48,346 bases of DNA from a virus, in IMG/VR virus record IMGVR_UViG_3300049793_000114, positions 1 to 48,346 of that record. One strand, 5' to 3'. Positions 1 to 48,346 of the stretch are shown here, piece after piece. Each line of letters opens with the position of its first letter. Position 1 is the stretch's first letter. The position numbers and the translations under genes are program-made. The notes beneath the pieces were generated by a model. The model worked only from the letters and a program-made list of their open reading frames with translations, searched no databases and was not told the DNA's origin.

Positions 1-68
1 TTAAGCTCTTCGTACGTGCGGGTATTGTTGGCATTGTTGGTGCTGGTATTGTGGGTGCTATTATCCAT
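1..68 (-). CDS. small hypothetical protein, N-terminal part, open at window edge
   Basis: On the minus strand an ATG at 68-66 opens a frame that runs without a stop off position 1. If the window is circular it continues at 48346 and stops at 48307, giving a 35-residue protein rich in Asn and Thr at the N-terminus with a charged C-terminus. An in-frame ATG at 116-114 would give 51 residues. Neither start has a clear Shine-Dalgarno sequence. It lies in the same orientation as both flanking gene groups. Function unknown. The reading depends on the ends really joining. Confidence 0.35.
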   Translation of the reverse strand, partial: MDNSTHNTSTNNANNTRTYEEL

Positions 69-189
69 ATGATCGGTCAAATGTGTGTTGTTGAGGTAGT
101 TTTGGTAGCATAACATAATTAATTAATTAAATGTGCGGTATTTTATGGGACGCTTAGTTAATTATGGTAATAGTTGCTTACAGGGAAGT

Positions 190-315
190 TTATTAGTAAA
201 TTAGGAGTATTAGTACACAAAAGCTTCAATATATTAAATAATTCACGCACGAAATTTTTGCTACATGTAATTAATTAATATATTTATTTTTACCACCTTC
301 CTAATTTACTAATAA
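190..315. repeat. 17-bp perfect inverted repeat, 92-nt spacer
   Basis: TTATTAGTAAATTAGGA at 190-206 is the exact reverse complement of TCCTAATTTACTAATAA at 299-315. The spacer of 92 nt is itself AT-rich and includes partly palindromic AATATATTAA / TTAATATATT-like tracts. The arms are longer than chance would readily give in a region this short. It may be an origin, an operator pair or a long RNA stem. Confidence 0.75.
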
Positions 316-463
316 TACTAATAACTACTACTATTACTACTATATACCTATATAAACCCATACAAGGGTAAGCACTCACGAACCTACTAATTTTTCCTAA
401 CAAAACTAATTTTTTGGAAGCGCCTACTAACATGAACACACTCTTATCACGCTAAAATTCGTC

Positions 464-489
464 AATGCAATCTATTTCTAAATTGCATT
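464..489 (-). terminator. stem-loop downstream of the 82-aa gene
   Basis: AATGCAAT (464-471) pairs with ATTGCATT (482-489) around a 10-nt loop. It sits 23 nt beyond the stop of the leftward gene at 512-760. There is no long U tract on the minus strand, so it may be a weak terminator or a processing or stability hairpin. Confidence 0.4.
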
Positions 490-511
490 AGCTAATTTTC
501 ATCAGCAATAA

Positions 512-760
512 TTAACGGCGTGCAGCAATTTCCTCAACAGTTGCCAGCATACCTTTGCTTTCGTCAACACGCGCTAAATCGCGACGACGTTGTTCTAATC
601 GAGCAATTCTTGTACGCAATTTGCTTACTTCAGCATCGAAATGTTCCTTGGCGGATTGTGCATTCAACAGCTCCAGGTTTGCTTGCTGCAACATTTGCTC
701 AGCAATAACGTCTGGATTTGGGCTACCGGGCCAGAAAATTCCTTTGATCGCTTTAATCAT
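512..760 (-). CDS. hypothetical coiled-coil protein, 82 aa
   Basis: The ATG at 760 is preceded by AAGGAA at good spacing. After a short hydrophobic, Pro-containing N-terminus, residues about 18-70 are a charged helix with heptad-like Leu/Ile/Ala spacing (for example QANLELLNAQ, LRTRIARLEQRR), predicting a coiled coil. No enzyme motif is visible. It is the last well-supported gene of the leftward group of small proteins and is flanked on both sides by stem-loops. Function unknown; probably an early accessory or oligomerising protein. Confidence 0.75.
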   Translation of the reverse strand: MIKAIKGIFWPGSPNPDVIAEQMLQQANLELLNAQSAKEHFDAEVSKLRTRIARLEQRRRDLARVDESKGMLATVEEIAARR

Positions 761-789
761 GATTATTCCTTATTGGATTAACTAAATTG

Positions 790-818
790 AAAATGGACGC
801 TGATTGGGCGTCCATTTT
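790..818 (-). terminator. intrinsic terminator-like hairpin, 11-bp stem
   Basis: AAAATGGACGC (790-800) and GCGTCCATTTT (808-818) form a perfect 11-bp stem with a 7-nt loop. On the minus strand the stem ends in TTTT followed by CAATTTAG, as for a rho-independent terminator. It lies between the leftward genes at 845-1453 and 512-760. Confidence 0.7.
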
Positions 819-844
819 GTGGTCATACAGCTGCATTGCTGGGC

Positions 845-1453
845 TTATTTAACTTCTGGGACACCTTCATACTGCCCGGCAACTTGGTGAACTGCATGGA
901 TTTTAGGCAAACGACCAGAAACACCGTTGAACTGCCTCCAGCGAGCGTACTGGGTCTTGATTGTATGGTCGTTGACACCTTTGACATCTTCGTGACCCTT
1001 TAGCAAGGCAATTGGGCAAACACCGTGGATTTCAGCACTGATTGCATCCGCAGCTGCCCAGATTTTACCGCAGAGGGTGGATGTAGCTGGGCGAGTAACC
1101 TCGTTTTGCTGGATCTTTTCAGCTTTAACTTTGGACGCTTTAGCACTTGCTGGTGTTACTTGAATGCCGAATTTTGCTTCCAGTTCTGCTTTTGCTGCAA
1201 GGAACTCAGCGGACAGAACTGGCGGGGTGCCAACTGCTGGCGCAACCGGTGCGCTGAGTTGTTGCACAGCGAAATCCATCGCATTGCGTGGTGGAGTAGC
1301 ACGGCGTTCAGCGTGGCGTTGTTCCTCACTGATTTTATGTGCTGCTTCATTAGCCAAGGCGTCTTTGCCCAGGACTGCGGCAACTTTTGCTTCTTGCGCT
1401 TTGGTAAGTTTCTTACCTGCGGGCTTGCTGGTAGCTTTTGATGTGGAAGGCAT
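845..1453 (-). CDS. basic Ala/Lys-rich protein with C-terminal HTH-like domain, 202 aa
   Basis: The ATG at 1453 follows AAAGGAA. The N-terminal third is basic and rich in Lys, Ala and Thr and probably disordered; the middle is Pro/Ala-rich. The last ~75 residues form a compact domain starting at CGKIWAAADAIS and containing GVNDHTIKTQYARWRQFNG. This matches, in spacing and key residues (Asn, Thr, Thr-Gln-aromatic, Lys/Arg-Trp), the C-terminus of the 145-residue protein at 2615-3052. Such a pattern suggests a small DNA-binding helical domain. The coding sequence is GC-richer than the intergenic DNA around it. Exact function unknown. Confidence 0.8.
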   Translation of the reverse strand: MPSTSKATSKPAGKKLTKAQEAKVAAVLGKDALANEAAHKISEEQRHAERRATPPRNAMDFAVQQLSAPVAPAVGTPPVLSAEFLAAKAELEAKFGIQVTPASAKASKVKAEKIQQNEVTRPATSTLCGKIWAAADAISAEIHGVCPIALLKGHEDVKGVNDHTIKTQYARWRQFNGVSGRLPKIHAVHQVAGQYEGVPEVK

Positions 1454-1571
1454 GGTAATTCCTTTAAAGAAAGATTACAACATGGCGAAATTGCAATGTT
1501 GCTTAATAGTACGTCTGTTTGAAAATTTCAACTGACGCTTAATGGTAACAAAGGCGCGTCAGGTTGCCTAA

Positions 1572-1612
1572 TTGATTGTTGCTATCAACTTTTTAGGGTT
1601 AATAGCAATCAA
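1572..1612 (-). terminator. interrupted stem-loop downstream of the 54-aa gene
   Basis: TTGATTG (1572-1578) pairs with CAATCAA (1606-1612), continuing as CTAT (1582-1585) with ATAG (1602-1605) after a 3-nt bulge. It abuts the stop codon of the leftward 54-residue gene. It may be a weak terminator or an RNA-processing hairpin. Confidence 0.4.
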
Positions 1613-1613
1613 C

Positions 1614-1778
1614 TTATTTAGATGCAGCAAGCATCTCCCGTTTATGCTGGGACTTACCTTGGTTCTTAATGCTGCCAAAGTTAAGTGACGTTTTGCCGGC
1701 AGCTTTACCAGCTTTGTGCTGTGTGGTTACTTCGCGGGCTTGTGCGATACGTTTTGCATTTTTGGAATTACGTGACAT
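1614..1778 (-). CDS. small highly basic protein, 54 aa
   Basis: I chose the ATG at 1778 because AAGGAG lies 7 nt upstream; an upstream in-frame start at 1811 has no such site. The product is dominated by Lys, Arg, Gln, Ser and Ala (MSRNSKNAKRIAQ...), with no hydrophobic core, so it is probably disordered or folds on nucleic acid. It lies between two stem-loops in the leftward early group. Small basic early phage proteins often bind nucleic acid or a host enzyme, but no target can be named. Confidence 0.7.
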   Translation of the reverse strand: MSRNSKNAKRIAQAREVTTQHKAGKAAGKTSLNFGSIKNQGKSQHKREMLAASK

Positions 1779-1820
1779 GTGTTGCTCCTTAGAAAGAGGG
1801 TTATAGCCCAAAGTGGACTC

Positions 1821-1848
1821 GATTAGATACTATTGCTAATATCTAATC
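1821..1848 (-). terminator. stem-loop, 9-bp perfect stem
   Basis: GATTAGATA (1821-1829) and TATCTAATC (1840-1848) form a perfect stem with a 10-nt loop. It lies 8 nt beyond the stop of the gene at 1857-2024 and upstream of the next leftward gene. No strong U tract follows. Confidence 0.45.
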
Positions 1849-1856
1849 AAATTGCT

Positions 1857-2024
1857 TTAGACCAATGCATTGACGTGCTGCTTCCAGAAGTCTGGTTCTT
1901 CGACCAGCTTGAGTTCAGTCGGTTTTACCATCTTGTCGTGAACAAGAGATTTTAAGAACTTAACGCGCTCTTCAGCGTTAGGGAATTCATCACGATGCGA
2001 TTTGTATTCAGTGAACAGGCACAC
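1857..2024 (-). CDS. small hypothetical protein with GTG start, 55 aa
   Basis: A GTG at 2024-2022 is preceded, 7 nt upstream on the minus strand, by a full AAGGAG site that overlaps the stop of the preceding gene. The frame stays open for 55 codons to TAA at 1859-1857. The product begins MCLFTEYKSHRDEFPNAEER and ends WKQHVNALV. It is acidic/amphipathic and looks like a small globular helical protein. It is easily missed because it is short and lacks ATG. It is the third gene of a tight cluster with the genes at 2190-2282 and 2035-2193. Function unknown. Confidence 0.75.
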   Translation of the reverse strand: MCLFTEYKSHRDEFPNAEERVKFLKSLVHDKMVKPTELKLVEEPDFWKQHVNALV

Positions 2025-2034
2025 GTTAATCTCC

Positions 2035-2193
2035 TTAGATTATGAATTGCATCCAATTTGGGGCTGTCATCAACATCACAACAATTGCGACAGTAATGAT
2101 AATTAATTCTGGGCCAGATAGTGGATGGTAGATTGGTGTTTCCTTATCCAATGCATCCAGCCTTTCTTCAAGGATTTGTTTGTTGGTTTTCAT
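2035..2193 (-). CDS. small single-TM protein, 52 aa
   Basis: The start is the ATG at 2193 because it overlaps the stop of the upstream 30-codon gene as ATGA, a translational-coupling arrangement; the longer frame reaching 2244 would need a TTG start without a ribosome site. Residues 1-28 are charged and helical; residues about 29-46 (ELIIITVAIVVMLMTAP) are a transmembrane segment, so the N-terminus is probably cytoplasmic. No family recognised. Confidence 0.7.
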   Translation of the reverse strand: MKTNKQILEERLDALDKETPIYHPLSGPELIIITVAIVVMLMTAPNWMQFII

Positions 2194-2282
2194 TTTTGCA
2201 CCATTGGAAGCCATGTCGGGGCAAAGATAAAGATTGTCCAGCAAACGAACAAGACAGCTGTAGCGAATTTGGATTTAGTCAT
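2190..2282 (-). CDS. very small membrane peptide, 30 aa
   Basis: The ATG at 2282 has AGGAGA 6-7 nt upstream. The product (MTKSKFATAVLFVCWTIFIF followed by APTWLPMVQK) is a single hydrophobic helix after a basic N-terminus, typical of a one-span membrane peptide. Its TGA overlaps the ATG of the next gene by the ATGA arrangement, so the two membrane peptides are probably made together. They may form a two-component membrane factor. Function unknown. Confidence 0.65.
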   Translation of the reverse strand: MTKSKFATAVLFVCWTIFIFAPTWLPMVQK

Positions 2283-2310
2283 TTTAATTCTCCTATAGTT
2301 GGTGCGGCAT

Positions 2311-2383
2311 GCACCCATAAATACACTAGGCACGCTGTAGTGCTGCGCAATGTGCTTATGGGTGCTAACCCATGCGGGTTAGC
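2311..2383. repeat. overlapping inverted repeats
   Basis: GCACCCATAA (2311-2320) pairs with TTATGGGTGC (2356-2365). The right arm overlaps a second perfect hairpin, GCTAACCC (2364-2371), loop ATGC, GGGTTAGC (2376-2383). The two stems cannot form together in full, so the RNA could switch between them. Confidence 0.6.
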
Positions 2384-2549
2384 TTTAAAGCGTGCTATGT
2401 GCGGGTTTATCCAGAAGTAGTACAGGGACAGCGTAACGAGTACGCGGTTATGTACGTTGCATAGCATTAAGACATCGAATTGTTAGGGAACTGATTGTGC
2501 TACTACGTGCGTTATGACGTAGGGTGTTACATCTACTTATGTTACTGGA

Positions 2550-2585
2550 TACATATAAGCGTACTATATGGTGCGCTTATATGTA
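2550..2585 (-). terminator. 12-bp perfect stem-loop downstream of the 145-aa gene
   Basis: TACATATAAGCG (2550-2561) pairs exactly with CGCTTATATGTA (2574-2585) around a 12-nt loop. It lies 29 nt beyond the stop of the leftward gene at 2615-3052. There is no U tract on the minus strand, so a processing or stability role is as likely as termination. Confidence 0.45.
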
Positions 2586-2614
2586 CGCGCTGTCAAGCAG
2601 CGCCGTACTGTTGT

Positions 2615-3052
2615 TTATTCGTCGCCTGTGCTGTCTGTTGTATCTGTGCCTACTGGTGCTTGTTTGTTCAACTTCTGCCACTTAGCAAATTGTGTCGCGG
2701 CTGTTGCTGGGTTGATACCTTGTGCGATAGCTGCTGCAAGGGTGGCGGCGCGGGTACGGTGGATGTCTGCCAGTGCATGTACTACCTTGCACGCACCCGC
2801 TTGTGCGGAGGGGGCATGCTGCTGTGCTGTACGTACTGCACGGATGCTTTGTGTAGGTGCTGGCATACCGTACTGTGCGGCAAGCTGTTGGACCTCTTGC
2901 ATGTAGGCAACCTGCTTAGCCTGGTATGCTGCTGCCTTGCGTGCGTTGCGCTGTGCCGCACGGACGTTGTTGGCTATTGCTGTATTGGCTTGTTGCACTG
3001 CTGCTATGCGTGCTTGACGGGTGGAATTGGTAGCTTTGGTTGACTTGGCCAT
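2615..3052 (-). CDS. Ala/Gln-rich basic protein with C-terminal HTH-like domain, 145 aa
   Basis: The ATG at 3052 has AAGGAG upstream; the frame extends to 3103 without a site. The protein begins MAKSTKATNSTRQARIAA and continues as a long Ala/Gln/Arg helix. The C-terminal ~45 residues (from ACKVVHALADI to GINPATAATQFAKWQKLN) resemble the C-terminus of the 202-residue protein at 845-1453. It is the first gene leftward of the divergent control region, so probably among the first expressed. A DNA- or nucleoid-binding role is an inference. An open frame on the opposite strand here is a shadow. Confidence 0.8.
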   Translation of the reverse strand: MAKSTKATNSTRQARIAAVQQANTAIANNVRAAQRNARKAAAYQAKQVAYMQEVQQLAAQYGMPAPTQSIRAVRTAQQHAPSAQAGACKVVHALADIHRTRAATLAAAIAQGINPATAATQFAKWQKLNKQAPVGTDTTDSTGDE

Positions 3053-3732
3053 TTCATTACTCCTTAAAGGTGAAGTGCGGGTTGCACACCTATATATTAG
3101 CAAGTGCTGGACCAGCTTTGATTGATTTTAAAATGCTATATAAATCAATGACTTAGCGGATGGGTGTTGATGGTCTATTACTTGCTAGTACAAATTATGT
3201 CGGCCTAAATGTGGCACTAACGGCCGATAAGTGGCCTGTTGCTATATAGTAACGTTGGATATAAGAATGATTGGACGGGTGGAATGTTTCCGTAAGTAAA
3301 TCGGGATGTGAGTCCTTCCTGGGTCGGGTTGGGGCAATATCCCATGAACCTACACCATCCTCACCCTTCTGTCTATCATGTTTCTAGATAGATACTCACC
3401 CCGTAAGAAAAAATAAAAATAATACTATCCTACTTATCATATGTATAAAAAATCCTGGAAAATATACATGTCATCTATCATGTGTATACATTTCGCTATT
3501 TCCTATACGAATCCACCCACAAACTATTCCACTAAAATAATCTACTTGCACACCATAACCTTTTGCTTTATATTACTACTTGCGCTACCAAACAACGCAA
3601 CCGTAAAGGATGCGATACTGCCCAAGCCTCAGTCCCCAAGACCACAGGAATATGCAGTAAGTTCGGTAGCGCTCCCTATTCCATCATACCAGCTATACTT
3701 ACAGCTATACTCTCACGTTAAGGATTACCGTC
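3053..3732. other. divergent control region
   Basis: Leftward genes begin at 3052 and rightward genes at 3733, so both transcripts should start here. Weak rightward sigma70-like elements can be drawn, such as TTGCTA (3182-3187), 17 nt, CTAAAT (3205-3210). Leftward, TGCTAATAT near 3095-3105 resembles an extended -10. The region also has an inverted repeat at 3121-3149, a TCTATC/GATAGA palindrome near 3372-3393, and two copies of a TATCATRTGTATA-like element (about 3436-3448 and 3477-3489). A frame at 3441-3842 lacks a ribosome site and is not called. Confidence 0.5.
3121..3149. repeat. 8-bp inverted repeat in the divergent region, possible operator
   Basis: ATTGATTT (3121-3128) and AAATCAAT (3142-3149) are separated by 13 nt. 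It sits about 70 nt upstream of the first leftward gene, where an operator or leader hairpin would lie. Confidence 0.4.
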
Positions 3733-4200
3733 ATGCAATCACTGCCTTACTTTTACGCCTTGATTACCTCCATTATTGCCCTAACAATCTTTATCTATGT
3801 ATTCCTCACGCTAGTCGACAAAATTGTAGCATCCCGTGCTAAGTCACATATTGCGCACCTTACCCGTAAACTATTAAATACACAGCAACAACTCCAGTCC
3901 GCAGAAAAGCAAGTCCGCTTATTCCGTGCAGAGCTTGCTAAGTCTGCCAAGTATTACATTGAGCCCACCGACTACACGCCCTCACTACACCACCCTCTTA
4001 ATCAAGAAGCACTTAATCAAAAAGCTCGTAAGATTATCGAAGATAGCCCACTTTACGGCCCTGATGGTTTGCTGCGTAATTACCCTTTCCGTACCACAAA
4101 CCCATATACTCAAGAACACCTGGATATCGATTTCCCACAAGGATACCACCCAGGCCAAATAATTATCCCGAAACAACCAGACGATCCCAAGTCGGAATAA
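3733..4200 (+). CDS. membrane-anchored coiled-coil protein, 155 aa
   Basis: The ATG at 3733 has AAGGA 8 nt upstream. Residues about 9-28 are a strongly hydrophobic N-terminal helix (ALITSIIALTIFIYVFLTLV). Residues about 33-75 are a charged helix with heptad spacing, followed by a Pro/Tyr-rich C-terminus. The topology suggests an inner-membrane anchor with a soluble C-terminal part. It is the first gene of the rightward group. No family recognised. Confidence 0.75.
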   Translation: MQSLPYFYALITSIIALTIFIYVFLTLVDKIVASRAKSHIAHLTRKLLNTQQQLQSAEKQVRLFRAELAKSAKYYIEPTDYTPSLHHPLNQEALNQKARKIIEDSPLYGPDGLLRNYPFRTTNPYTQEHLDIDFPQGYHPGQIIIPKQPDDPKSE

Positions 4201-4246
4201 ATTCTCACCAGCTCACAGTTGTGTGGTTAACCAATAAGGATCCCTT

Positions 4247-4459
4247 ATGAATCGTTTCTATACCCAACTTTTGCTTTTTGGTTCACTTATATTGAATGTT
4301 CTTTTGTTGCTTTCTTTGGCAGCATTTCTTCAAACTCAAACTAACCAAACTAATCAACCTAAACCAAATTCAACACCGTCTACATGTAAAGGAGTCCCAA
4401 ATGAAACAATACCTCAACCTACTCTCCCAAATCCTCAACGAAGGAATTCAGCAGCCTAA
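4247..4459 (+). CDS. small single-TM protein, 70 aa
   Basis: The ATG at 4247 is preceded by AAGGA. Residues about 7-29 are a hydrophobic helix (LLLFGSLILNVLLLLSLAAF); the rest is polar, rich in Gln, Asn, Pro and Thr. The 3' end overlaps the thymidylate synthase gene by 59 nt in another frame, so the two are probably translated from one message. Function unknown. Confidence 0.6.
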   Translation: MNRFYTQLLLFGSLILNVLLLLSLAAFLQTQTNQTNQPKPNSTPSTCKGVPNETIPQPTLPNPQRRNSAA

Positions 4460-5294
4460 CCGTACAGGTATTGATACTCTTACTTTGCCAGGCGCAATGT
4501 TGAAGTTTGATTTACGTGACGGCTTCCCTGCGGTTACTACCAAGAAGCTGGCTTTTAATCAAGTGAAGGGTGAACTATGCGGATTTTTGGAAGGTGCGAC
4601 ATCTGCTAAAAGATTTCGTGAGCTCGGCTGCACCATTTGGGATCAAAACGCTAACGAGAATCAAACTTGGCTGTCTAATCAGTCTCGTTTATGTGAAGAT
4701 GATCTTGGTAAAATTTATGGTTTTCAGTGGCGTAATTTTGACGGCTGTTTATTTGATGGGGATCTTCACCCACAAAAGTATGGTGTCGACCAGATCGAAA
4801 AGGCACTTAATACCCTGCGGAATGATCCTGAATCTCGGCGTAATATAGTCTCTGCTTGGAATCCAAAACAATTGGGTGAAATGGCACTTCCACCTTGTCA
4901 TGTGATGTTTCAACTGTTGGTTCATCCAAGCACCAATACCCTTCACATGTGCATGTATCAGCGTAGCTGCGATATGTTCCTCGGCGTGCCGTTCAACATT
5001 GCTTCCTATGCACTTTTGCTATCCTTATTCTCACAATGGTCTGGTTACACACCGGGTACACTCACAATGTTCTTGGCTGATGCGCATATTTATGTAAACC
5101 ATGTCGCCCAAGTACACGAACAACTTCTGCGCGATCCGCTTCCGCTGCCAAGACTTTGGTTAGAAAGTAAGGCTCCTCCAGAACACATCCAGCAATTACC
5201 AATTGATGTTTTAATCAGTTCTTTGGATCCGAAGAAAATCCATTTACTTGACTATCAACACCACCCTGCAATTCGTGCGCCAATGGCTGTCTAA
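4401..5294 (+). CDS. thyA: thymidylate synthase
   Basis: Thymidylate synthase methylates dUMP to dTMP with methylene-tetrahydrofolate. The catalytic Cys lies in LPPCHVMFQ, followed by QRSCDMFLGVPFNIASYALL and DAHIYVNHVAQVHEQL, which match ThyA. RRNIVSAWNP upstream carries the phosphate-binding Arg pair. The Asn in PFNIASY, which recognises the uracil ring, is kept, so a dCMP hydroxymethylase is unlikely. At 297 residues it is slightly longer than E. coli ThyA. I chose the ATG at 4401 because AAAGGAG lies just upstream; the frame is open to 4296. It supplies dTMP for phage DNA synthesis. Confidence 0.95.
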   Translation: MKQYLNLLSQILNEGIQQPNRTGIDTLTLPGAMLKFDLRDGFPAVTTKKLAFNQVKGELCGFLEGATSAKRFRELGCTIWDQNANENQTWLSNQSRLCEDDLGKIYGFQWRNFDGCLFDGDLHPQKYGVDQIEKALNTLRNDPESRRNIVSAWNPKQLGEMALPPCHVMFQLLVHPSTNTLHMCMYQRSCDMFLGVPFNIASYALLLSLFSQWSGYTPGTLTMFLADAHIYVNHVAQVHEQLLRDPLPLPRLWLESKAPPEHIQQLPIDVLISSLDPKKIHLLDYQHHPAIRAPMAV

Positions 5295-5349
5295 TAATTC
5301 AACATTTTAACAACGACTTAACAACAACTTAAACTCTTAGAGGTATAAA

Positions 5350-5562
5350 ATGAAACCACATGATCCAATCCTAATCCAACAAGTTGCCAATGGTGTGATC
5401 GTTAGCCCAGCTCCTACTTATAGGCAGGACACCTGTTCGCCAACTTTTATTGCGGATCAACTTGTATTTCAAGACCCGAACGATTTCCGTGATTTTGTGT
5501 TGTCTCATTTTAATTTTGCTCAACCCAAAGATTTGATGTATAAACCTCAAGCGGGTAAGTAA
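5350..5562 (+). CDS. hypothetical protein, 70 aa
   Basis: The ATG at 5350 follows TTAGAGG. The small protein mixes hydrophobic and acidic residues (IVSPAPTYRQD, FQDPNDFRDFVLSHFNF) and has no membrane segment. It sits between thyA and the 100-residue P-loop-like protein with a 3-nt gap to the latter. Function unknown. Confidence 0.7.
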   Translation: MKPHDPILIQQVANGVIVSPAPTYRQDTCSPTFIADQLVFQDPNDFRDFVLSHFNFAQPKDLMYKPQAGK

Positions 5563-5565
5563 ATC

Positions 5566-5868
5566 ATGCGATACCATCCAGATGAAGAGCGCGGTACAGG
5601 GCGGACAACAAAGCAACTCGAGCAGGCTCCTTTAGGTGCGCTTTTTATTTGGAGTAACCCGCATATTGAATATCCAACTCGAATTGCTCGTTCACTCAAT
5701 CGTTTAGATATTACGATTATCGGTTCAAATATCTTAGAACGTCCTGAGCAATTATCAGGTTTGATGTTCACAGCTTTAGTATTGGATCATGGTTTAATGC
5801 TTAAAACTTTGGAACAGAGTTACGCGCTCGACCTGATTCGTGCGCGTTGCAGAATCCCACAACAATAA
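5566..5868 (+). CDS. hypothetical protein with GTGRTT motif, 100 aa
   Basis: Residues 9-16 read RGTGRTTK, resembling the start of a P-loop, followed by a predicted beta strand (GALFIWSNP) and a helix (YPTRIARSL). This N-terminal pattern (GRTT..., then a hydrophobic strand ending in a turn) recurs in small phage proteins that look like reduced P-loop folds. No Walker B or other ATPase motif is clear, so activity is doubtful. Translation probably couples with the gene ending at 5562. Confidence 0.65.
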   Translation: MRYHPDEERGTGRTTKQLEQAPLGALFIWSNPHIEYPTRIARSLNRLDITIIGSNILERPEQLSGLMFTALVLDHGLMLKTLEQSYALDLIRARCRIPQQ

Positions 5869-5900
5869 TCAAGTAGCCAACTCTTAAAGGACTATGTATA

Positions 5901-6194
5901 ATGAAACCAACAACCACAACATCTAACCAACCGCAACACCAGCAGGATCCACATAGACGGGATCCACAGGAGACAGGTGTCATGGCTAAGCAGAGTGCAA
6001 ATGAACTCGAGATCCAAAAGCAAGCGAGAGCTACCTCTTGGGCTTTCACATTGCCTCCGGACGACTGTATTAATAACCCAATGCAATTACTGACAACAAT
6101 GGGCGTGTCTGTGCGTGGTTATTGGGATGGCGATCTAGGTGACCATTTTGTTGCATGGTCTTTGGAACTTCAATTCCCGCAAATGGTGCATTGA
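5901..6194 (+). CDS. hypothetical protein, 97 aa
   Basis: The ATG at 5901 follows AAAGGAC; a second in-frame ATG at 5982 has AGGAGA upstream, so a shorter 70-residue form may be made. The N-terminal 27 residues are Thr/Gln/His/Asp-rich low-complexity sequence, the rest a small globular domain with aromatic residues (GYWDGDLGDHFVAWSLE). The stop overlaps the next start as TGATG. Function unknown. Confidence 0.65.
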   Translation: MKPTTTTSNQPQHQQDPHRRDPQETGVMAKQSANELEIQKQARATSWAFTLPPDDCINNPMQLLTTMGVSVRGYWDGDLGDHFVAWSLELQFPQMVH

Positions 6195-6394
6195 TGGCTA
6201 CGCAGGCGCAAACTGTTGCGCAGATAAGTCTAATGACACTTGAAACGAATTTTCTCAACTTCTGTGAAGAAGAGCAAAATGAAATTGCAAACGTTCGTGT
6301 GATCTTAAGAGAACTAATTGCCAAGTACCGCTCTAGTGCTGAACTAGCAATCATTGCAGCAGGTTTTGAAATTGCAATTAAAGAAAAACAATAA
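6194..6394 (+). CDS. small helical protein, 66 aa
   Basis: The start is the ATG at 6194, overlapping the upstream stop by one base (TGATG), which implies re-initiation; a longer frame from 6155 is unlikely. The protein is mostly helical with acidic and Ala-rich stretches (NFCEEEQNEIANVRVILRE). No motif recognised. Confidence 0.65.
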   Translation: MATQAQTVAQISLMTLETNFLNFCEEEQNEIANVRVILRELIAKYRSSAELAIIAAGFEIAIKEKQ

Positions 6395-6426
6395 CAATTA
6401 ATTTGTCCGTTTAGAAAGGAAGAAGT

Positions 6427-6669
6427 ATGGATATCGTCAAACACCCTCTTTGCACACACCTTTTAGGTAAACCGTCTGATCTTACAGATACTCAATGCGC
6501 TGCTTTACCAATTATCTACGAAGAAACTGAAGAAGGTATATTTGCAGTTTCATTTTGGCGTCCCACTCCAGAAGAATTAGCGCAACTTAACGCTGGTGAG
6601 CATATTGCTCTATGGGTGCGTGCTATTGGACGTCAACATCCAGTAGTTGCTCTTTCCGTTGTTCCTTAA
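6427..6669 (+). CDS. hypothetical phage protein, 80 aa
   Basis: The ATG at 6427 follows GAAAGGAAGAAGT, a strong ribosome site. The protein has a mixed alpha/beta pattern with FAVSFWRPTPEELAQLNAGEHIALWV. The segment PTPEELAQLNAG followed by a hydrophobic strand is a recurring pattern in small phage proteins of unknown role. It lies 9 nt upstream of the HD-domain gene. Confidence 0.7.
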   Translation: MDIVKHPLCTHLLGKPSDLTDTQCAALPIIYEETEEGIFAVSFWRPTPEELAQLNAGEHIALWVRAIGRQHPVVALSVVP

Positions 6670-6678
6670 AGGTTTACT

Positions 6679-7221
6679 ATGCAATCAGATATCTTAACTG
6701 TCTCCGGCAATTTCTTTAATTTCCTTACACCAGAAAAAAGCTTTTTCAACATTGAAGATATTGCAACAGGGCTTTCCAATACTTGTCGGTTTGCTGGTCA
6801 ATGTGAAGAATTTTATTCTGTTGCTCAACATTCTTATATTGTAAGTCAACTTGTCCCAAAAGAATTCGCTTTGCATGGTCTTTTGCACGATGCTGCGGAA
6901 GCTTTTATTCATGATATCACCAGCCCACTTAAAAAGCTGTTATCTGATTATAAAATTGTCGAAAAACGGGTAGAAACTGCCATATTTGATCAGTTTGGTT
7001 TGCCTCATGCTATGCCACCGGAAGTTAAATATGCGGATTTAGTTGCGCTTGCAACTGAGGAGCGAGATTTAATGCCTGGTTATTTAGATGGTCGTGTTAA
7101 GTGGGGTATGTTAGAAAATATTTCACCAGCTCAAGAGCATATTATTCCTTTACCACCTAAAGAAGCGAAAAGAATTTTCCTAAATCGTTTCTATCAACTT
7201 ATTTTACACCAAGAAAGCTAA
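6679..7221 (+). CDS. HD-domain phosphohydrolase, YfbR-like 5'-nucleotidase candidate
   Basis: The HD superfamily metal ligands are visible: the first His in AQHSYIVSQL, then the paired HD in LLHDAAEAFIHDITSPLK, and a later Asp in KYADLVALATEERDLM. This order matches YfbR-type enzymes, which dephosphorylate deoxyribonucleoside 5'-monophosphates. With thymidylate synthase nearby, a role in adjusting the nucleotide pool is plausible. It has 180 residues, near YfbR size. AAAGG lies upstream of the ATG. Substrate preference cannot be read from the sequence. Confidence 0.8.
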   Translation: MQSDILTVSGNFFNFLTPEKSFFNIEDIATGLSNTCRFAGQCEEFYSVAQHSYIVSQLVPKEFALHGLLHDAAEAFIHDITSPLKKLLSDYKIVEKRVETAIFDQFGLPHAMPPEVKYADLVALATEERDLMPGYLDGRVKWGMLENISPAQEHIIPLPPKEAKRIFLNRFYQLILHQES

Positions 7222-7223
7222 TA

Positions 7224-7511
7224 ATGGATACTCCAATTGCAATTGGGTCTAATTCCGCCCCTGAAATACAAGAATCATTGAAGCCTACCACGCTTCCAGG
7301 TTCAATGAGTCGTGCAAAAATGGCACTTTTGATGTTTAAAGGTGCCGTATCGGAAGCAAAACCGGAAGATATTACCCGAATCACTGAAATTTCCGATCTT
7401 TTACAAGCGATTGTCAAAGAAAATGGAGATTTGGGTAAACATGCAGCGGTTTTGTTTATTTTGGAGCATGCAGTACAACAGGAGAAAGAACATGGCCTTC
7501 AACTTGGGTGA
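7224..7511 (+). CDS. hypothetical protein, 95 aa
   Basis: The ATG lies 2 nt after the upstream stop, with only a weak AAGAAAG site, so translation is probably coupled. The C-terminal half is helical and Ala-rich (ITEISDLLQAIVKEN, HAAVLFILEHAVQQE). The 3' end overlaps the next gene by 20 nt. Function unknown. Confidence 0.65.
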   Translation: MDTPIAIGSNSAPEIQESLKPTTLPGSMSRAKMALLMFKGAVSEAKPEDITRITEISDLLQAIVKENGDLGKHAAVLFILEHAVQQEKEHGLQLG

Positions 7512-7722
7512 AATCTCAGCAGAAATCAAAAAATTAACTGTCCTTAATTCGTCATTAGTAATGCGTCGAGATGGATTAACTTCTTTCTATACAGCTGCTT
7601 GTTTATCCGGTGATGGCGTAGCTGCGGATAAACATCGTCAAGAAATCCATGCGGTGCTAGACGAAATGCTTGATTGCAATGCACGGTTGATGCATTTAAG
7701 CCGACAAATTATGAAAGACTAA
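7492..7722 (+). CDS. small helical protein, 76 aa
   Basis: I placed the start at 7492, where AGGAGA sits 7 nt upstream; the frame is open further but without a site. The protein is a helical hairpin type (EISAEIKKLTVLNSSLVMRR ... HRQEIHAVLDEMLDCNARL), perhaps an oligomerising or adaptor protein. It ends one base before the proteasome-like gene. Confidence 0.7.
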   Translation: MAFNLGEISAEIKKLTVLNSSLVMRRDGLTSFYTAACLSGDGVAADKHRQEIHAVLDEMLDCNARLMHLSRQIMKD

Positions 7723-7723
7723 T

Positions 7724-8197
7724 ATGACCACAATTGCATGGGATGGTAAAACGCTCGCAGCTGATAAATTAGGCAATAGTTCAGGACTTAAATACAAGGT
7801 CACAAAGATTTTTCGTATAGACCAAAATCATTATAAGGGATCTTTGGTCGGGTTTAGCGGAACGTATCCAGCATCAATGGCTTTGTTGCATTGGTTGCGT
7901 ACCTCTCCAAACGAAGAAGACCTCTATCCAAGTATTCAAGCAAATGAAGATAAAAATACTTATGCGCTCCTTATTACCCCGGATAAGAGGATTCTTAAAT
8001 GGGAAACTGGTTCTTTCCCATTCGAAATTGAAAACGATAAGATTGCAATCGGTGCAGGAAGGGATTTTGCCATCGCGGCAATGCATTGTGGTAAAACTGC
8101 CCGGGAAGCTGTTGAGATTGCAAATATCTTTAGCACAAATTGCGGGATGGGTATAGATACGCTTGAACATTATGGTCAACCGGCAAAGGAATTCTAG
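7724..8197 (+). CDS. proteasome-like Ntn hydrolase (HslV-like), copy 1
   Basis: The protein starts MTTIAWDGKTLAADKL, as in proteasome beta/HslV subunits: after Met removal Thr2 would be the N-terminal nucleophile, with Asp14 and Lys28 in the positions of the conserved Asp and Lys. Later IAIGAGRDFAIAAM and a helix TAREAVEIA match the core of the fold. At 157 residues it is of HslV size. A second member of the family lies at 39630-40055. Whether it forms rings, and what it cleaves, is unknown. It could degrade host or phage proteins or be a processing factor. Confidence 0.8.
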   Translation: MTTIAWDGKTLAADKLGNSSGLKYKVTKIFRIDQNHYKGSLVGFSGTYPASMALLHWLRTSPNEEDLYPSIQANEDKNTYALLITPDKRILKWETGSFPFEIENDKIAIGAGRDFAIAAMHCGKTAREAVEIANIFSTNCGMGIDTLEHYGQPAKEF

Positions 8198-8572
8198 ATG
8201 ACTACCTATCGTAAAAAACCTATTACCATCCAAGCCACTCAATGGTTTAAAAACGGTGACCATCCTGCAGATTACGTAAATAATCGAAGAGGTCTGGTTG
8301 AAGGTAAAATGATAACTTTTATTGGCTCACAAGCTAAAATTTTGGGTTGGGAAGGCGAAGTAGTTCGTCGCTTTCGTCATCCAGATATTTCAGGCGGTAC
8401 TCTTTGCAAGCATTGCCTGGTACTCCCAATGCATGATCACGGTTGGATTGATACATTGGAAGGTGGTCATATTGTTTGTCCTGGTGATTTTATTATCACC
8501 GGCGTTAAAGGCGAACGTTATCCTTGCAAACCGGATATCTTTGCAGCTACGTATGAAGAGGTAAAAGAATGA
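8198..8572 (+). CDS. conserved phage protein with C-terminal PGD...YPCKPDIF motif, 124 aa
   Basis: The protein starts with YRKKPITIQATQW and ends with PGDFIITGVKGERYPCKPDI, a pairing that recurs in small phage proteins of unknown function. The middle has Cys/His residues (GGTLCKHCLVLPMHDHGW) that could bind a metal. The ATG directly follows the upstream stop. It overlaps the next gene by ATGA. Function unknown. Confidence 0.75.
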   Translation: MTTYRKKPITIQATQWFKNGDHPADYVNNRRGLVEGKMITFIGSQAKILGWEGEVVRRFRHPDISGGTLCKHCLVLPMHDHGWIDTLEGGHIVCPGDFIITGVKGERYPCKPDIFAATYEEVKE

Positions 8573-8808
8573 GGATTTCTGTTGACGAAAAAGATCCAGC
8601 TTTTGGCAATTACGCCCCGTATACCAATTTTATTATTAAATTAGATGGTAAAATAGTTAAACTTTGTATTACTGCAGATGATGAACTTGGCGAAGTAAGC
8701 TATTATGAGACAGACCATAAAGGCAATTTAGTTTTAGCTCACGAAGATGAACCAAAACGCATAACCCGTAATGGGAAAGTCGAAATTTTATTGGACGCTG
8801 ATAAATGA
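8569..8808 (+). CDS. hypothetical protein, 79 aa
   Basis: The start overlaps the upstream stop (ATGA) and the stop overlaps the next start (ATGA), placing it inside a tightly coupled run of genes. The sequence is a small beta-rich protein with many acidic residues (KLCITADDELGEVSYYE). No family recognised. Confidence 0.7.
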   Translation: MRISVDEKDPAFGNYAPYTNFIIKLDGKIVKLCITADDELGEVSYYETDHKGNLVLAHEDEPKRITRNGKVEILLDADK

Positions 8809-9203
8809 AACCAGAAGACCTCTGTAAAGGTGGAACCGAACATGGCCACCAAATGGCACTTTTTTGCTGGGCAAACCAACATGTAGAGCAATGGCCCGTT
8901 CTTAAATGGATGTACGCTATCCCGAACGGTGGCGAACGTAACATCATTGTCGCTGCAAGCTTGAAAGCGGAAGGTGTTAAGTCCGGTGTTAGCGATGTTT
9001 GTTTGCCGGTTGCGAAAAAATATCCTAACAACGAAGTCGCCAACGAGTTTAATGGTCTTTACATCGAAATGAAAAAACCGAATGGTAAGGAAAGCAAAGA
9101 ACAAAAAGATTTCGGAGCTTTTGTGCAACAACAGGGCTATGCTTACCACTGCTGTGATCATTGGGAAAAAGCAAGAGACGTATTAATAGCATATTTAACA
9201 TGA
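8805..9203 (+). CDS. VRR-NUC domain nuclease
   Basis: The VRR-NUC fold (PD-(D/E)XK superfamily) is shown by GVKSGVSDVCLP with the active-site Asp, then GLYIEMKK with the Glu-x-Lys pair, then KEQKDFGAFVQQQGYAYHCC, the typical helix and strand that follow. The N-terminus has HQMALFCWAN, common in this family. Length 132 aa is standard for stand-alone phage VRR-NUC proteins, which act on branched or flapped DNA. It could process replication or recombination intermediates. Confidence 0.9.
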   Translation: MKPEDLCKGGTEHGHQMALFCWANQHVEQWPVLKWMYAIPNGGERNIIVAASLKAEGVKSGVSDVCLPVAKKYPNNEVANEFNGLYIEMKKPNGKESKEQKDFGAFVQQQGYAYHCCDHWEKARDVLIAYLT

Positions 9204-9216
9204 TGAGGTAATTGAA

Positions 9217-9603
9217 ATGCCGCTTTCAAAAAATATAAATGTGATGAAGTCATTAATAGAGACATGTCTTCGTAAGAACACAAATAAAAATTTTATAATT
9301 GTCAGCGACGAAGATGTTCAAATGGCTTTAAAGGTATTAAAAGCATTACTTGATAGCGACAAATTACTTTTGGTAGCAGATGCAGATCGGATCGCCTTTC
9401 ATTTTGCGTCTGTGATGGAAATGGATTATCGATTACTTTATGATATTACAACTGCTAAAGCTATCCCAGATAGCCCCGCAAATGTTGTTGTATTGCATTC
9501 TGGTGATCGTACTGCTGAACAAAAGAAACGTTATTTGGAATTGCTTGGCTATCTGACATCGCAAAAGAACATTGTAATCTGGCATATTGGAAGATGGCAT
9601 TAA
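9217..9603 (+). CDS. hypothetical protein, 128 aa
   Basis: The ATG follows ATGAGG. An alpha/beta pattern is apparent, with helices (VQMALKVLKALL) and strands (KLLLVADADRIAF, NVVVLHSGD, NIVIWHIG). No catalytic motif is clear. It is the last gene before the hairpins that end the rightward early/middle group. Confidence 0.65.
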   Translation: MPLSKNINVMKSLIETCLRKNTNKNFIIVSDEDVQMALKVLKALLDSDKLLLVADADRIAFHFASVMEMDYRLLYDITTAKAIPDSPANVVVLHSGDRTAEQKKRYLELLGYLTSQKNIVIWHIGRWH

Positions 9604-9605
9604 TA

Positions 9606-9659
9606 GCAGGGTATAACCTGCGTTGTTTTAAGCTGGTGCAAGCTATAACCTGCACCAGC
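9606..9659 (+). terminator. tandem hairpins ending the middle gene group
   Basis: GCAGG (9606-9610), loop GTATAA, CCTGC (9617-9621) is followed by GTTGTTTTA. Then GCTGGTGCA (9632-9640), 10-nt loop, TGCACCAGC (9651-9659). Both loops/arms carry the element TATAACCTGC. The first has a T-rich tail; the second is stronger but lacks a T run. They separate the middle and late transcription units. Confidence 0.6.
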
Positions 9660-9725
9660 ACTACTACCCACCCAAATTAACCCCGCCTAGCACCTTTGCC
9701 GTGCGTGCAAAGCGAAAAATAATGC

Positions 9726-9755
9726 TTGCCCTACAGCTGCTCCTTAACTTATACT
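9726..9755 (+). promoter_or_regulatory. sigma70-like promoter for the terminase/late genes
   Basis: TTGCCC at 9726-9731 and TATACT at 9750-9755 are 18 nt apart, 35 nt upstream of the terS start. The -10 box is part of TATACTCCAACCTAA, nearly the same as TATACTCCACCTAA upstream of the lysis cassette. It is placed after the tandem hairpins, as expected for the start of a new unit. Confidence 0.55.
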
Positions 9756-9789
9756 CCAACCTAATACACAAGCATCATTGGAGTAGTTC

Positions 9790-10332
9790 ATGTCAGACCA
9801 ATCGACCGAGATTATTGAAGAACCAAGTTATACGGTTACGCTAAGTGAGCGTGAGAAAGCTATCCGTGATAAATTTGTTCAAGAATACCTGACCGACTAC
9901 GATTCGACCGCAGCGGCTATTCGCATCGGCTATCCACAAAGTATCTCAAAAGAATACGGTGTTCGTTTCATGAACGAACCCTATGTTCTCCAACAAATTC
10001 GTTTAAAAGAAACCACACCAGAAAAAGAAGAAGATTTGGAAGTCATGAAGAAGCGTATCATGGCTGGTTTGTTGCGCGAAGCTAATTATCGTGGTCCTGG
10101 ATGTTCGCAAAGCGCTCGAGTTGCTGCTCTTGCTAAACTTGCGTCTATGCACGGTATGGACGCGCCTAGCCGTTCACAAACCGAAATTGTAAACCCGGGC
10201 GGCCTTGCTGGTGTTTTTCTAATTCCTGGGCTCATGACTCCTGAGCAGTGGGAATTAGCTGCAGCTGCCCAACAAGAAGCACTTGTGAACGGAACACTCA
10301 AACCTGCTGATACACCTAAAGCAGATGGCTGA
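9790..10332 (+). CDS. terS: terminase small subunit
   Basis: The N-terminal half has the helix-turn-helix-like segment typical of phage small terminases: REKAIRDKFVQEYLTDYDST followed by AAAIRIGYP and FMNEPYVLQQI. Then comes a helical oligomerisation region. The C-terminus is Ala/Pro-rich. It recognises phage DNA and feeds it to TerL. The gene lies directly upstream of terL and overlaps it by 8 nt. Length is 180 aa, usual for the family. GGAG lies upstream of the ATG. Confidence 0.88.
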   Translation: MSDQSTEIIEEPSYTVTLSEREKAIRDKFVQEYLTDYDSTAAAIRIGYPQSISKEYGVRFMNEPYVLQQIRLKETTPEKEEDLEVMKKRIMAGLLREANYRGPGCSQSARVAALAKLASMHGMDAPSRSQTEIVNPGGLAGVFLIPGLMTPEQWELAAAAQQEALVNGTLKPADTPKADG

Positions 10333-11785
10333 TATCCTTGGAGCGCCTAGTCCAATAATCATACCGACACGGAAATTAGCAATTCCACCGGTATGGTCGG
10401 CGCTACCTGGATCACAAAGTTTATTTTTACAGAGCCCTATACGAGAAGTTTGTTTTGCTGGAACTCGTGGGCCTGGTAAGACGGATGCTATGTTAATGTC
10501 ATTTGCCCAATACTGCGGACGGGGATATGGGGACTACTGGCGGGGCGTTATTTTTCGACGTAATTACAAGCACTTGGATGATATTATCTCTAAGTCGAAA
10601 CGCTGGTTTAATCGTTCAGCGCAGAAACCTCGCTTTCTTGCAGGAAGTAGTAGCCTTAAATGGGTTTGGCCCACTGGCGAAGAGTTATTGTTGCGTGCAT
10701 TTGAAGATGAAGAAGACTATTGGTCCTACCATGGACATGAATACCCTTTTGTTGGATGGGAAGAGTTAACAAGTTGGCCTTCAATTTCTTGTTACGAATC
10801 TATGAAGTCCACCAATCGTTCTTCTTTTCAGGGAACACCAGAATTACCACATATTCCTCGTGTAATACGGAGTTCTACTAATCCATATGGGGTAGGGCAT
10901 AATTGGGTTAAAAATTACTTTATAGATCCTGCGCCTTATGGTAAAGTAATTGTGGATCAAAAAGGGAACAAGCGGGTTGCGTTATTTGGATCAATCAAGG
11001 AGAATCCTTATCTTGGTGAAGAATATATCCAAACGCTTGCATCCATTACAGATCCAAACAAACGTAAAGCATGGCTCGAAGGCAGTTGGGATATTACCTC
11101 TGGTGGCATGTTCGATGATCTTTGGGATGCTAAGAAACATATTATTAAACCATTCAAGATTCCACAATCCTGGATGATTGATAGATCTTTTGATTGGGGT
11201 AGTTCGAAACCTTTTAGTGTTGGCTGGTGGGCGCAAAGCGACGGTACGGACGCAGTCATGTCTGATGGTACAACCCGTAGCTTCCCACGCAAAACTTTGT
11301 TCCGAATCAACGAATGGTATGGAAGCACAGGGAAGCCGAACGAAGGCTTGAGGATGACCGCAAAGAATGTGGCTATAGGAATTAAGAATCGCGAACGACA
11401 AATGGGAATCGAGAATCGGGTAAACCCGGGCCCAGCAGACTCCGCGATTTATGCTGTAACAGACGATGCGTCTATTGGACAAAATATGGAATCAGAAGGC
11501 GTCTATTGGAACCTTGCTGATAAACGGTCTGGTAGTCGTAAAAATGGCTGGGAACTTATTCGCGATCGTTTATCAGCAACAGCTAATGACGATACAGATA
11601 AACCCGGAATGTTTGTCTTTGAAAATTGTAGAGATTTTATTAGAACGGTTCCTCCGATTCCAAGGGATTCAAGAGACCCAGACGATGTAGATACTGATGC
11701 AGAAGATCATGCTGGCGACGACACACGTTATCGTGTACTTGCAGCCGACTTTATCTCTCATCGCGTTAAAATTAGCGGAGCTTAA
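10325..11785 (+). CDS. terL: terminase large subunit
   Basis: The DNA-packaging motor has an N-terminal ATPase and a C-terminal RNase H-like nuclease. Walker A is GTRGPGKT at residues 46-53, Walker B and the catalytic Glu lie in FVGWEEL (142-148). The nuclease domain begins around residue 285 at IDRSFDWGSS, with Asp286/Asp290 as metal ligand candidates, and has another acidic cluster in GPADSAIY and near the C-terminus (DHAGDDTRY). Length 486 aa is typical. It overlaps terS and precedes the portal gene by one base. Confidence 0.95.
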   Translation: MADILGAPSPIIIPTRKLAIPPVWSALPGSQSLFLQSPIREVCFAGTRGPGKTDAMLMSFAQYCGRGYGDYWRGVIFRRNYKHLDDIISKSKRWFNRSAQKPRFLAGSSSLKWVWPTGEELLLRAFEDEEDYWSYHGHEYPFVGWEELTSWPSISCYESMKSTNRSSFQGTPELPHIPRVIRSSTNPYGVGHNWVKNYFIDPAPYGKVIVDQKGNKRVALFGSIKENPYLGEEYIQTLASITDPNKRKAWLEGSWDITSGGMFDDLWDAKKHIIKPFKIPQSWMIDRSFDWGSSKPFSVGWWAQSDGTDAVMSDGTTRSFPRKTLFRINEWYGSTGKPNEGLRMTAKNVAIGIKNRERQMGIENRVNPGPADSAIYAVTDDASIGQNMESEGVYWNLADKRSGSRKNGWELIRDRLSATANDDTDKPGMFVFENCRDFIRTVPPIPRDSRDPDDVDTDAEDHAGDDTRYRVLAADFISHRVKISGA

Positions 11786-11786
11786 T

Positions 11787-13292
11787 ATGACAGTAGCAGC
11801 CCAACATCCTGACTATACGACAAATATTGCAAAATGGCAGCGTTGTATAGACGTCTGTAAAGGACAGGATGCAATTCATGCAGCGGGTGTTACATATTTG
11901 GATAAACTTTCCGATCAAACAGATACAGATTATAAAGCTTACAGAGACCGTACCCCTTTCTATAATGCGACTTGGCGCACGGTTGTAGGACTGCAAGGCA
12001 TGGTATTCCGCAAACCTCCAAAAGTAGAGGTGCCGCCTGTTGTTGAACCTATGTTGAAAAACATTGACTTACGTGGTACACCTCTGAAGACTTTTGCGCT
12101 GGAAGTAACAGAAGAGTGCCTAAAAGTTGGTCGAGTTGGTATTTGGGTTGATTACCCTGAAGTGATAAGCGGTGCCACCGAGGCAGACGGTCGTAACCTG
12201 GGCTACCGCCCGTCCCTAAAGCTTTACAAAGCGCTATCAATCATTAACTGGAAAACTAAGACAATTGGCAACGTTACGATGCTGTCCATGGTTGTGGTTA
12301 AAGAATGCATTACTACCAAGAAAGATGAATTCGAAGATGAAGAGGGTGTACAATACCGTGTGCTAGATCTTATCAATATGGAAATTGACGGGATTGCTAC
12401 GGATGTCTACCGTGTGCGTATTTTTACCATCAACGAAAAGAACGAAGATGTCCTGATGTCTACGGCTTTCCCAATGATTAAAGGAAAGTTTTTAGATAAA
12501 ATTCCCTTCCAGTTTATTGGCGTAGATGATGTAAGTTGGGAAGTAGACGAACCGCCGCTCGGTGATCTTGTAGATATGAATATTTCTCATTATAAGACAA
12601 CTGCAGATTATGAGCACGGTTGCCACTTCACAGGATTGCCCACACCAGTCATTACCGGCTATCAACTTAATACCGAAGGTGAGAAATTTTATCTCGGCAG
12701 TACGACAGCATGGGTGTTTCCAAGAGCAGATGCTAAAGCCAGCTTTTTAGAATTCACCGGACAAGGTCTTAGCTGCCTTGAAAATAACCTGACTAAAAAA
12801 GAAGGCTATATGGCTATCTTGGGTGCGCGTATGCTGGAAGTGCAACGTGCTGGAGTTGAGTCCGCAAACACCGCTGCTATCCATAGGAGCGGTGAACAAT
12901 CTATGCTTGCAAGTATTGCAGAATCTATTTCAATTGGTATTCAAATTGTTTTGGGCGTGTTCTGTCAGTTTGCTGGCAGCGACGTGGAACCAAAATTTAT
13001 GTTGAATAAAGACTTTTTCCCTGTACCGATGGACGCGCTTACTATCACGGCACTTATTGCTGGATGGCAAAATGGTGCGTATAGCTACGATACATTGTTC
13101 ACGAATTTGCAGCAAGGTGACATTATTCCTTTGGAAAATAGTGTCGAACAAGAACAGTCTGATATGGCAAAGAATCCTCCGCCATTGATAGCTGCTCCTA
13201 CAACCCCAGGCAATGTAAAAAAAGAAGGGCCTAAAACCGCGGCAGCACCAGCGACGCCAGCTCCAACGATAACCCAACTTCAAAACACTTGA
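11787..13292 (+). CDS. portal protein, DUF4055-like
   Basis: The start is the ATG at 11787, one base after the terL stop; the frame is open upstream but overlaps terL. The N-terminal part (CKGQDAIHAAGVTYL, YKAYRDRTPFYNATWRTVVG followed by LQGMVFRKPP) matches the DUF4055 phage family, which occupies the portal position in many phages. An acidic, beta-rich middle and a helical segment near SANTAAIHRSGEQSMLASIA follow; the last 40 residues are Pro/Ala-rich. A portal dodecamer forms the DNA channel at one capsid vertex. Identification rests on family resemblance and position between terL and scaffold. Confidence 0.8.
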   Translation: MTVAAQHPDYTTNIAKWQRCIDVCKGQDAIHAAGVTYLDKLSDQTDTDYKAYRDRTPFYNATWRTVVGLQGMVFRKPPKVEVPPVVEPMLKNIDLRGTPLKTFALEVTEECLKVGRVGIWVDYPEVISGATEADGRNLGYRPSLKLYKALSIINWKTKTIGNVTMLSMVVVKECITTKKDEFEDEEGVQYRVLDLINMEIDGIATDVYRVRIFTINEKNEDVLMSTAFPMIKGKFLDKIPFQFIGVDDVSWEVDEPPLGDLVDMNISHYKTTADYEHGCHFTGLPTPVITGYQLNTEGEKFYLGSTTAWVFPRADAKASFLEFTGQGLSCLENNLTKKEGYMAILGARMLEVQRAGVESANTAAIHRSGEQSMLASIAESISIGIQIVLGVFCQFAGSDVEPKFMLNKDFFPVPMDALTITALIAGWQNGAYSYDTLFTNLQQGDIIPLENSVEQEQSDMAKNPPPLIAAPTTPGNVKKEGPKTAAAPATPAPTITQLQNT

Positions 13293-13312
13293 TATGAAAA
13301 TCTGGAAAAATT

Positions 13313-14851
13313 ATGACTACAATCACGACTGGAAACCGCAATACAATTGTCCTTAACGAAGGACAAGAACTTTTAGTAGTAGGTGACGCTTTTGCTTCAG
13401 CTGTTGCCTATAAGTTGCTTGATTCATCTGGTACAGCCTCTTCTCGCTCCTACGCAATTGCTGCAAGCACTTCCCAAACAATTGGACCCTTCTCCGACAC
13501 TACAAACATCATGTTTGTTTGTTCCGCGGGCACTGTTACCGTCACGAAAAAACAAAGTTCCGCAACAGCTGTTAAAGTCAGCACAGACGCCTCTGGTAAC
13601 GTACTAGGTTTGTTAAATCCTGTCACAGGAAGTGCAATTAGTTTAGGCACAAGTGGTGGAAGCGGTATTTCCGGATTCACTGTGACGAATCCCTCAGGGC
13701 TTGCTCGTTGGCGTCTTGCATTAGCAGATGCAGATACTGTTGTTCCACATATTACTGTCGCGGGTCATTCGATTGCATTCGGTCAATGGTCGAATAACAC
13801 AGGGACAGAAACAGAAGCTATTGCGAATACGACAGCTTTTGCTGGCCGCTTACGGACTTACCTTGCAAGGTTGTTTTCGAGTAATGAATCTGGTTTTTTA
13901 AACCCAGATATGATTACTTCCAGTACAGGATTTACTCAAACAACCTCTCTCGCAGGATGCGCAGGTTTTGCACGCTATCTTGGAGCAAATGCGACACCAG
14001 GAACCAACAAGGTTCGTTGGACTACGCCTGTGGCATGCACAAGCATCGAATTATACTACTTTGAAACGAACGGTTCCCAAGGTGGTAGTGCGACAACCGG
14101 TTTCAAATACATTGTAGATGGTGCAGGAGATTATGCAACTGACAGTGCCGGTTCTACTGCTGTCGCTTATGCAGCTTCAGTTGAATCTTACAAGAAAGTT
14201 ACTATCACAGGTTTATCGAACGCTGTACATACTTTGGATGTCTACCAAACTGCATCAAGTGGAAATGCTATTATGGTTGGTATTCGCTATTATTCCGCAG
14301 TAGGTGTGTCAGTAGGTAAGTTCGGCCGCCCAGGCTGGACATCCGGCGATATCCTCGGCAATTCTGGTGCCAGCGGACAAAACAACGCAACAGCCTTGCA
14401 ACAAGCAAGGATTTTAGCAGGTTATAATGTAGCATCTCCAGCTTTGGTTATTTTGATGATTGTGCGCAATGATTGGGTTCTGCAAGGTACACAAAGCTCT
14501 ACTCCAACCGTCACAGCTACAAATTTGACGAGCATTATCAATACGGTCGTAGCTGGTGGAGCATGCGTATTAATTGTAGCTGATCCAGATGACCCAGTTA
14601 ACGTATCCGCCCCAACGCAATATGGCGCAAACCTTTTAGCTGATTATAAAAATGCTGCTAAAGCATTGGCGACTACGAACTCACATATGTGTTATGTGGA
14701 CGTAGGCGATATCTGGGGTACTTACACACAAGCAAACGCTGCAGGATTACAAGCAAACAGTTCCGTCCATCCAAGCAGAAAAGGGCATGCAGATATTGGA
14801 CGTGCAATTTATAAATTAATAGGTCACGATGTTCTTGCAGTAACAGGTTGA
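13313..14851 (+). CDS. SGNH/GDSL-type hydrolase, structural candidate, 512 aa
   Basis: A Ser/Thr/Gly-rich N-terminal region (~1-145) is followed by an SGNH fold: block I is VAGHSIAFGQW with Ser153 as nucleophile (GHS for GDS), a mid-domain RND near LMIVRND stands for the Asn block, and the C-terminal block is SSVHPSRKGH with His486. The Asp usually three residues before that His is Ser483 here. The middle contains a beta-rich insertion resembling a carbohydrate-binding module. Such enzymes deacetylate or cleave surface polysaccharide. Its position between portal and scaffold is unusual for a host-surface enzyme. Confidence 0.75.
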   Translation: MTTITTGNRNTIVLNEGQELLVVGDAFASAVAYKLLDSSGTASSRSYAIAASTSQTIGPFSDTTNIMFVCSAGTVTVTKKQSSATAVKVSTDASGNVLGLLNPVTGSAISLGTSGGSGISGFTVTNPSGLARWRLALADADTVVPHITVAGHSIAFGQWSNNTGTETEAIANTTAFAGRLRTYLARLFSSNESGFLNPDMITSSTGFTQTTSLAGCAGFARYLGANATPGTNKVRWTTPVACTSIELYYFETNGSQGGSATTGFKYIVDGAGDYATDSAGSTAVAYAASVESYKKVTITGLSNAVHTLDVYQTASSGNAIMVGIRYYSAVGVSVGKFGRPGWTSGDILGNSGASGQNNATALQQARILAGYNVASPALVILMIVRNDWVLQGTQSSTPTVTATNLTSIINTVVAGGACVLIVADPDDPVNVSAPTQYGANLLADYKNAAKALATTNSHMCYVDVGDIWGTYTQANAAGLQANSSVHPSRKGHADIGRAIYKLIGHDVLAVTG

Positions 14852-14857
14852 GGATTC

Positions 14858-14876
14858 CGCCACCTAAGACGTGGCG
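14858..14876 (+). terminator. small hairpin after the SGNH hydrolase gene
   Basis: CGCCAC (14858-14863) pairs with GTGGCG (14871-14876) over a 7-nt loop and is followed by CTATTTG. It lies 6 nt after the upstream stop. Weak terminator or mRNA 3' end candidate. Confidence 0.35.
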
Positions 14877-14904
14877 CTATTTGTGGTCATACAAGGAGAC
14901 TATT

Positions 14905-15081
14905 ATGAAACCTACCAAAGAAAGACTAAGGGAATGGCAGCAAGAAAATCGAAAAGCACATCGTCCGCCAGTAGCTCCTGAACAAGCTAGGAAGGAGCTG
15001 GGGTGGGATCTTATTGAAGCGAATCGTAAAGATGAACTACGGATAAATACTCCAGATATTTCTGTAAATAATCTTAAATAA
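14905..15081 (+). CDS. small hypothetical protein, 58 aa
   Basis: The ATG at 14905 follows AAGGAGA, a much better start than an in-frame ATG at 14848. The product is charged and helical (KERLREWQQENRKAHRPPVA, then ARKELGWDLIEANR). It lies between two hairpins in front of the scaffold gene. It may assist head assembly, but this is only from position. Confidence 0.7.
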   Translation: MKPTKERLREWQQENRKAHRPPVAPEQARKELGWDLIEANRKDELRINTPDISVNNLK

Positions 15082-15124
15082 TCGTTGCCTTTATTTTTTA
15101 AAGACAATATAATTAACACGCAAT

Positions 15125-15151
15125 CATTAGTCCAGCCAAGTTGGACTAATG
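15125..15151 (+). terminator. 10-bp perfect stem-loop upstream of the scaffold gene
   Basis: CATTAGTCCA (15125-15134) pairs with TGGACTAATG (15142-15151) with a 7-nt loop. No T run follows, so it is more likely an mRNA-processing or stability element in front of the scaffold-capsid genes than a full terminator. Confidence 0.4.
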
Positions 15152-15201
15152 ACGCCATCCGAGATTAGGTCTCTTTCTTAAACCTCCCAAGGGGAACACA
15201 A

Positions 15202-15987
15202 ATGTCTATCAAAAATAACTATACTAGTTCGAATCGTACTACAATTTTGCAAGTTCGTGAAGGTGAAGATGAAGCAGCTGTAGCAGCTGCAAAAGCAAGT
15301 GCCGAATTGCAGGCAAAGATTGATGCAGAAATTGCGAAAGCTACTGCAGGTCTGAAAGCAAAAAATGAAGAATTATTGGGCAAGAATAAAAACTTGTCTG
15401 AATCCATCAAAAAATTTGATGGTCTTGATTTTGAGAAAGTTAAAGAAATCCAAGCTCGCCTTGATGCGGATGAAGATACAAAACTGATCTCAGAAGGTAA
15501 AAAGAACGAAGTTATCGATAAATATACGCAACGTATGCGTGCACAGCATCTCCAAGAGCTCAAAGCTAAGGATGATGCCATTAAAGCTGAAGCAGCTCGT
15601 GCAGACGCATACAAAGGCAGTGTGCTGGATAACCAGATTTTGAAGGTTACGAAGGACTTGCATAAAGGAGCCGTCGAGGACGCACTGCTTCATGCTCGTA
15701 ATATTTTTACGTTGGATGCCAAGGGCAATGCAGTACAACTGGATTCCGATGGACGTCCAGTGCTTGGAAAAGATGGTCAAACACCATTTACTCCGGGAGA
15801 ATGGATCGAGCTTCAAAAAGAATTGAAACCACATTGGTTCCCAATGTCTACATCGGGTTCAGGTGGTGCTAGCGGTTCTCGTGATGCGAGCGGCTCTGGC
15901 AAAGGAATGAAACGTGCTGACTTTGAGCGTTTGCCGGCTTCTGAGCAGGCAAAAATTGCAAGAAGCGGCGTCAAACTTACTGATTAA
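15202..15987 (+). CDS. capsid scaffolding protein candidate, 261 aa
   Basis: Residues ~20-150 are an almost continuous charged coiled coil (AAKASAELQAKIDAEIAKAT, LKAKNEELLGKN, QHLQELKAKDDAIKAEAARA). A small domain with FTPGEWIELQKELKPHWF follows, then a Gly/Ser linker and a basic C-terminal tail. This layout and the position directly before the capsid gene fit a scaffolding protein that guides procapsid assembly and is then lost. No protease domain is seen. AAGGGGA lies upstream of the ATG. Confidence 0.8.
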   Translation: MSIKNNYTSSNRTTILQVREGEDEAAVAAAKASAELQAKIDAEIAKATAGLKAKNEELLGKNKNLSESIKKFDGLDFEKVKEIQARLDADEDTKLISEGKKNEVIDKYTQRMRAQHLQELKAKDDAIKAEAARADAYKGSVLDNQILKVTKDLHKGAVEDALLHARNIFTLDAKGNAVQLDSDGRPVLGKDGQTPFTPGEWIELQKELKPHWFPMSTSGSGGASGSRDASGSGKGMKRADFERLPASEQAKIARSGVKLTD

Positions 15988-16005
15988 AAGAAAGGTTTTA
16001 CAATC

Positions 16006-17151
16006 ATGGCAAATACGCTTACCTCACTAATCCCATCACTGTACGAATCGTTGGATGTAATTTCCCGCGAATTGGTGGGTTGCATCCCTTGCGCAACATT
16101 GGATGCAAGTACCGCTCGTGCTGCAGTTGGCCAACTGGTTTATTCTTTCAAAGCGCCAACGGCAGCTGCGACCGATATTACACCAGGCGTGACCCCACCA
16201 AACGATGGTGATCAAACAATCGGTAACGTATCGTTGTCGATCACCAAAGCACGTCGGGTTCCGTTCCGTTGGAACGGCGAAGAAGAACTGGGCCTGAACA
16301 ACAACGGCGCCGGTGCTTCTGCTATCAAAAATGCACAGATGATTCAAGCAATGCGCACTCTGGTTAACGAGATGGAAGTTGATCTGGTTCGCGCTGCTGT
16401 TGTCGCATCTTCGCGTGCATACGGTACAGCTGGCACAGCTCCTTTTGCTTCGACCTTGGGTGATCCTGCTCAAGTTCGTAAAATTCTGGACGACAATGGT
16501 GCTCCAATGGGCGACCGTTGCATGGTTATCGATACCACTGCTGGTGCTGCATTGCGTACCCTGGCTCAATTGACGAAAGCCAACGAAGCTGGTTCAACAA
16601 TGACCCTGCGTGACGGTGCTTTGCTGGACTTGCATGGTTTCTCGATCCATGAATCAGCTGGTGTTGTATCTGCTACTAAAGGTACGGGCGCTTCGTATAC
16701 AAGTGATACCGCAGGTTATGCTATCGGTGCAACCGATATCACCCTAATCACTGGTACCGGTACAGTTTTGGCTGGTGATCAAGTTACTTTCGCTGGTGAT
16801 ACCAATATCTATAACGTTGTTACTGGCGTTACAGCACCTGGCGTTCTGTCGATCGGCGCACCCGGCCTGCGTAAAGCACTGGCAGCTTCCGCTGTCGCAA
16901 TGACAGTCGGCAACACCGCAACTCGCTCTGTTGCATTCTCGAGCTCTTCGTTGATCCTGGCTACTCGTGCCCCAGCTCTGCCACAAGGCGGTGACTTGGC
17001 TATCGATCGTACCATGATTACCGATCCACGTTCGGGTATCTCGTTCGAAGTTGCAATGTACCCACAATATCGTCAAATGCAGTACGAGATTTCCGCGTGC
17101 TGGGGCGTGAAGGGTATTAAGCAGAACCACTCTGCCATCCTGTTGGGCTAA
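16006..17151 (+). CDS. major capsid protein, P22 coat-like
   Basis: The N-terminal region (LTSLIPSLYESLDVISRELV), the following Ala-rich beta strands and GDQTIGNVSLSITKARRVPF resemble the P22 gene 5 coat family (HK97 fold). A beta-rich stretch at ~235-300 (GATDITLITGTGTVLAGDQV) would be an inserted or peripheral domain, as in P22-type coats. The length of 381 aa is a little below P22 (430). Codons are clearly GC-richer (much CTG, GCT, GGT) than in the genes around it, as expected for the most abundant protein. A strong hairpin terminator follows. Confidence 0.88.
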   Translation: MANTLTSLIPSLYESLDVISRELVGCIPCATLDASTARAAVGQLVYSFKAPTAAATDITPGVTPPNDGDQTIGNVSLSITKARRVPFRWNGEEELGLNNNGAGASAIKNAQMIQAMRTLVNEMEVDLVRAAVVASSRAYGTAGTAPFASTLGDPAQVRKILDDNGAPMGDRCMVIDTTAGAALRTLAQLTKANEAGSTMTLRDGALLDLHGFSIHESAGVVSATKGTGASYTSDTAGYAIGATDITLITGTGTVLAGDQVTFAGDTNIYNVVTGVTAPGVLSIGAPGLRKALAASAVAMTVGNTATRSVAFSSSSLILATRAPALPQGGDLAIDRTMITDPRSGISFEVAMYPQYRQMQYEISACWGVKGIKQNHSAILLG

Positions 17152-17169
17152 TCCTAGCTTGACCTTAAC

Positions 17170-17196
17170 TCACCCAGACTTCGGTCTGGGTGATTT
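17170..17196 (+). terminator. hairpin with UUCG tetraloop after the capsid gene
   Basis: TCACCCAGAC (17170-17179), loop TTCG, then GTCTGGGTGA (17184-17193) and TTT. The very stable stem with UUCG loop but short U run suggests a partial terminator or a 3' stabiliser that raises capsid mRNA. Confidence 0.75.
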
Positions 17197-17250
17197 GCTA
17201 GAATGAACGCGAATTTTTTCCAGCAAGTCTTTAACTACTTGGAGTCTAAA

Positions 17251-17481
17251 ATGTCTTATAATGATATCGAAACTATTGCAATCAAAACCGAACCCACCGA
17301 TCAAAACCCATCTGGTAAAGTTATCATTAACAAAGTTGATTTCGATTCCAAAGTTCATACTTTGTTTGAAGAACTGGTGGAAGAAGTTGAACAAGTAATT
17401 CAAAAAGTCGAGACAACAGTCTCGGACGCAGTTCAAAAAGTTGAAGATGCGATTGTCGCACCTTGGGCTAAAAAAGAATAA
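17251..17481 (+). CDS. small acidic coiled-coil protein, 76 aa
   Basis: The start at 17251 has GGAG upstream; an in-frame ATG at 17203 does not. The C-terminal half is a helix of repeated Val/Glu/Lys (ELVEEVEQVIQKVETTVSDA), likely a coiled coil, ending WAKKE. It lies just after the capsid gene; a decoration or head-associated protein is possible but not shown. Confidence 0.7.
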   Translation: MSYNDIETIAIKTEPTDQNPSGKVIINKVDFDSKVHTLFEELVEEVEQVIQKVETTVSDAVQKVEDAIVAPWAKKE

Positions 17482-17515
17482 GTCGTTAAATTTCCAACCA
17501 ATTAAGAGGACTCCT

Positions 17516-18208
17516 ATGGAAGCCATGAATGACAAATTGAATCCAGTTGATGCCACATGTGCTTCCATTAATAGAAGCGCGTCGGTATCAGAAGGTCTAA
17601 ATCCAAAAGGTGTTTACAAAGCTACCTTGATTGGTCCAGTTGAAGAATTCCGCCCACGTCGGATTGCAATTCTTTCTCAATTGGAAACTTTGTTTGACAC
17701 TTACGATCCAACTAACGTAAAATTGCGTCAAGAATTGCAGTTGGAATTAGATTCCATTCCAATGGAAGAAAAGTGGTCAGACGTCGTCTGCAATCTTGTA
17801 ACCACAGTAGGTAAAAACCTGGCATTGGACACAATCCTTGCCGGCTCGAGTTATACCGCTGCTGTGGTTATGGGTCTGAAAGGTACGGGCACCGCACTAG
17901 CTGCTGATACTCAATCTTCGCATGGATCTTGGTCAGAAGTCGGTGGTACGAATGCCCCGGCTTATTCTGGTACTCGGAAAACGCCTGCATGGTCAAGCGC
18001 GTCTGCTGGTAGCAAAGCAACAAGTTCCGCATCATCCTTTACTTTTACTTCTGGTGGTACTGTTGCAGGTTGTTTTTTGAACCTGGCTGGTTCTGCTACG
18101 ATCGACAATACGACCGGCACGCTGTACAGCGCAGGTGATTTCACAGGCGGCAATAAGACTGTAGCTTCCTCTGATGTATTGAACGTTTCTTATACTGGGA
18201 GCATGTAA
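17516..18208 (+). CDS. head-associated structural protein candidate, 230 aa
   Basis: The start follows AGAGGA. The second half has GKNLALDTILAGSSYTAAVV, GTLYSAGDFTGGNKTVASSD and LNVSYTGSM. This arrangement recurs in a phage structural family encoded close to the capsid gene: an Ala/Leu helix, then a beta-sandwich ending in a YSAGxFTGG strand. The N-terminus has LETLFDTYDPTNVKLRQEL. The role is probably in the virion, as a decoration or fibre-related protein. Confidence 0.7.
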   Translation: MEAMNDKLNPVDATCASINRSASVSEGLNPKGVYKATLIGPVEEFRPRRIAILSQLETLFDTYDPTNVKLRQELQLELDSIPMEEKWSDVVCNLVTTVGKNLALDTILAGSSYTAAVVMGLKGTGTALAADTQSSHGSWSEVGGTNAPAYSGTRKTPAWSSASAGSKATSSASSFTFTSGGTVAGCFLNLAGSATIDNTTGTLYSAGDFTGGNKTVASSDVLNVSYTGSM

Positions 18209-18210
18209 TC

Positions 18211-18408
18211 ATGGCGAAGTTTAAAAAAGACGAAGAAGTTGTTCAAATTATGCCTGCACCAATCTCTGGTCGTGTAGCAGGTTTTCATGCAGATCAAACA
18301 ACTGGTGATTTGCAACTTTTAGTTGTTTGGAAAGATGAAAACGGTGATGAACAATCCCGTTACTTCACAGAAGAACAATTGGAATCAAAAGTAGTTCCTG
18401 CTAAATAA
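18211..18408 (+). CDS. small hypothetical protein, 65 aa
   Basis: The ATG is 2 nt after the upstream stop. It is a small beta-barrel-like protein with alternating hydrophobics (EEVVQIMPAPISGRVAGFHA, LQLLVVWKDENGDEQ). The pattern resembles an SH3-like fold. The stop overlaps a strong terminator hairpin. Function unknown. Confidence 0.7.
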   Translation: MAKFKKDEEVVQIMPAPISGRVAGFHADQTTGDLQLLVVWKDENGDEQSRYFTEEQLESKVVPAK

Positions 18409-18433
18409 GAAGACCCGAAAGGGTTTTCTTATT
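18404..18433 (+). terminator. GAAA-loop intrinsic terminator
   Basis: AATAAGAAGACCC (18404-18416), tetraloop GAAA, GGGTTTTCTTATT (18421-18433). A 13-pair stem with one G-U pair, whose 3' arm itself is T-rich, followed by TCTTA. It ends the capsid-proximal unit before the fibre-like cluster. Confidence 0.75.
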
Positions 18434-18455
18434 TCTTACACCATAAGGATTTATA

Positions 18456-19292
18456 ATGGCTATTACAACTGTCAATGGTGTTCTAGCAGGATGCCAACCT
18501 CCTCGTTCGTTTTCTAAATCTGTTACACCGACACTTGTAGCTGGTCGTCCGCATTCTTTATGGTATCTTGCTGGTGCGCCTGGTGCTGGTACAATGGATA
18601 GCACAACGTCCGGCGGCGTTGCCTTAAGTTCAAGTTCTACAAACGTTGCTGGTCAAATTCAGCATACTGATCCTGGTTCAGGGAATGCTTATCTTGCACG
18701 TTTGCAAGCAATGGCGACAATTGCGGGAACTCTAATTCTTTGTGATCGTTTGTGGCATGGTTCGGATATTATCGGCGGTGCTGTAGTTTCAGTTACTTCA
18801 ACTTCTGCGCAGACTATTACTTCTGTACCAACTTGGCCTGCCCGTGATAATGCAGGTAGTACAAATGGTGACGGTGTATTGATGGGTTTGGAGATCTATT
18901 CTGCAACGGGTGCTGGAACTCCAACTGTAACATTAACCTACACTAACCAAGCTAACGTGGCCAGCCATACTGCGACAAACCTTGATTCAGTTGTTGCGTC
19001 AGGTGCAATTGGCGCATTTTATAGATTTGGTTTGCAAGCCGGCGATACTGGCATTCGTGTCCCAACATCTATCCAACTGAGCGCAACTATGTCTTCCGGT
19101 AACTTCGGTTTAGTTGCATATCGTGAATTGGCACGTCTTGAGTTGACAGCTGCAAACGTTCCAAACGCGATTGATGCATTAACATCTGGTTTTCCACAGA
19201 TGTTCAATGGTGTCGTTCCTTTCTTTTTATTTATCCCAAGCACAACAACTGCTTCAAATATTTCAGGCCAGCTTATAGAAACACAGGGGTAA
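18456..19292 (+). CDS. putative virion protein, Ser/Thr/Gly-rich, 278 aa
   Basis: The ATG follows AAGGA. The sequence is beta-rich with PRSFSKSVTPTLVAGRPHSL near the N-terminus, an AHTD/GSGNAYLARLQA-type segment and a C-terminal domain with PNAIDALTSGFPQMFNG. No signal peptide or enzyme motif is seen. It is the first gene of the 7-kb fibre-like group between capsid and connector genes. Likely a head-decoration or fibre-base protein. Confidence 0.7.
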   Translation: MAITTVNGVLAGCQPPRSFSKSVTPTLVAGRPHSLWYLAGAPGAGTMDSTTSGGVALSSSSTNVAGQIQHTDPGSGNAYLARLQAMATIAGTLILCDRLWHGSDIIGGAVVSVTSTSAQTITSVPTWPARDNAGSTNGDGVLMGLEIYSATGAGTPTVTLTYTNQANVASHTATNLDSVVASGAIGAFYRFGLQAGDTGIRVPTSIQLSATMSSGNFGLVAYRELARLELTAANVPNAIDALTSGFPQMFNGVVPFFLFIPSTTTASNISGQLIETQG

Positions 19293-19294
19293 TC

Positions 19295-19648
19295 ATGCAA
19301 CCCCTGCTGACTTTAAATAGCCAGACTGTTCCATCGGGGAATTTTACTTCTCCGATGATTGGTATTCCTGCAATCTACAATTTTGCGGAACTTCGTGCAA
19401 GTAGAGGGGCTTGGCCTGTAGCCGGTGTTACTGTAAGTTTACTTGTTTCATATGATGCAGGATTGACTTTCCAAGTTGCTGCCGGGCCTCTCGTGATTGC
19501 ACCTTTTGTTCCAACTGCAAAACAAGCAAGTGCAACAGATGCAGCAATCGGTTTTGGGTGGAACCAAGAACGAAGAGTTACACACGCAAAAATACAATCT
19601 AATTCACCGCAAAGTTTTGTATCCAACCTTAAGATAATGGCAGGGTAA
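19295..19648 (+). CDS. putative virion protein, 117 aa
   Basis: Starts 2 nt after the upstream stop and ends 1 nt before the next start, so it is co-translated with its neighbours. Beta-rich pattern (VAGVTVSLLVSYDAGLTFQV) with a basic C-terminus. No family recognised; context suggests a structural protein. Confidence 0.7.
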   Translation: MQPLLTLNSQTVPSGNFTSPMIGIPAIYNFAELRASRGAWPVAGVTVSLLVSYDAGLTFQVAAGPLVIAPFVPTAKQASATDAAIGFGWNQERRVTHAKIQSNSPQSFVSNLKIMAG

Positions 19649-19649
19649 A

Positions 19650-21812
19650 ATGACAGCTGCCTATAGATCAGGTTGGTCAAATAGTTCACCGAGCTCATCG
19701 CTTTCAATAGTGACGAGCACGCTTGCGCATGACGTCTTGATTGCTTATGCATTAAACGATACCGGTGCGGGTTCGACTTTCGGTTTTCCAGCAAGTTTCA
19801 ATGCTATTACTCCACTTGCAACATCTTCTGCAGACGGACAAAATTTTTGCGCAGCATATAAAGCGGATGCTTCTGGAAGCGAAGGCACTTTAACTATTAC
19901 CGAAGGTAATGGTATCATTGGTGGCATCATTGCTTGTAGCGGTGTAGACAATGTTACCCCTCTCGATGTTGCAGCAGTTCCAGGATCGTCTGTCGCAAGC
20001 GCAGCATCACCTTCTACTATTGTATTCAATATCACTCCTACAACAAGCGGATGTTTAATTGTTGTCGCAATTGGTGGAGACATCAACGCATCTGCGGATG
20101 TTGCATTTTCTATTGCAACTACCTCTGGAACAACTGGTTCTTGGACACAACGACAAGATCTTTCAAATGGGTTTTTTAACGGGGCAATTTTTACAGCGCT
20201 TCAATCTACAGCTGGTGCTATATCTATCACTGTTACATGCACCTCTGCTGCAGCAAGTATTGACAGAGCGGGAGTCGTGTACGCATTACGCCCAGCGGTA
20301 CAAATCCCGACAATTACTGTACAACCTTCGCAACAATCGACAACGAATGGAACAACTGCGACTTTTTCTCTTACTGCCAATAGCAATGGTGGCACAGGGT
20401 TAAGCTATCAATGGTATTCTGCCCCGATAACCACATTCTTGGCGAACGTACCGGGAACTTGGGCTTCGATTAGTGGTGCTACTTCAAGTTCGTATACGAC
20501 GGCAACATTGACAAGCGCGGATGACGGTAAATGGTTCTATTGTGTGGTCACAGATAGCAATGGTACAGTTAATTCGTCTACCGCACGGTTGTTCTTAAAT
20601 GATACTGCACCAGATGGTATAGGAGCAGAGGGATATCCTGGATTTAGTTCTTGGATATTCCGCTCAAGATTGCGGCAGCATGGTCTAGGATTTGCTTTAA
20701 ATAAGCAGCAGATTACTTACGGTAGAAATCCAGGAATTGAAGAACAGATATTTAAAGTCTGGTTCTTAGGAACAACTACGTATACAGATGGTGTCACAGA
20801 AACTGGTACACTTGCAGATAGCCAAAGCGCGACTTTGACAGGTGGTGGCCCTACTACCTATAACGACAGCGTTAGCGAAGCCGCTACAGCAAGCGAAACG
20901 TCAAGTTCGGTAGCTATTTTTGCTTCTTCAATTACAGAAGCAGCTTCCGCGTCTGATTCTAGAACTGCAATTGCGACATTTGCTTCTACAATCACTGAAG
21001 TCGGAACAGCTTCAGATAGCACATCAGCACAAGCTACTTTTGCCTCCACGGTAGCTGAAGCAGCTAGTGCCTCGGACAGCGAAACAGCACAAGCTGCTTT
21101 TGCATCTTCTATTTCAGAAGCTGTGACTGTTTCTGACGCACAGACATCTATTGCCTCTTTTGTCTCAACGATAAACGAAAGTGTCACTTTGGCGGAATCC
21201 AATTCTGCATCACTAAGTACAACATCTACTATTAGTGAATCCGCAACACTCGCAGACTCTGTATCTGGCGGAATTACATTTGCAGACTCTGTCATTGAAA
21301 CGGCAACATTAGCGGAAAGCACTATCGGAATAGCGGGCGTAGGTGTGGTCATAACTGAAACAGCAACAGCTAGCGACTCTACCAGTGCATTGCTTAGCTT
21401 TGCATCCTTTATTACTGAATCTGCAACTGCAACAGATTCTATTAGTGCTTTAGCGTCCTTTAGTGTTATTATTGCAGAGACCGTTATTTTACAAGATTCT
21501 ATAACTGCAAATTCAATCTTTAGTGCAGCGATTTCTGAACTTGCGAATTTAAATGAAGATATTTCAGCTGCTCAAGAATATTCTGTAAGTGTTTCTGAAT
21601 CCGTAAATTTAGATGACTTATACGGCGTTTATTCTGAAGTGTCAATTTCAGAAAGTGTAGATTTAATAGATATTTGTAGTGCGATCCTTGTTATCGCACT
21701 CCCAGATTTGCAATACCCTTTGGCTGGCCAGCGGCAAACTTATTCTTTGAACGGTAGACGTCAAGAATATCCATTGGAAGGTCAAAGACAAGATTATCCT
21801 CTTGAGGATTAG
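19650..21812 (+). CDS. large fibre/adhesin-like protein with Ig-like domain and repeats, 720 aa
   Basis: Residues ~1-210 form a beta-sandwich with IIGGIIACSGVDNVTPLDVA, similar to modules found in phage and surface proteins. Residues ~217-318 are an Ig-like domain (PTITVQPSQQSTTNGTTATF, YQWYSA, ADDGKWFYCVVTDSNGT). From ~385 to ~675 runs a series of ~20-residue repeats around F[AS]S.ITEAASASDS. The last ~35 residues repeat YPLxGQRQ about four times. Such proteins form stalks or fibres on the virion surface. The codon composition is AT-rich. Function as adhesin or depolymerase partner is inferred. Confidence 0.75.
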   Translation: MTAAYRSGWSNSSPSSSLSIVTSTLAHDVLIAYALNDTGAGSTFGFPASFNAITPLATSSADGQNFCAAYKADASGSEGTLTITEGNGIIGGIIACSGVDNVTPLDVAAVPGSSVASAASPSTIVFNITPTTSGCLIVVAIGGDINASADVAFSIATTSGTTGSWTQRQDLSNGFFNGAIFTALQSTAGAISITVTCTSAAASIDRAGVVYALRPAVQIPTITVQPSQQSTTNGTTATFSLTANSNGGTGLSYQWYSAPITTFLANVPGTWASISGATSSSYTTATLTSADDGKWFYCVVTDSNGTVNSSTARLFLNDTAPDGIGAEGYPGFSSWIFRSRLRQHGLGFALNKQQITYGRNPGIEEQIFKVWFLGTTTYTDGVTETGTLADSQSATLTGGGPTTYNDSVSEAATASETSSSVAIFASSITEAASASDSRTAIATFASTITEVGTASDSTSAQATFASTVAEAASASDSETAQAAFASSISEAVTVSDAQTSIASFVSTINESVTLAESNSASLSTTSTISESATLADSVSGGITFADSVIETATLAESTIGIAGVGVVITETATASDSTSALLSFASFITESATATDSISALASFSVIIAETVILQDSITANSIFSAAISELANLNEDISAAQEYSVSVSESVNLDDLYGVYSEVSISESVDLIDICSAILVIALPDLQYPLAGQRQTYSLNGRRQEYPLEGQRQDYPLED

Positions 21813-21814
21813 AC

Positions 21815-23707
21815 ATGCCTTCAAAAAATGTAGTTGCTAAAACTTGGTACAACTCATTAAACTTTGACGATCTTCGTTGGAGTACCTATGCGCTCGGCAA
21901 TAGACCTTCCGGTTATGTGTCTACCCCCACATTAATTGACACAGATATTAATTCTGGATCTTTAACAAACGGTGAAAATAATAAAGGTGCCTACCTCACA
22001 CTGTATGGGTATTCTTTTGGAACTAAGTCTAACCTTGGTACATCTCTTGGAGCGCGTGTATATATGCGCGACCCTCTTGGGGATAACACATGGCACGAGG
22101 TTGATAACTATCGATTTTTAGATCAAAGTCCTACGTATGAAATAAATCAATCTTTGATGATTCGTTGTCAAATTGGTGCCCTTGGTGGTTCTCAAACTGC
22201 TGGTCGATTATTAGATATTAAAGTAAATGTTGCAGGCACAGACACAAATGTTCTAATTGGTCAATTTATGATTCAAACTGGTCATTTCTGGTTTGTATCA
22301 TTGAATGGTAATGACTCAACAGGTGTTCGCGATGATATTAATCATCCGTACCGATACGTTCAAAATTGGGTTAATGGCTCTGTAGCAATGGCATCCCCAA
22401 GTATTTTCCAAGCAATTGGTGGTATCCAGCCTGGCGATACAATTGTCATTCGCGGAGACGAAGGCACATGGTCAGATACTAAAGGCTTCAACGATACTGG
22501 ATTCTATCCGTGGCTTCGTTTTGCGCGTGGGGACGCCGGCTTTACTCCTGGGTTTGGTGGTGGTACTGCGCCGACTGGTGCAGCTGGGCATGGTTACATC
22601 CACATTACAGCATACCCTGCAGTTGGCGCAAACGAAGATGTTCATTATGCTGGACCAAATGGTGCCATCATGGGAACGCTTGGCAGCTTCGCGAACGCCG
22701 GTTGGGGTAAATATGTCTCTGTTTCCAATCTTCGTATGGAAACAACGTCAGGCTCTACCCGAGATGCGGGAATGGTTAATTTCCAAAATGGCGCAGATTA
22801 TTGGCGCGTATATGGGAATTATGCTGGGCCATGGGCGGTTCAGTCGACTGTTACAAACTCGTCCGCAATCGGTGGGCAAGGCAACTATATGAAAGTGTTT
22901 TTCAACAAGGTGAGTAGCATCAGCGGCTACCTTGCAGATCAACAAAATCATGGAATGTACTTTGGTGGACAAAATAGCGGATCTGCTAATAATGCTTGTC
23001 AGAATTGTGAAGTAGCATATAACTGGATCGTCGATTCTGTATGCGGCTCTGGTATTCAATTTTTCTGGCAGAATGGTGTTTCTGGTACACCTTCTAGTGT
23101 GTTCGTAGGAAATAGGGTACACCATAATTTTGTTGACACTACATTGAAATATGGTATCAACATGGCAGACGGTAATGTTTCTGCAGATATTTATGATAAT
23201 ATTGTCATAAATACTGGACTTGTTGCATTACGTTTTGTTGGCCCGACAGGCGCAACCTTTGCAATGAATTGGGCATATAACACAATATGGAATTGGAATA
23301 CAGTTAATGGTGCTCAGACTGCAGCGTTCTTAAACGACGGCTTCGCTGATGCAGGTTCTTGCAAAATTAATCATAACATTTTTGCAATGCCTGCTGGCCA
23401 TACTCAAACAGTATCTTGGTATGGTAATAACGGTGCAGGGGATGGCAATCAAACTATGGATGAAAATCTTTATTATGATTACGCTGGTACTTTAACAGGT
23501 TCAGCAGCTAAAGATGCACATCCGATAACTACGAGCCCCCTATTTACAAATCCAGCTCTTAATAATTTCACTTGCCAAACTGGAGGTGCTGGGATTAACG
23601 CTGTAACTAGAACAGAAGCTATTGCTGTTTTAACAGATTTTTATGGAATAGCTAAGCCGATTTCTTCTGCTAAAGATATTGGTGCTTGCGAAGGGATTGG
23701 AACATGA
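21815..23707 (+). CDS. right-handed beta-helix protein, polysaccharide depolymerase candidate, 630 aa
   Basis: GAGG lies upstream of the ATG. The middle part carries parallel beta-helix turns: CEVAYNWIVDSVCGSGIQFF, VFVGNRVHHNFVDTTLKYGI, ADIYDNIVINTG. Before them is a PGDTIVIRGDEGTW strand often seen at the start of pectate-lyase-like helices. The C-terminus ends with KDIGACEG, as in secreted beta-helix proteins. This is the typical architecture of phage tailspikes that cut capsule or LPS. Catalytic acids cannot be fixed by eye. Confidence 0.75.
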   Translation: MPSKNVVAKTWYNSLNFDDLRWSTYALGNRPSGYVSTPTLIDTDINSGSLTNGENNKGAYLTLYGYSFGTKSNLGTSLGARVYMRDPLGDNTWHEVDNYRFLDQSPTYEINQSLMIRCQIGALGGSQTAGRLLDIKVNVAGTDTNVLIGQFMIQTGHFWFVSLNGNDSTGVRDDINHPYRYVQNWVNGSVAMASPSIFQAIGGIQPGDTIVIRGDEGTWSDTKGFNDTGFYPWLRFARGDAGFTPGFGGGTAPTGAAGHGYIHITAYPAVGANEDVHYAGPNGAIMGTLGSFANAGWGKYVSVSNLRMETTSGSTRDAGMVNFQNGADYWRVYGNYAGPWAVQSTVTNSSAIGGQGNYMKVFFNKVSSISGYLADQQNHGMYFGGQNSGSANNACQNCEVAYNWIVDSVCGSGIQFFWQNGVSGTPSSVFVGNRVHHNFVDTTLKYGINMADGNVSADIYDNIVINTGLVALRFVGPTGATFAMNWAYNTIWNWNTVNGAQTAAFLNDGFADAGSCKINHNIFAMPAGHTQTVSWYGNNGAGDGNQTMDENLYYDYAGTLTGSAAKDAHPITTSPLFTNPALNNFTCQTGGAGINAVTRTEAIAVLTDFYGIAKPISSAKDIGACEGIGT

Positions 23708-25530
23708 CCATATTACAAGTTGGTACAAGAACGGACAGTGCTGTAGTCACGGATGTGACAAACAGCGTCACAAGAACTGGTGTTAAGTCTGCCAGTTTCT
23801 TATCACTTGTCGTTGTTTCAAGCGTAGTGGCCCCTAGCGGAGTACCGGACGGATGGGATCACGATTTTACTGTTGCTTGTACTGATGCACCTGGATACAC
23901 CACCAATTTCTATAGCAAGACGAACGCTATAGCGGGCGACCATACCGCTGTCATAAACTACCCTAGTTCTTCCGTTATTCGCATGACAATAACAGAGTGG
24001 AAGGGCATGTTTACTGTAACTAAGGATAAGACATCTGGTTACAGCTTTTACAATAACGTCTATAATACCGGATCAACAGGGACACTAACTACAGCTGTTC
24101 AGTTGGCCATTGCGGCCTTACAGTTCGCAGCATCTTCGGGGATTAGTATTACGATTCCAACAGGTGGTTGGGTAGATCAAGGAACTATCTCTAGCCCTAT
24201 TGAAAGTTCTGTGATCTCATTGATCACTTCCGCAACAACCGCTCTTAATCCAACTTGGACTGCTGCCGGGGGTAATCAAGAACTTGCAAATGGTATTGTT
24301 ACGTATATTCCAGGAACAGCTCCGACTGCTGCTACGCTAAGTTCGCCTGGACGCACCACGATCTTGTCAACAAGCGTAGTTGGAACATTTACTTCTGATA
24401 CTGCCGGCGGAACCGCATTTGCCGCTGTGTCTACATCTGGCACACCGCCATCCGCTGCTCAAATCGATGCTGGTACTGGTGGCGGAATTGTCGCTGTAGG
24501 TACTGCTACAGCTTTGTCGGGGGCGAATGCTGTAACCACAACAGGGTTGACTCCGTCTACTACTTACTATGTCCATATGATGCAGGACAATGGTTCGCAG
24601 TCTAATATTGTTAGTTCGACCTCTTTTACAACGCTACCGCCTGCACCAAACATCACAGGTGTAAGTTCCATGAACCCGACTAAGGGTTCCAGCTTTACTG
24701 TAACAGGTACAGATTTTGGGTCAACCCAATCTACAGGTTATTTAAAAGTCGGTGGAACAACACTGACTATCACCTCTTGGTCTTCTACCTCTATAACAGG
24801 TACGATGGATCCAGGTTTGAATAAATATGGTATCACTGTAGACGTAATTGTTGCTAGTTCATCTGTTGGAGAAGGCCCAGCATTTGCGATAACGACTTTG
24901 CAACCGCCTGTGGGTTCGTCGTTTATAAATCTAGTCACTCCATATGCAATTAGCACAGACCGTATCACTGCTTCAGCCGATGCGGCATCGGGCGATCAAT
25001 ATGAATACGTAAATTTCTCAAATCTGTTTACTGTCTATGCAGATCTAACTTGGTCTGCAGCTGAATCGGTCTCGTCGTCAAATGGTAGGTTATGGACTCC
25101 AGGAAGTGGTTGGGGTTCTTATGCTACACAAACTATTGATACGGGGGGCTATGTCCCACCAGCAGACACGATTGTGATCGGCGGGCATAAAAATACCGCA
25201 AGGATGGAACTACCAGGCTTTAATGTCCCAGCTTACTCGGTTGTGTGGTCAGATATTTTGAATAGTGAAAAAGGCGCTCCAGTTTCTTTCGTATCTATTA
25301 CAACTTTGTCCATCCAAGTAACGGGCGTATTTGGTTCAGGTGGCAGCATAAAAATGGAAGGTTCTACTGACGGCATTACGTACACAGATATGGTAGACGG
25401 TTCAAGTAATCCTTTAATTTTTACCTCTGCTACAACATTAGTGTCCACCGATGTCAGAACCTATATGCGTCCTAAAGTAACAGCTGGTGATGGTAATACA
25501 AATCTTAAAGTAAAATTAATAGCTTCATAA
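23704..25530 (+). CDS. fibre-like protein with TIG/IPT and FN3-like domains, 608 aa
   Basis: The start overlaps the upstream stop by ATGA. The N-terminal ~190 residues are a beta-sandwich like that of the 720-residue protein (VQLAIAALQFAASSG, WTAAGGNQELANGIVTY). Residues ~205-310 look like FN3 (TGLTPSTTYYVHMMQDNGSQ), and ~315-395 like an IPT/TIG domain (ITGVSSMNPTKGSSFTVTGT, DFGSTQ). The rest is beta-rich. It is likely an adhesin-type structural protein on the virion. Confidence 0.75.
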   Translation: MTILQVGTRTDSAVVTDVTNSVTRTGVKSASFLSLVVVSSVVAPSGVPDGWDHDFTVACTDAPGYTTNFYSKTNAIAGDHTAVINYPSSSVIRMTITEWKGMFTVTKDKTSGYSFYNNVYNTGSTGTLTTAVQLAIAALQFAASSGISITIPTGGWVDQGTISSPIESSVISLITSATTALNPTWTAAGGNQELANGIVTYIPGTAPTAATLSSPGRTTILSTSVVGTFTSDTAGGTAFAAVSTSGTPPSAAQIDAGTGGGIVAVGTATALSGANAVTTTGLTPSTTYYVHMMQDNGSQSNIVSSTSFTTLPPAPNITGVSSMNPTKGSSFTVTGTDFGSTQSTGYLKVGGTTLTITSWSSTSITGTMDPGLNKYGITVDVIVASSSVGEGPAFAITTLQPPVGSSFINLVTPYAISTDRITASADAASGDQYEYVNFSNLFTVYADLTWSAAESVSSSNGRLWTPGSGWGSYATQTIDTGGYVPPADTIVIGGHKNTARMELPGFNVPAYSVVWSDILNSEKGAPVSFVSITTLSIQVTGVFGSGGSIKMEGSTDGITYTDMVDGSSNPLIFTSATTLVSTDVRTYMRPKVTAGDGNTNLKVKLIAS

Positions 25531-25539
25531 GGAGATGTC

Positions 25540-26088
25540 ATGAGTTTAATCGTTGAAACTGGAACTGGTGCATCAGATAGTGAATCCTATCTTTCTGTTG
25601 TTGACGCAGATACTTACCATTTGAATCGCGGCAATACCTTGTGGGCGACTATAACCACACTTGAAAAAGAGCAAGCTTTGCGGCGTGCCACTGACTACAT
25701 GATGGGCAAATATCGTCTACGTTGGCTTGGTCGAAGAGTCCTTATTACACAAGCATTAGATTGGCCTCGTGTGGGTGTTGTATTAGAAGACTTCGGCGGT
25801 AGTCAAGGGCGTGCCGGAATGGGTTCTTATGGGCTCTTCCAAGTCCCATATACCATTGTCCCATTGGAAGTAAAAAACGCTTGCGCAGAGCTTGCAATGC
25901 GTGCTACTATGGGCCCATTAGTGGATGATGTATCACAAAATGTAACGCAGGAGACAATTGGCCCGATTACAGTTAAATATGATACTACTTCTCCACAGTA
26001 TGTAAGATACCTGCAGATTGATCAAATGATTCGTGTTTATTTATCAGCTGGTGGTAATGTCAATATGGTTAAACTTGGTAGATCTTAA
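25540..26088 (+). CDS. head-tail adaptor, DnaT-like family, 182 aa
   Basis: The opening MSLIVETGTGASDSESYLSV followed by VVDADTYHLNRGN, then ALRRATDYMMGKYRLRW and ITQALDWPRVGV, matches a widespread phage family labelled DnaT-like. It sits in the position of the first neck (connector) protein. GGAGA lies upstream. The likely role is binding the portal ring and starting the head-tail connector. The DnaT label is a name only. Confidence 0.8.
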   Translation: MSLIVETGTGASDSESYLSVVDADTYHLNRGNTLWATITTLEKEQALRRATDYMMGKYRLRWLGRRVLITQALDWPRVGVVLEDFGGSQGRAGMGSYGLFQVPYTIVPLEVKNACAELAMRATMGPLVDDVSQNVTQETIGPITVKYDTTSPQYVRYLQIDQMIRVYLSAGGNVNMVKLGRS

Positions 26089-26489
26089 TGGCACTTTACG
26101 ACAGAACTGCTGCGACTGTTTTACGACTGCTCACTAAATATGGGCAGTCTGTTACTTTACGTAAATACTCGCAGGTTTCTGGAGGTGATTATGATCCAAA
26201 CACTGGCGGGGCTTCTCCGGTAGGGGCAGACGGCAGTTATGACGAAAGTCGTAAAGCAATCGCAATGGATCAGCCTGGTAGCCAGATTGCAGCAAGGTTT
26301 GGTACAAAATATGATAAGAATACTTTAATTCAAAGTGGTGAAAAGTGGGTCTATATGGATGCAAATGGATCCGCCCCCGCTTTACAAGATCATGTGCTTT
26401 TAGGTGGAACAGAATACTCAATTATGGATGTCCAAGTAACAGGCCCTGGCGGTATTCCAGTTCTTTATCTTTTAGTATTAAAAAATTAA
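26088..26489 (+). CDS. head closure / head-tail joining protein candidate, 133 aa
   Basis: Overlaps the upstream stop by one base (TAATG). It has LLTKYGQSVTLRKYSQVSGG near the start and LQDHVLLGGTEYSIMDVQV near the end, a beta-barrel pattern typical of phage head-closure proteins. Position after the adaptor and before the HK97 gp10-like gene supports this. Confidence 0.7.
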   Translation: MALYDRTAATVLRLLTKYGQSVTLRKYSQVSGGDYDPNTGGASPVGADGSYDESRKAIAMDQPGSQIAARFGTKYDKNTLIQSGEKWVYMDANGSAPALQDHVLLGGTEYSIMDVQVTGPGGIPVLYLLVLKN

Positions 26490-26490
26490 T

Positions 26491-26952
26491 ATGTCTAATG
26501 CTGAAGCTAGATTAAAACTTGCCAATTGGATGAAAGGTACGCCTGAAACAATCGAAAAGATTGGCAAGGAAACATTGCTTGAAATAGGGAAGAGACTTAT
26601 TAATAGATCCGCAGTTGGTAATCCGGCAACCTGGCATCCACCACGCTGGCCTAAGGGTTATATTCCTGGACATTTTATTAATAATTGGCAATTAGGAATA
26701 GATAGTGTTCCCACTGGTGTAATTGCTGGAAGTGATCCAACTGGTGCTGCGTCAACTGAAAGATTATCGCAATTTGGAGATAAGGTTATAGGTCATAAAT
26801 TTTACTTTGTAAATAACGTTCCTTACGCAAGAATTCTTGAAGATGGTGGGCATTCCCCGCAAGTTCCGCCTCAAGGAATGGTAGGTTTAACAAGTATTGA
26901 ATTTCCACAGATTGTTGAGGAAGCAGAAAGAAATGTCAATAGTAAAAATTAG
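26491..26952 (+). CDS. HK97 gp10-like neck/tail completion protein, 153 aa
   Basis: The C-terminal half has FYFVNNVPYARILEDGGHSP and VPPQGMVGL, the typical ending of HK97 gp10-type/neck proteins. The N-terminus is helical (KETLLEIGKRLINRSAVGN). It probably joins head connector to tail. It overlaps the next gene by 20 nt. Confidence 0.8.
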   Translation: MSNAEARLKLANWMKGTPETIEKIGKETLLEIGKRLINRSAVGNPATWHPPRWPKGYIPGHFINNWQLGIDSVPTGVIAGSDPTGAASTERLSQFGDKVIGHKFYFVNNVPYARILEDGGHSPQVPPQGMVGLTSIEFPQIVEEAERNVNSKN

Positions 26953-27577
26953 AGCAGCTTTAGAAGTAGCGTTAAACGCAATGCCGGGTATCATTCCGAG
27001 CGTTACGATCACTTCTTCTACAGCCGGGTCTAATACTTCTTTTGTCACAGATGTACCGCATGGTTTAACTAGCGGGTTATCGGTAACAATTACAGGGCAT
27101 TCTGAGTCAACATTAAATGGGACTTATTTAGTTATTGTGACCGGGTTAAGTGCATTTACGCTACAGCACAAGGTAACAAAACACGCTATTACAAGCGTGG
27201 CAAGCGGGGTAGGCGGGGTTATAACTGCTAACCTTACCGCATGGGAAGCTGTACCATTTGAAACGCTTATAGGGGTGCCTTACCAACGTGTCAATCTTCT
27301 TGCTGCAACTCCAGAGAACCCGACTTTTGGTTCTGGGTTTCATAGAGAAATTGGGTACTTTCAAATTATGCTTTGTTATCCTGATCAATATGGTGTAGCA
27401 GCAATAATGGCAAGAGCAGAGTTGATAAGGTCAACTTTTAAACGTGGTTTTAGTTTCACAAAAGACGGCATAATTGTGAACGTGTCTAAGACACCAATCA
27501 TTATGCCTGGTTTTATCCAAGACATGGTTTATGTAGTTGCAGTTAAAGTGCCCTATTGGGCGGATATATTTGAATAG
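26933..27577 (+). CDS. tail terminator-like protein with an inserted domain, 214 aa
   Basis: The ATG at 26933 lies within the upstream gene, preceded by GAGGAAGC. The frame of residues 1-22 and ~100-214 (AVPFETLIGVPYQRVNLLAA, FHREIGYFQIMLCYPDQYGV) fits a tail terminator (DUF4128-like). Residues ~23-99 look inserted: DVPHGLTSGLSVTITGHSES then LNGTYLVIV and AFTLQ, the pattern of FCCH-type beta modules found in fibre proteins. The terminator ring caps the tail tube. Confidence 0.7.
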   Translation: MSIVKIRAALEVALNAMPGIIPSVTITSSTAGSNTSFVTDVPHGLTSGLSVTITGHSESTLNGTYLVIVTGLSAFTLQHKVTKHAITSVASGVGGVITANLTAWEAVPFETLIGVPYQRVNLLAATPENPTFGSGFHREIGYFQIMLCYPDQYGVAAIMARAELIRSTFKRGFSFTKDGIIVNVSKTPIIMPGFIQDMVYVVAVKVPYWADIFE

Positions 27578-27642
27578 TTTTAAACCTGCTGCGAAAGCGG
27601 CTTAATTTACCGCTAGTCGCGGGTTACTCGAAAGGAAGCATC

Positions 27643-28872
27643 ATGTCATTAATTGCATCAGGTATTAATAAGCTACTTACATTCAAGAAGCAATCCGCCC
27701 TCGGCACTATTGCAAGCGCTGGAAGCGCCCAAAATTTGCGTCGTACAAGCTCAACATTGGACAAAAAGAAGGCAACTTACGCTTCCAAAGAAATTCGTCC
27801 ATCGCAGCAGGTTTCGGACTTCCGACATGGTGTGGTTAACGTCGACGGCACTATTTCAGGCGAGTTGTCGGTTGGTACATACCAATCGTTTATTGAATCT
27901 ATCTTGCGTAATACTGTAGCAAGTGCGATTTCAGTATCGGGTTTAACAGATCTTGTCATTGCTACAACTTCTGGTGCTGCTGGTACGATCACGACGACAG
28001 CCGGTGTCTTCATGGCTGGCAATAAGTTCAAAGTCGGTATGGTTGTCCGTCTTTCTGGCGCCACGACTCAGACAGGTAACAATGCTGCGAATATGTTGAT
28101 CACTGCAATGACCAACAAAATCTTGACGGTTGTTCGTTTGGATGGTTCACCTATTATTTCTGCTACAGAACTTGGAACAGTTACTATTACCGAAAAAGGT
28201 AAACATGTAATGATTCCACAAACTGGTCACACACGTGACTATTACACGATCGAACATAACTTCCAAGATATTGTGCAATCTGAGGTATTTACAGATTGTG
28301 TAATCACGCAAATGGATGTTAAGTTGCCTGCTTCTGGTATGTCTGGAGTGGACTTCATGGTCAAGGGTCTGAATATGACTCCTGGCACAACGGGTTACTT
28401 TACTACTCCTACCGCAGCTACCAGTGGGACGGTTCTGGCAGCTGCTAACGGTGCTCTCTATCTGCAAGGTGTTGCAATTGGTTTGATCACTGGTATGAAC
28501 TTCTCTGTCAAAGGTGGCCACACCACAATTGGCGGTGTAGTCGGCTCGAATGTTGAACCAGATATTTTCCCAGGCACCCTGACAGTTGATGGTCAAGTCA
28601 CGGTATTGTTCACAGATGCAGTTGTTCGAGATTATTTCTTGAACGAAACAGAAGTTTCTATTGTCGGTGTCTTTACTACAGCAAACACTGCAACCGCTGA
28701 CTTTGTCTCCATCACTATCCCGCGTGCAAAGATGGGTGGAGCTGCAAAAGACGATGGTGAAAAAGGTCTGGTTATGACAATGCCTTTCACCGCTCTGGAA
28801 AATACTTCCGGCGGTGATGGTACAAGCGGTCAAACTTCCACAATCGTTTTCCAAGATAGTGCGTTCGTATAA
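27643..28872 (+). CDS. major tail (tube) protein, 409 aa
   Basis: The N-terminus (INKLLTFKKQSALGTIASAG, RRTSSTLDKKKATYASKEIR followed by HGVVNVDGTISGELSVGTY) is typical of long tail tube proteins. A beta insertion follows at ~110-190 and a C-terminal part at ~250-409 with LYLQGVAIGLITGMNFSVKG. Codons are GC-rich like those of the capsid gene, as expected for an abundant protein. A perfect terminator follows. Confidence 0.85.
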   Translation: MSLIASGINKLLTFKKQSALGTIASAGSAQNLRRTSSTLDKKKATYASKEIRPSQQVSDFRHGVVNVDGTISGELSVGTYQSFIESILRNTVASAISVSGLTDLVIATTSGAAGTITTTAGVFMAGNKFKVGMVVRLSGATTQTGNNAANMLITAMTNKILTVVRLDGSPIISATELGTVTITEKGKHVMIPQTGHTRDYYTIEHNFQDIVQSEVFTDCVITQMDVKLPASGMSGVDFMVKGLNMTPGTTGYFTTPTAATSGTVLAAANGALYLQGVAIGLITGMNFSVKGGHTTIGGVVGSNVEPDIFPGTLTVDGQVTVLFTDAVVRDYFLNETEVSIVGVFTTANTATADFVSITIPRAKMGGAAKDDGEKGLVMTMPFTALENTSGGDGTSGQTSTIVFQDSAFV

Positions 28873-28915
28873 CGCTAAATGATCAGGGTGTTGGTGACTC
28901 CTCATCCTGTGCTTT

Positions 28916-28943
28916 CCCCTCGGTTCGCGCCGAGGGGTTTTTT
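28916..28943 (+). terminator. strong intrinsic terminator after the tail tube gene
   Basis: CCCCTCGG (28916-28923), loop TTCGCG, CCGAGGGG (28930-28937), then six T. This is the clearest rho-independent terminator in the window. Confidence 0.92.
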
Positions 28944-28971
28944 ACTGTCATAGATTAAGCGGAACTTTATG

Positions 28972-29001
28972 TTGCCGCGAGTCCTGTAGTTGGTTTACAA
29001 T
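28972..29001 (+). promoter_or_regulatory. possible promoter upstream of the tail chaperone genes
   Basis: TTGCCG at 28972-28977 and TACAAT at 28996-29001 are 18 nt apart, directly after the strong terminator and 49 nt before the next start. The same spacing is seen in the terminase promoter. The evidence is only similarity to sigma70 boxes. Confidence 0.35.
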
Positions 29002-29049
29002 AACTTAGCCCGTAAATCGGCCCAATAGTCAACATAATAGGTAAATAAA

Positions 29050-29499
29050 ATGAATCAAGCACAAGCAATCATGTCAAGCGGTTTTGATGTATCCAATTTG
29101 GATGATGACAAACTTAACAAAGTGACACACAATGTCACAGTTATCCAAAATGAAGATGGTGATCCTATCAGTGGTTTCATCATTGTCGGTAAGAATAGCA
29201 AAGAATACCAAGATGTAAGCAATGAAATCCGGAAAACAAATATCCAACGTGCCGGCAAACGTAGCAAACAAATCGATTCAAGCACGGACGAAGGTGCAAA
29301 TACAGTTAATCGGACAATTGCGCAGAACGAACATGCAACTGCTTTGGCTGTTACTGTTGGTTGGTTTGGATTTAATCTGGAAGGCCAACCGATGCAATTT
29401 GACAAAGCAATGGTTGAAAAAATGTTTAACAAGTGTCCACAATGGCAGGCTCGGGTTAATCAAGCATTGGATACAGACGCAAATTTTATGAAAGTCTGA
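29050..29499 (+). CDS. tail assembly chaperone (gpG-like), 149 aa
   Basis: It lies between tail tube and tape measure, the place of gpG/gpGT chaperones. The protein has an acidic N-terminus, a basic middle (KTNIQRAGKRSKQID) and FDKAMVEKMFNKCPQWQARV near the end. A slippery sequence A AAT TTT lies four codons before the stop (29481-29487), so part of the ribosomes can shift to the -1 frame and make a longer fusion. It binds the tape measure during tail assembly. Confidence 0.82.
   Translation: MNQAQAIMSSGFDVSNLDDDKLNKVTHNVTVIQNEDGDPISGFIIVGKNSKEYQDVSNEIRKTNIQRAGKRSKQIDSSTDEGANTVNRTIAQNEHATALAVTVGWFGFNLEGQPMQFDKAMVEKMFNKCPQWQARVNQALDTDANFMKV
29481..29487 (+). promoter_or_regulatory. -1 programmed ribosomal frameshift slippery site
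   Basis: In the chaperone frame the codons read gcA AAT TTT, the X XXY YYZ pattern. After a -1 slip the frame TAT GAA AGT stays open for 127 codons to the stop at 29870, overlapping the tape measure start. The -1 direction and location match known tail chaperone shifts. No downstream pseudoknot was worked out. Confidence 0.85.
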
Positions 29500-29870
29500 T
29501 CCAGAGCTTAGTTGAATTTGCCAAATATAAGTTTTACTGGAGCGGCAAAGAATCTGATGGTGTATCAACATATGAACACGTTGAAAAAGCTAAACAGAAT
29601 GTATTTGCCGCTCAAGTAATTACGGATCAGACTTTTGCAGATACTCCTCAAATAGTAGATTGCCCTTGGGAATTGGCTTATGTGTGGGAATGGTTTTATG
29701 AATTAGATGAAACCAGAGAAACTGGAATGTCTTTGGAGTCCATTAGTCATACAGAAATTAGTAATTGGGCCGAGGGCATGAAGATAGACCTTTCACCTTT
29801 TGAACGTAGATGTTTAAGAGCTATTGATAGAGTTTATGTGGATCACATTAGATCCAAAGGTAAAAAATGA
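29487..29870 (+). CDS. tail assembly chaperone C-terminal (gpT-like) part, made by -1 frameshift
   Basis: This frame has no good start of its own: no ATG with a ribosome site before 29726. It is read as a fusion after residue Phe146 of the 149-residue protein, giving about 273 residues. The segment contains YKFYWSGKESDGVSTYEHVE, CPWELAYVWEWFYELDE and SPFERRCLRAIDRVY. The T domain in such fusions contacts the tail tube protein. The stop overlaps the tape measure start (ATGA). Confidence 0.82.
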   Translation, partial: YESLIQSLVEFAKYKFYWSGKESDGVSTYEHVEKAKQNVFAAQVITDQTFADTPQIVDCPWELAYVWEWFYELDETRETGMSLESISHTEISNWAEGMKIDLSPFERRCLRAIDRVYVDHIRSKGKK

Positions 29871-32800
29871 CCACACCATCTGGCGGTACTGAAATTGGAC
29901 TCATCCTTGGGGTAGACGCTTCCAGCGGCGAAGCTGCTATTCCTATTATTGAGAAGATTGGTACTGCTTCGATTAATTCTTCCAAAAGCATGGATACTCT
30001 TAGCGATGCTGCTAAGAAAAACGCTGATTGGATGTCTCAAGCTACAACCAAGTACGAAAATCAAATTCAGGCAATGCAACGGCAATGGAAAGCAGAACAA
30101 GATGCTTTAATTGTTGAAAAGGAAATGGAAAAAGCGCGTCAAGCTGCCATTGAATCCGGTACAAAGCTCATTGCTAAATTAAACGAAACTGTCAACGCCT
30201 ATGGTAAGACTCGGGAAGAGCTCTTACGCATGAAGGCTGCACAATTAGGTGTTGCCGATTCAGCAGAACCTTTAATAAAGAAATTAGAAGAAATGAGGAT
30301 GTCTCAAGAGCGCCTTGAGATCCAACAAAAACGCGATGTTGAGATGTACAAAATCCGCGCAAAAGAAGCTGCGCTTGCCGCAGCCGCAGAGGCTTCTGCA
30401 CTCAAAAAAGTACACGGTGGGGCGCACGAAACTTCAACAGCAATGGAACTGTTATCGAATACTTTCAGTACCGCTCGTGCTAAGACGGAAGCACTTGTGC
30501 TTGCGCACGAAGCACTCCAAGGCCGGTTTAGTCGTATGCCTGGCTCTTTAATGGTACTAGCAGAGTATTCCGGTCTCGCAAGCCTTGCGTTTACAGGGAT
30601 GTCCGTAGGTATCCTAGGTGTGGTCACAGCTGTAGGACTATTGTCCTATGGCTTAATTGCTGGTCAAGCAGAACAAAAGCACATGAACGATGCCCTAATT
30701 CTGACTGGTAATTATTCTGGTCAGACAACTAGTTCTCTTCGTGAATTAGCTAAGCAAGCTGCTGCTACTGGAGGTACAATCGGAGATGCTAAAGAAGTCG
30801 TATTAAAATTAGCTGAAAGCGGACGTTTCACAGGTGAACAGCTCAGTATCGCATCAAAAGCTATTGTAGAAATGGAACATGCTACAGGTAAATCTGCGGA
30901 TGGTATGATTAAACAGTTTGAGACTTTAACTGTCCAAGCTGGTGGGCGCATGAATCGTTTTTCAGATGGAATCACTACAAATCTGCTTAAACTGAACGAT
31001 CAATATCACTTCCTTACGGTTGAAGTATATAAGCAAATCCGTGCTATGGAATTACACGGCGACCAAATTGGTGCATCAACATTGGCAATTAAAACTCTTG
31101 CTGATGCAGAAGAGAAACGTGCCCACGAAATAACGTCTAATCTTGGCTCAATCGAAAGAGGATGGAATGCTGTTAAAAATGCAATCAGCGGGGCTAGAGA
31201 TGCTCTGTTGAGCATTGGCCGTGCGCAAACAGATGCCGAACAAATCCTAAAATTAAAAACTGAGATCCAAGCAATCGAATCTCGTCAGACCAGAGGAGCT
31301 TATGCTCCAGGTCAAGATGATGAAAAACGGATAACAGATGCAAAAAATCTAATTGTATTTAAGAGCCAATTACAGACTCTAACAGCTAAGGAAAAATCCG
31401 ACGCAGAAGCTGCTAAAAAAGCTTCAGAAGAACAACAAAAGACTGAACAAGCGCTCTATGATTTGCGTCATAAAGATCATGAAACTGGAAGAAATAAAGA
31501 CGATGGACGCAAACAAGACTTACTTGCTGAACTTGAACATCAACAAGCTGTCTATAAGTTAACAGAGGAAGCTACTAACTCAAACGAGAAGCTTTTAAAA
31601 GATTCTTATAAAGCACGTATTATCGATAATGATACGTACTACGCTATGCTAAAGCAAGGGCGGGAGGATGAACTCCTGCAACTTACGGAAACAACCAATA
31701 AGAAAATTTCGATACTTGAAAAATACAATGCAAAAGATAAACGCGACACACAAGAAACACTACGTCGTATTCAACAAGTTAAAGATGAAAAGATTGCAGC
31801 AGAACAAAAAATTGCCGATGCAATAGCTAAGAGCGAATCTGAAGCTGCGACACTTGGGAGCGGGAAGATTAATGGCTTAGCTGCAAAAACCGAATTTGAT
31901 GCTAAAAAGATTACCGAAGCAGGTGACGCTCTTGAATCTTACGGCAAACACGCTCAACAAACTGCGATGCAGGTTGCAGAACTTCAAATAGCAAATGAAA
32001 GACAAATAGCAACAGTAAGTGAGTCCGCAGCTACAAGCTTGCGGCAAGCTGCTGCATTTAAAGACATGGCTACTAGCTACAGGGACATTGAAAAATTTAC
32101 CACAGACTTAGCTGAAAAAGAACAGACTATTAGTGCGAACAATTTAGAAAATGTCTTAGGTGCGGAAGGAGCAAAGGTTGCAGCTTGGAAGCAGTCGTCA
32201 GAAGCTTACGTAGAACTTGAATTTCAGAAAGCACAAGCTGCTATCAATTTTGCACGAGCTGCTTCTCCGTCTGGGATAGCAGATCCGCAACAAGAAATGG
32301 CTTTCTATAAAGCCCAAGAAGCACACGCAAAGGCAATCAAAGCAATCAACCAAGTTGGTGCTAAGAAGTTTGAGATCGCGGGGTTAAAAGATACTGCAAA
32401 CGAATTTGATAAAATGGCAAAATCTCTGAGTAAGCTTGGAGATCATTTTACAAATGCCGTTAAAGGAATGAAAGGGTTGCACGATGCATTTGATAGCCTT
32501 GCTAAAGCACAAGACGCCCAAAATAAAGGAGAAGCATTTGCAGCAGGAGATAAGATAGCAGCATACGGTGACATGGCAGATGCTGCATCTAATTTCTTTG
32601 AAAAACAATCTACAGGCTATAGGGCAATGCAATCCATTTCACAAGCCTTTCATATTGCACAGGTTGCGATGAATTTGGTCGAAATGGGGCAAATGGCAAT
32701 CAAAGCTGTTTTGAATCAAGCTAATGGTGATCCTTATACTGCATGGGCACGTATGGCAGCTATGGCAGCAGCCGTGGCTGTTCTCGGGTTTGCCGTAGGT

Positions 32801-34834
32801 GGCGGGTTCCAACACGAAAGTGACGATAATAGTGCAGCAAATATCCAACGTGCTCAAGGCACCGGCACAGTTCTGGGGGATGCACAAGCTAAATCCGAAT
32901 CTATTACCAAAGCTATGGAAAGCTTGAAAAAGAATTCGGACCTTACCATGCCGATTTCTCTTGGCATGCTGGCCGCATTGCGCAACATTGAAGTATCGAT
33001 GGGCGGACTTGCGCAAATTGTTTTCAGAACATTAGGTATTACTGGTGGGGACAGTCTTGGCTATGGTAGCAGTTCCACATTCTTAAATGGTGGGAACAAA
33101 GCGCAAGCAATGACAGATAAGGTGGATAAATACCTCGCTAAATATGATATGGGTTCTGCTATTACAATCCCATTGACAAATCTTGCAACAAGAATTGTTC
33201 AAAACATCATGGGCAAGTCGTCGTCAAGTGTTACAGATTCAGGACTTGGTGTTAGCGGATCACTTGGGGATGTTTCAGAAGGTAAGGGAATCTATCAGTA
33301 TGCGAATATTCACACGGTCACTAAAAAGCTGTTTGGCTTAATCAGCGATTCTTCCGATGCGATGGTGACGGGAGAAGTTGATAAGACTGTGTCGGATCAG
33401 GTCGGCAAAGTGTTTAAAGGCATCTCAGACACTATCTTACTTGCGTCCTCGACATTTGTAACCGACACAACTGGGATCAAAGCAAAGCTCGACGAGTATG
33501 TGGTCAACATCCCTAAAATAAGCCTACGAGGATTATCTGGTCAAGCATTGCAAGATGCTTTAAATGCTGTATTCTCAGCGTTTTCGGATACGCTTGCGCA
33601 TTCGATTTTGCCTGGTATGGAAGAATTCCAAAAGGTTGGGGAAGGCTATTTTGAGACATTGATCCGGATTGTCAATGGTGTTGAAAGTGCAAATAACGTT
33701 CTTGAAAAATTTGGCATTGAAGCTATCAAATATTCGGATATTGTCAATAAACAAGGTGACGTTGCTGTTGAAATTGCACGTCAAAGTATTATTGCATTTG
33801 AAACATCTTCTAATGGCATCCAAAGTGGAGTTGCTAAAATTGTAGACGCATTTGACGGTTCAATTTCAGATCTCTCTACAATGTACCAGACTTTAATTGA
33901 TCTTCGTAAACTCTTATATAGTACAGGGTTGAACGGAAATGATCTGAGCGCTTCAATGATCCAAGGTGCAGGCGGGGCGCAACAATTGCAATCTGGTTTA
34001 TCCGCGTACCTCGATAAATTCTTTACGCCTCAAGAAAAAGCTGCTGCAGAAGTAAAAGATGTACAAGATTCATTTGCTAAGCTAGGATTGGAGATGCCAA
34101 CTTCTTTAGCCGCTTTCAGAGCTTTAGTTACTAGTATTGGTACAAGCACAGATGCTAACGCTAAATTGACAGGTAGTATCCTAGCCCTTGCTGATCCATT
34201 CTCAACAGCAATTACTGATGCAACAAGCGGACTTAACGATTTAACAAGTTCGTTGTCAGATTTTAAGAATAGTTTGCTTGCACAGTTGAATATGTCTCCA
34301 AATAGCACAGCGGCGTCTACCAAGGCCCAACTAGATAGAGCTTATAGCCTTGCATTGTCTGGCGATTCCAATTCTCAAACTAACTTTCAAGGTTATGCAC
34401 AAGCGTATCTAGATGCAGCTAAGGCGGGTAGCAGCACAGCGGTCGAATACCAACGTAATGTCGCGTCTGTGTTACGTATGACAGATAGTGTTATCGCTGC
34501 TATGAACCAACAGTCCTCTTTATTGTTAAGAGGGCCTGGGCAGACTGTTGGTTCGCCAAACGATTTTATTGACGGCATTCATGCAAGCGGGGCAGATTAT
34601 ATTCCAAAAGATGGTTGGAGGGCTTCTTTACATAAGGGGGAAATGGTGTTACCATCGCATATAGCCCAAAATGTCCGGGCAAACAATGGTAATTCCGACA
34701 CGTCCGAATTGGTTGCAGTAGTCAAAGATTTAAATCGTGCGGTCTTGAGAGGGAACGAACATTTGAAAAAGACATCTGATCTTCTTGTTCGTGTAACACG
34801 AGATGGTAATTCTTTAGTAACGGTGCCAGCATGA
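29867..34834 (+). CDS. tape measure protein, 1655 aa
   Basis: The largest gene of the window. It has long Ala/Lys/Glu coiled coils, a hydrophobic segment at ~236-266 (LASLAFTGMSVGILGVVTAV), a second at ~955-983 (AWARMAAMAAAVAVLGFAVG) and a C-terminal motif ASGADYIPKDGWRASLHKGE followed by MVLPSHIA, common at the end of tape measures. It sets tail length and is expelled during DNA entry. By the usual 1.5 angstrom per residue it would give a tail near 250 nm, which is an estimate. The start overlaps the chaperone stop. Confidence 0.93.
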   Translation: MTTPSGGTEIGLILGVDASSGEAAIPIIEKIGTASINSSKSMDTLSDAAKKNADWMSQATTKYENQIQAMQRQWKAEQDALIVEKEMEKARQAAIESGTKLIAKLNETVNAYGKTREELLRMKAAQLGVADSAEPLIKKLEEMRMSQERLEIQQKRDVEMYKIRAKEAALAAAAEASALKKVHGGAHETSTAMELLSNTFSTARAKTEALVLAHEALQGRFSRMPGSLMVLAEYSGLASLAFTGMSVGILGVVTAVGLLSYGLIAGQAEQKHMNDALILTGNYSGQTTSSLRELAKQAAATGGTIGDAKEVVLKLAESGRFTGEQLSIASKAIVEMEHATGKSADGMIKQFETLTVQAGGRMNRFSDGITTNLLKLNDQYHFLTVEVYKQIRAMELHGDQIGASTLAIKTLADAEEKRAHEITSNLGSIERGWNAVKNAISGARDALLSIGRAQTDAEQILKLKTEIQAIESRQTRGAYAPGQDDEKRITDAKNLIVFKSQLQTLTAKEKSDAEAAKKASEEQQKTEQALYDLRHKDHETGRNKDDGRKQDLLAELEHQQAVYKLTEEATNSNEKLLKDSYKARIIDNDTYYAMLKQGREDELLQLTETTNKKISILEKYNAKDKRDTQETLRRIQQVKDEKIAAEQKIADAIAKSESEAATLGSGKINGLAAKTEFDAKKITEAGDALESYGKHAQQTAMQVAELQIANERQIATVSESAATSLRQAAAFKDMATSYRDIEKFTTDLAEKEQTISANNLENVLGAEGAKVAAWKQSSEAYVELEFQKAQAAINFARAASPSGIADPQQEMAFYKAQEAHAKAIKAINQVGAKKFEIAGLKDTANEFDKMAKSLSKLGDHFTNAVKGMKGLHDAFDSLAKAQDAQNKGEAFAAGDKIAAYGDMADAASNFFEKQSTGYRAMQSISQAFHIAQVAMNLVEMGQMAIKAVLNQANGDPYTAWARMAAMAAAVAVLGFAVGGGFQHESDDNSAANIQRAQGTGTVLGDAQAKSESITKAMESLKKNSDLTMPISLGMLAALRNIEVSMGGLAQIVFRTLGITGGDSLGYGSSSTFLNGGNKAQAMTDKVDKYLAKYDMGSAITIPLTNLATRIVQNIMGKSSSSVTDSGLGVSGSLGDVSEGKGIYQYANIHTVTKKLFGLISDSSDAMVTGEVDKTVSDQVGKVFKGISDTILLASSTFVTDTTGIKAKLDEYVVNIPKISLRGLSGQALQDALNAVFSAFSDTLAHSILPGMEEFQKVGEGYFETLIRIVNGVESANNVLEKFGIEAIKYSDIVNKQGDVAVEIARQSIIAFETSSNGIQSGVAKIVDAFDGSISDLSTMYQTLIDLRKLLYSTGLNGNDLSASMIQGAGGAQQLQSGLSAYLDKFFTPQEKAAAEVKDVQDSFAKLGLEMPTSLAAFRALVTSIGTSTDANAKLTGSILALADPFSTAITDATSGLNDLTSSLSDFKNSLLAQLNMSPNSTAASTKAQLDRAYSLALSGDSNSQTNFQGYAQAYLDAAKAGSSTAVEYQRNVASVLRMTDSVIAAMNQQSSLLLRGPGQTVGSPNDFIDGIHASGADYIPKDGWRASLHKGEMVLPSHIAQNVRANNGNSDTSELVAVVKDLNRAVLRGNEHLKKTSDLLVRVTRDGNSLVTVPA

Positions 34835-35742
34835 GAGTAATTCCTCCGCTTACAATCACAAGTGCAATGTTCACAAGTAGCTCTTGTGCTGAACCCGACT
34901 TGACACATGGAGAGCAAGCGTACAGTGCTGGCACGACTTATGCTATTGGCGCACAGGTTGTTGTTGCTTCCGAACATAGAGTTTATGAATCTCTTGTTGC
35001 CGGAAATATTGGCAATACACCAATAAGTTCGCCTGTACAATGGTTGGATATTGGGCCAAGTAACAAGTGGAAAATGATGGACTTATTGCGGAATACGCAA
35101 ACAGTCTTCGGTACTCCACTTGTAGTTGTGATAACACCTGGACGTAGGATTGATTCAATTGCGCTATTTGGTTTAGATGCAGACACAGTTACAATCACCC
35201 TAACTAGTTCTGCAGTGGTAGTCTATAGCGTAACAATTGATCTGAACCGTAGGTATGTCGCGGACTGGTATTCGTATTTCTTCAAAGAGTTTTCAACAAT
35301 CCCTAACGTTGCAAGGTTCGATCTACCACCATACACTAACGCCGTAATCACCATTACAATTTCTAGGGCAGCTGGAGACGTATCGTGCGGAGGTGTGGTC
35401 ATTGGTTCCCAACAAAGTCTTGGGGCTACACAATACAATGCTATTTCAGATGCTTTAAACTTCTCGACAGTTGAAAGAGATGCATTCGGTAATAGCACTC
35501 TTGTCCCGCGCCGGAGTGTACCAAAGACAAATCAAACTTGTTTCGTTGATAAATTATTTGTTAACGACATTAAAGATGTCAGAACTGCTCTCAATGCTGT
35601 ACCAGCTGTTTGGGCGGGGCTAGATGATGAAACTAATGATTATTATGATGCTTTATTTATCCTTGGAATTTATAAAGTATTCACGATTAATCTTGAACAA
35701 CCAACAACTGCAATGATAACATTAGAATTAGAGGAAGTCTAA
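34831..35742 (+). CDS. tail-tip protein with carbohydrate-binding-like module, 303 aa
   Basis: The start overlaps the tape measure stop. Residues ~28-80 (YSAGTTYAIGAQVVVASEHR, VYESLVAGNIGNTP, PVQWLDIGPSNKW) form the aromatic-rich module seen in many phage tail-tip proteins and in CBM5/12-like domains. The rest is beta-rich, with a C-terminal KVFTINLEQPTTAMITLELE. It is the only gene between the tape measure and the S74 fibre. Probably distal tail or baseplate protein. Confidence 0.7.
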   Translation: MRVIPPLTITSAMFTSSSCAEPDLTHGEQAYSAGTTYAIGAQVVVASEHRVYESLVAGNIGNTPISSPVQWLDIGPSNKWKMMDLLRNTQTVFGTPLVVVITPGRRIDSIALFGLDADTVTITLTSSAVVVYSVTIDLNRRYVADWYSYFFKEFSTIPNVARFDLPPYTNAVITITISRAAGDVSCGGVVIGSQQSLGATQYNAISDALNFSTVERDAFGNSTLVPRRSVPKTNQTCFVDKLFVNDIKDVRTALNAVPAVWAGLDDETNDYYDALFILGIYKVFTINLEQPTTAMITLELEEV

Positions 35743-35743
35743 A

Positions 35744-37828
35744 ATGACCACAACTATCACAGCGCTGCCACCAGCACCGAGCACTTCTTCTCCTTCTACA
35801 TTTGCTGCTTTAGCTGATGCTTTTATTGCTGCGTTGCCGGGGCTAGTTACCGAAATCAACGCGCTTGCTGCCGAATTGATAACTGCCTCTGCTGCTGCTG
35901 TAGCTGCTGCCGTCTCTGCAACAGCTTCTGCTACTGCTGCAGCTGCGTCTGCTAATTCGGCGTTAAATGCCCCCGGAACTAGCGCGACTAGTACAACAAC
36001 ACTGACACTCGGATTAGGTGTACAGTCTTTGACAATTCAGACAGGCAAACTTTATCTGCCTGGAATGACCGTCAAAATTGCTTCAACTGCCGGCCCGACC
36101 AACTGGATGGCTGGCGACATTACCGCCTATAATTCCTCTACAGGTCTAATGAGTGTGACCACAACAGTGGTTCAGGGTTCCGGCTCTGCGTCTTCCTGGA
36201 ACGTATTTGGTAGCTCTATACCTTGCACTTTAGCTGGATTAGGCGGCGCTGCGTCTGGTGCCAATGTTGATATTGTCTCTATTAACGGGATAACAATTAC
36301 CAAAGGTGGAACACCTGTTGCTACAAATACAGGCCTTGGAACATCTGCGCTGAATGCAAATACGACTGGTTCGGATAATGTAGCCGTCGGCTACCATGCT
36401 CTAACCGCGAATACCACAGGCACATCTGGTGTGGCTATTGGTAGCGGAGCACTTGCAGGAAATACAACAGGCTCCGCAAATATCGCAGTAGGAGCAGCAG
36501 CGCTGACAGTGAATACAACTGGTGGCTCAAACATTGCAATCGGGAATAGTGCAATGAATGGAAATACTACTGGTGGTAGCAATACTGCAATTGGTGTGAG
36601 TGCAATGCTTGCAAATACGACGGGCGGAAGCAACGTTGCTGTCGGCTATCATGCAATGGCTGCAAATACAACTGCGAATAACAACTCTGCTATAGGCCAT
36701 TCTGCTCTTGCGGCTGCTACTACTGGAGGCAATAACGTTGCTTTAGGTTATCAATCATTAAAATCATTGACAACTTCCCAATATAACATTGGTGTCGGTG
36801 TGAATGCATTACAAAACGTAACTACAGGTTCCTACAATATTGGTATCGGTGCTGGTGCCGGTGAAACAAATACGACTTCAAACTTCAATATTTCTGTAGG
36901 TTATGGTGCTCTGGAGGCGGGGACAGGTGCTGCAAACGTTGCATTAGGTCACCTGGCTTTAGCAACCTCCACAACAGCTGCAAATAATACTGCAGTCGGA
37001 ACTAATGCAATGAATTTAACCACGACCGGCGGAAATAATGCTGCCCTTGGTTATTATGCTCTCTCCGCCAATACTACTGGTAATTTGAATGTCGCGATTG
37101 GATACAATACAGGTTTTGCAATTACATCTGCTGTTAAGACTACTGTAATTGGGGCGGAAGCTTTACAATCCTTGACAGCAGGTGGTTATAATACGGTTGT
37201 CGGTTGGAGAGCCGCATTTGCTGCAACTGGATCACAAAATGCCATTTTTGGAGCTGAAGCATTTATTGCTAACACTTCTGGTAATCAATGTACTGCTATC
37301 GGGCCTGGCGCACTATACGCCAGCACTACAGGCACTTCAAATACCGCACTTGGGTTCAATTCTGGCGCAAACATCACTACCGGAACAAATAATACTTGCA
37401 TTGGACTCAATGCTTATGCTTCTTCTGCAACTGTATCCAATGAATTCACCCTTGGTGATGCAAGTGTAACCGTACTTCGTTCGCAAAATACATCGATTAC
37501 TGCGCTATCTGATGCACGTGACAAGACAGATGTAACGGATCTTAAATTTGGTCTTGAGTTTATCACATCTTTGCGTCCAGTTGCATTTACTTGGAATATG
37601 CGTGACGGCGTTAAAGTTGGTGTTAAATCAAGCGGTTTTATCGCACAAGAACTCAAAGCTTCTCAAGAAGCATTTGGCGCGTCGGACACTTTGAATCTGG
37701 TATATGAGTCCAATCCTGAAAAATTGGAAGCTACCTATGGTCACTTAATTCCAGTTCTTGTCCAGGCAATTAAAGATTTGAAAGCAGAATTAGACGATTT
37801 AAAACGAGATGGACTGAAAATTGTTTAA
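35744..37828 (+). CDS. tail fibre with NTTG repeats and C-terminal S74 chaperone domain, 694 aa
   Basis: N-terminal ~70 residues are an Ala-rich helix, followed by a small beta domain. Residues ~200-560 are 15-16-residue repeats around A[LM]xANTTGGSNxAIG, like trimeric autotransporter head repeats, which form a left-handed beta roll. The last ~110 residues are an intramolecular chaperone (Peptidase_S74): LSDARDKTDVTDLKFGLEFI, FTWNMRDG, GFIAQEL and a helical end. The Ser-Lys pair in SDARDK is the self-cleavage dyad candidate. The protein likely trimerises and binds the host. Confidence 0.88.
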   Translation: MTTTITALPPAPSTSSPSTFAALADAFIAALPGLVTEINALAAELITASAAAVAAAVSATASATAAAASANSALNAPGTSATSTTTLTLGLGVQSLTIQTGKLYLPGMTVKIASTAGPTNWMAGDITAYNSSTGLMSVTTTVVQGSGSASSWNVFGSSIPCTLAGLGGAASGANVDIVSINGITITKGGTPVATNTGLGTSALNANTTGSDNVAVGYHALTANTTGTSGVAIGSGALAGNTTGSANIAVGAAALTVNTTGGSNIAIGNSAMNGNTTGGSNTAIGVSAMLANTTGGSNVAVGYHAMAANTTANNNSAIGHSALAAATTGGNNVALGYQSLKSLTTSQYNIGVGVNALQNVTTGSYNIGIGAGAGETNTTSNFNISVGYGALEAGTGAANVALGHLALATSTTAANNTAVGTNAMNLTTTGGNNAALGYYALSANTTGNLNVAIGYNTGFAITSAVKTTVIGAEALQSLTAGGYNTVVGWRAAFAATGSQNAIFGAEAFIANTSGNQCTAIGPGALYASTTGTSNTALGFNSGANITTGTNNTCIGLNAYASSATVSNEFTLGDASVTVLRSQNTSITALSDARDKTDVTDLKFGLEFITSLRPVAFTWNMRDGVKVGVKSSGFIAQELKASQEAFGASDTLNLVYESNPEKLEATYGHLIPVLVQAIKDLKAELDDLKRDGLKIV

Positions 37829-37831
37829 CTG

Positions 37832-37860
37832 TTGTGAATTTTGGTTATATGCAATATACT
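37832..37860 (+). promoter_or_regulatory. sigma70-like promoter for the lysis cassette
   Basis: TTGTGA at 37832-37837 and TATACT at 37855-37860 are 17 nt apart, 38 nt upstream of the holin start. The -10 box and following bases TATACTCCACCTAA match the terminase promoter region (9750-9764) with one extra base there. Confidence 0.55.
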
Positions 37861-37898
37861 CCACCTAACGCATTATAAATTAATCCAAGGGAGCAATA

Positions 37899-38129
37899 AT
37901 GTTCGATCACGCTAAAGATGTTTTGCATCATTTAGTATCTCCTGAAACCAGACACACAATAGGAGTTATCATCGATACTGCAGCAGTGGGAACAGTTATT
38001 GCGACAGTTGTGGGATGGCTTCCACAAGCTACAGCGATCCTTACATTTCTTTGGGCAATTATTCGTTTATACGAAACAAGAACTATCCAAAGATGGTTAC
38101 ATAAAAAGAAACAAAAGAGAATAGAATGA
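37899..38129 (+). CDS. holin-like protein, 76 aa
   Basis: AAGGGAG lies upstream. Two hydrophobic stretches (TIGVIIDTAAVGTVIATVVG and TAILTFLWAIIRLY) separated by WLPQA predict a two-span membrane protein with a basic C-terminus (HKKKQKR). It precedes the endolysin with an ATGA overlap. Holins open the inner membrane at a set time. Confidence 0.8.
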   Translation: MFDHAKDVLHHLVSPETRHTIGVIIDTAAVGTVIATVVGWLPQATAILTFLWAIIRLYETRTIQRWLHKKKQKRIE

Positions 38130-38653
38130 AAAACTTCGACGATTCTTTCACAGCACTGATTGGCAACGAAGGGGGATTTTCGGATAACCCGAAAGACCCT
38201 GGCAATTGGACTGGCGGAACTATCGGTGTTGGAACTCTTGATGGTACTATGTGGGGGGTATCCGCTAAAGTAGCGCGTGAAAATGGTTATACTGGAAAGA
38301 TGAAAGATCTTCCTATCTCCTTTGCTAAATCATTGGCAAAGTCTAGATATTGGGATCCATATAAACTGGATGAAATTGACCCGGATATTGCTTTTCAAAT
38401 TTTTGACTCTGCATATAACGGCGGACACCCTGCACAATGGCTCCAACAAGCTGCCGGTGTCCAAGTTGATGGTGTAATCGGCCCAGCAACTATAGCAGCA
38501 GTGAATGCAACAGACCAATACAAAATGATTATGCGGATCGATGCATATCGTTTAATCTATATGACCCAATGTAAAAACTGGCCAGATGCTTCCCGGGGTT
38601 GGGCTACACGCATTGCCAATAATCTCCTTAAAGGAGCGAACAATGCGGATTGA
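38126..38653 (+). CDS. endolysin, GH108 N-acetylmuramidase type with PG-binding domain, 175 aa
   Basis: The N-terminus ALIGNEGGFSDNPKDPGNWT is the signature of GH108 muramidases, with Glu15 as catalytic acid. The C-terminal part (FQIFDSAYNGGHPAQWLQQA, VDGVIGPATIAAVN) is the predicted peptidoglycan-binding part that normally follows. It cuts peptidoglycan once the holin has opened the membrane. No signal peptide or SAR segment is visible, so it depends on the holin. Confidence 0.93.
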   Translation: MKNFDDSFTALIGNEGGFSDNPKDPGNWTGGTIGVGTLDGTMWGVSAKVARENGYTGKMKDLPISFAKSLAKSRYWDPYKLDEIDPDIAFQIFDSAYNGGHPAQWLQQAAGVQVDGVIGPATIAAVNATDQYKMIMRIDAYRLIYMTQCKNWPDASRGWATRIANNLLKGANNAD

Positions 38654-38951
38654 ACCAATGGTGATTGTCCTCATGATTGTGGTTGGTCTTATTGCGTTCT
38701 CTTTTTGGAAAGCACATAAAAACCCAAATATTGAGTTCAACTTTTTCGATCTATTGATGGAAAATGGACGCTTATCTAAAGTATCCTGTATTGTGCTTGG
38801 TGCATTTACCATGCATACTTGGATAATGGTACGCCTTACTTTAGATGAAAAAATCACAGAAGGTTATCTAACAACATACGCCGGGGTTTGGGCTGCACCA
38901 TTGATTGCCAAGATGTTTGCACCTGTTAAAGAGGAGAAGAAAGATGTTTAG
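38643..38951 (+). CDS. membrane protein of the lysis cassette, 102 aa
   Basis: AAAGGAG lies upstream of the ATG at 38643, which overlaps the endolysin by 11 nt. Residues ~6-23 (MVIVLMIVVGLIAFSFW) are a transmembrane helix, and ~47-67 (VSCIVLGAFTMHTWIMVRL) another; a third weaker one is near the C-terminus. FNFFDLLMENGRLSKV between them recurs in phage membrane proteins. It could be a second holin or antiholin. Confidence 0.75.
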   Translation: MRIEPMVIVLMIVVGLIAFSFWKAHKNPNIEFNFFDLLMENGRLSKVSCIVLGAFTMHTWIMVRLTLDEKITEGYLTTYAGVWAAPLIAKMFAPVKEEKKDV

Positions 38952-39540
38952 TATTCCTTCGTTATTGTTAATGGGTAAGAATATATTTGGTTTCTTTCAA
39001 AAGATCCCTCTTTGGGTATACGCAGTCCTAGCTATTTGCATCGGTGTTTACTTTTATGGTGAACACCGATATAATACTGGTGAGAGTGCCGGAGAGACAA
39101 AAGTCCAAAAAGTCTTCACAAATTATAAAATTGCTCAAGCTGAAGCAAATGCAAAAGCAATTAAGGATAAGGAAGCTGAAAACCAACGCATTAAAGACAA
39201 GCAAGATTTTGACCACGCACAGGAGATCGCTCATTATGAAAAGCTACTTGGTGACAAAAACAAAGAGATTGACCGTAATACTGCTATCGTTCGCAATGGT
39301 GGCTTGTGGGTCAACTTGCCCGGATGTAAGCCAACAACTTCCACAACCACCAAAGCCGATGATTCCAGAAGCGGTAATGGAGCCACTAGTACCGCATTCG
39401 AGCTCCCAGCTGCGATTGAAGAAGGTCTTTACAGACTCGCTGAAGACGACGACCGAGAAATCGCCAAACTAGAAAGTAAATTATCTATTTGCCAGCAATT
39501 TGCGATAGACAATGGCTTCACAGATAAACTCACAAAATAA
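38944..39540 (+). CDS. Rz: i-spanin (Rz-like), 198 aa
   Basis: The start at 38944 lies inside the previous gene after GAGGAGAAGA. Residues ~22-38 (PLWVYAVLAICIGVYFY) are a single N-terminal membrane anchor; ~45-110 is a charged coiled coil (QAEANAKAIKDKEAENQRIK). The Rz1 lipoprotein gene lies wholly inside it in another frame. Together they fuse inner and outer membranes in the last lysis step. The C-terminal ~60 residues extend beyond the nested gene. Confidence 0.85.
   Translation: MFSIPSLLLMGKNIFGFFQKIPLWVYAVLAICIGVYFYGEHRYNTGESAGETKVQKVFTNYKIAQAEANAKAIKDKEAENQRIKDKQDFDHAQEIAHYEKLLGDKNKEIDRNTAIVRNGGLWVNLPGCKPTTSTTTKADDSRSGNGATSTAFELPAAIEEGLYRLAEDDDREIAKLESKLSICQQFAIDNGFTDKLTK
39236..39472 (+). 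CDS. Rz1: o-spanin (Rz1-like lipoprotein), nested in Rz, 78 aa
   Basis: The ATG at 39236 has AGGAGA upstream and reads in the +1 frame relative to Rz. The protein has a signal peptide (KTKRLTVILLSFAMVAC) with lipobox MVAC and Cys24 as the lipidation site, then a Pro-rich segment PQPPKPMIPEAVMEPLVP, as in Rz1 proteins. Nested organisation is typical of the Rz/Rz1 pair. An open frame upstream to 39044 is only the same frame without start. Confidence 0.88.
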   Translation: MKSYLVTKTKRLTVILLSFAMVACGSTCPDVSQQLPQPPKPMIPEAVMEPLVPHSSSQLRLKKVFTDSLKTTTEKSPN

Positions 39541-39570
39541 TGAGAACCATTATGAAAAAAATAATCAACT

Positions 39571-39595
39571 AAAACCTGCGCTTTGCAGGTTTTTT
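39571..39595 (+). terminator. intrinsic terminator after the lysis cassette
   Basis: AAAACCTGC (39571-39579), loop GCTTT, GCAGGTTTT (39585-39593) with T run to 39595. Perfect 9-bp stem. It closes the late/lysis unit before the Ntn hydrolase module. Confidence 0.9.
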
Positions 39596-39629
39596 ATTCT
39601 GCGCTTCATTTGTTAGAAGGAGACTAACT

Positions 39630-40055
39630 GTGACAACGATTATAGCTACTAAGTCTGGAATGTACGCAGATAAAAGAATCACAAGCGGTGCAATCCATAG
39701 AACCACAAAACTATTTAGGATCAAAGAATCCATAGTAGGAGTGTGTGGTGAAATAGAACAAGGCATTCGTTTTATTGAATGGCTTAAATATCCAAGCGAA
39801 CGTCCAATTTTTGCAGAAGCAAATTCATTCAGTGCTCTCGAATTAACACCAAAAGGTAAAATCTTATGGTGGGGAACAGCACTGGTTCCAATGCCGGTAG
39901 AAGAAGAATTTTATGGCATTGGGTCTGGTGCAGCTTATGCTCTTGGCGCAATGTGCATGGGTGCTTCTCCTAAGAAAGCGATCTTAATAGCTTCAAGGTG
40001 GGATGAATCAACAGGAGACGAAATACAAGCAATGACGCTGAGGAGCAAATCATGA
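39630..40055 (+). CDS. proteasome-like Ntn hydrolase (HslV-like), copy 2, GTG start
   Basis: A GTG at 39630 follows AGAAGGAG. The N-terminus MTTIIATKSGMYADKRITSG aligns with the other copy (7724-8197): Thr2 after Met removal as nucleophile, Asp14 and Lys27 as partners, then YGIGSGAAYALGAM and a helix SPKKAILIA. At 141 residues it is shorter than copy 1. It lies after the lysis terminator, with its stop overlapping the metallophosphoesterase start (ATGA). The substrate is unknown. Confidence 0.8.
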   Translation: MTTIIATKSGMYADKRITSGAIHRTTKLFRIKESIVGVCGEIEQGIRFIEWLKYPSERPIFAEANSFSALELTPKGKILWWGTALVPMPVEEEFYGIGSGAAYALGAMCMGASPKKAILIASRWDESTGDEIQAMTLRSKS

Positions 40056-41278
40056 AAGCAGTTTCTCAAATAGATGAAAAATTAAAAGGTTGGGCAACAC
40101 AAAGGCAAGCAGAGGTTATCGATGCTGTCAATAGTACAGGTTCCTATGAAGCAGCTGCCAAATTGCTAAATATTAATCCAAGCAATATTTCGAGGATGCT
40201 AACCTCGATACGTTTTAAAGCTGCGCTACACGGGTATTCTCCAGATCACGATATGATAAGGCCTGTTCCGGATACCCACATTGCAAAAGGTGTGTCTACA
40301 TTTTACGACAAAGACGGCAAACCAAGGAATCAATGGGTTAAATCAAGTTTACGGGAAGAAGCATATCTTGAAATAATAAAAGGTGCCATCCAAGGTTTCT
40401 GTGAAGATATACCAAACTTGCCGATAAACGATTCGCCGGTTGAATTTCAAGCAGATGTAATACCCTGGATCCAAATCGGAGATGCACATATAGGTATGCT
40501 GGCACACAGTTCGGAGATCAGTGAAAATTTTGACTTAAAGATCGCTGAAACAGAAATATGCGCGGCCATTGGGATGCTAATCGACGAACTTCCAAGTTGC
40601 GAACGTATTGTGGTCAATGACCTTGGGGATTTTACACATTACGAGAACTTTTCAGCAACTACAGAAGCAAGTGGGCATGCTCTAGACTTTGATACTCGTT
40701 TTCCAAAGATGATAAAAGTCGCGGTAAGGGTAATGCGTTACATTGTCGAGAAGGCATTATCAAAAGCTAAATTCGTAGATGTAATTGTTAATCAAGGTAA
40801 TCATAGTCGAACAAATGATATTTGGATGGCAGAGTTACTTCGCGTCGCGTATGGCCACACTGGTCGCTTGAATGTTCTTAATAATGACTCTGTATTTATC
40901 GGTTATAGGATGGGTGATACTTTTGTAATGACACATCATTCTGACAAATGCAGACCTAACATGCTTGCAAATGTGATGACAAACGATTTCAGAAAAGACT
41001 ATGGTGAAACAGAATTCCACTATATCGATATTGGGCATGTGCATCATGGAATGGTGATGAAAGAACATCCCGGTATCGTAATTGAATCGTTTAACCATCT
41101 TGCTTCATTAGATAGATGGGCACACGATGCAGGTTATCGTAACCGCAAATCTATTACTGTTATTTTGAGGTCAAAAACCTTCGGGGAAGTGGGCAGACGT
41201 CTATTGTCTATCAAAGAAATTCGTGCTAGATTATCAAAGGCTGTAACAAATACAGAACGTAAAACTTACACGGTTTGA
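40052..41278 (+). CDS. HTH-metallophosphoesterase, 408 aa
   Basis: Residues ~10-60 (AEVIDAVNSTGSYEAAAKLL then NINPSNISRML) look like a helix-turn-helix. From ~145 the calcineurin-like metallophosphoesterase motifs appear in order: GDAHIG, DLGDFTHYEN, NQGNHSR, MTHHSDK and GHVHHG. This fusion of HTH with phosphoesterase occurs in phages and may act as a DNA nuclease or on nucleotides, as with SbcD/Mre11 relatives. The substrate cannot be read. It is coupled to the Ntn hydrolase gene. Confidence 0.85.
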   Translation: MKAVSQIDEKLKGWATQRQAEVIDAVNSTGSYEAAAKLLNINPSNISRMLTSIRFKAALHGYSPDHDMIRPVPDTHIAKGVSTFYDKDGKPRNQWVKSSLREEAYLEIIKGAIQGFCEDIPNLPINDSPVEFQADVIPWIQIGDAHIGMLAHSSEISENFDLKIAETEICAAIGMLIDELPSCERIVVNDLGDFTHYENFSATTEASGHALDFDTRFPKMIKVAVRVMRYIVEKALSKAKFVDVIVNQGNHSRTNDIWMAELLRVAYGHTGRLNVLNNDSVFIGYRMGDTFVMTHHSDKCRPNMLANVMTNDFRKDYGETEFHYIDIGHVHHGMVMKEHPGIVIESFNHLASLDRWAHDAGYRNRKSITVILRSKTFGEVGRRLLSIKEIRARLSKAVTNTERKTYTV

Positions 41279-41289
41279 GGAGACCAGTA

Positions 41290-41541
41290 ATGAACAAGAT
41301 TTTGTTGACAATGTTTTTCTTAATTCTTATCATCATTTGTTCTGGACTAACAATGTTGGTAAGTTCAGAAACAGACCCTGATAAAGTATCTGCTAAAGAA
41401 TTTGAACTATGTGTTGTTGCAGCAGCTTGTGGAATTGCTCTTGTATGGTTTTCAATAATTCCCCTTTGGTGCGTATGGGTTTACTTGATCGCATTGTGTG
41501 TAATTGTTTACCGCATTTATAGGCTTGCTTTAAAGCGTTAG
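41290..41541 (+). CDS. small multi-span membrane protein, 83 aa
   Basis: The ATG at 41290 follows GAGGAG at good spacing. Residues ~3-22 (KILLTMFFLILIIICSGLTM) are one membrane helix, and two more hydrophobic stretches (VVAAACGIALVWFSIIPLW and VWVYLIALCVIVYRIYRLAL) follow an acidic loop. It is the last rightward gene before the bidirectional terminator. No family recognised; possibly a superinfection-exclusion or lysis-related protein. Confidence 0.7.
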   Translation: MNKILLTMFFLILIIICSGLTMLVSSETDPDKVSAKEFELCVVAAACGIALVWFSIIPLWCVWVYLIALCVIVYRIYRLALKR

Positions 41542-41550
41542 AAAAGGTAA

Positions 41551-41585
41551 TTGCACGCATGGCAAAGCACCGCCATTGCGTGCAA
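41551..41585. terminator. bidirectional hairpin between convergent genes
   Basis: TTGCACGC-ATGGC (41551-41563) pairs with GCCATTGCGTGCAA (41572-41585) with a one-base bulge. It lies between the end of the rightward membrane-protein gene (41541) and the end of the leftward J-domain gene (41591). A likely shared terminator, though T runs are short. Confidence 0.75.
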
Positions 41586-41590
41586 ACTGC

Positions 41591-42223
41591 TTAGCTCGTA
41601 CTACCAGCACCCCCAATACCCCCAAAGGTAAAAAAGCGCATAGTGTAAGGATCACTTTGTTCCGCTTGTTTATCACACATGTATGAATAGTCTGCAAGCA
41701 CCGCAAGCATTTCATTAAAAACCAAGATACCTAAGGCCAACTGCTTTTCTTTGTCTTCTTGTTCTCTGGAATCTGCGTTTAACATGTCTGCAAGAATATT
41801 TGTCATGGAAGAAGTTGAAATTCTATTGACAATTTCATTATTCCTTTCAACATGTTTACTTATTCCAACCCGTGCTTGCGCGACTTGTCTTATTCGATCT
41901 TGAACAGAGCTCTTCATTGTTTTTATAAGGTCTGTATGTTTGAAATCGATCTGTTGCAAAGAAGCAAATAATAAATTCGCAACCTCAGAAATAGCACGAT
42001 CTCGAACTGTTAACTTTTTAGGATCAACAGAACCAGTTGTGTCGTATTCTATTCTCTTTTCAGAATCAGATAGAATAGAGTAAGCATTTAGAATACGTTG
42101 AAATTCTTCTTTGTCACCACCAGCTTTATCCGGATGGCATTTTTGTGCCTTCTTGCGATAAGCAGATCGTATTTTATCAGATGAAGCGTCTTTATTTAAC
42201 CCTAGTATTTCATACAGATTCAT
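41591..42223 (-). CDS. J-domain (DnaJ-like) co-chaperone, 210 aa
   Basis: Residues 1-65 form a J domain with YEILGLNKDASSDKIRSAYR and the HPD motif in KCHPDKAGGDKEEF (His30-Asp32), which stimulates DnaK ATPase. The remaining ~145 residues are helical and not recognised; there is no Gly/Phe or zinc region, so it is a J-domain fusion rather than a full DnaJ. The start overlaps the polymerase stop (ATGA), implying a role near replication, perhaps recruiting host DnaK. Confidence 0.88.
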   Translation of the reverse strand: MNLYEILGLNKDASSDKIRSAYRKKAQKCHPDKAGGDKEEFQRILNAYSILSDSEKRIEYDTTGSVDPKKLTVRDRAISEVANLLFASLQQIDFKHTDLIKTMKSSVQDRIRQVAQARVGISKHVERNNEIVNRISTSSMTNILADMLNADSREQEDKEKQLALGILVFNEMLAVLADYSYMCDKQAEQSDPYTMRFFTFGGIGGAGSTS

Positions 42224-44247
42224 TTTAAGTCCTTGGTTGGTTTGCTATAGCCAATATCTTCTAGTATTCGATAAGACTCTTGGATGTAATATTCATAGTC
42301 TATGTCTTCTGGAAATTCTTTTGGCAGATTCATGCACGGCCGACAATTATCCGTCAGCGCTACTTTATTACCTGTTTTCGCATATATGATTTCACCTTCA
42401 ACATTTAGAGCATGATACCAACGAATCAACTTACCGAGGTAGAGATCATCTTTAATTGCCCCACCAGACACCGCCCGCATTGTTGTGAATTTACGGATAT
42501 CTTTACAGGCTTGGATTGTAATAGCAGGAGGCGTTTGTGTGGCCATCATCTCTTTAACTGCTTCAATACATACTTCATTCACAGCATTTTTCTTCGGAGC
42601 TGTTTCACCATAGGCACCTTTAAGTTTAAATAGTTTTCCTTTTTGAGGAACTTCATAGATGGCAATATAGTTATTAATATCCTTACTATACGTAGCCTTA
42701 TAGCGAATCTCTTCTGTAGATAAACCTGTGTCTTTTTCCCACCCTTTAACAATAGAATTAAATAATTGTTCTTTTGAACGTAGACATTTAACGACAATGC
42801 CATCTGTATTCACAGATGTCACTTCAATGCCGTTTAGTTCGAATCTTTCTACAAGCATTAAAATTGATAGCTGGCCTGTTACCGTAACTTGAATTAACAA
42901 GTTTGGAGCATACATGATTGACCACATGCTACCTAGTTTTCCGAACGTGCCGTTTGCGACAATCTTCAGACATTCTGCTGTAATGATCTCCCCGGCTTTT
43001 TTAGCACTAATCCTTTCAACTACAATGCTATTGTAAACTAAAATGAAATCTTTCCCCAAATTTTCTGGGGTGAGACCTGCGTTTAAAATCAAATTAGGAT
43101 AGTAAGAAGTAACGTCTGTATCTGCAATGAAGTAGTCATCATCTGCTATATGAGCAATACTTTTTTCTTGACTGTGTAGACCGCCAATACCGAATTTATA
43201 CTTCCCGTTTGCAATATTAATAACAAGATCGTCCATTTCCGGTGGCATAATAACGTTACCGTGATTTGGATCAACGAAGAAGGTAGCATTCTGAACCAAT
43301 TTCAATATATGGTTCATTAATGCAGATTCATACTTAATGAATCTTGGTGTCTGATATCTATACCAAGTACCAATCGGGAGTTTCGTTCTGTTAAGGAATT
43401 TACGTCCAGTCTTACGTTTGATCTCTGCAGAGATAATAGCTTCTGCCATTTGTGCATCAGAATGTGAGCGCAGGTCAATTTTATATTTCTTACCCTGTTC
43501 TTCCCTTAATTGAATCTGTGGTAGTTTATCATCGTAGAGTATCTTTGTATTATCCAGATCGTTGATATTATACCAACGAAGAATAATAATTTGGTCGTCT
43601 GTTAATATAGTACCAGGCTTGAACGGTAAATCCTGCAAACGTGGTGCATGTAGGCGCCCTGCGCATACTTTCAAACCGGGGGCAAGCGCTGTCAATTCAA
43701 TAAGGTCAATCTGGTCTATTTCAAGACGCTTAGTTTTGTACTTTTTGTAGACGTCTTGAGATTGTAACTGCTGCTCAATGATCATTTGAGTAGCGTCCCA
43801 CATATCTTCGCAATCGTACCCCGCCAGTGCTAGTGTGGTTATCGGAAAGTCATACTTACGACCATTGAAATTAACAATACAAAAGTTCTCAAGAACCCAT
43901 TTAAATTTTGCGATGTCAAACCCCGCATTAGCATACGCAAAAGGATCTAAATATAATTCGAAGTAAATGACTTTAGCACTTTGGATAGATTTAAATCCAA
44001 ACATACAATAGTTTGGATAAACCTCGATATCGTATAGCAGGCGCTCTTTATTAATAGATGCTTGCCACAATTCCATATCTGTAAACAGATCTGGTTTGTA
44101 AGCACGAGCTTCTTCTAAGAAAGGAAGGTAATCCGGAGATTCCCAGAAACGTTGCGGGATAGGTCTTCTTATTTTTTCTTTTTTAGGAGGTTTAACTTTT
44201 GCATGGTCCTGCCAAAAGAAGCCGATAGCGTCGCTACGTTTGCTCAT
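42220..44247 (-). CDS. family B-like DNA polymerase, 675 aa
   Basis: All 3'-5' exonuclease motifs are visible: exo I YDIEVYPN (Asp73, Glu75), exo II NFNGRKYDFP (Asp133), exo III YNINDLDNTK (Asp230/232). Polymerase motifs: A DTDVTSYYPNLI (~376-387), B KIVANGTFGKLGS (~428-440), C VNTDGIVVK (Asp482). The order and size match the short phage family B polymerases. Motif C has NTDG in place of canonical DTDS. AAGGA lies upstream of the ATG. It replicates the phage DNA, probably with the clamp at 45054-46016. Confidence 0.93.
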   Translation of the reverse strand: MSKRSDAIGFFWQDHAKVKPPKKEKIRRPIPQRFWESPDYLPFLEEARAYKPDLFTDMELWQASINKERLLYDIEVYPNYCMFGFKSIQSAKVIYFELYLDPFAYANAGFDIAKFKWVLENFCIVNFNGRKYDFPITTLALAGYDCEDMWDATQMIIEQQLQSQDVYKKYKTKRLEIDQIDLIELTALAPGLKVCAGRLHAPRLQDLPFKPGTILTDDQIIILRWYNINDLDNTKILYDDKLPQIQLREEQGKKYKIDLRSHSDAQMAEAIISAEIKRKTGRKFLNRTKLPIGTWYRYQTPRFIKYESALMNHILKLVQNATFFVDPNHGNVIMPPEMDDLVINIANGKYKFGIGGLHSQEKSIAHIADDDYFIADTDVTSYYPNLILNAGLTPENLGKDFILVYNSIVVERISAKKAGEIITAECLKIVANGTFGKLGSMWSIMYAPNLLIQVTVTGQLSILMLVERFELNGIEVTSVNTDGIVVKCLRSKEQLFNSIVKGWEKDTGLSTEEIRYKATYSKDINNYIAIYEVPQKGKLFKLKGAYGETAPKKNAVNEVCIEAVKEMMATQTPPAITIQACKDIRKFTTMRAVSGGAIKDDLYLGKLIRWYHALNVEGEIIYAKTGNKVALTDNCRPCMNLPKEFPEDIDYEYYIQESYRILEDIGYSKPTKDLK

Positions 44248-44255
44248 GTTGATCC

Positions 44256-44540
44256 TTAATTGTCGTACCCTATTAATCCCGGGCCAAAGATATAAATACT
44301 ATGTGCTAAATCTACATGAGCTTTTGTCACATTATGTTCTGCTTGTACTACAAGATGTCTTGGCACATGTCTTTGCGCTTTAACTCGATTTAATTCATTG
44401 ATTGCTTTTGTTAATTTTTGTTCTGCTCTAATGCGCTCAGGAGATTTTGGCATTCTTGTAGTCCACCAAGGTCTACTTTCTATTATATCTATACCAGTAT
44501 AAGTTCCATGAGTAAGTTCGTCTAACCAGAGCATGTTCAT
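44256..44540 (-). CDS. hypothetical protein, 94 aa
   Basis: The ATG at 44540 overlaps the stop of the preceding gene (ATGA). The middle is a charged helix (RIRAEQKLTKAINELNRVKA) after SRPWWTTRMPKSP. No motif is recognised. It ends 8 nt before the polymerase start, so it is co-transcribed with it. Confidence 0.65.
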   Translation of the reverse strand: MNMLWLDELTHGTYTGIDIIESRPWWTTRMPKSPERIRAEQKLTKAINELNRVKAQRHVPRHLVVQAEHNVTKAHVDLAHSIYIFGPGLIGYDN

Positions 44541-44740
44541 AACGATACCCAATGGGCAAGTTCATAAGTACGATCGTCGAATTTTCTTGTTCCATAGTTA
44601 TTACAAGATTTATACAATCCGTACCACCATGTATTATTCCATTTTACTCGGAACGGTAAACTCTGCGAACCACTATTAAGCTTTAACAGTTGGTCGTGCA
44701 TAGGGCCACCAGAACAAAGATATTGGTTATCCCGGCTCAC
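44537..44740 (-). CDS. hypothetical protein with GTG start, 67 aa
   Basis: I place the start at the GTG at 44740, with GAGGTG 7 nt upstream; an ATG at 44872 would overlap the upstream gene fully. The protein has LCSGGPMHDQLLKLNSGSQS and WWYGLYKSCNNYG, typical of a small globular beta protein. GGPMHDQ followed by a hydrophobic strand recurs in small phage proteins of unknown role. Confidence 0.65.
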   Translation of the reverse strand: MSRDNQYLCSGGPMHDQLLKLNSGSQSLPFRVKWNNTWWYGLYKSCNNYGTRKFDDRTYELAHWVSL

Positions 44741-44885
44741 GTGCTTCACCTCTGTCTTGTTGCACAATAGCGGCTTGGAAACAAGCTCTTGCAAATTCAA
44801 TATAAGGCATATGTGCCACAGGGGTGCAAACCTCTTCGTAGATTTTTGCAATCTCTTCGTCTGTAAGTTCACGAACCATCAACAT
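44727..44885 (-). CDS. small helical phage protein, 52 aa
   Basis: The ATG at 44885 has GAGAGG upstream and lies inside the previous gene. The sequence LTDEEIAKIYEEVCTPVAHM followed by PYIEFARACFQAAI is a two-helix pattern that occurs in many small phage proteins. Function unknown. Confidence 0.7.
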   Translation of the reverse strand: MLMVRELTDEEIAKIYEEVCTPVAHMPYIEFARACFQAAIVQQDRGEAREPG

Positions 44886-45057
44886 TTGGCACCTCTCTTC
44901 TTTGAAGAACTCCATGCCCATAAATTGGGTCGTTATTTTTGATATAACAATCATTGCAAGAAATAAGATTCATTGACCCATAATCTCGGAGTTTTACATC
45001 AATCTTAACTGACTTGCAACAGGGACAACGTTTAATAATTGGACGTTTAGTTTTCAT
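44869..45057 (-). CDS. small zinc-ribbon protein, 62 aa
   Basis: The start overlaps the clamp stop by ATGA. Two Cys pairs, CPCC (residues ~11-14) and CNDC (~34-37), predict a zinc ribbon. The layout resembles Lar-type restriction-alleviation proteins, but the match is weak and the family is diverse. Lying between the clamp and small helical genes, it may be a DNA- or host-binding accessory. Confidence 0.7.
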   Translation of the reverse strand: MKTKRPIIKRCPCCKSVKIDVKLRDYGSMNLISCNDCYIKNNDPIYGHGVLQRREVPNVDGS

Positions 45058-46016
45058 TTTTGACGCATACCTATGATAGCACCGCGTAAGCGGTCGTTTT
45101 GAAAGAGACAAGGGCCCGGATAACCGCTCCAATCAATTGTCTTTGCAATGCCTTTTAAAAGTTCCAGCATCTGGATATTGTAACGACCTTCTTCACCAAT
45201 CAGATTAGGTAAGTCAAAAGAAGCGCCTTCGTTTTCGTCGTCATGTGTGGCTATCCGTTGTTGCTGGAAAATAACAGTCCCAAATTTGTCAACAAATGGT
45301 TTAATAACATCTAGACCAGTAAACAATTCTTCATCAATTGGTGTTTGGGCAGAAGGTTTATTTAAAATCTTATCGAACGACGGCCAAGCTTCTGAATCAT
45401 AAAGCTGTGTCCTTAACCAGCGTTCTTCGCTGTAATGAAAGGTAATGCTATTCTGTGCGAATTGCGCGAATAACGGAGCTTCATTGATACGAAGCATTTC
45501 CTTCACTGCTGGCAAAGGGATTGTAACCACATTCGGAAAATCCACTCCGAGCCAGTATTGTGCCAACATCACATTATTCGTAGAAAACAGACTTTGGTCT
45601 TTTACCAAAACCCCACTTGCCCAACGCCGTGATGCATCGTCGCCGATAAATGGTGCGACTTGTTTAAGTCCAGTTAGCAATGCTTGCCCGTCAAAATTGA
45701 CAATGTTACCTTCAGGCATCGGGTGTACACTATCTTCTTGAACGCAATCGACAAAAGCTTTGAACTTACCTGCCTTAACAGATAATCGACCTGCGGGGGT
45801 CAACGATAACTGAACAGTTTCATCGCAATTTGCAATGGCTTTAATGAGAGTATCTGCTTTGGGTTTGCAAGCGATATCGAATGGGATAGGTGAGCAAAGT
45901 GCCATTGTCCCATTAAACCCGCGCACTGTACCGTGCTCGATTACAAAATGTGTAAGAGCAGGCAAGAAGTCTTTCTTTGCTACGCTACCTTGGACAAACT
46001 TAAGAGACTTAAGCAT
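45054..46016 (-). CDS. DNA polymerase sliding clamp, DnaN-like, 320 aa
   Basis: The start is the ATG at 46016, with GGGAG 5 nt upstream; an earlier frame from 46034 lacks a site. The N-terminal domain pattern VAKKDFLPALTHFVIEHGTV and RGFNGTMALCSPI matches the beta-clamp opening (a helix, then the turn to strands), and similar beta-alpha-beta folds follow at GQALLTGLKQVAPFIGD and FTGLDVIKPFVDKFG. Length is shorter than bacterial DnaN (~366), usual for phage clamps. It would tether the family B polymerase on DNA. No clamp loader is seen. Confidence 0.78.
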   Translation of the reverse strand: MLKSLKFVQGSVAKKDFLPALTHFVIEHGTVRGFNGTMALCSPIPFDIACKPKADTLIKAIANCDETVQLSLTPAGRLSVKAGKFKAFVDCVQEDSVHPMPEGNIVNFDGQALLTGLKQVAPFIGDDASRRWASGVLVKDQSLFSTNNVMLAQYWLGVDFPNVVTIPLPAVKEMLRINEAPLFAQFAQNSITFHYSEERWLRTQLYDSEAWPSFDKILNKPSAQTPIDEELFTGLDVIKPFVDKFGTVIFQQQRIATHDDENEGASFDLPNLIGEEGRYNIQMLELLKGIAKTIDWSGYPGPCLFQNDRLRGAIIGMRQK

Positions 46017-46299
46017 ACATACTCCCATAGTCACACCCTGTTACTAATGCTGAATCTTTCATTCCCCGACTTTTTAATCCAAGTGATTCGGACTCACCAT
46101 GACAGCATCCAGAATCAATAGAAAGAGAAGACAAGAAGCCTGCAGAGATTGGTTTGATATCCGCATCTTTGAATTGTTGCGACAGTTTTAGCTGTAGCAT
46201 GTCAGCGACCTCGGAATGTACCAATAAGTCTGGAAAGATGATCGGGATTTCCATCTCTACACCGCTGCGCATTATTACTTCTATCACAACATATTTCAT
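46009..46299 (-). CDS. hypothetical phage protein, 96 aa
   Basis: The start follows GGAGG and overlaps the upstream stop by TAATG. The sequence has an N-terminal strand-rich part (YVVIEVIMRSGVEMEIPIIF), a helical middle, and GCCHGESESLGLKSRGMKDS near the end. This C-terminal pattern recurs in phage proteins near replication genes, function unknown. It overlaps the clamp gene by 8 nt. Confidence 0.7.
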   Translation of the reverse strand: MKYVVIEVIMRSGVEMEIPIIFPDLLVHSEVADMLQLKLSQQFKDADIKPISAGFLSSLSIDSGCCHGESESLGLKSRGMKDSALVTGCDYGSMYA

Positions 46300-46622
46300 T
46301 ACGCCTCCAATAATTTTAAAACATCTTCATTGCGACTATCCATTACAACATCTTCGATCTTATACCGATAAATCTTAAAACCGTGCGACAATAATTCGCG
46401 TACAACATTTCGGATCGAAGCTTCCATTTCCAATAAACTATGACCGTGCGCAGTCATGAACGTATCGTACTTGCTTCTTTGTTCTGTATCCTCTTTACGT
46501 TTTTGCATCAAAAGACTTGCTACTTTAAAACCATACTTTTCCGCGATTTGTTTCGCTTCTTCTAATTTTTCATCAAAAATAGGTTCGATTGTAATATGGG
46601 ATTCATAGTAGTAAAATGTCAT
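46299..46622 (-). CDS. conserved phage protein, 107 aa
   Basis: AAGGAG lies in the upstream gene's end. The sequence YYYESHITIEPIFDEKLEEA, GFKVASLLMQKRKEDTEQRS followed by DTFMTAHG, and a C-terminal KIYRYKIEDVVMDSR is typical of a phage family of unknown function found in replication regions. It is adjacent to the transglycosylase-like gene with one small gene between. Confidence 0.75.
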   Translation of the reverse strand: MTFYYYESHITIEPIFDEKLEEAKQIAEKYGFKVASLLMQKRKEDTEQRSKYDTFMTAHGHSLLEMEASIRNVVRELLSHGFKIYRYKIEDVVMDSRNEDVLKLLEA

Positions 46623-46777
46623 TTTGACTCCTTAAATTTGGTTATTGCTTCCTCAAGGTCTTTTGGAGAGAACATCTTCTGCAATTTTCTTTTTTGTTCT
46701 TCTTTATCACAAGTCCAATTGCGTAAGCTATGCTGCTCTTGTACTTTTTTGTTCTTGTTGTGAATTCGTGCTTGCAA
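46619..46777 (-). CDS. small basic helical protein with TTG start, 52 aa
   Basis: A TTG at 46777 is preceded by GGAGA 6 nt upstream and opens a 52-codon frame whose TGA overlaps the ATG of the next gene (ATGA). The product is Lys/Gln/Glu-rich (QARIHNKNKKVQEQHSLRNW, then PKDLEEAITKFKESK). No ATG start is available. It fills the gap between the transglycosylase and the 107-residue gene. Function unknown. Confidence 0.6.
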   Translation of the reverse strand: MQARIHNKNKKVQEQHSLRNWTCDKEEQKRKLQKMFSPKDLEEAITKFKESK

Positions 46778-46788
46778 GGTTGTCTCCG

Positions 46789-47721
46789 TTAGAATAGTTG
46801 TTGTGCTTTGTGTACTTCAAGAATACCGTCACACTCAGCAATATGTCTATTTATAATTTCGTTTAATTCCATGTAACCAAGCGTATTATAGCATGCACGC
46901 GATTCGTATACTGTGGATAGACGCTCAAAATTAAAACCTTTTTTGTCGAGCATTGCTTCTACGCTTGCACGTTCAATATCGGTTAAGGTAGATAGATGCC
47001 TTCCCGCATCATGCCGAGCAGGCGAGTCCTTACTTACTGCTAACGGGCCATGCTCACTAGTAAAGATACTTCCGAACGCTGCAGCTTGAATCCATGAAGA
47101 TGAGTCGACACTATACCAAGGATAACGTTTCATTAGCGAAGGAGCTGTCATGCCGAATGCGTGAACTTTGAGCTTCGCTTTGCCAGTGTGGTCAAGCATA
47201 TGTTTTTCCCACATGCGGTCTAACCACACTTCTTGGTCTTTCTGATTCTTGCCTACCAGACCTCCGATAGTTATATAGTCGTACCGCTCTACGTACCAAT
47301 CTAGGTAGCGAGGGTCTTCTCCAAAGTGAAAGCAGGGCAGGGGTTTTGCCCCTTGCGACTCCATGTAAAGCTGATTTTGCCAAGTTTTTAAGGGATCGCC
47401 AATACCGTCTAGCACAGACGCCATTACCGCTCCATCTTCAACACGTAATATATCTCGATTTCGAATAATGTAAGAGCAATACTCATCAATATTAATACTA
47501 ACACCAAGTGAGTGCGCAGAGAAAGCCCCTGAATCCAAGAAGACAGTCGCTTTTTGATCCCGCATTGTATCGACAAACCGCTGTGAGTTAATGTAGTGAT
47601 ACGAATCAAGCTCGTGCGGTATGCGATCAATAATTTGTTGTTCATTGTCTGTAAGTTTCACGTAGCGATTCTGGGTTTTATGATAACCGTTTGTCCAAAC
47701 GGCTGCTAGATAGAGATGCAT
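46789..47721 (-). CDS. TGT/DpdA-like base transglycosylase, 310 aa
   Basis: The residue pattern is that of the tRNA-guanine transglycosylase fold: TVFLDSGAFSAHSLG with Asp63 in place of the DSGGFQ motif, VLDGIGDP, CFHFGED (131-136), IGGLVG, KVHAFGMTAPSL (~185-196), and WYSVDSSSW with Asp206 as likely nucleophile. The C-terminal zinc cluster of bacterial Tgt is missing. Phage proteins of this type, called DpdA, exchange guanine in DNA for 7-deazaguanines and can protect DNA from host nucleases. No preQ0 synthesis genes are present, so any substrate would come from the host. The assignment is by motif only. Confidence 0.72.
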   Translation of the reverse strand: MHLYLAAVWTNGYHKTQNRYVKLTDNEQQIIDRIPHELDSYHYINSQRFVDTMRDQKATVFLDSGAFSAHSLGVSINIDEYCSYIIRNRDILRVEDGAVMASVLDGIGDPLKTWQNQLYMESQGAKPLPCFHFGEDPRYLDWYVERYDYITIGGLVGKNQKDQEVWLDRMWEKHMLDHTGKAKLKVHAFGMTAPSLMKRYPWYSVDSSSWIQAAAFGSIFTSEHGPLAVSKDSPARHDAGRHLSTLTDIERASVEAMLDKKGFNFERLSTVYESRACYNTLGYMELNEIINRHIAECDGILEVHKAQQLF

Positions 47722-48215
47722 TTATTGTATTCCTCTAAGTCAACAAAATGACGTTTAGCTTTATTATCACCTTCTGTCAAATACTGTAAATTATCTAATA
47801 CATGTAAGCCAGAAACAAACTCACCTTGCAGCGGAAGCTCATGGTCAACTTGCATTCCTTCCGGACATAAAAGATAGAATTGTAGGATAATATCCTTTTC
47901 ACACCAAGGAGGCACACGCTGTAATCTTTTTGCTCTGATTAAAGTTTGTTCTGCCCTAATCTTATTACTGTTTCGTGCATAGTACGCTCTCTGTATTGCC
48001 CGCGCACCATCTCTATTCGCTTCGCGCCATTCACAGGTTTGTTTATTTTTCTGTTGCGAATGCTTAGCATAACACTTTTTGGTATGCTCGCGCTGGCATG
48101 TTGCACAACCACCTGTCACATACCGAACGTCGACGTGACCATATTTACATGGACGACCAGTAAAGTAATGTTTCAGACCTTTAGCTTTTGCAGCTTTACA
48201 AGTAATAATATCCAT
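47706..48215 (-). CDS. HNH endonuclease-like protein, 169 aa
   Basis: The N-terminal half has a possible zinc site (PCKYGH, GCATCQ). The C-terminal part has VDHELPLQGEFVSGLHVLDN followed by LQYLT, the phage HNH pattern with His in DHELPL. I prefer the ATG at 48215, with AGGTGG upstream, to a GTG at 48224. The ribosome site lies in the arm of a hairpin at 48222-48237. The stop overlaps the transglycosylase start by 16 nt. It may be a packaging-associated, homing or defence-related nuclease. Confidence 0.82.
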   Translation of the reverse strand: MDIITCKAAKAKGLKHYFTGRPCKYGHVDVRYVTGGCATCQREHTKKCYAKHSQQKNKQTCEWREANRDGARAIQRAYYARNSNKIRAEQTLIRAKRLQRVPPWCEKDIILQFYLLCPEGMQVDHELPLQGEFVSGLHVLDNLQYLTEGDNKAKRHFVDLEEYNKCISI

Positions 48216-48221
48216 ATTTGC

Positions 48222-48237
48222 CACCTGTTTGCAGGTG
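48222..48237 (-). promoter_or_regulatory. hairpin over the ribosome site of the HNH gene
   Basis: CACCTG (48222-48227) and CAGGTG (48232-48237) are complementary with a 4-nt loop. On the minus strand the 3' arm, CAGGTG, contains the Shine-Dalgarno AGGTGG of the HNH gene, so the hairpin could hold back its translation. Confidence 0.4.
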
Positions 48238-48306
48238 CTAGGTTAAGTTAAAAGCGGGTACTGTATAGCACAATACCCCTTAAAGTTTGCGCAGCTTGTA
48301 GCGCGT

Positions 48307-48346
48307 TTAATCAGCTACAGCTTTTTCTTTCCCGAATTCTGGTAAC
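48307..48346 (-). CDS. small hypothetical protein, C-terminal part, open at window edge
   Basis: On the minus strand an open frame enters from the window end and stops with TAA at 48309-48307. The visible end reads LPEFGKEKAVAD. If the ends join, it continues the frame at 1-68, giving EELKLPEFGKEKAVAD in one protein. Function unknown. Confidence 0.4.
   Translation of the reverse strand, partial: LPEFGKEKAVAD

Follow-up and report, generated by a model that had tools for sequence, protein, structure and literature searches.

The window analysed here is an entire IMG/VR record of 48,346 bases, linear and with neither end repeats nor terminal overlap. The gene of interest, dpdA, lies about 0.6 kb from the right edge of this window, where the sequence upstream of it breaks off. 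The relevant features are listed below, with matches to G002, a 71,069-base contig carrying the relative at locus L005, whose DpdA is 83% identical to that of the window.

845..1453, minus strand: FtrA-domain-like protein (second copy), bordering the missing segment on the left when the map is drawn as a circle; matches G002 2206-2652.
42220..44247, minus strand: DNA polymerase (family B-like), a downstream neighbour of dpdA as in Queuovirinae; PHROG 1252, E 4e-193.
45054..46034, minus strand: DNA polymerase processivity factor (clamp), a downstream neighbour as in Queuovirinae; PHROG 947, E 1e-74; 53% identical to HD01 and 69% to G002.
46789..47721, minus strand: dpdA, putative DNA 7-deazaguanine transglycosylase (phage DpdA, 310 aa); PHROG 887, about 60% identical to the DpdA of CAjan, Seurat and HD01, predicted TGT fold.
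47706..48224, minus strand: HNH/endonuclease VII-like protein of 172 aa, immediately upstream of dpdA, whose start it overlaps; PHROG 1035 (endonuclease VII), E 5e-18.
48225..48346, no strand: right contig edge of the linear record, with no end repeat; in the relatives, folE-queD-queC-queE lie shortly beyond.

The top phage matches of the DNA polymerase are Queuovirinae-type phages, at about 48% identity, and the best reading of the source is an uncultured phage related to Queuovirinae. The polymerase gene is adjoined by a gene for a DnaJ-domain protein (41591-42223) that is kept in G002 (37189-37809). Elsewhere in the window, two HslV-family peptidase-like proteins (PHROG 1040; 7724-8197 and 39630-40055) are 31% identical to each other, and a protein of 512 aa (13313-14851) that contains a GDSL lipase/acylhydrolase domain is encoded between the portal and scaffold genes. 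No counterpart of the latter was found in G002. Several large ORFs in a row separate the capsid from the head-tail adaptor genes (17441-25530) and show little similarity to the relatives; weak Ig-like and DUF5123 matches and one TIG domain were detected there, and the products are perhaps decoration or adhesion proteins.

The dpdA ORF starts with ATG and its 310 codons are far beyond chance expectation: 20 shuffled versions of the window gave stop-free runs of 187 codons at most. The encoded protein carries the motifs DSGAF (residues 63-67), IGGLVG (152-157) and WYSVDSSSW (202-210, containing Asp206). Asp63 and Asp206 are unchanged across all 19 aligned sequences. A weak alignment would place Asp63 opposite the aspartate of the DSGGF motif of E. 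coli Tgt, and the motif surrounding Asp206 suggests a catalytic role for this residue. No CxCxxC...H zinc site is present in DpdA, whose only cysteines (positions 82, 130, 277 and 297) are all isolated. Four histidines, His42, His132, His187 and His242, are invariant in the numbering of the window protein, which is not the published numbering; a conserved histidine at position 196 of the latter is a published trait of phage DpdA, and DpdA2 is devoid of that residue.

The protein matches PHROG 887 (queuine tRNA-ribosyltransferase) with an E value of 2e-79. A tblastn search against phage genomes retrieved 232 records; the top matches, about 60% identical along 94-100% of the protein, come mainly from Queuovirinae (CAjan, Seurat, slur01), with Acinetobacter phage HD01 in addition. 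A structure prediction that used the window protein together with 18 relatives reached a pLDDT of 83.7. The best 50 Foldseek matches of this moderate-confidence model in the PDB are tRNA-guanine transglycosylases without exception (E 6.5e-06 to 1e-04, TM about 0.5), and its top viral matches include named phage queuine tRNA-ribosyltransferases. The Pfam TGT model (PF01702) has no match in the window and found TGT in 14 of 14 control genomes. Pfam, NCBIfam and PADLOC searches of DpdA gave nothing meaningful, and no TGT was matched in the PDB by sequence with either the protein or its profile. Since the Pfam TGT and PDB sequence profiles miss the protein, its membership in the TGT superfamily rests on PHROGs, on close named relatives and on the predicted structure. 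By sequence and predicted fold, the window protein is thus a TGT-fold base transglycosylase, a phage DpdA of the CAjan/9g type, which is a well-described family. The first-pass annotation had described a TGT-type reading frame at 46789-47721 with these three motifs and no zinc cluster, and had placed the product among zinc-free, DpdA-like members of the TGT superfamily; all of this is borne out. Of the two comparisons with Tgt that it had proposed, the structural one yielded the Foldseek matches, and in the profile comparison DpdA aligned with E. coli Tgt in the DSGGF region, with low probability, and nowhere beyond it.

A TGT fold is also what a viral enzyme acting on tRNA instead of DNA would display, and many records do annotate such proteins as queuine tRNA-ribosyltransferase. 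However, the zinc site is absent, the Pfam model that performed well on the control genomes does not recognise the protein, and DNA modification in CAjan depends on a homologue about 60% identical to it (PMC6884629). Activity on tRNA is therefore extremely unlikely.

Profile searches detected neither folE nor queC in the 48,346-base window, and the FolE, QueD, QueC and QueE proteins of CAjan and HD01 had no match in it when used as tblastn queries. The helicase, Cas4 exonuclease, Sak4, SSB and primase of known Queuovirinae had no match in the window either; in the relatives, genes of these types are carried beyond the preQ0 genes. In CAjan and HD01 the gene order is queE-queC-queD-folE-dpdA-clamp-polymerase, with the preQ0 genes directly upstream of dpdA. 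Because the window dpdA is so close to the edge, the preQ0 genes are expected just outside the window. The last 38 bases, used in an attempt to extend the contig, matched no other viral contig exactly, and a near-identity search of the right half of the window (23349-48346) against phages returned nothing.

A scan of viral contigs identified 22 loci with a DpdA 57-83% identical to that of the window. One of them, L019, was left out of the counts of relatives as the DpdA of its record is 100% identical to that of CAjan, leaving 21 IMG/VR loci. In profile searches FolE was found in 20 of these 21 and QueC in 19. The gaps concern contigs that end early: L016, without folE, has 1.1 kb upstream of dpdA, and L004 and L024, without queC, have 1.9 and 0.7 kb, respectively. 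By tblastn, QueE was detected in each locus whose sequence upstream of dpdA exceeds 2 kb. Wherever the contig of a relative reaches far enough upstream, folE, queD, queC and queE are thus present. L017 was considered as a relative devoid of queC and rejected, as it encodes a divergent QueC-like protein of 244 aa (3587-4321), of which the Pfam QueC model covers residues 67-188 only; this gene sits between folE and dpdA, which is not its usual place. In the main genera, equal numbers of phage records have DpdA and QueE: Escherichia (40/40), Pseudomonas (31/31) and Vibrio (23/23). The endonuclease VII-like protein has a 68% identical counterpart at the same position in L012. As L012 has folE and queC upstream with this gene in place, the latter is no substitute for the preQ0 pathway.

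The extent of the missing sequence can be estimated from G002, whose gene order, read in reverse, is colinear with that of the window. The order common to both is FtrA-like protein, thymidylate synthase, terminase, portal, capsid, tail, DnaJ-like protein, polymerase, clamp and DpdA. The ORFs of at least 180 aa in G002 3475-30392 have no counterpart in the window, except for a single cross-match between an FtrA-like ORF (25492-26061) and the FtrA paralogue of the window. The window FtrA-like protein (845..1453) is closer to G002 2206-2652 than to the queE-adjacent G002 copy (25792-26013). The G002 segment 3475-30392 contains genes for a Cas4-type exonuclease and a helicase, together with queE, queC, queD and folE. 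The gene map is circular, since proteins encoded at 2.5 kb and 4.3 kb of the window have their matches at opposite ends of G002. One contiguous block of roughly 27 kb, as estimated from G002, would then be missing at the join 48346/1. The genome would therefore measure about 75 kb, in agreement with the contigs of five relatives (69-74 kb). As a whole linear record without end repeats, the 48,346-base sequence is most likely a fragment of the phage genome.

The record could conversely be the true genome of a phage, deleted or minimal, from which the whole replication and preQ0 block has been lost, since a single contig holds intact genes from terminase to tail along with the polymerase, the clamp and dpdA. 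An autonomous phage is unlikely to lose helicase and primase yet keep polymerase and clamp, however, and both the size of the five relatives' contigs and the lack of terminal overlap in the record argue against it. The probability of such a genome is close to negligible.

The first-pass annotation had also reported that folE, queD, queE and queC are absent. This holds for the window and is not confirmed for the phage as such, given the likely fragmentary state of the record. In a phage truly without preQ0 genes, DpdA would use a host 7-deazaguanine (preQ0, ADG or similar) from the queuosine pathway. The failure to find preQ0 genes in the window is consistent with this, and phages with dpdA only do exist: 76 were listed in 2019, and traces of dADG were found in Salmonella phage 7-11 (PMC6884629). 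Like the window, these phages (group 3) show a DpdA-like protein and no visible preQ0 genes, but according to that study their genomes encode DpdA and none of the pathway, whereas the absence in the window most likely results from truncation. That class comprises complete genomes with dpdA and no preQ0 gene; the present record is linear and the block of about 27 kb is absent from it. The contig also lacks homologues of the helicase, Cas4, SSB and primase, as expected of a fragment, and all testable relatives (57-83% identity) have the pathway. Furthermore, the window DpdA is near those of pathway-encoding phages, while the proteins of dpdA-only phages form separate clusters in the published similarity network (PMC6884629). 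It is thus very unlikely that the phage draws on a host base, and just as unlikely that its missing block, unlike that of all relatives, is truly devoid of preQ0 genes and leaves a CAjan-type DpdA dependent on host 7-deazaguanine. Even a dpdA-only state would not be new, since such phages are already on record (PMC6884629). The earlier proposal that the enzyme needs host intermediates, an RNA target or another base is accordingly not upheld, as the contig ends where all testable relatives carry preQ0 genes. Nor does the modification chemistry of this phage stand as an open question: in view of the upstream gene order of the relatives, the apparent puzzle arises from the position of the contig end.

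The preferred reading, held at a probability of about 93%, is that a DpdA of the CAjan/9g type is encoded on a truncated contig, by a phage that makes preQ0 itself and inserts the base into its own DNA. Starting from GTP, phage FolE, QueD, QueE and QueC would synthesise the base, and their genes would lie in the missing 27 kb or so. In the double-stranded DNA of the phage itself, DpdA would replace guanine with the free 7-deazaguanine base by a two-step exchange of the TGT type, in which Asp206 would act as the nucleophile and Asp63 as the second catalytic aspartate. The modified DNA would no longer be cut by host restriction enzymes. The insertion of 7-deazaguanine into DNA is proposed for the window DpdA by analogy with CAjan, for which it was demonstrated: dPreQ0 replaces about 32% of G in CAjan DNA, and deletion of dpdA abolished both the modification and the restriction resistance (PMC6884629). 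As for the identity of the base, QueC in G002, L006 and L012 is a plain 7-cyano-7-deazaguanine synthase, and the open frame around G002 queC revealed no amidotransferase domain, as in CAjan (neighbouring ORFs were searched in part). QueC is thus a stand-alone protein of the CAjan kind in the relatives examined, and the best guess from sequence is therefore that the inserted base is most likely preQ0 (dPreQ0 in DNA).

The system itself is already known, and the phage is a further carrier of the preQ0-DpdA type, which is conserved in a group of uncultured Queuovirinae-related phage contigs, five of them of 69-74 kb. The window DpdA has its predicted fold and the DSG[GA]F and GGL motifs in common with bacterial and archaeal Tgt (Zymomonas Tgt, Pyrococcus ArcTGT 1j2b), but is only about 9-14% identical to them in structural matches, has no zinc site and is unrecognised by the Pfam TGT model. 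The relative at L005 shares, besides its closely similar DpdA, colinear structural and replication genes, and has queE, queC, queD and folE upstream of its dpdA. Unlike the window, it has no endonuclease gene beside dpdA and carries between dpdA and the clamp an RtcB (RNA ligase) gene (L005 10939-12144) that was not found in the window. Compared with CAjan (Seuratvirus, Queuovirinae; FolE-QueD-QueC-QueE), the upstream preQ0 region of the window lies past the contig edge, an HNH/endonuclease VII-like gene is present upstream of dpdA and the polymerase is just about 48% identical. The DpdA proteins of the two phages are nevertheless about 60% identical and contain the same motifs, and their genes have the same direction and the same clamp and polymerase genes downstream.
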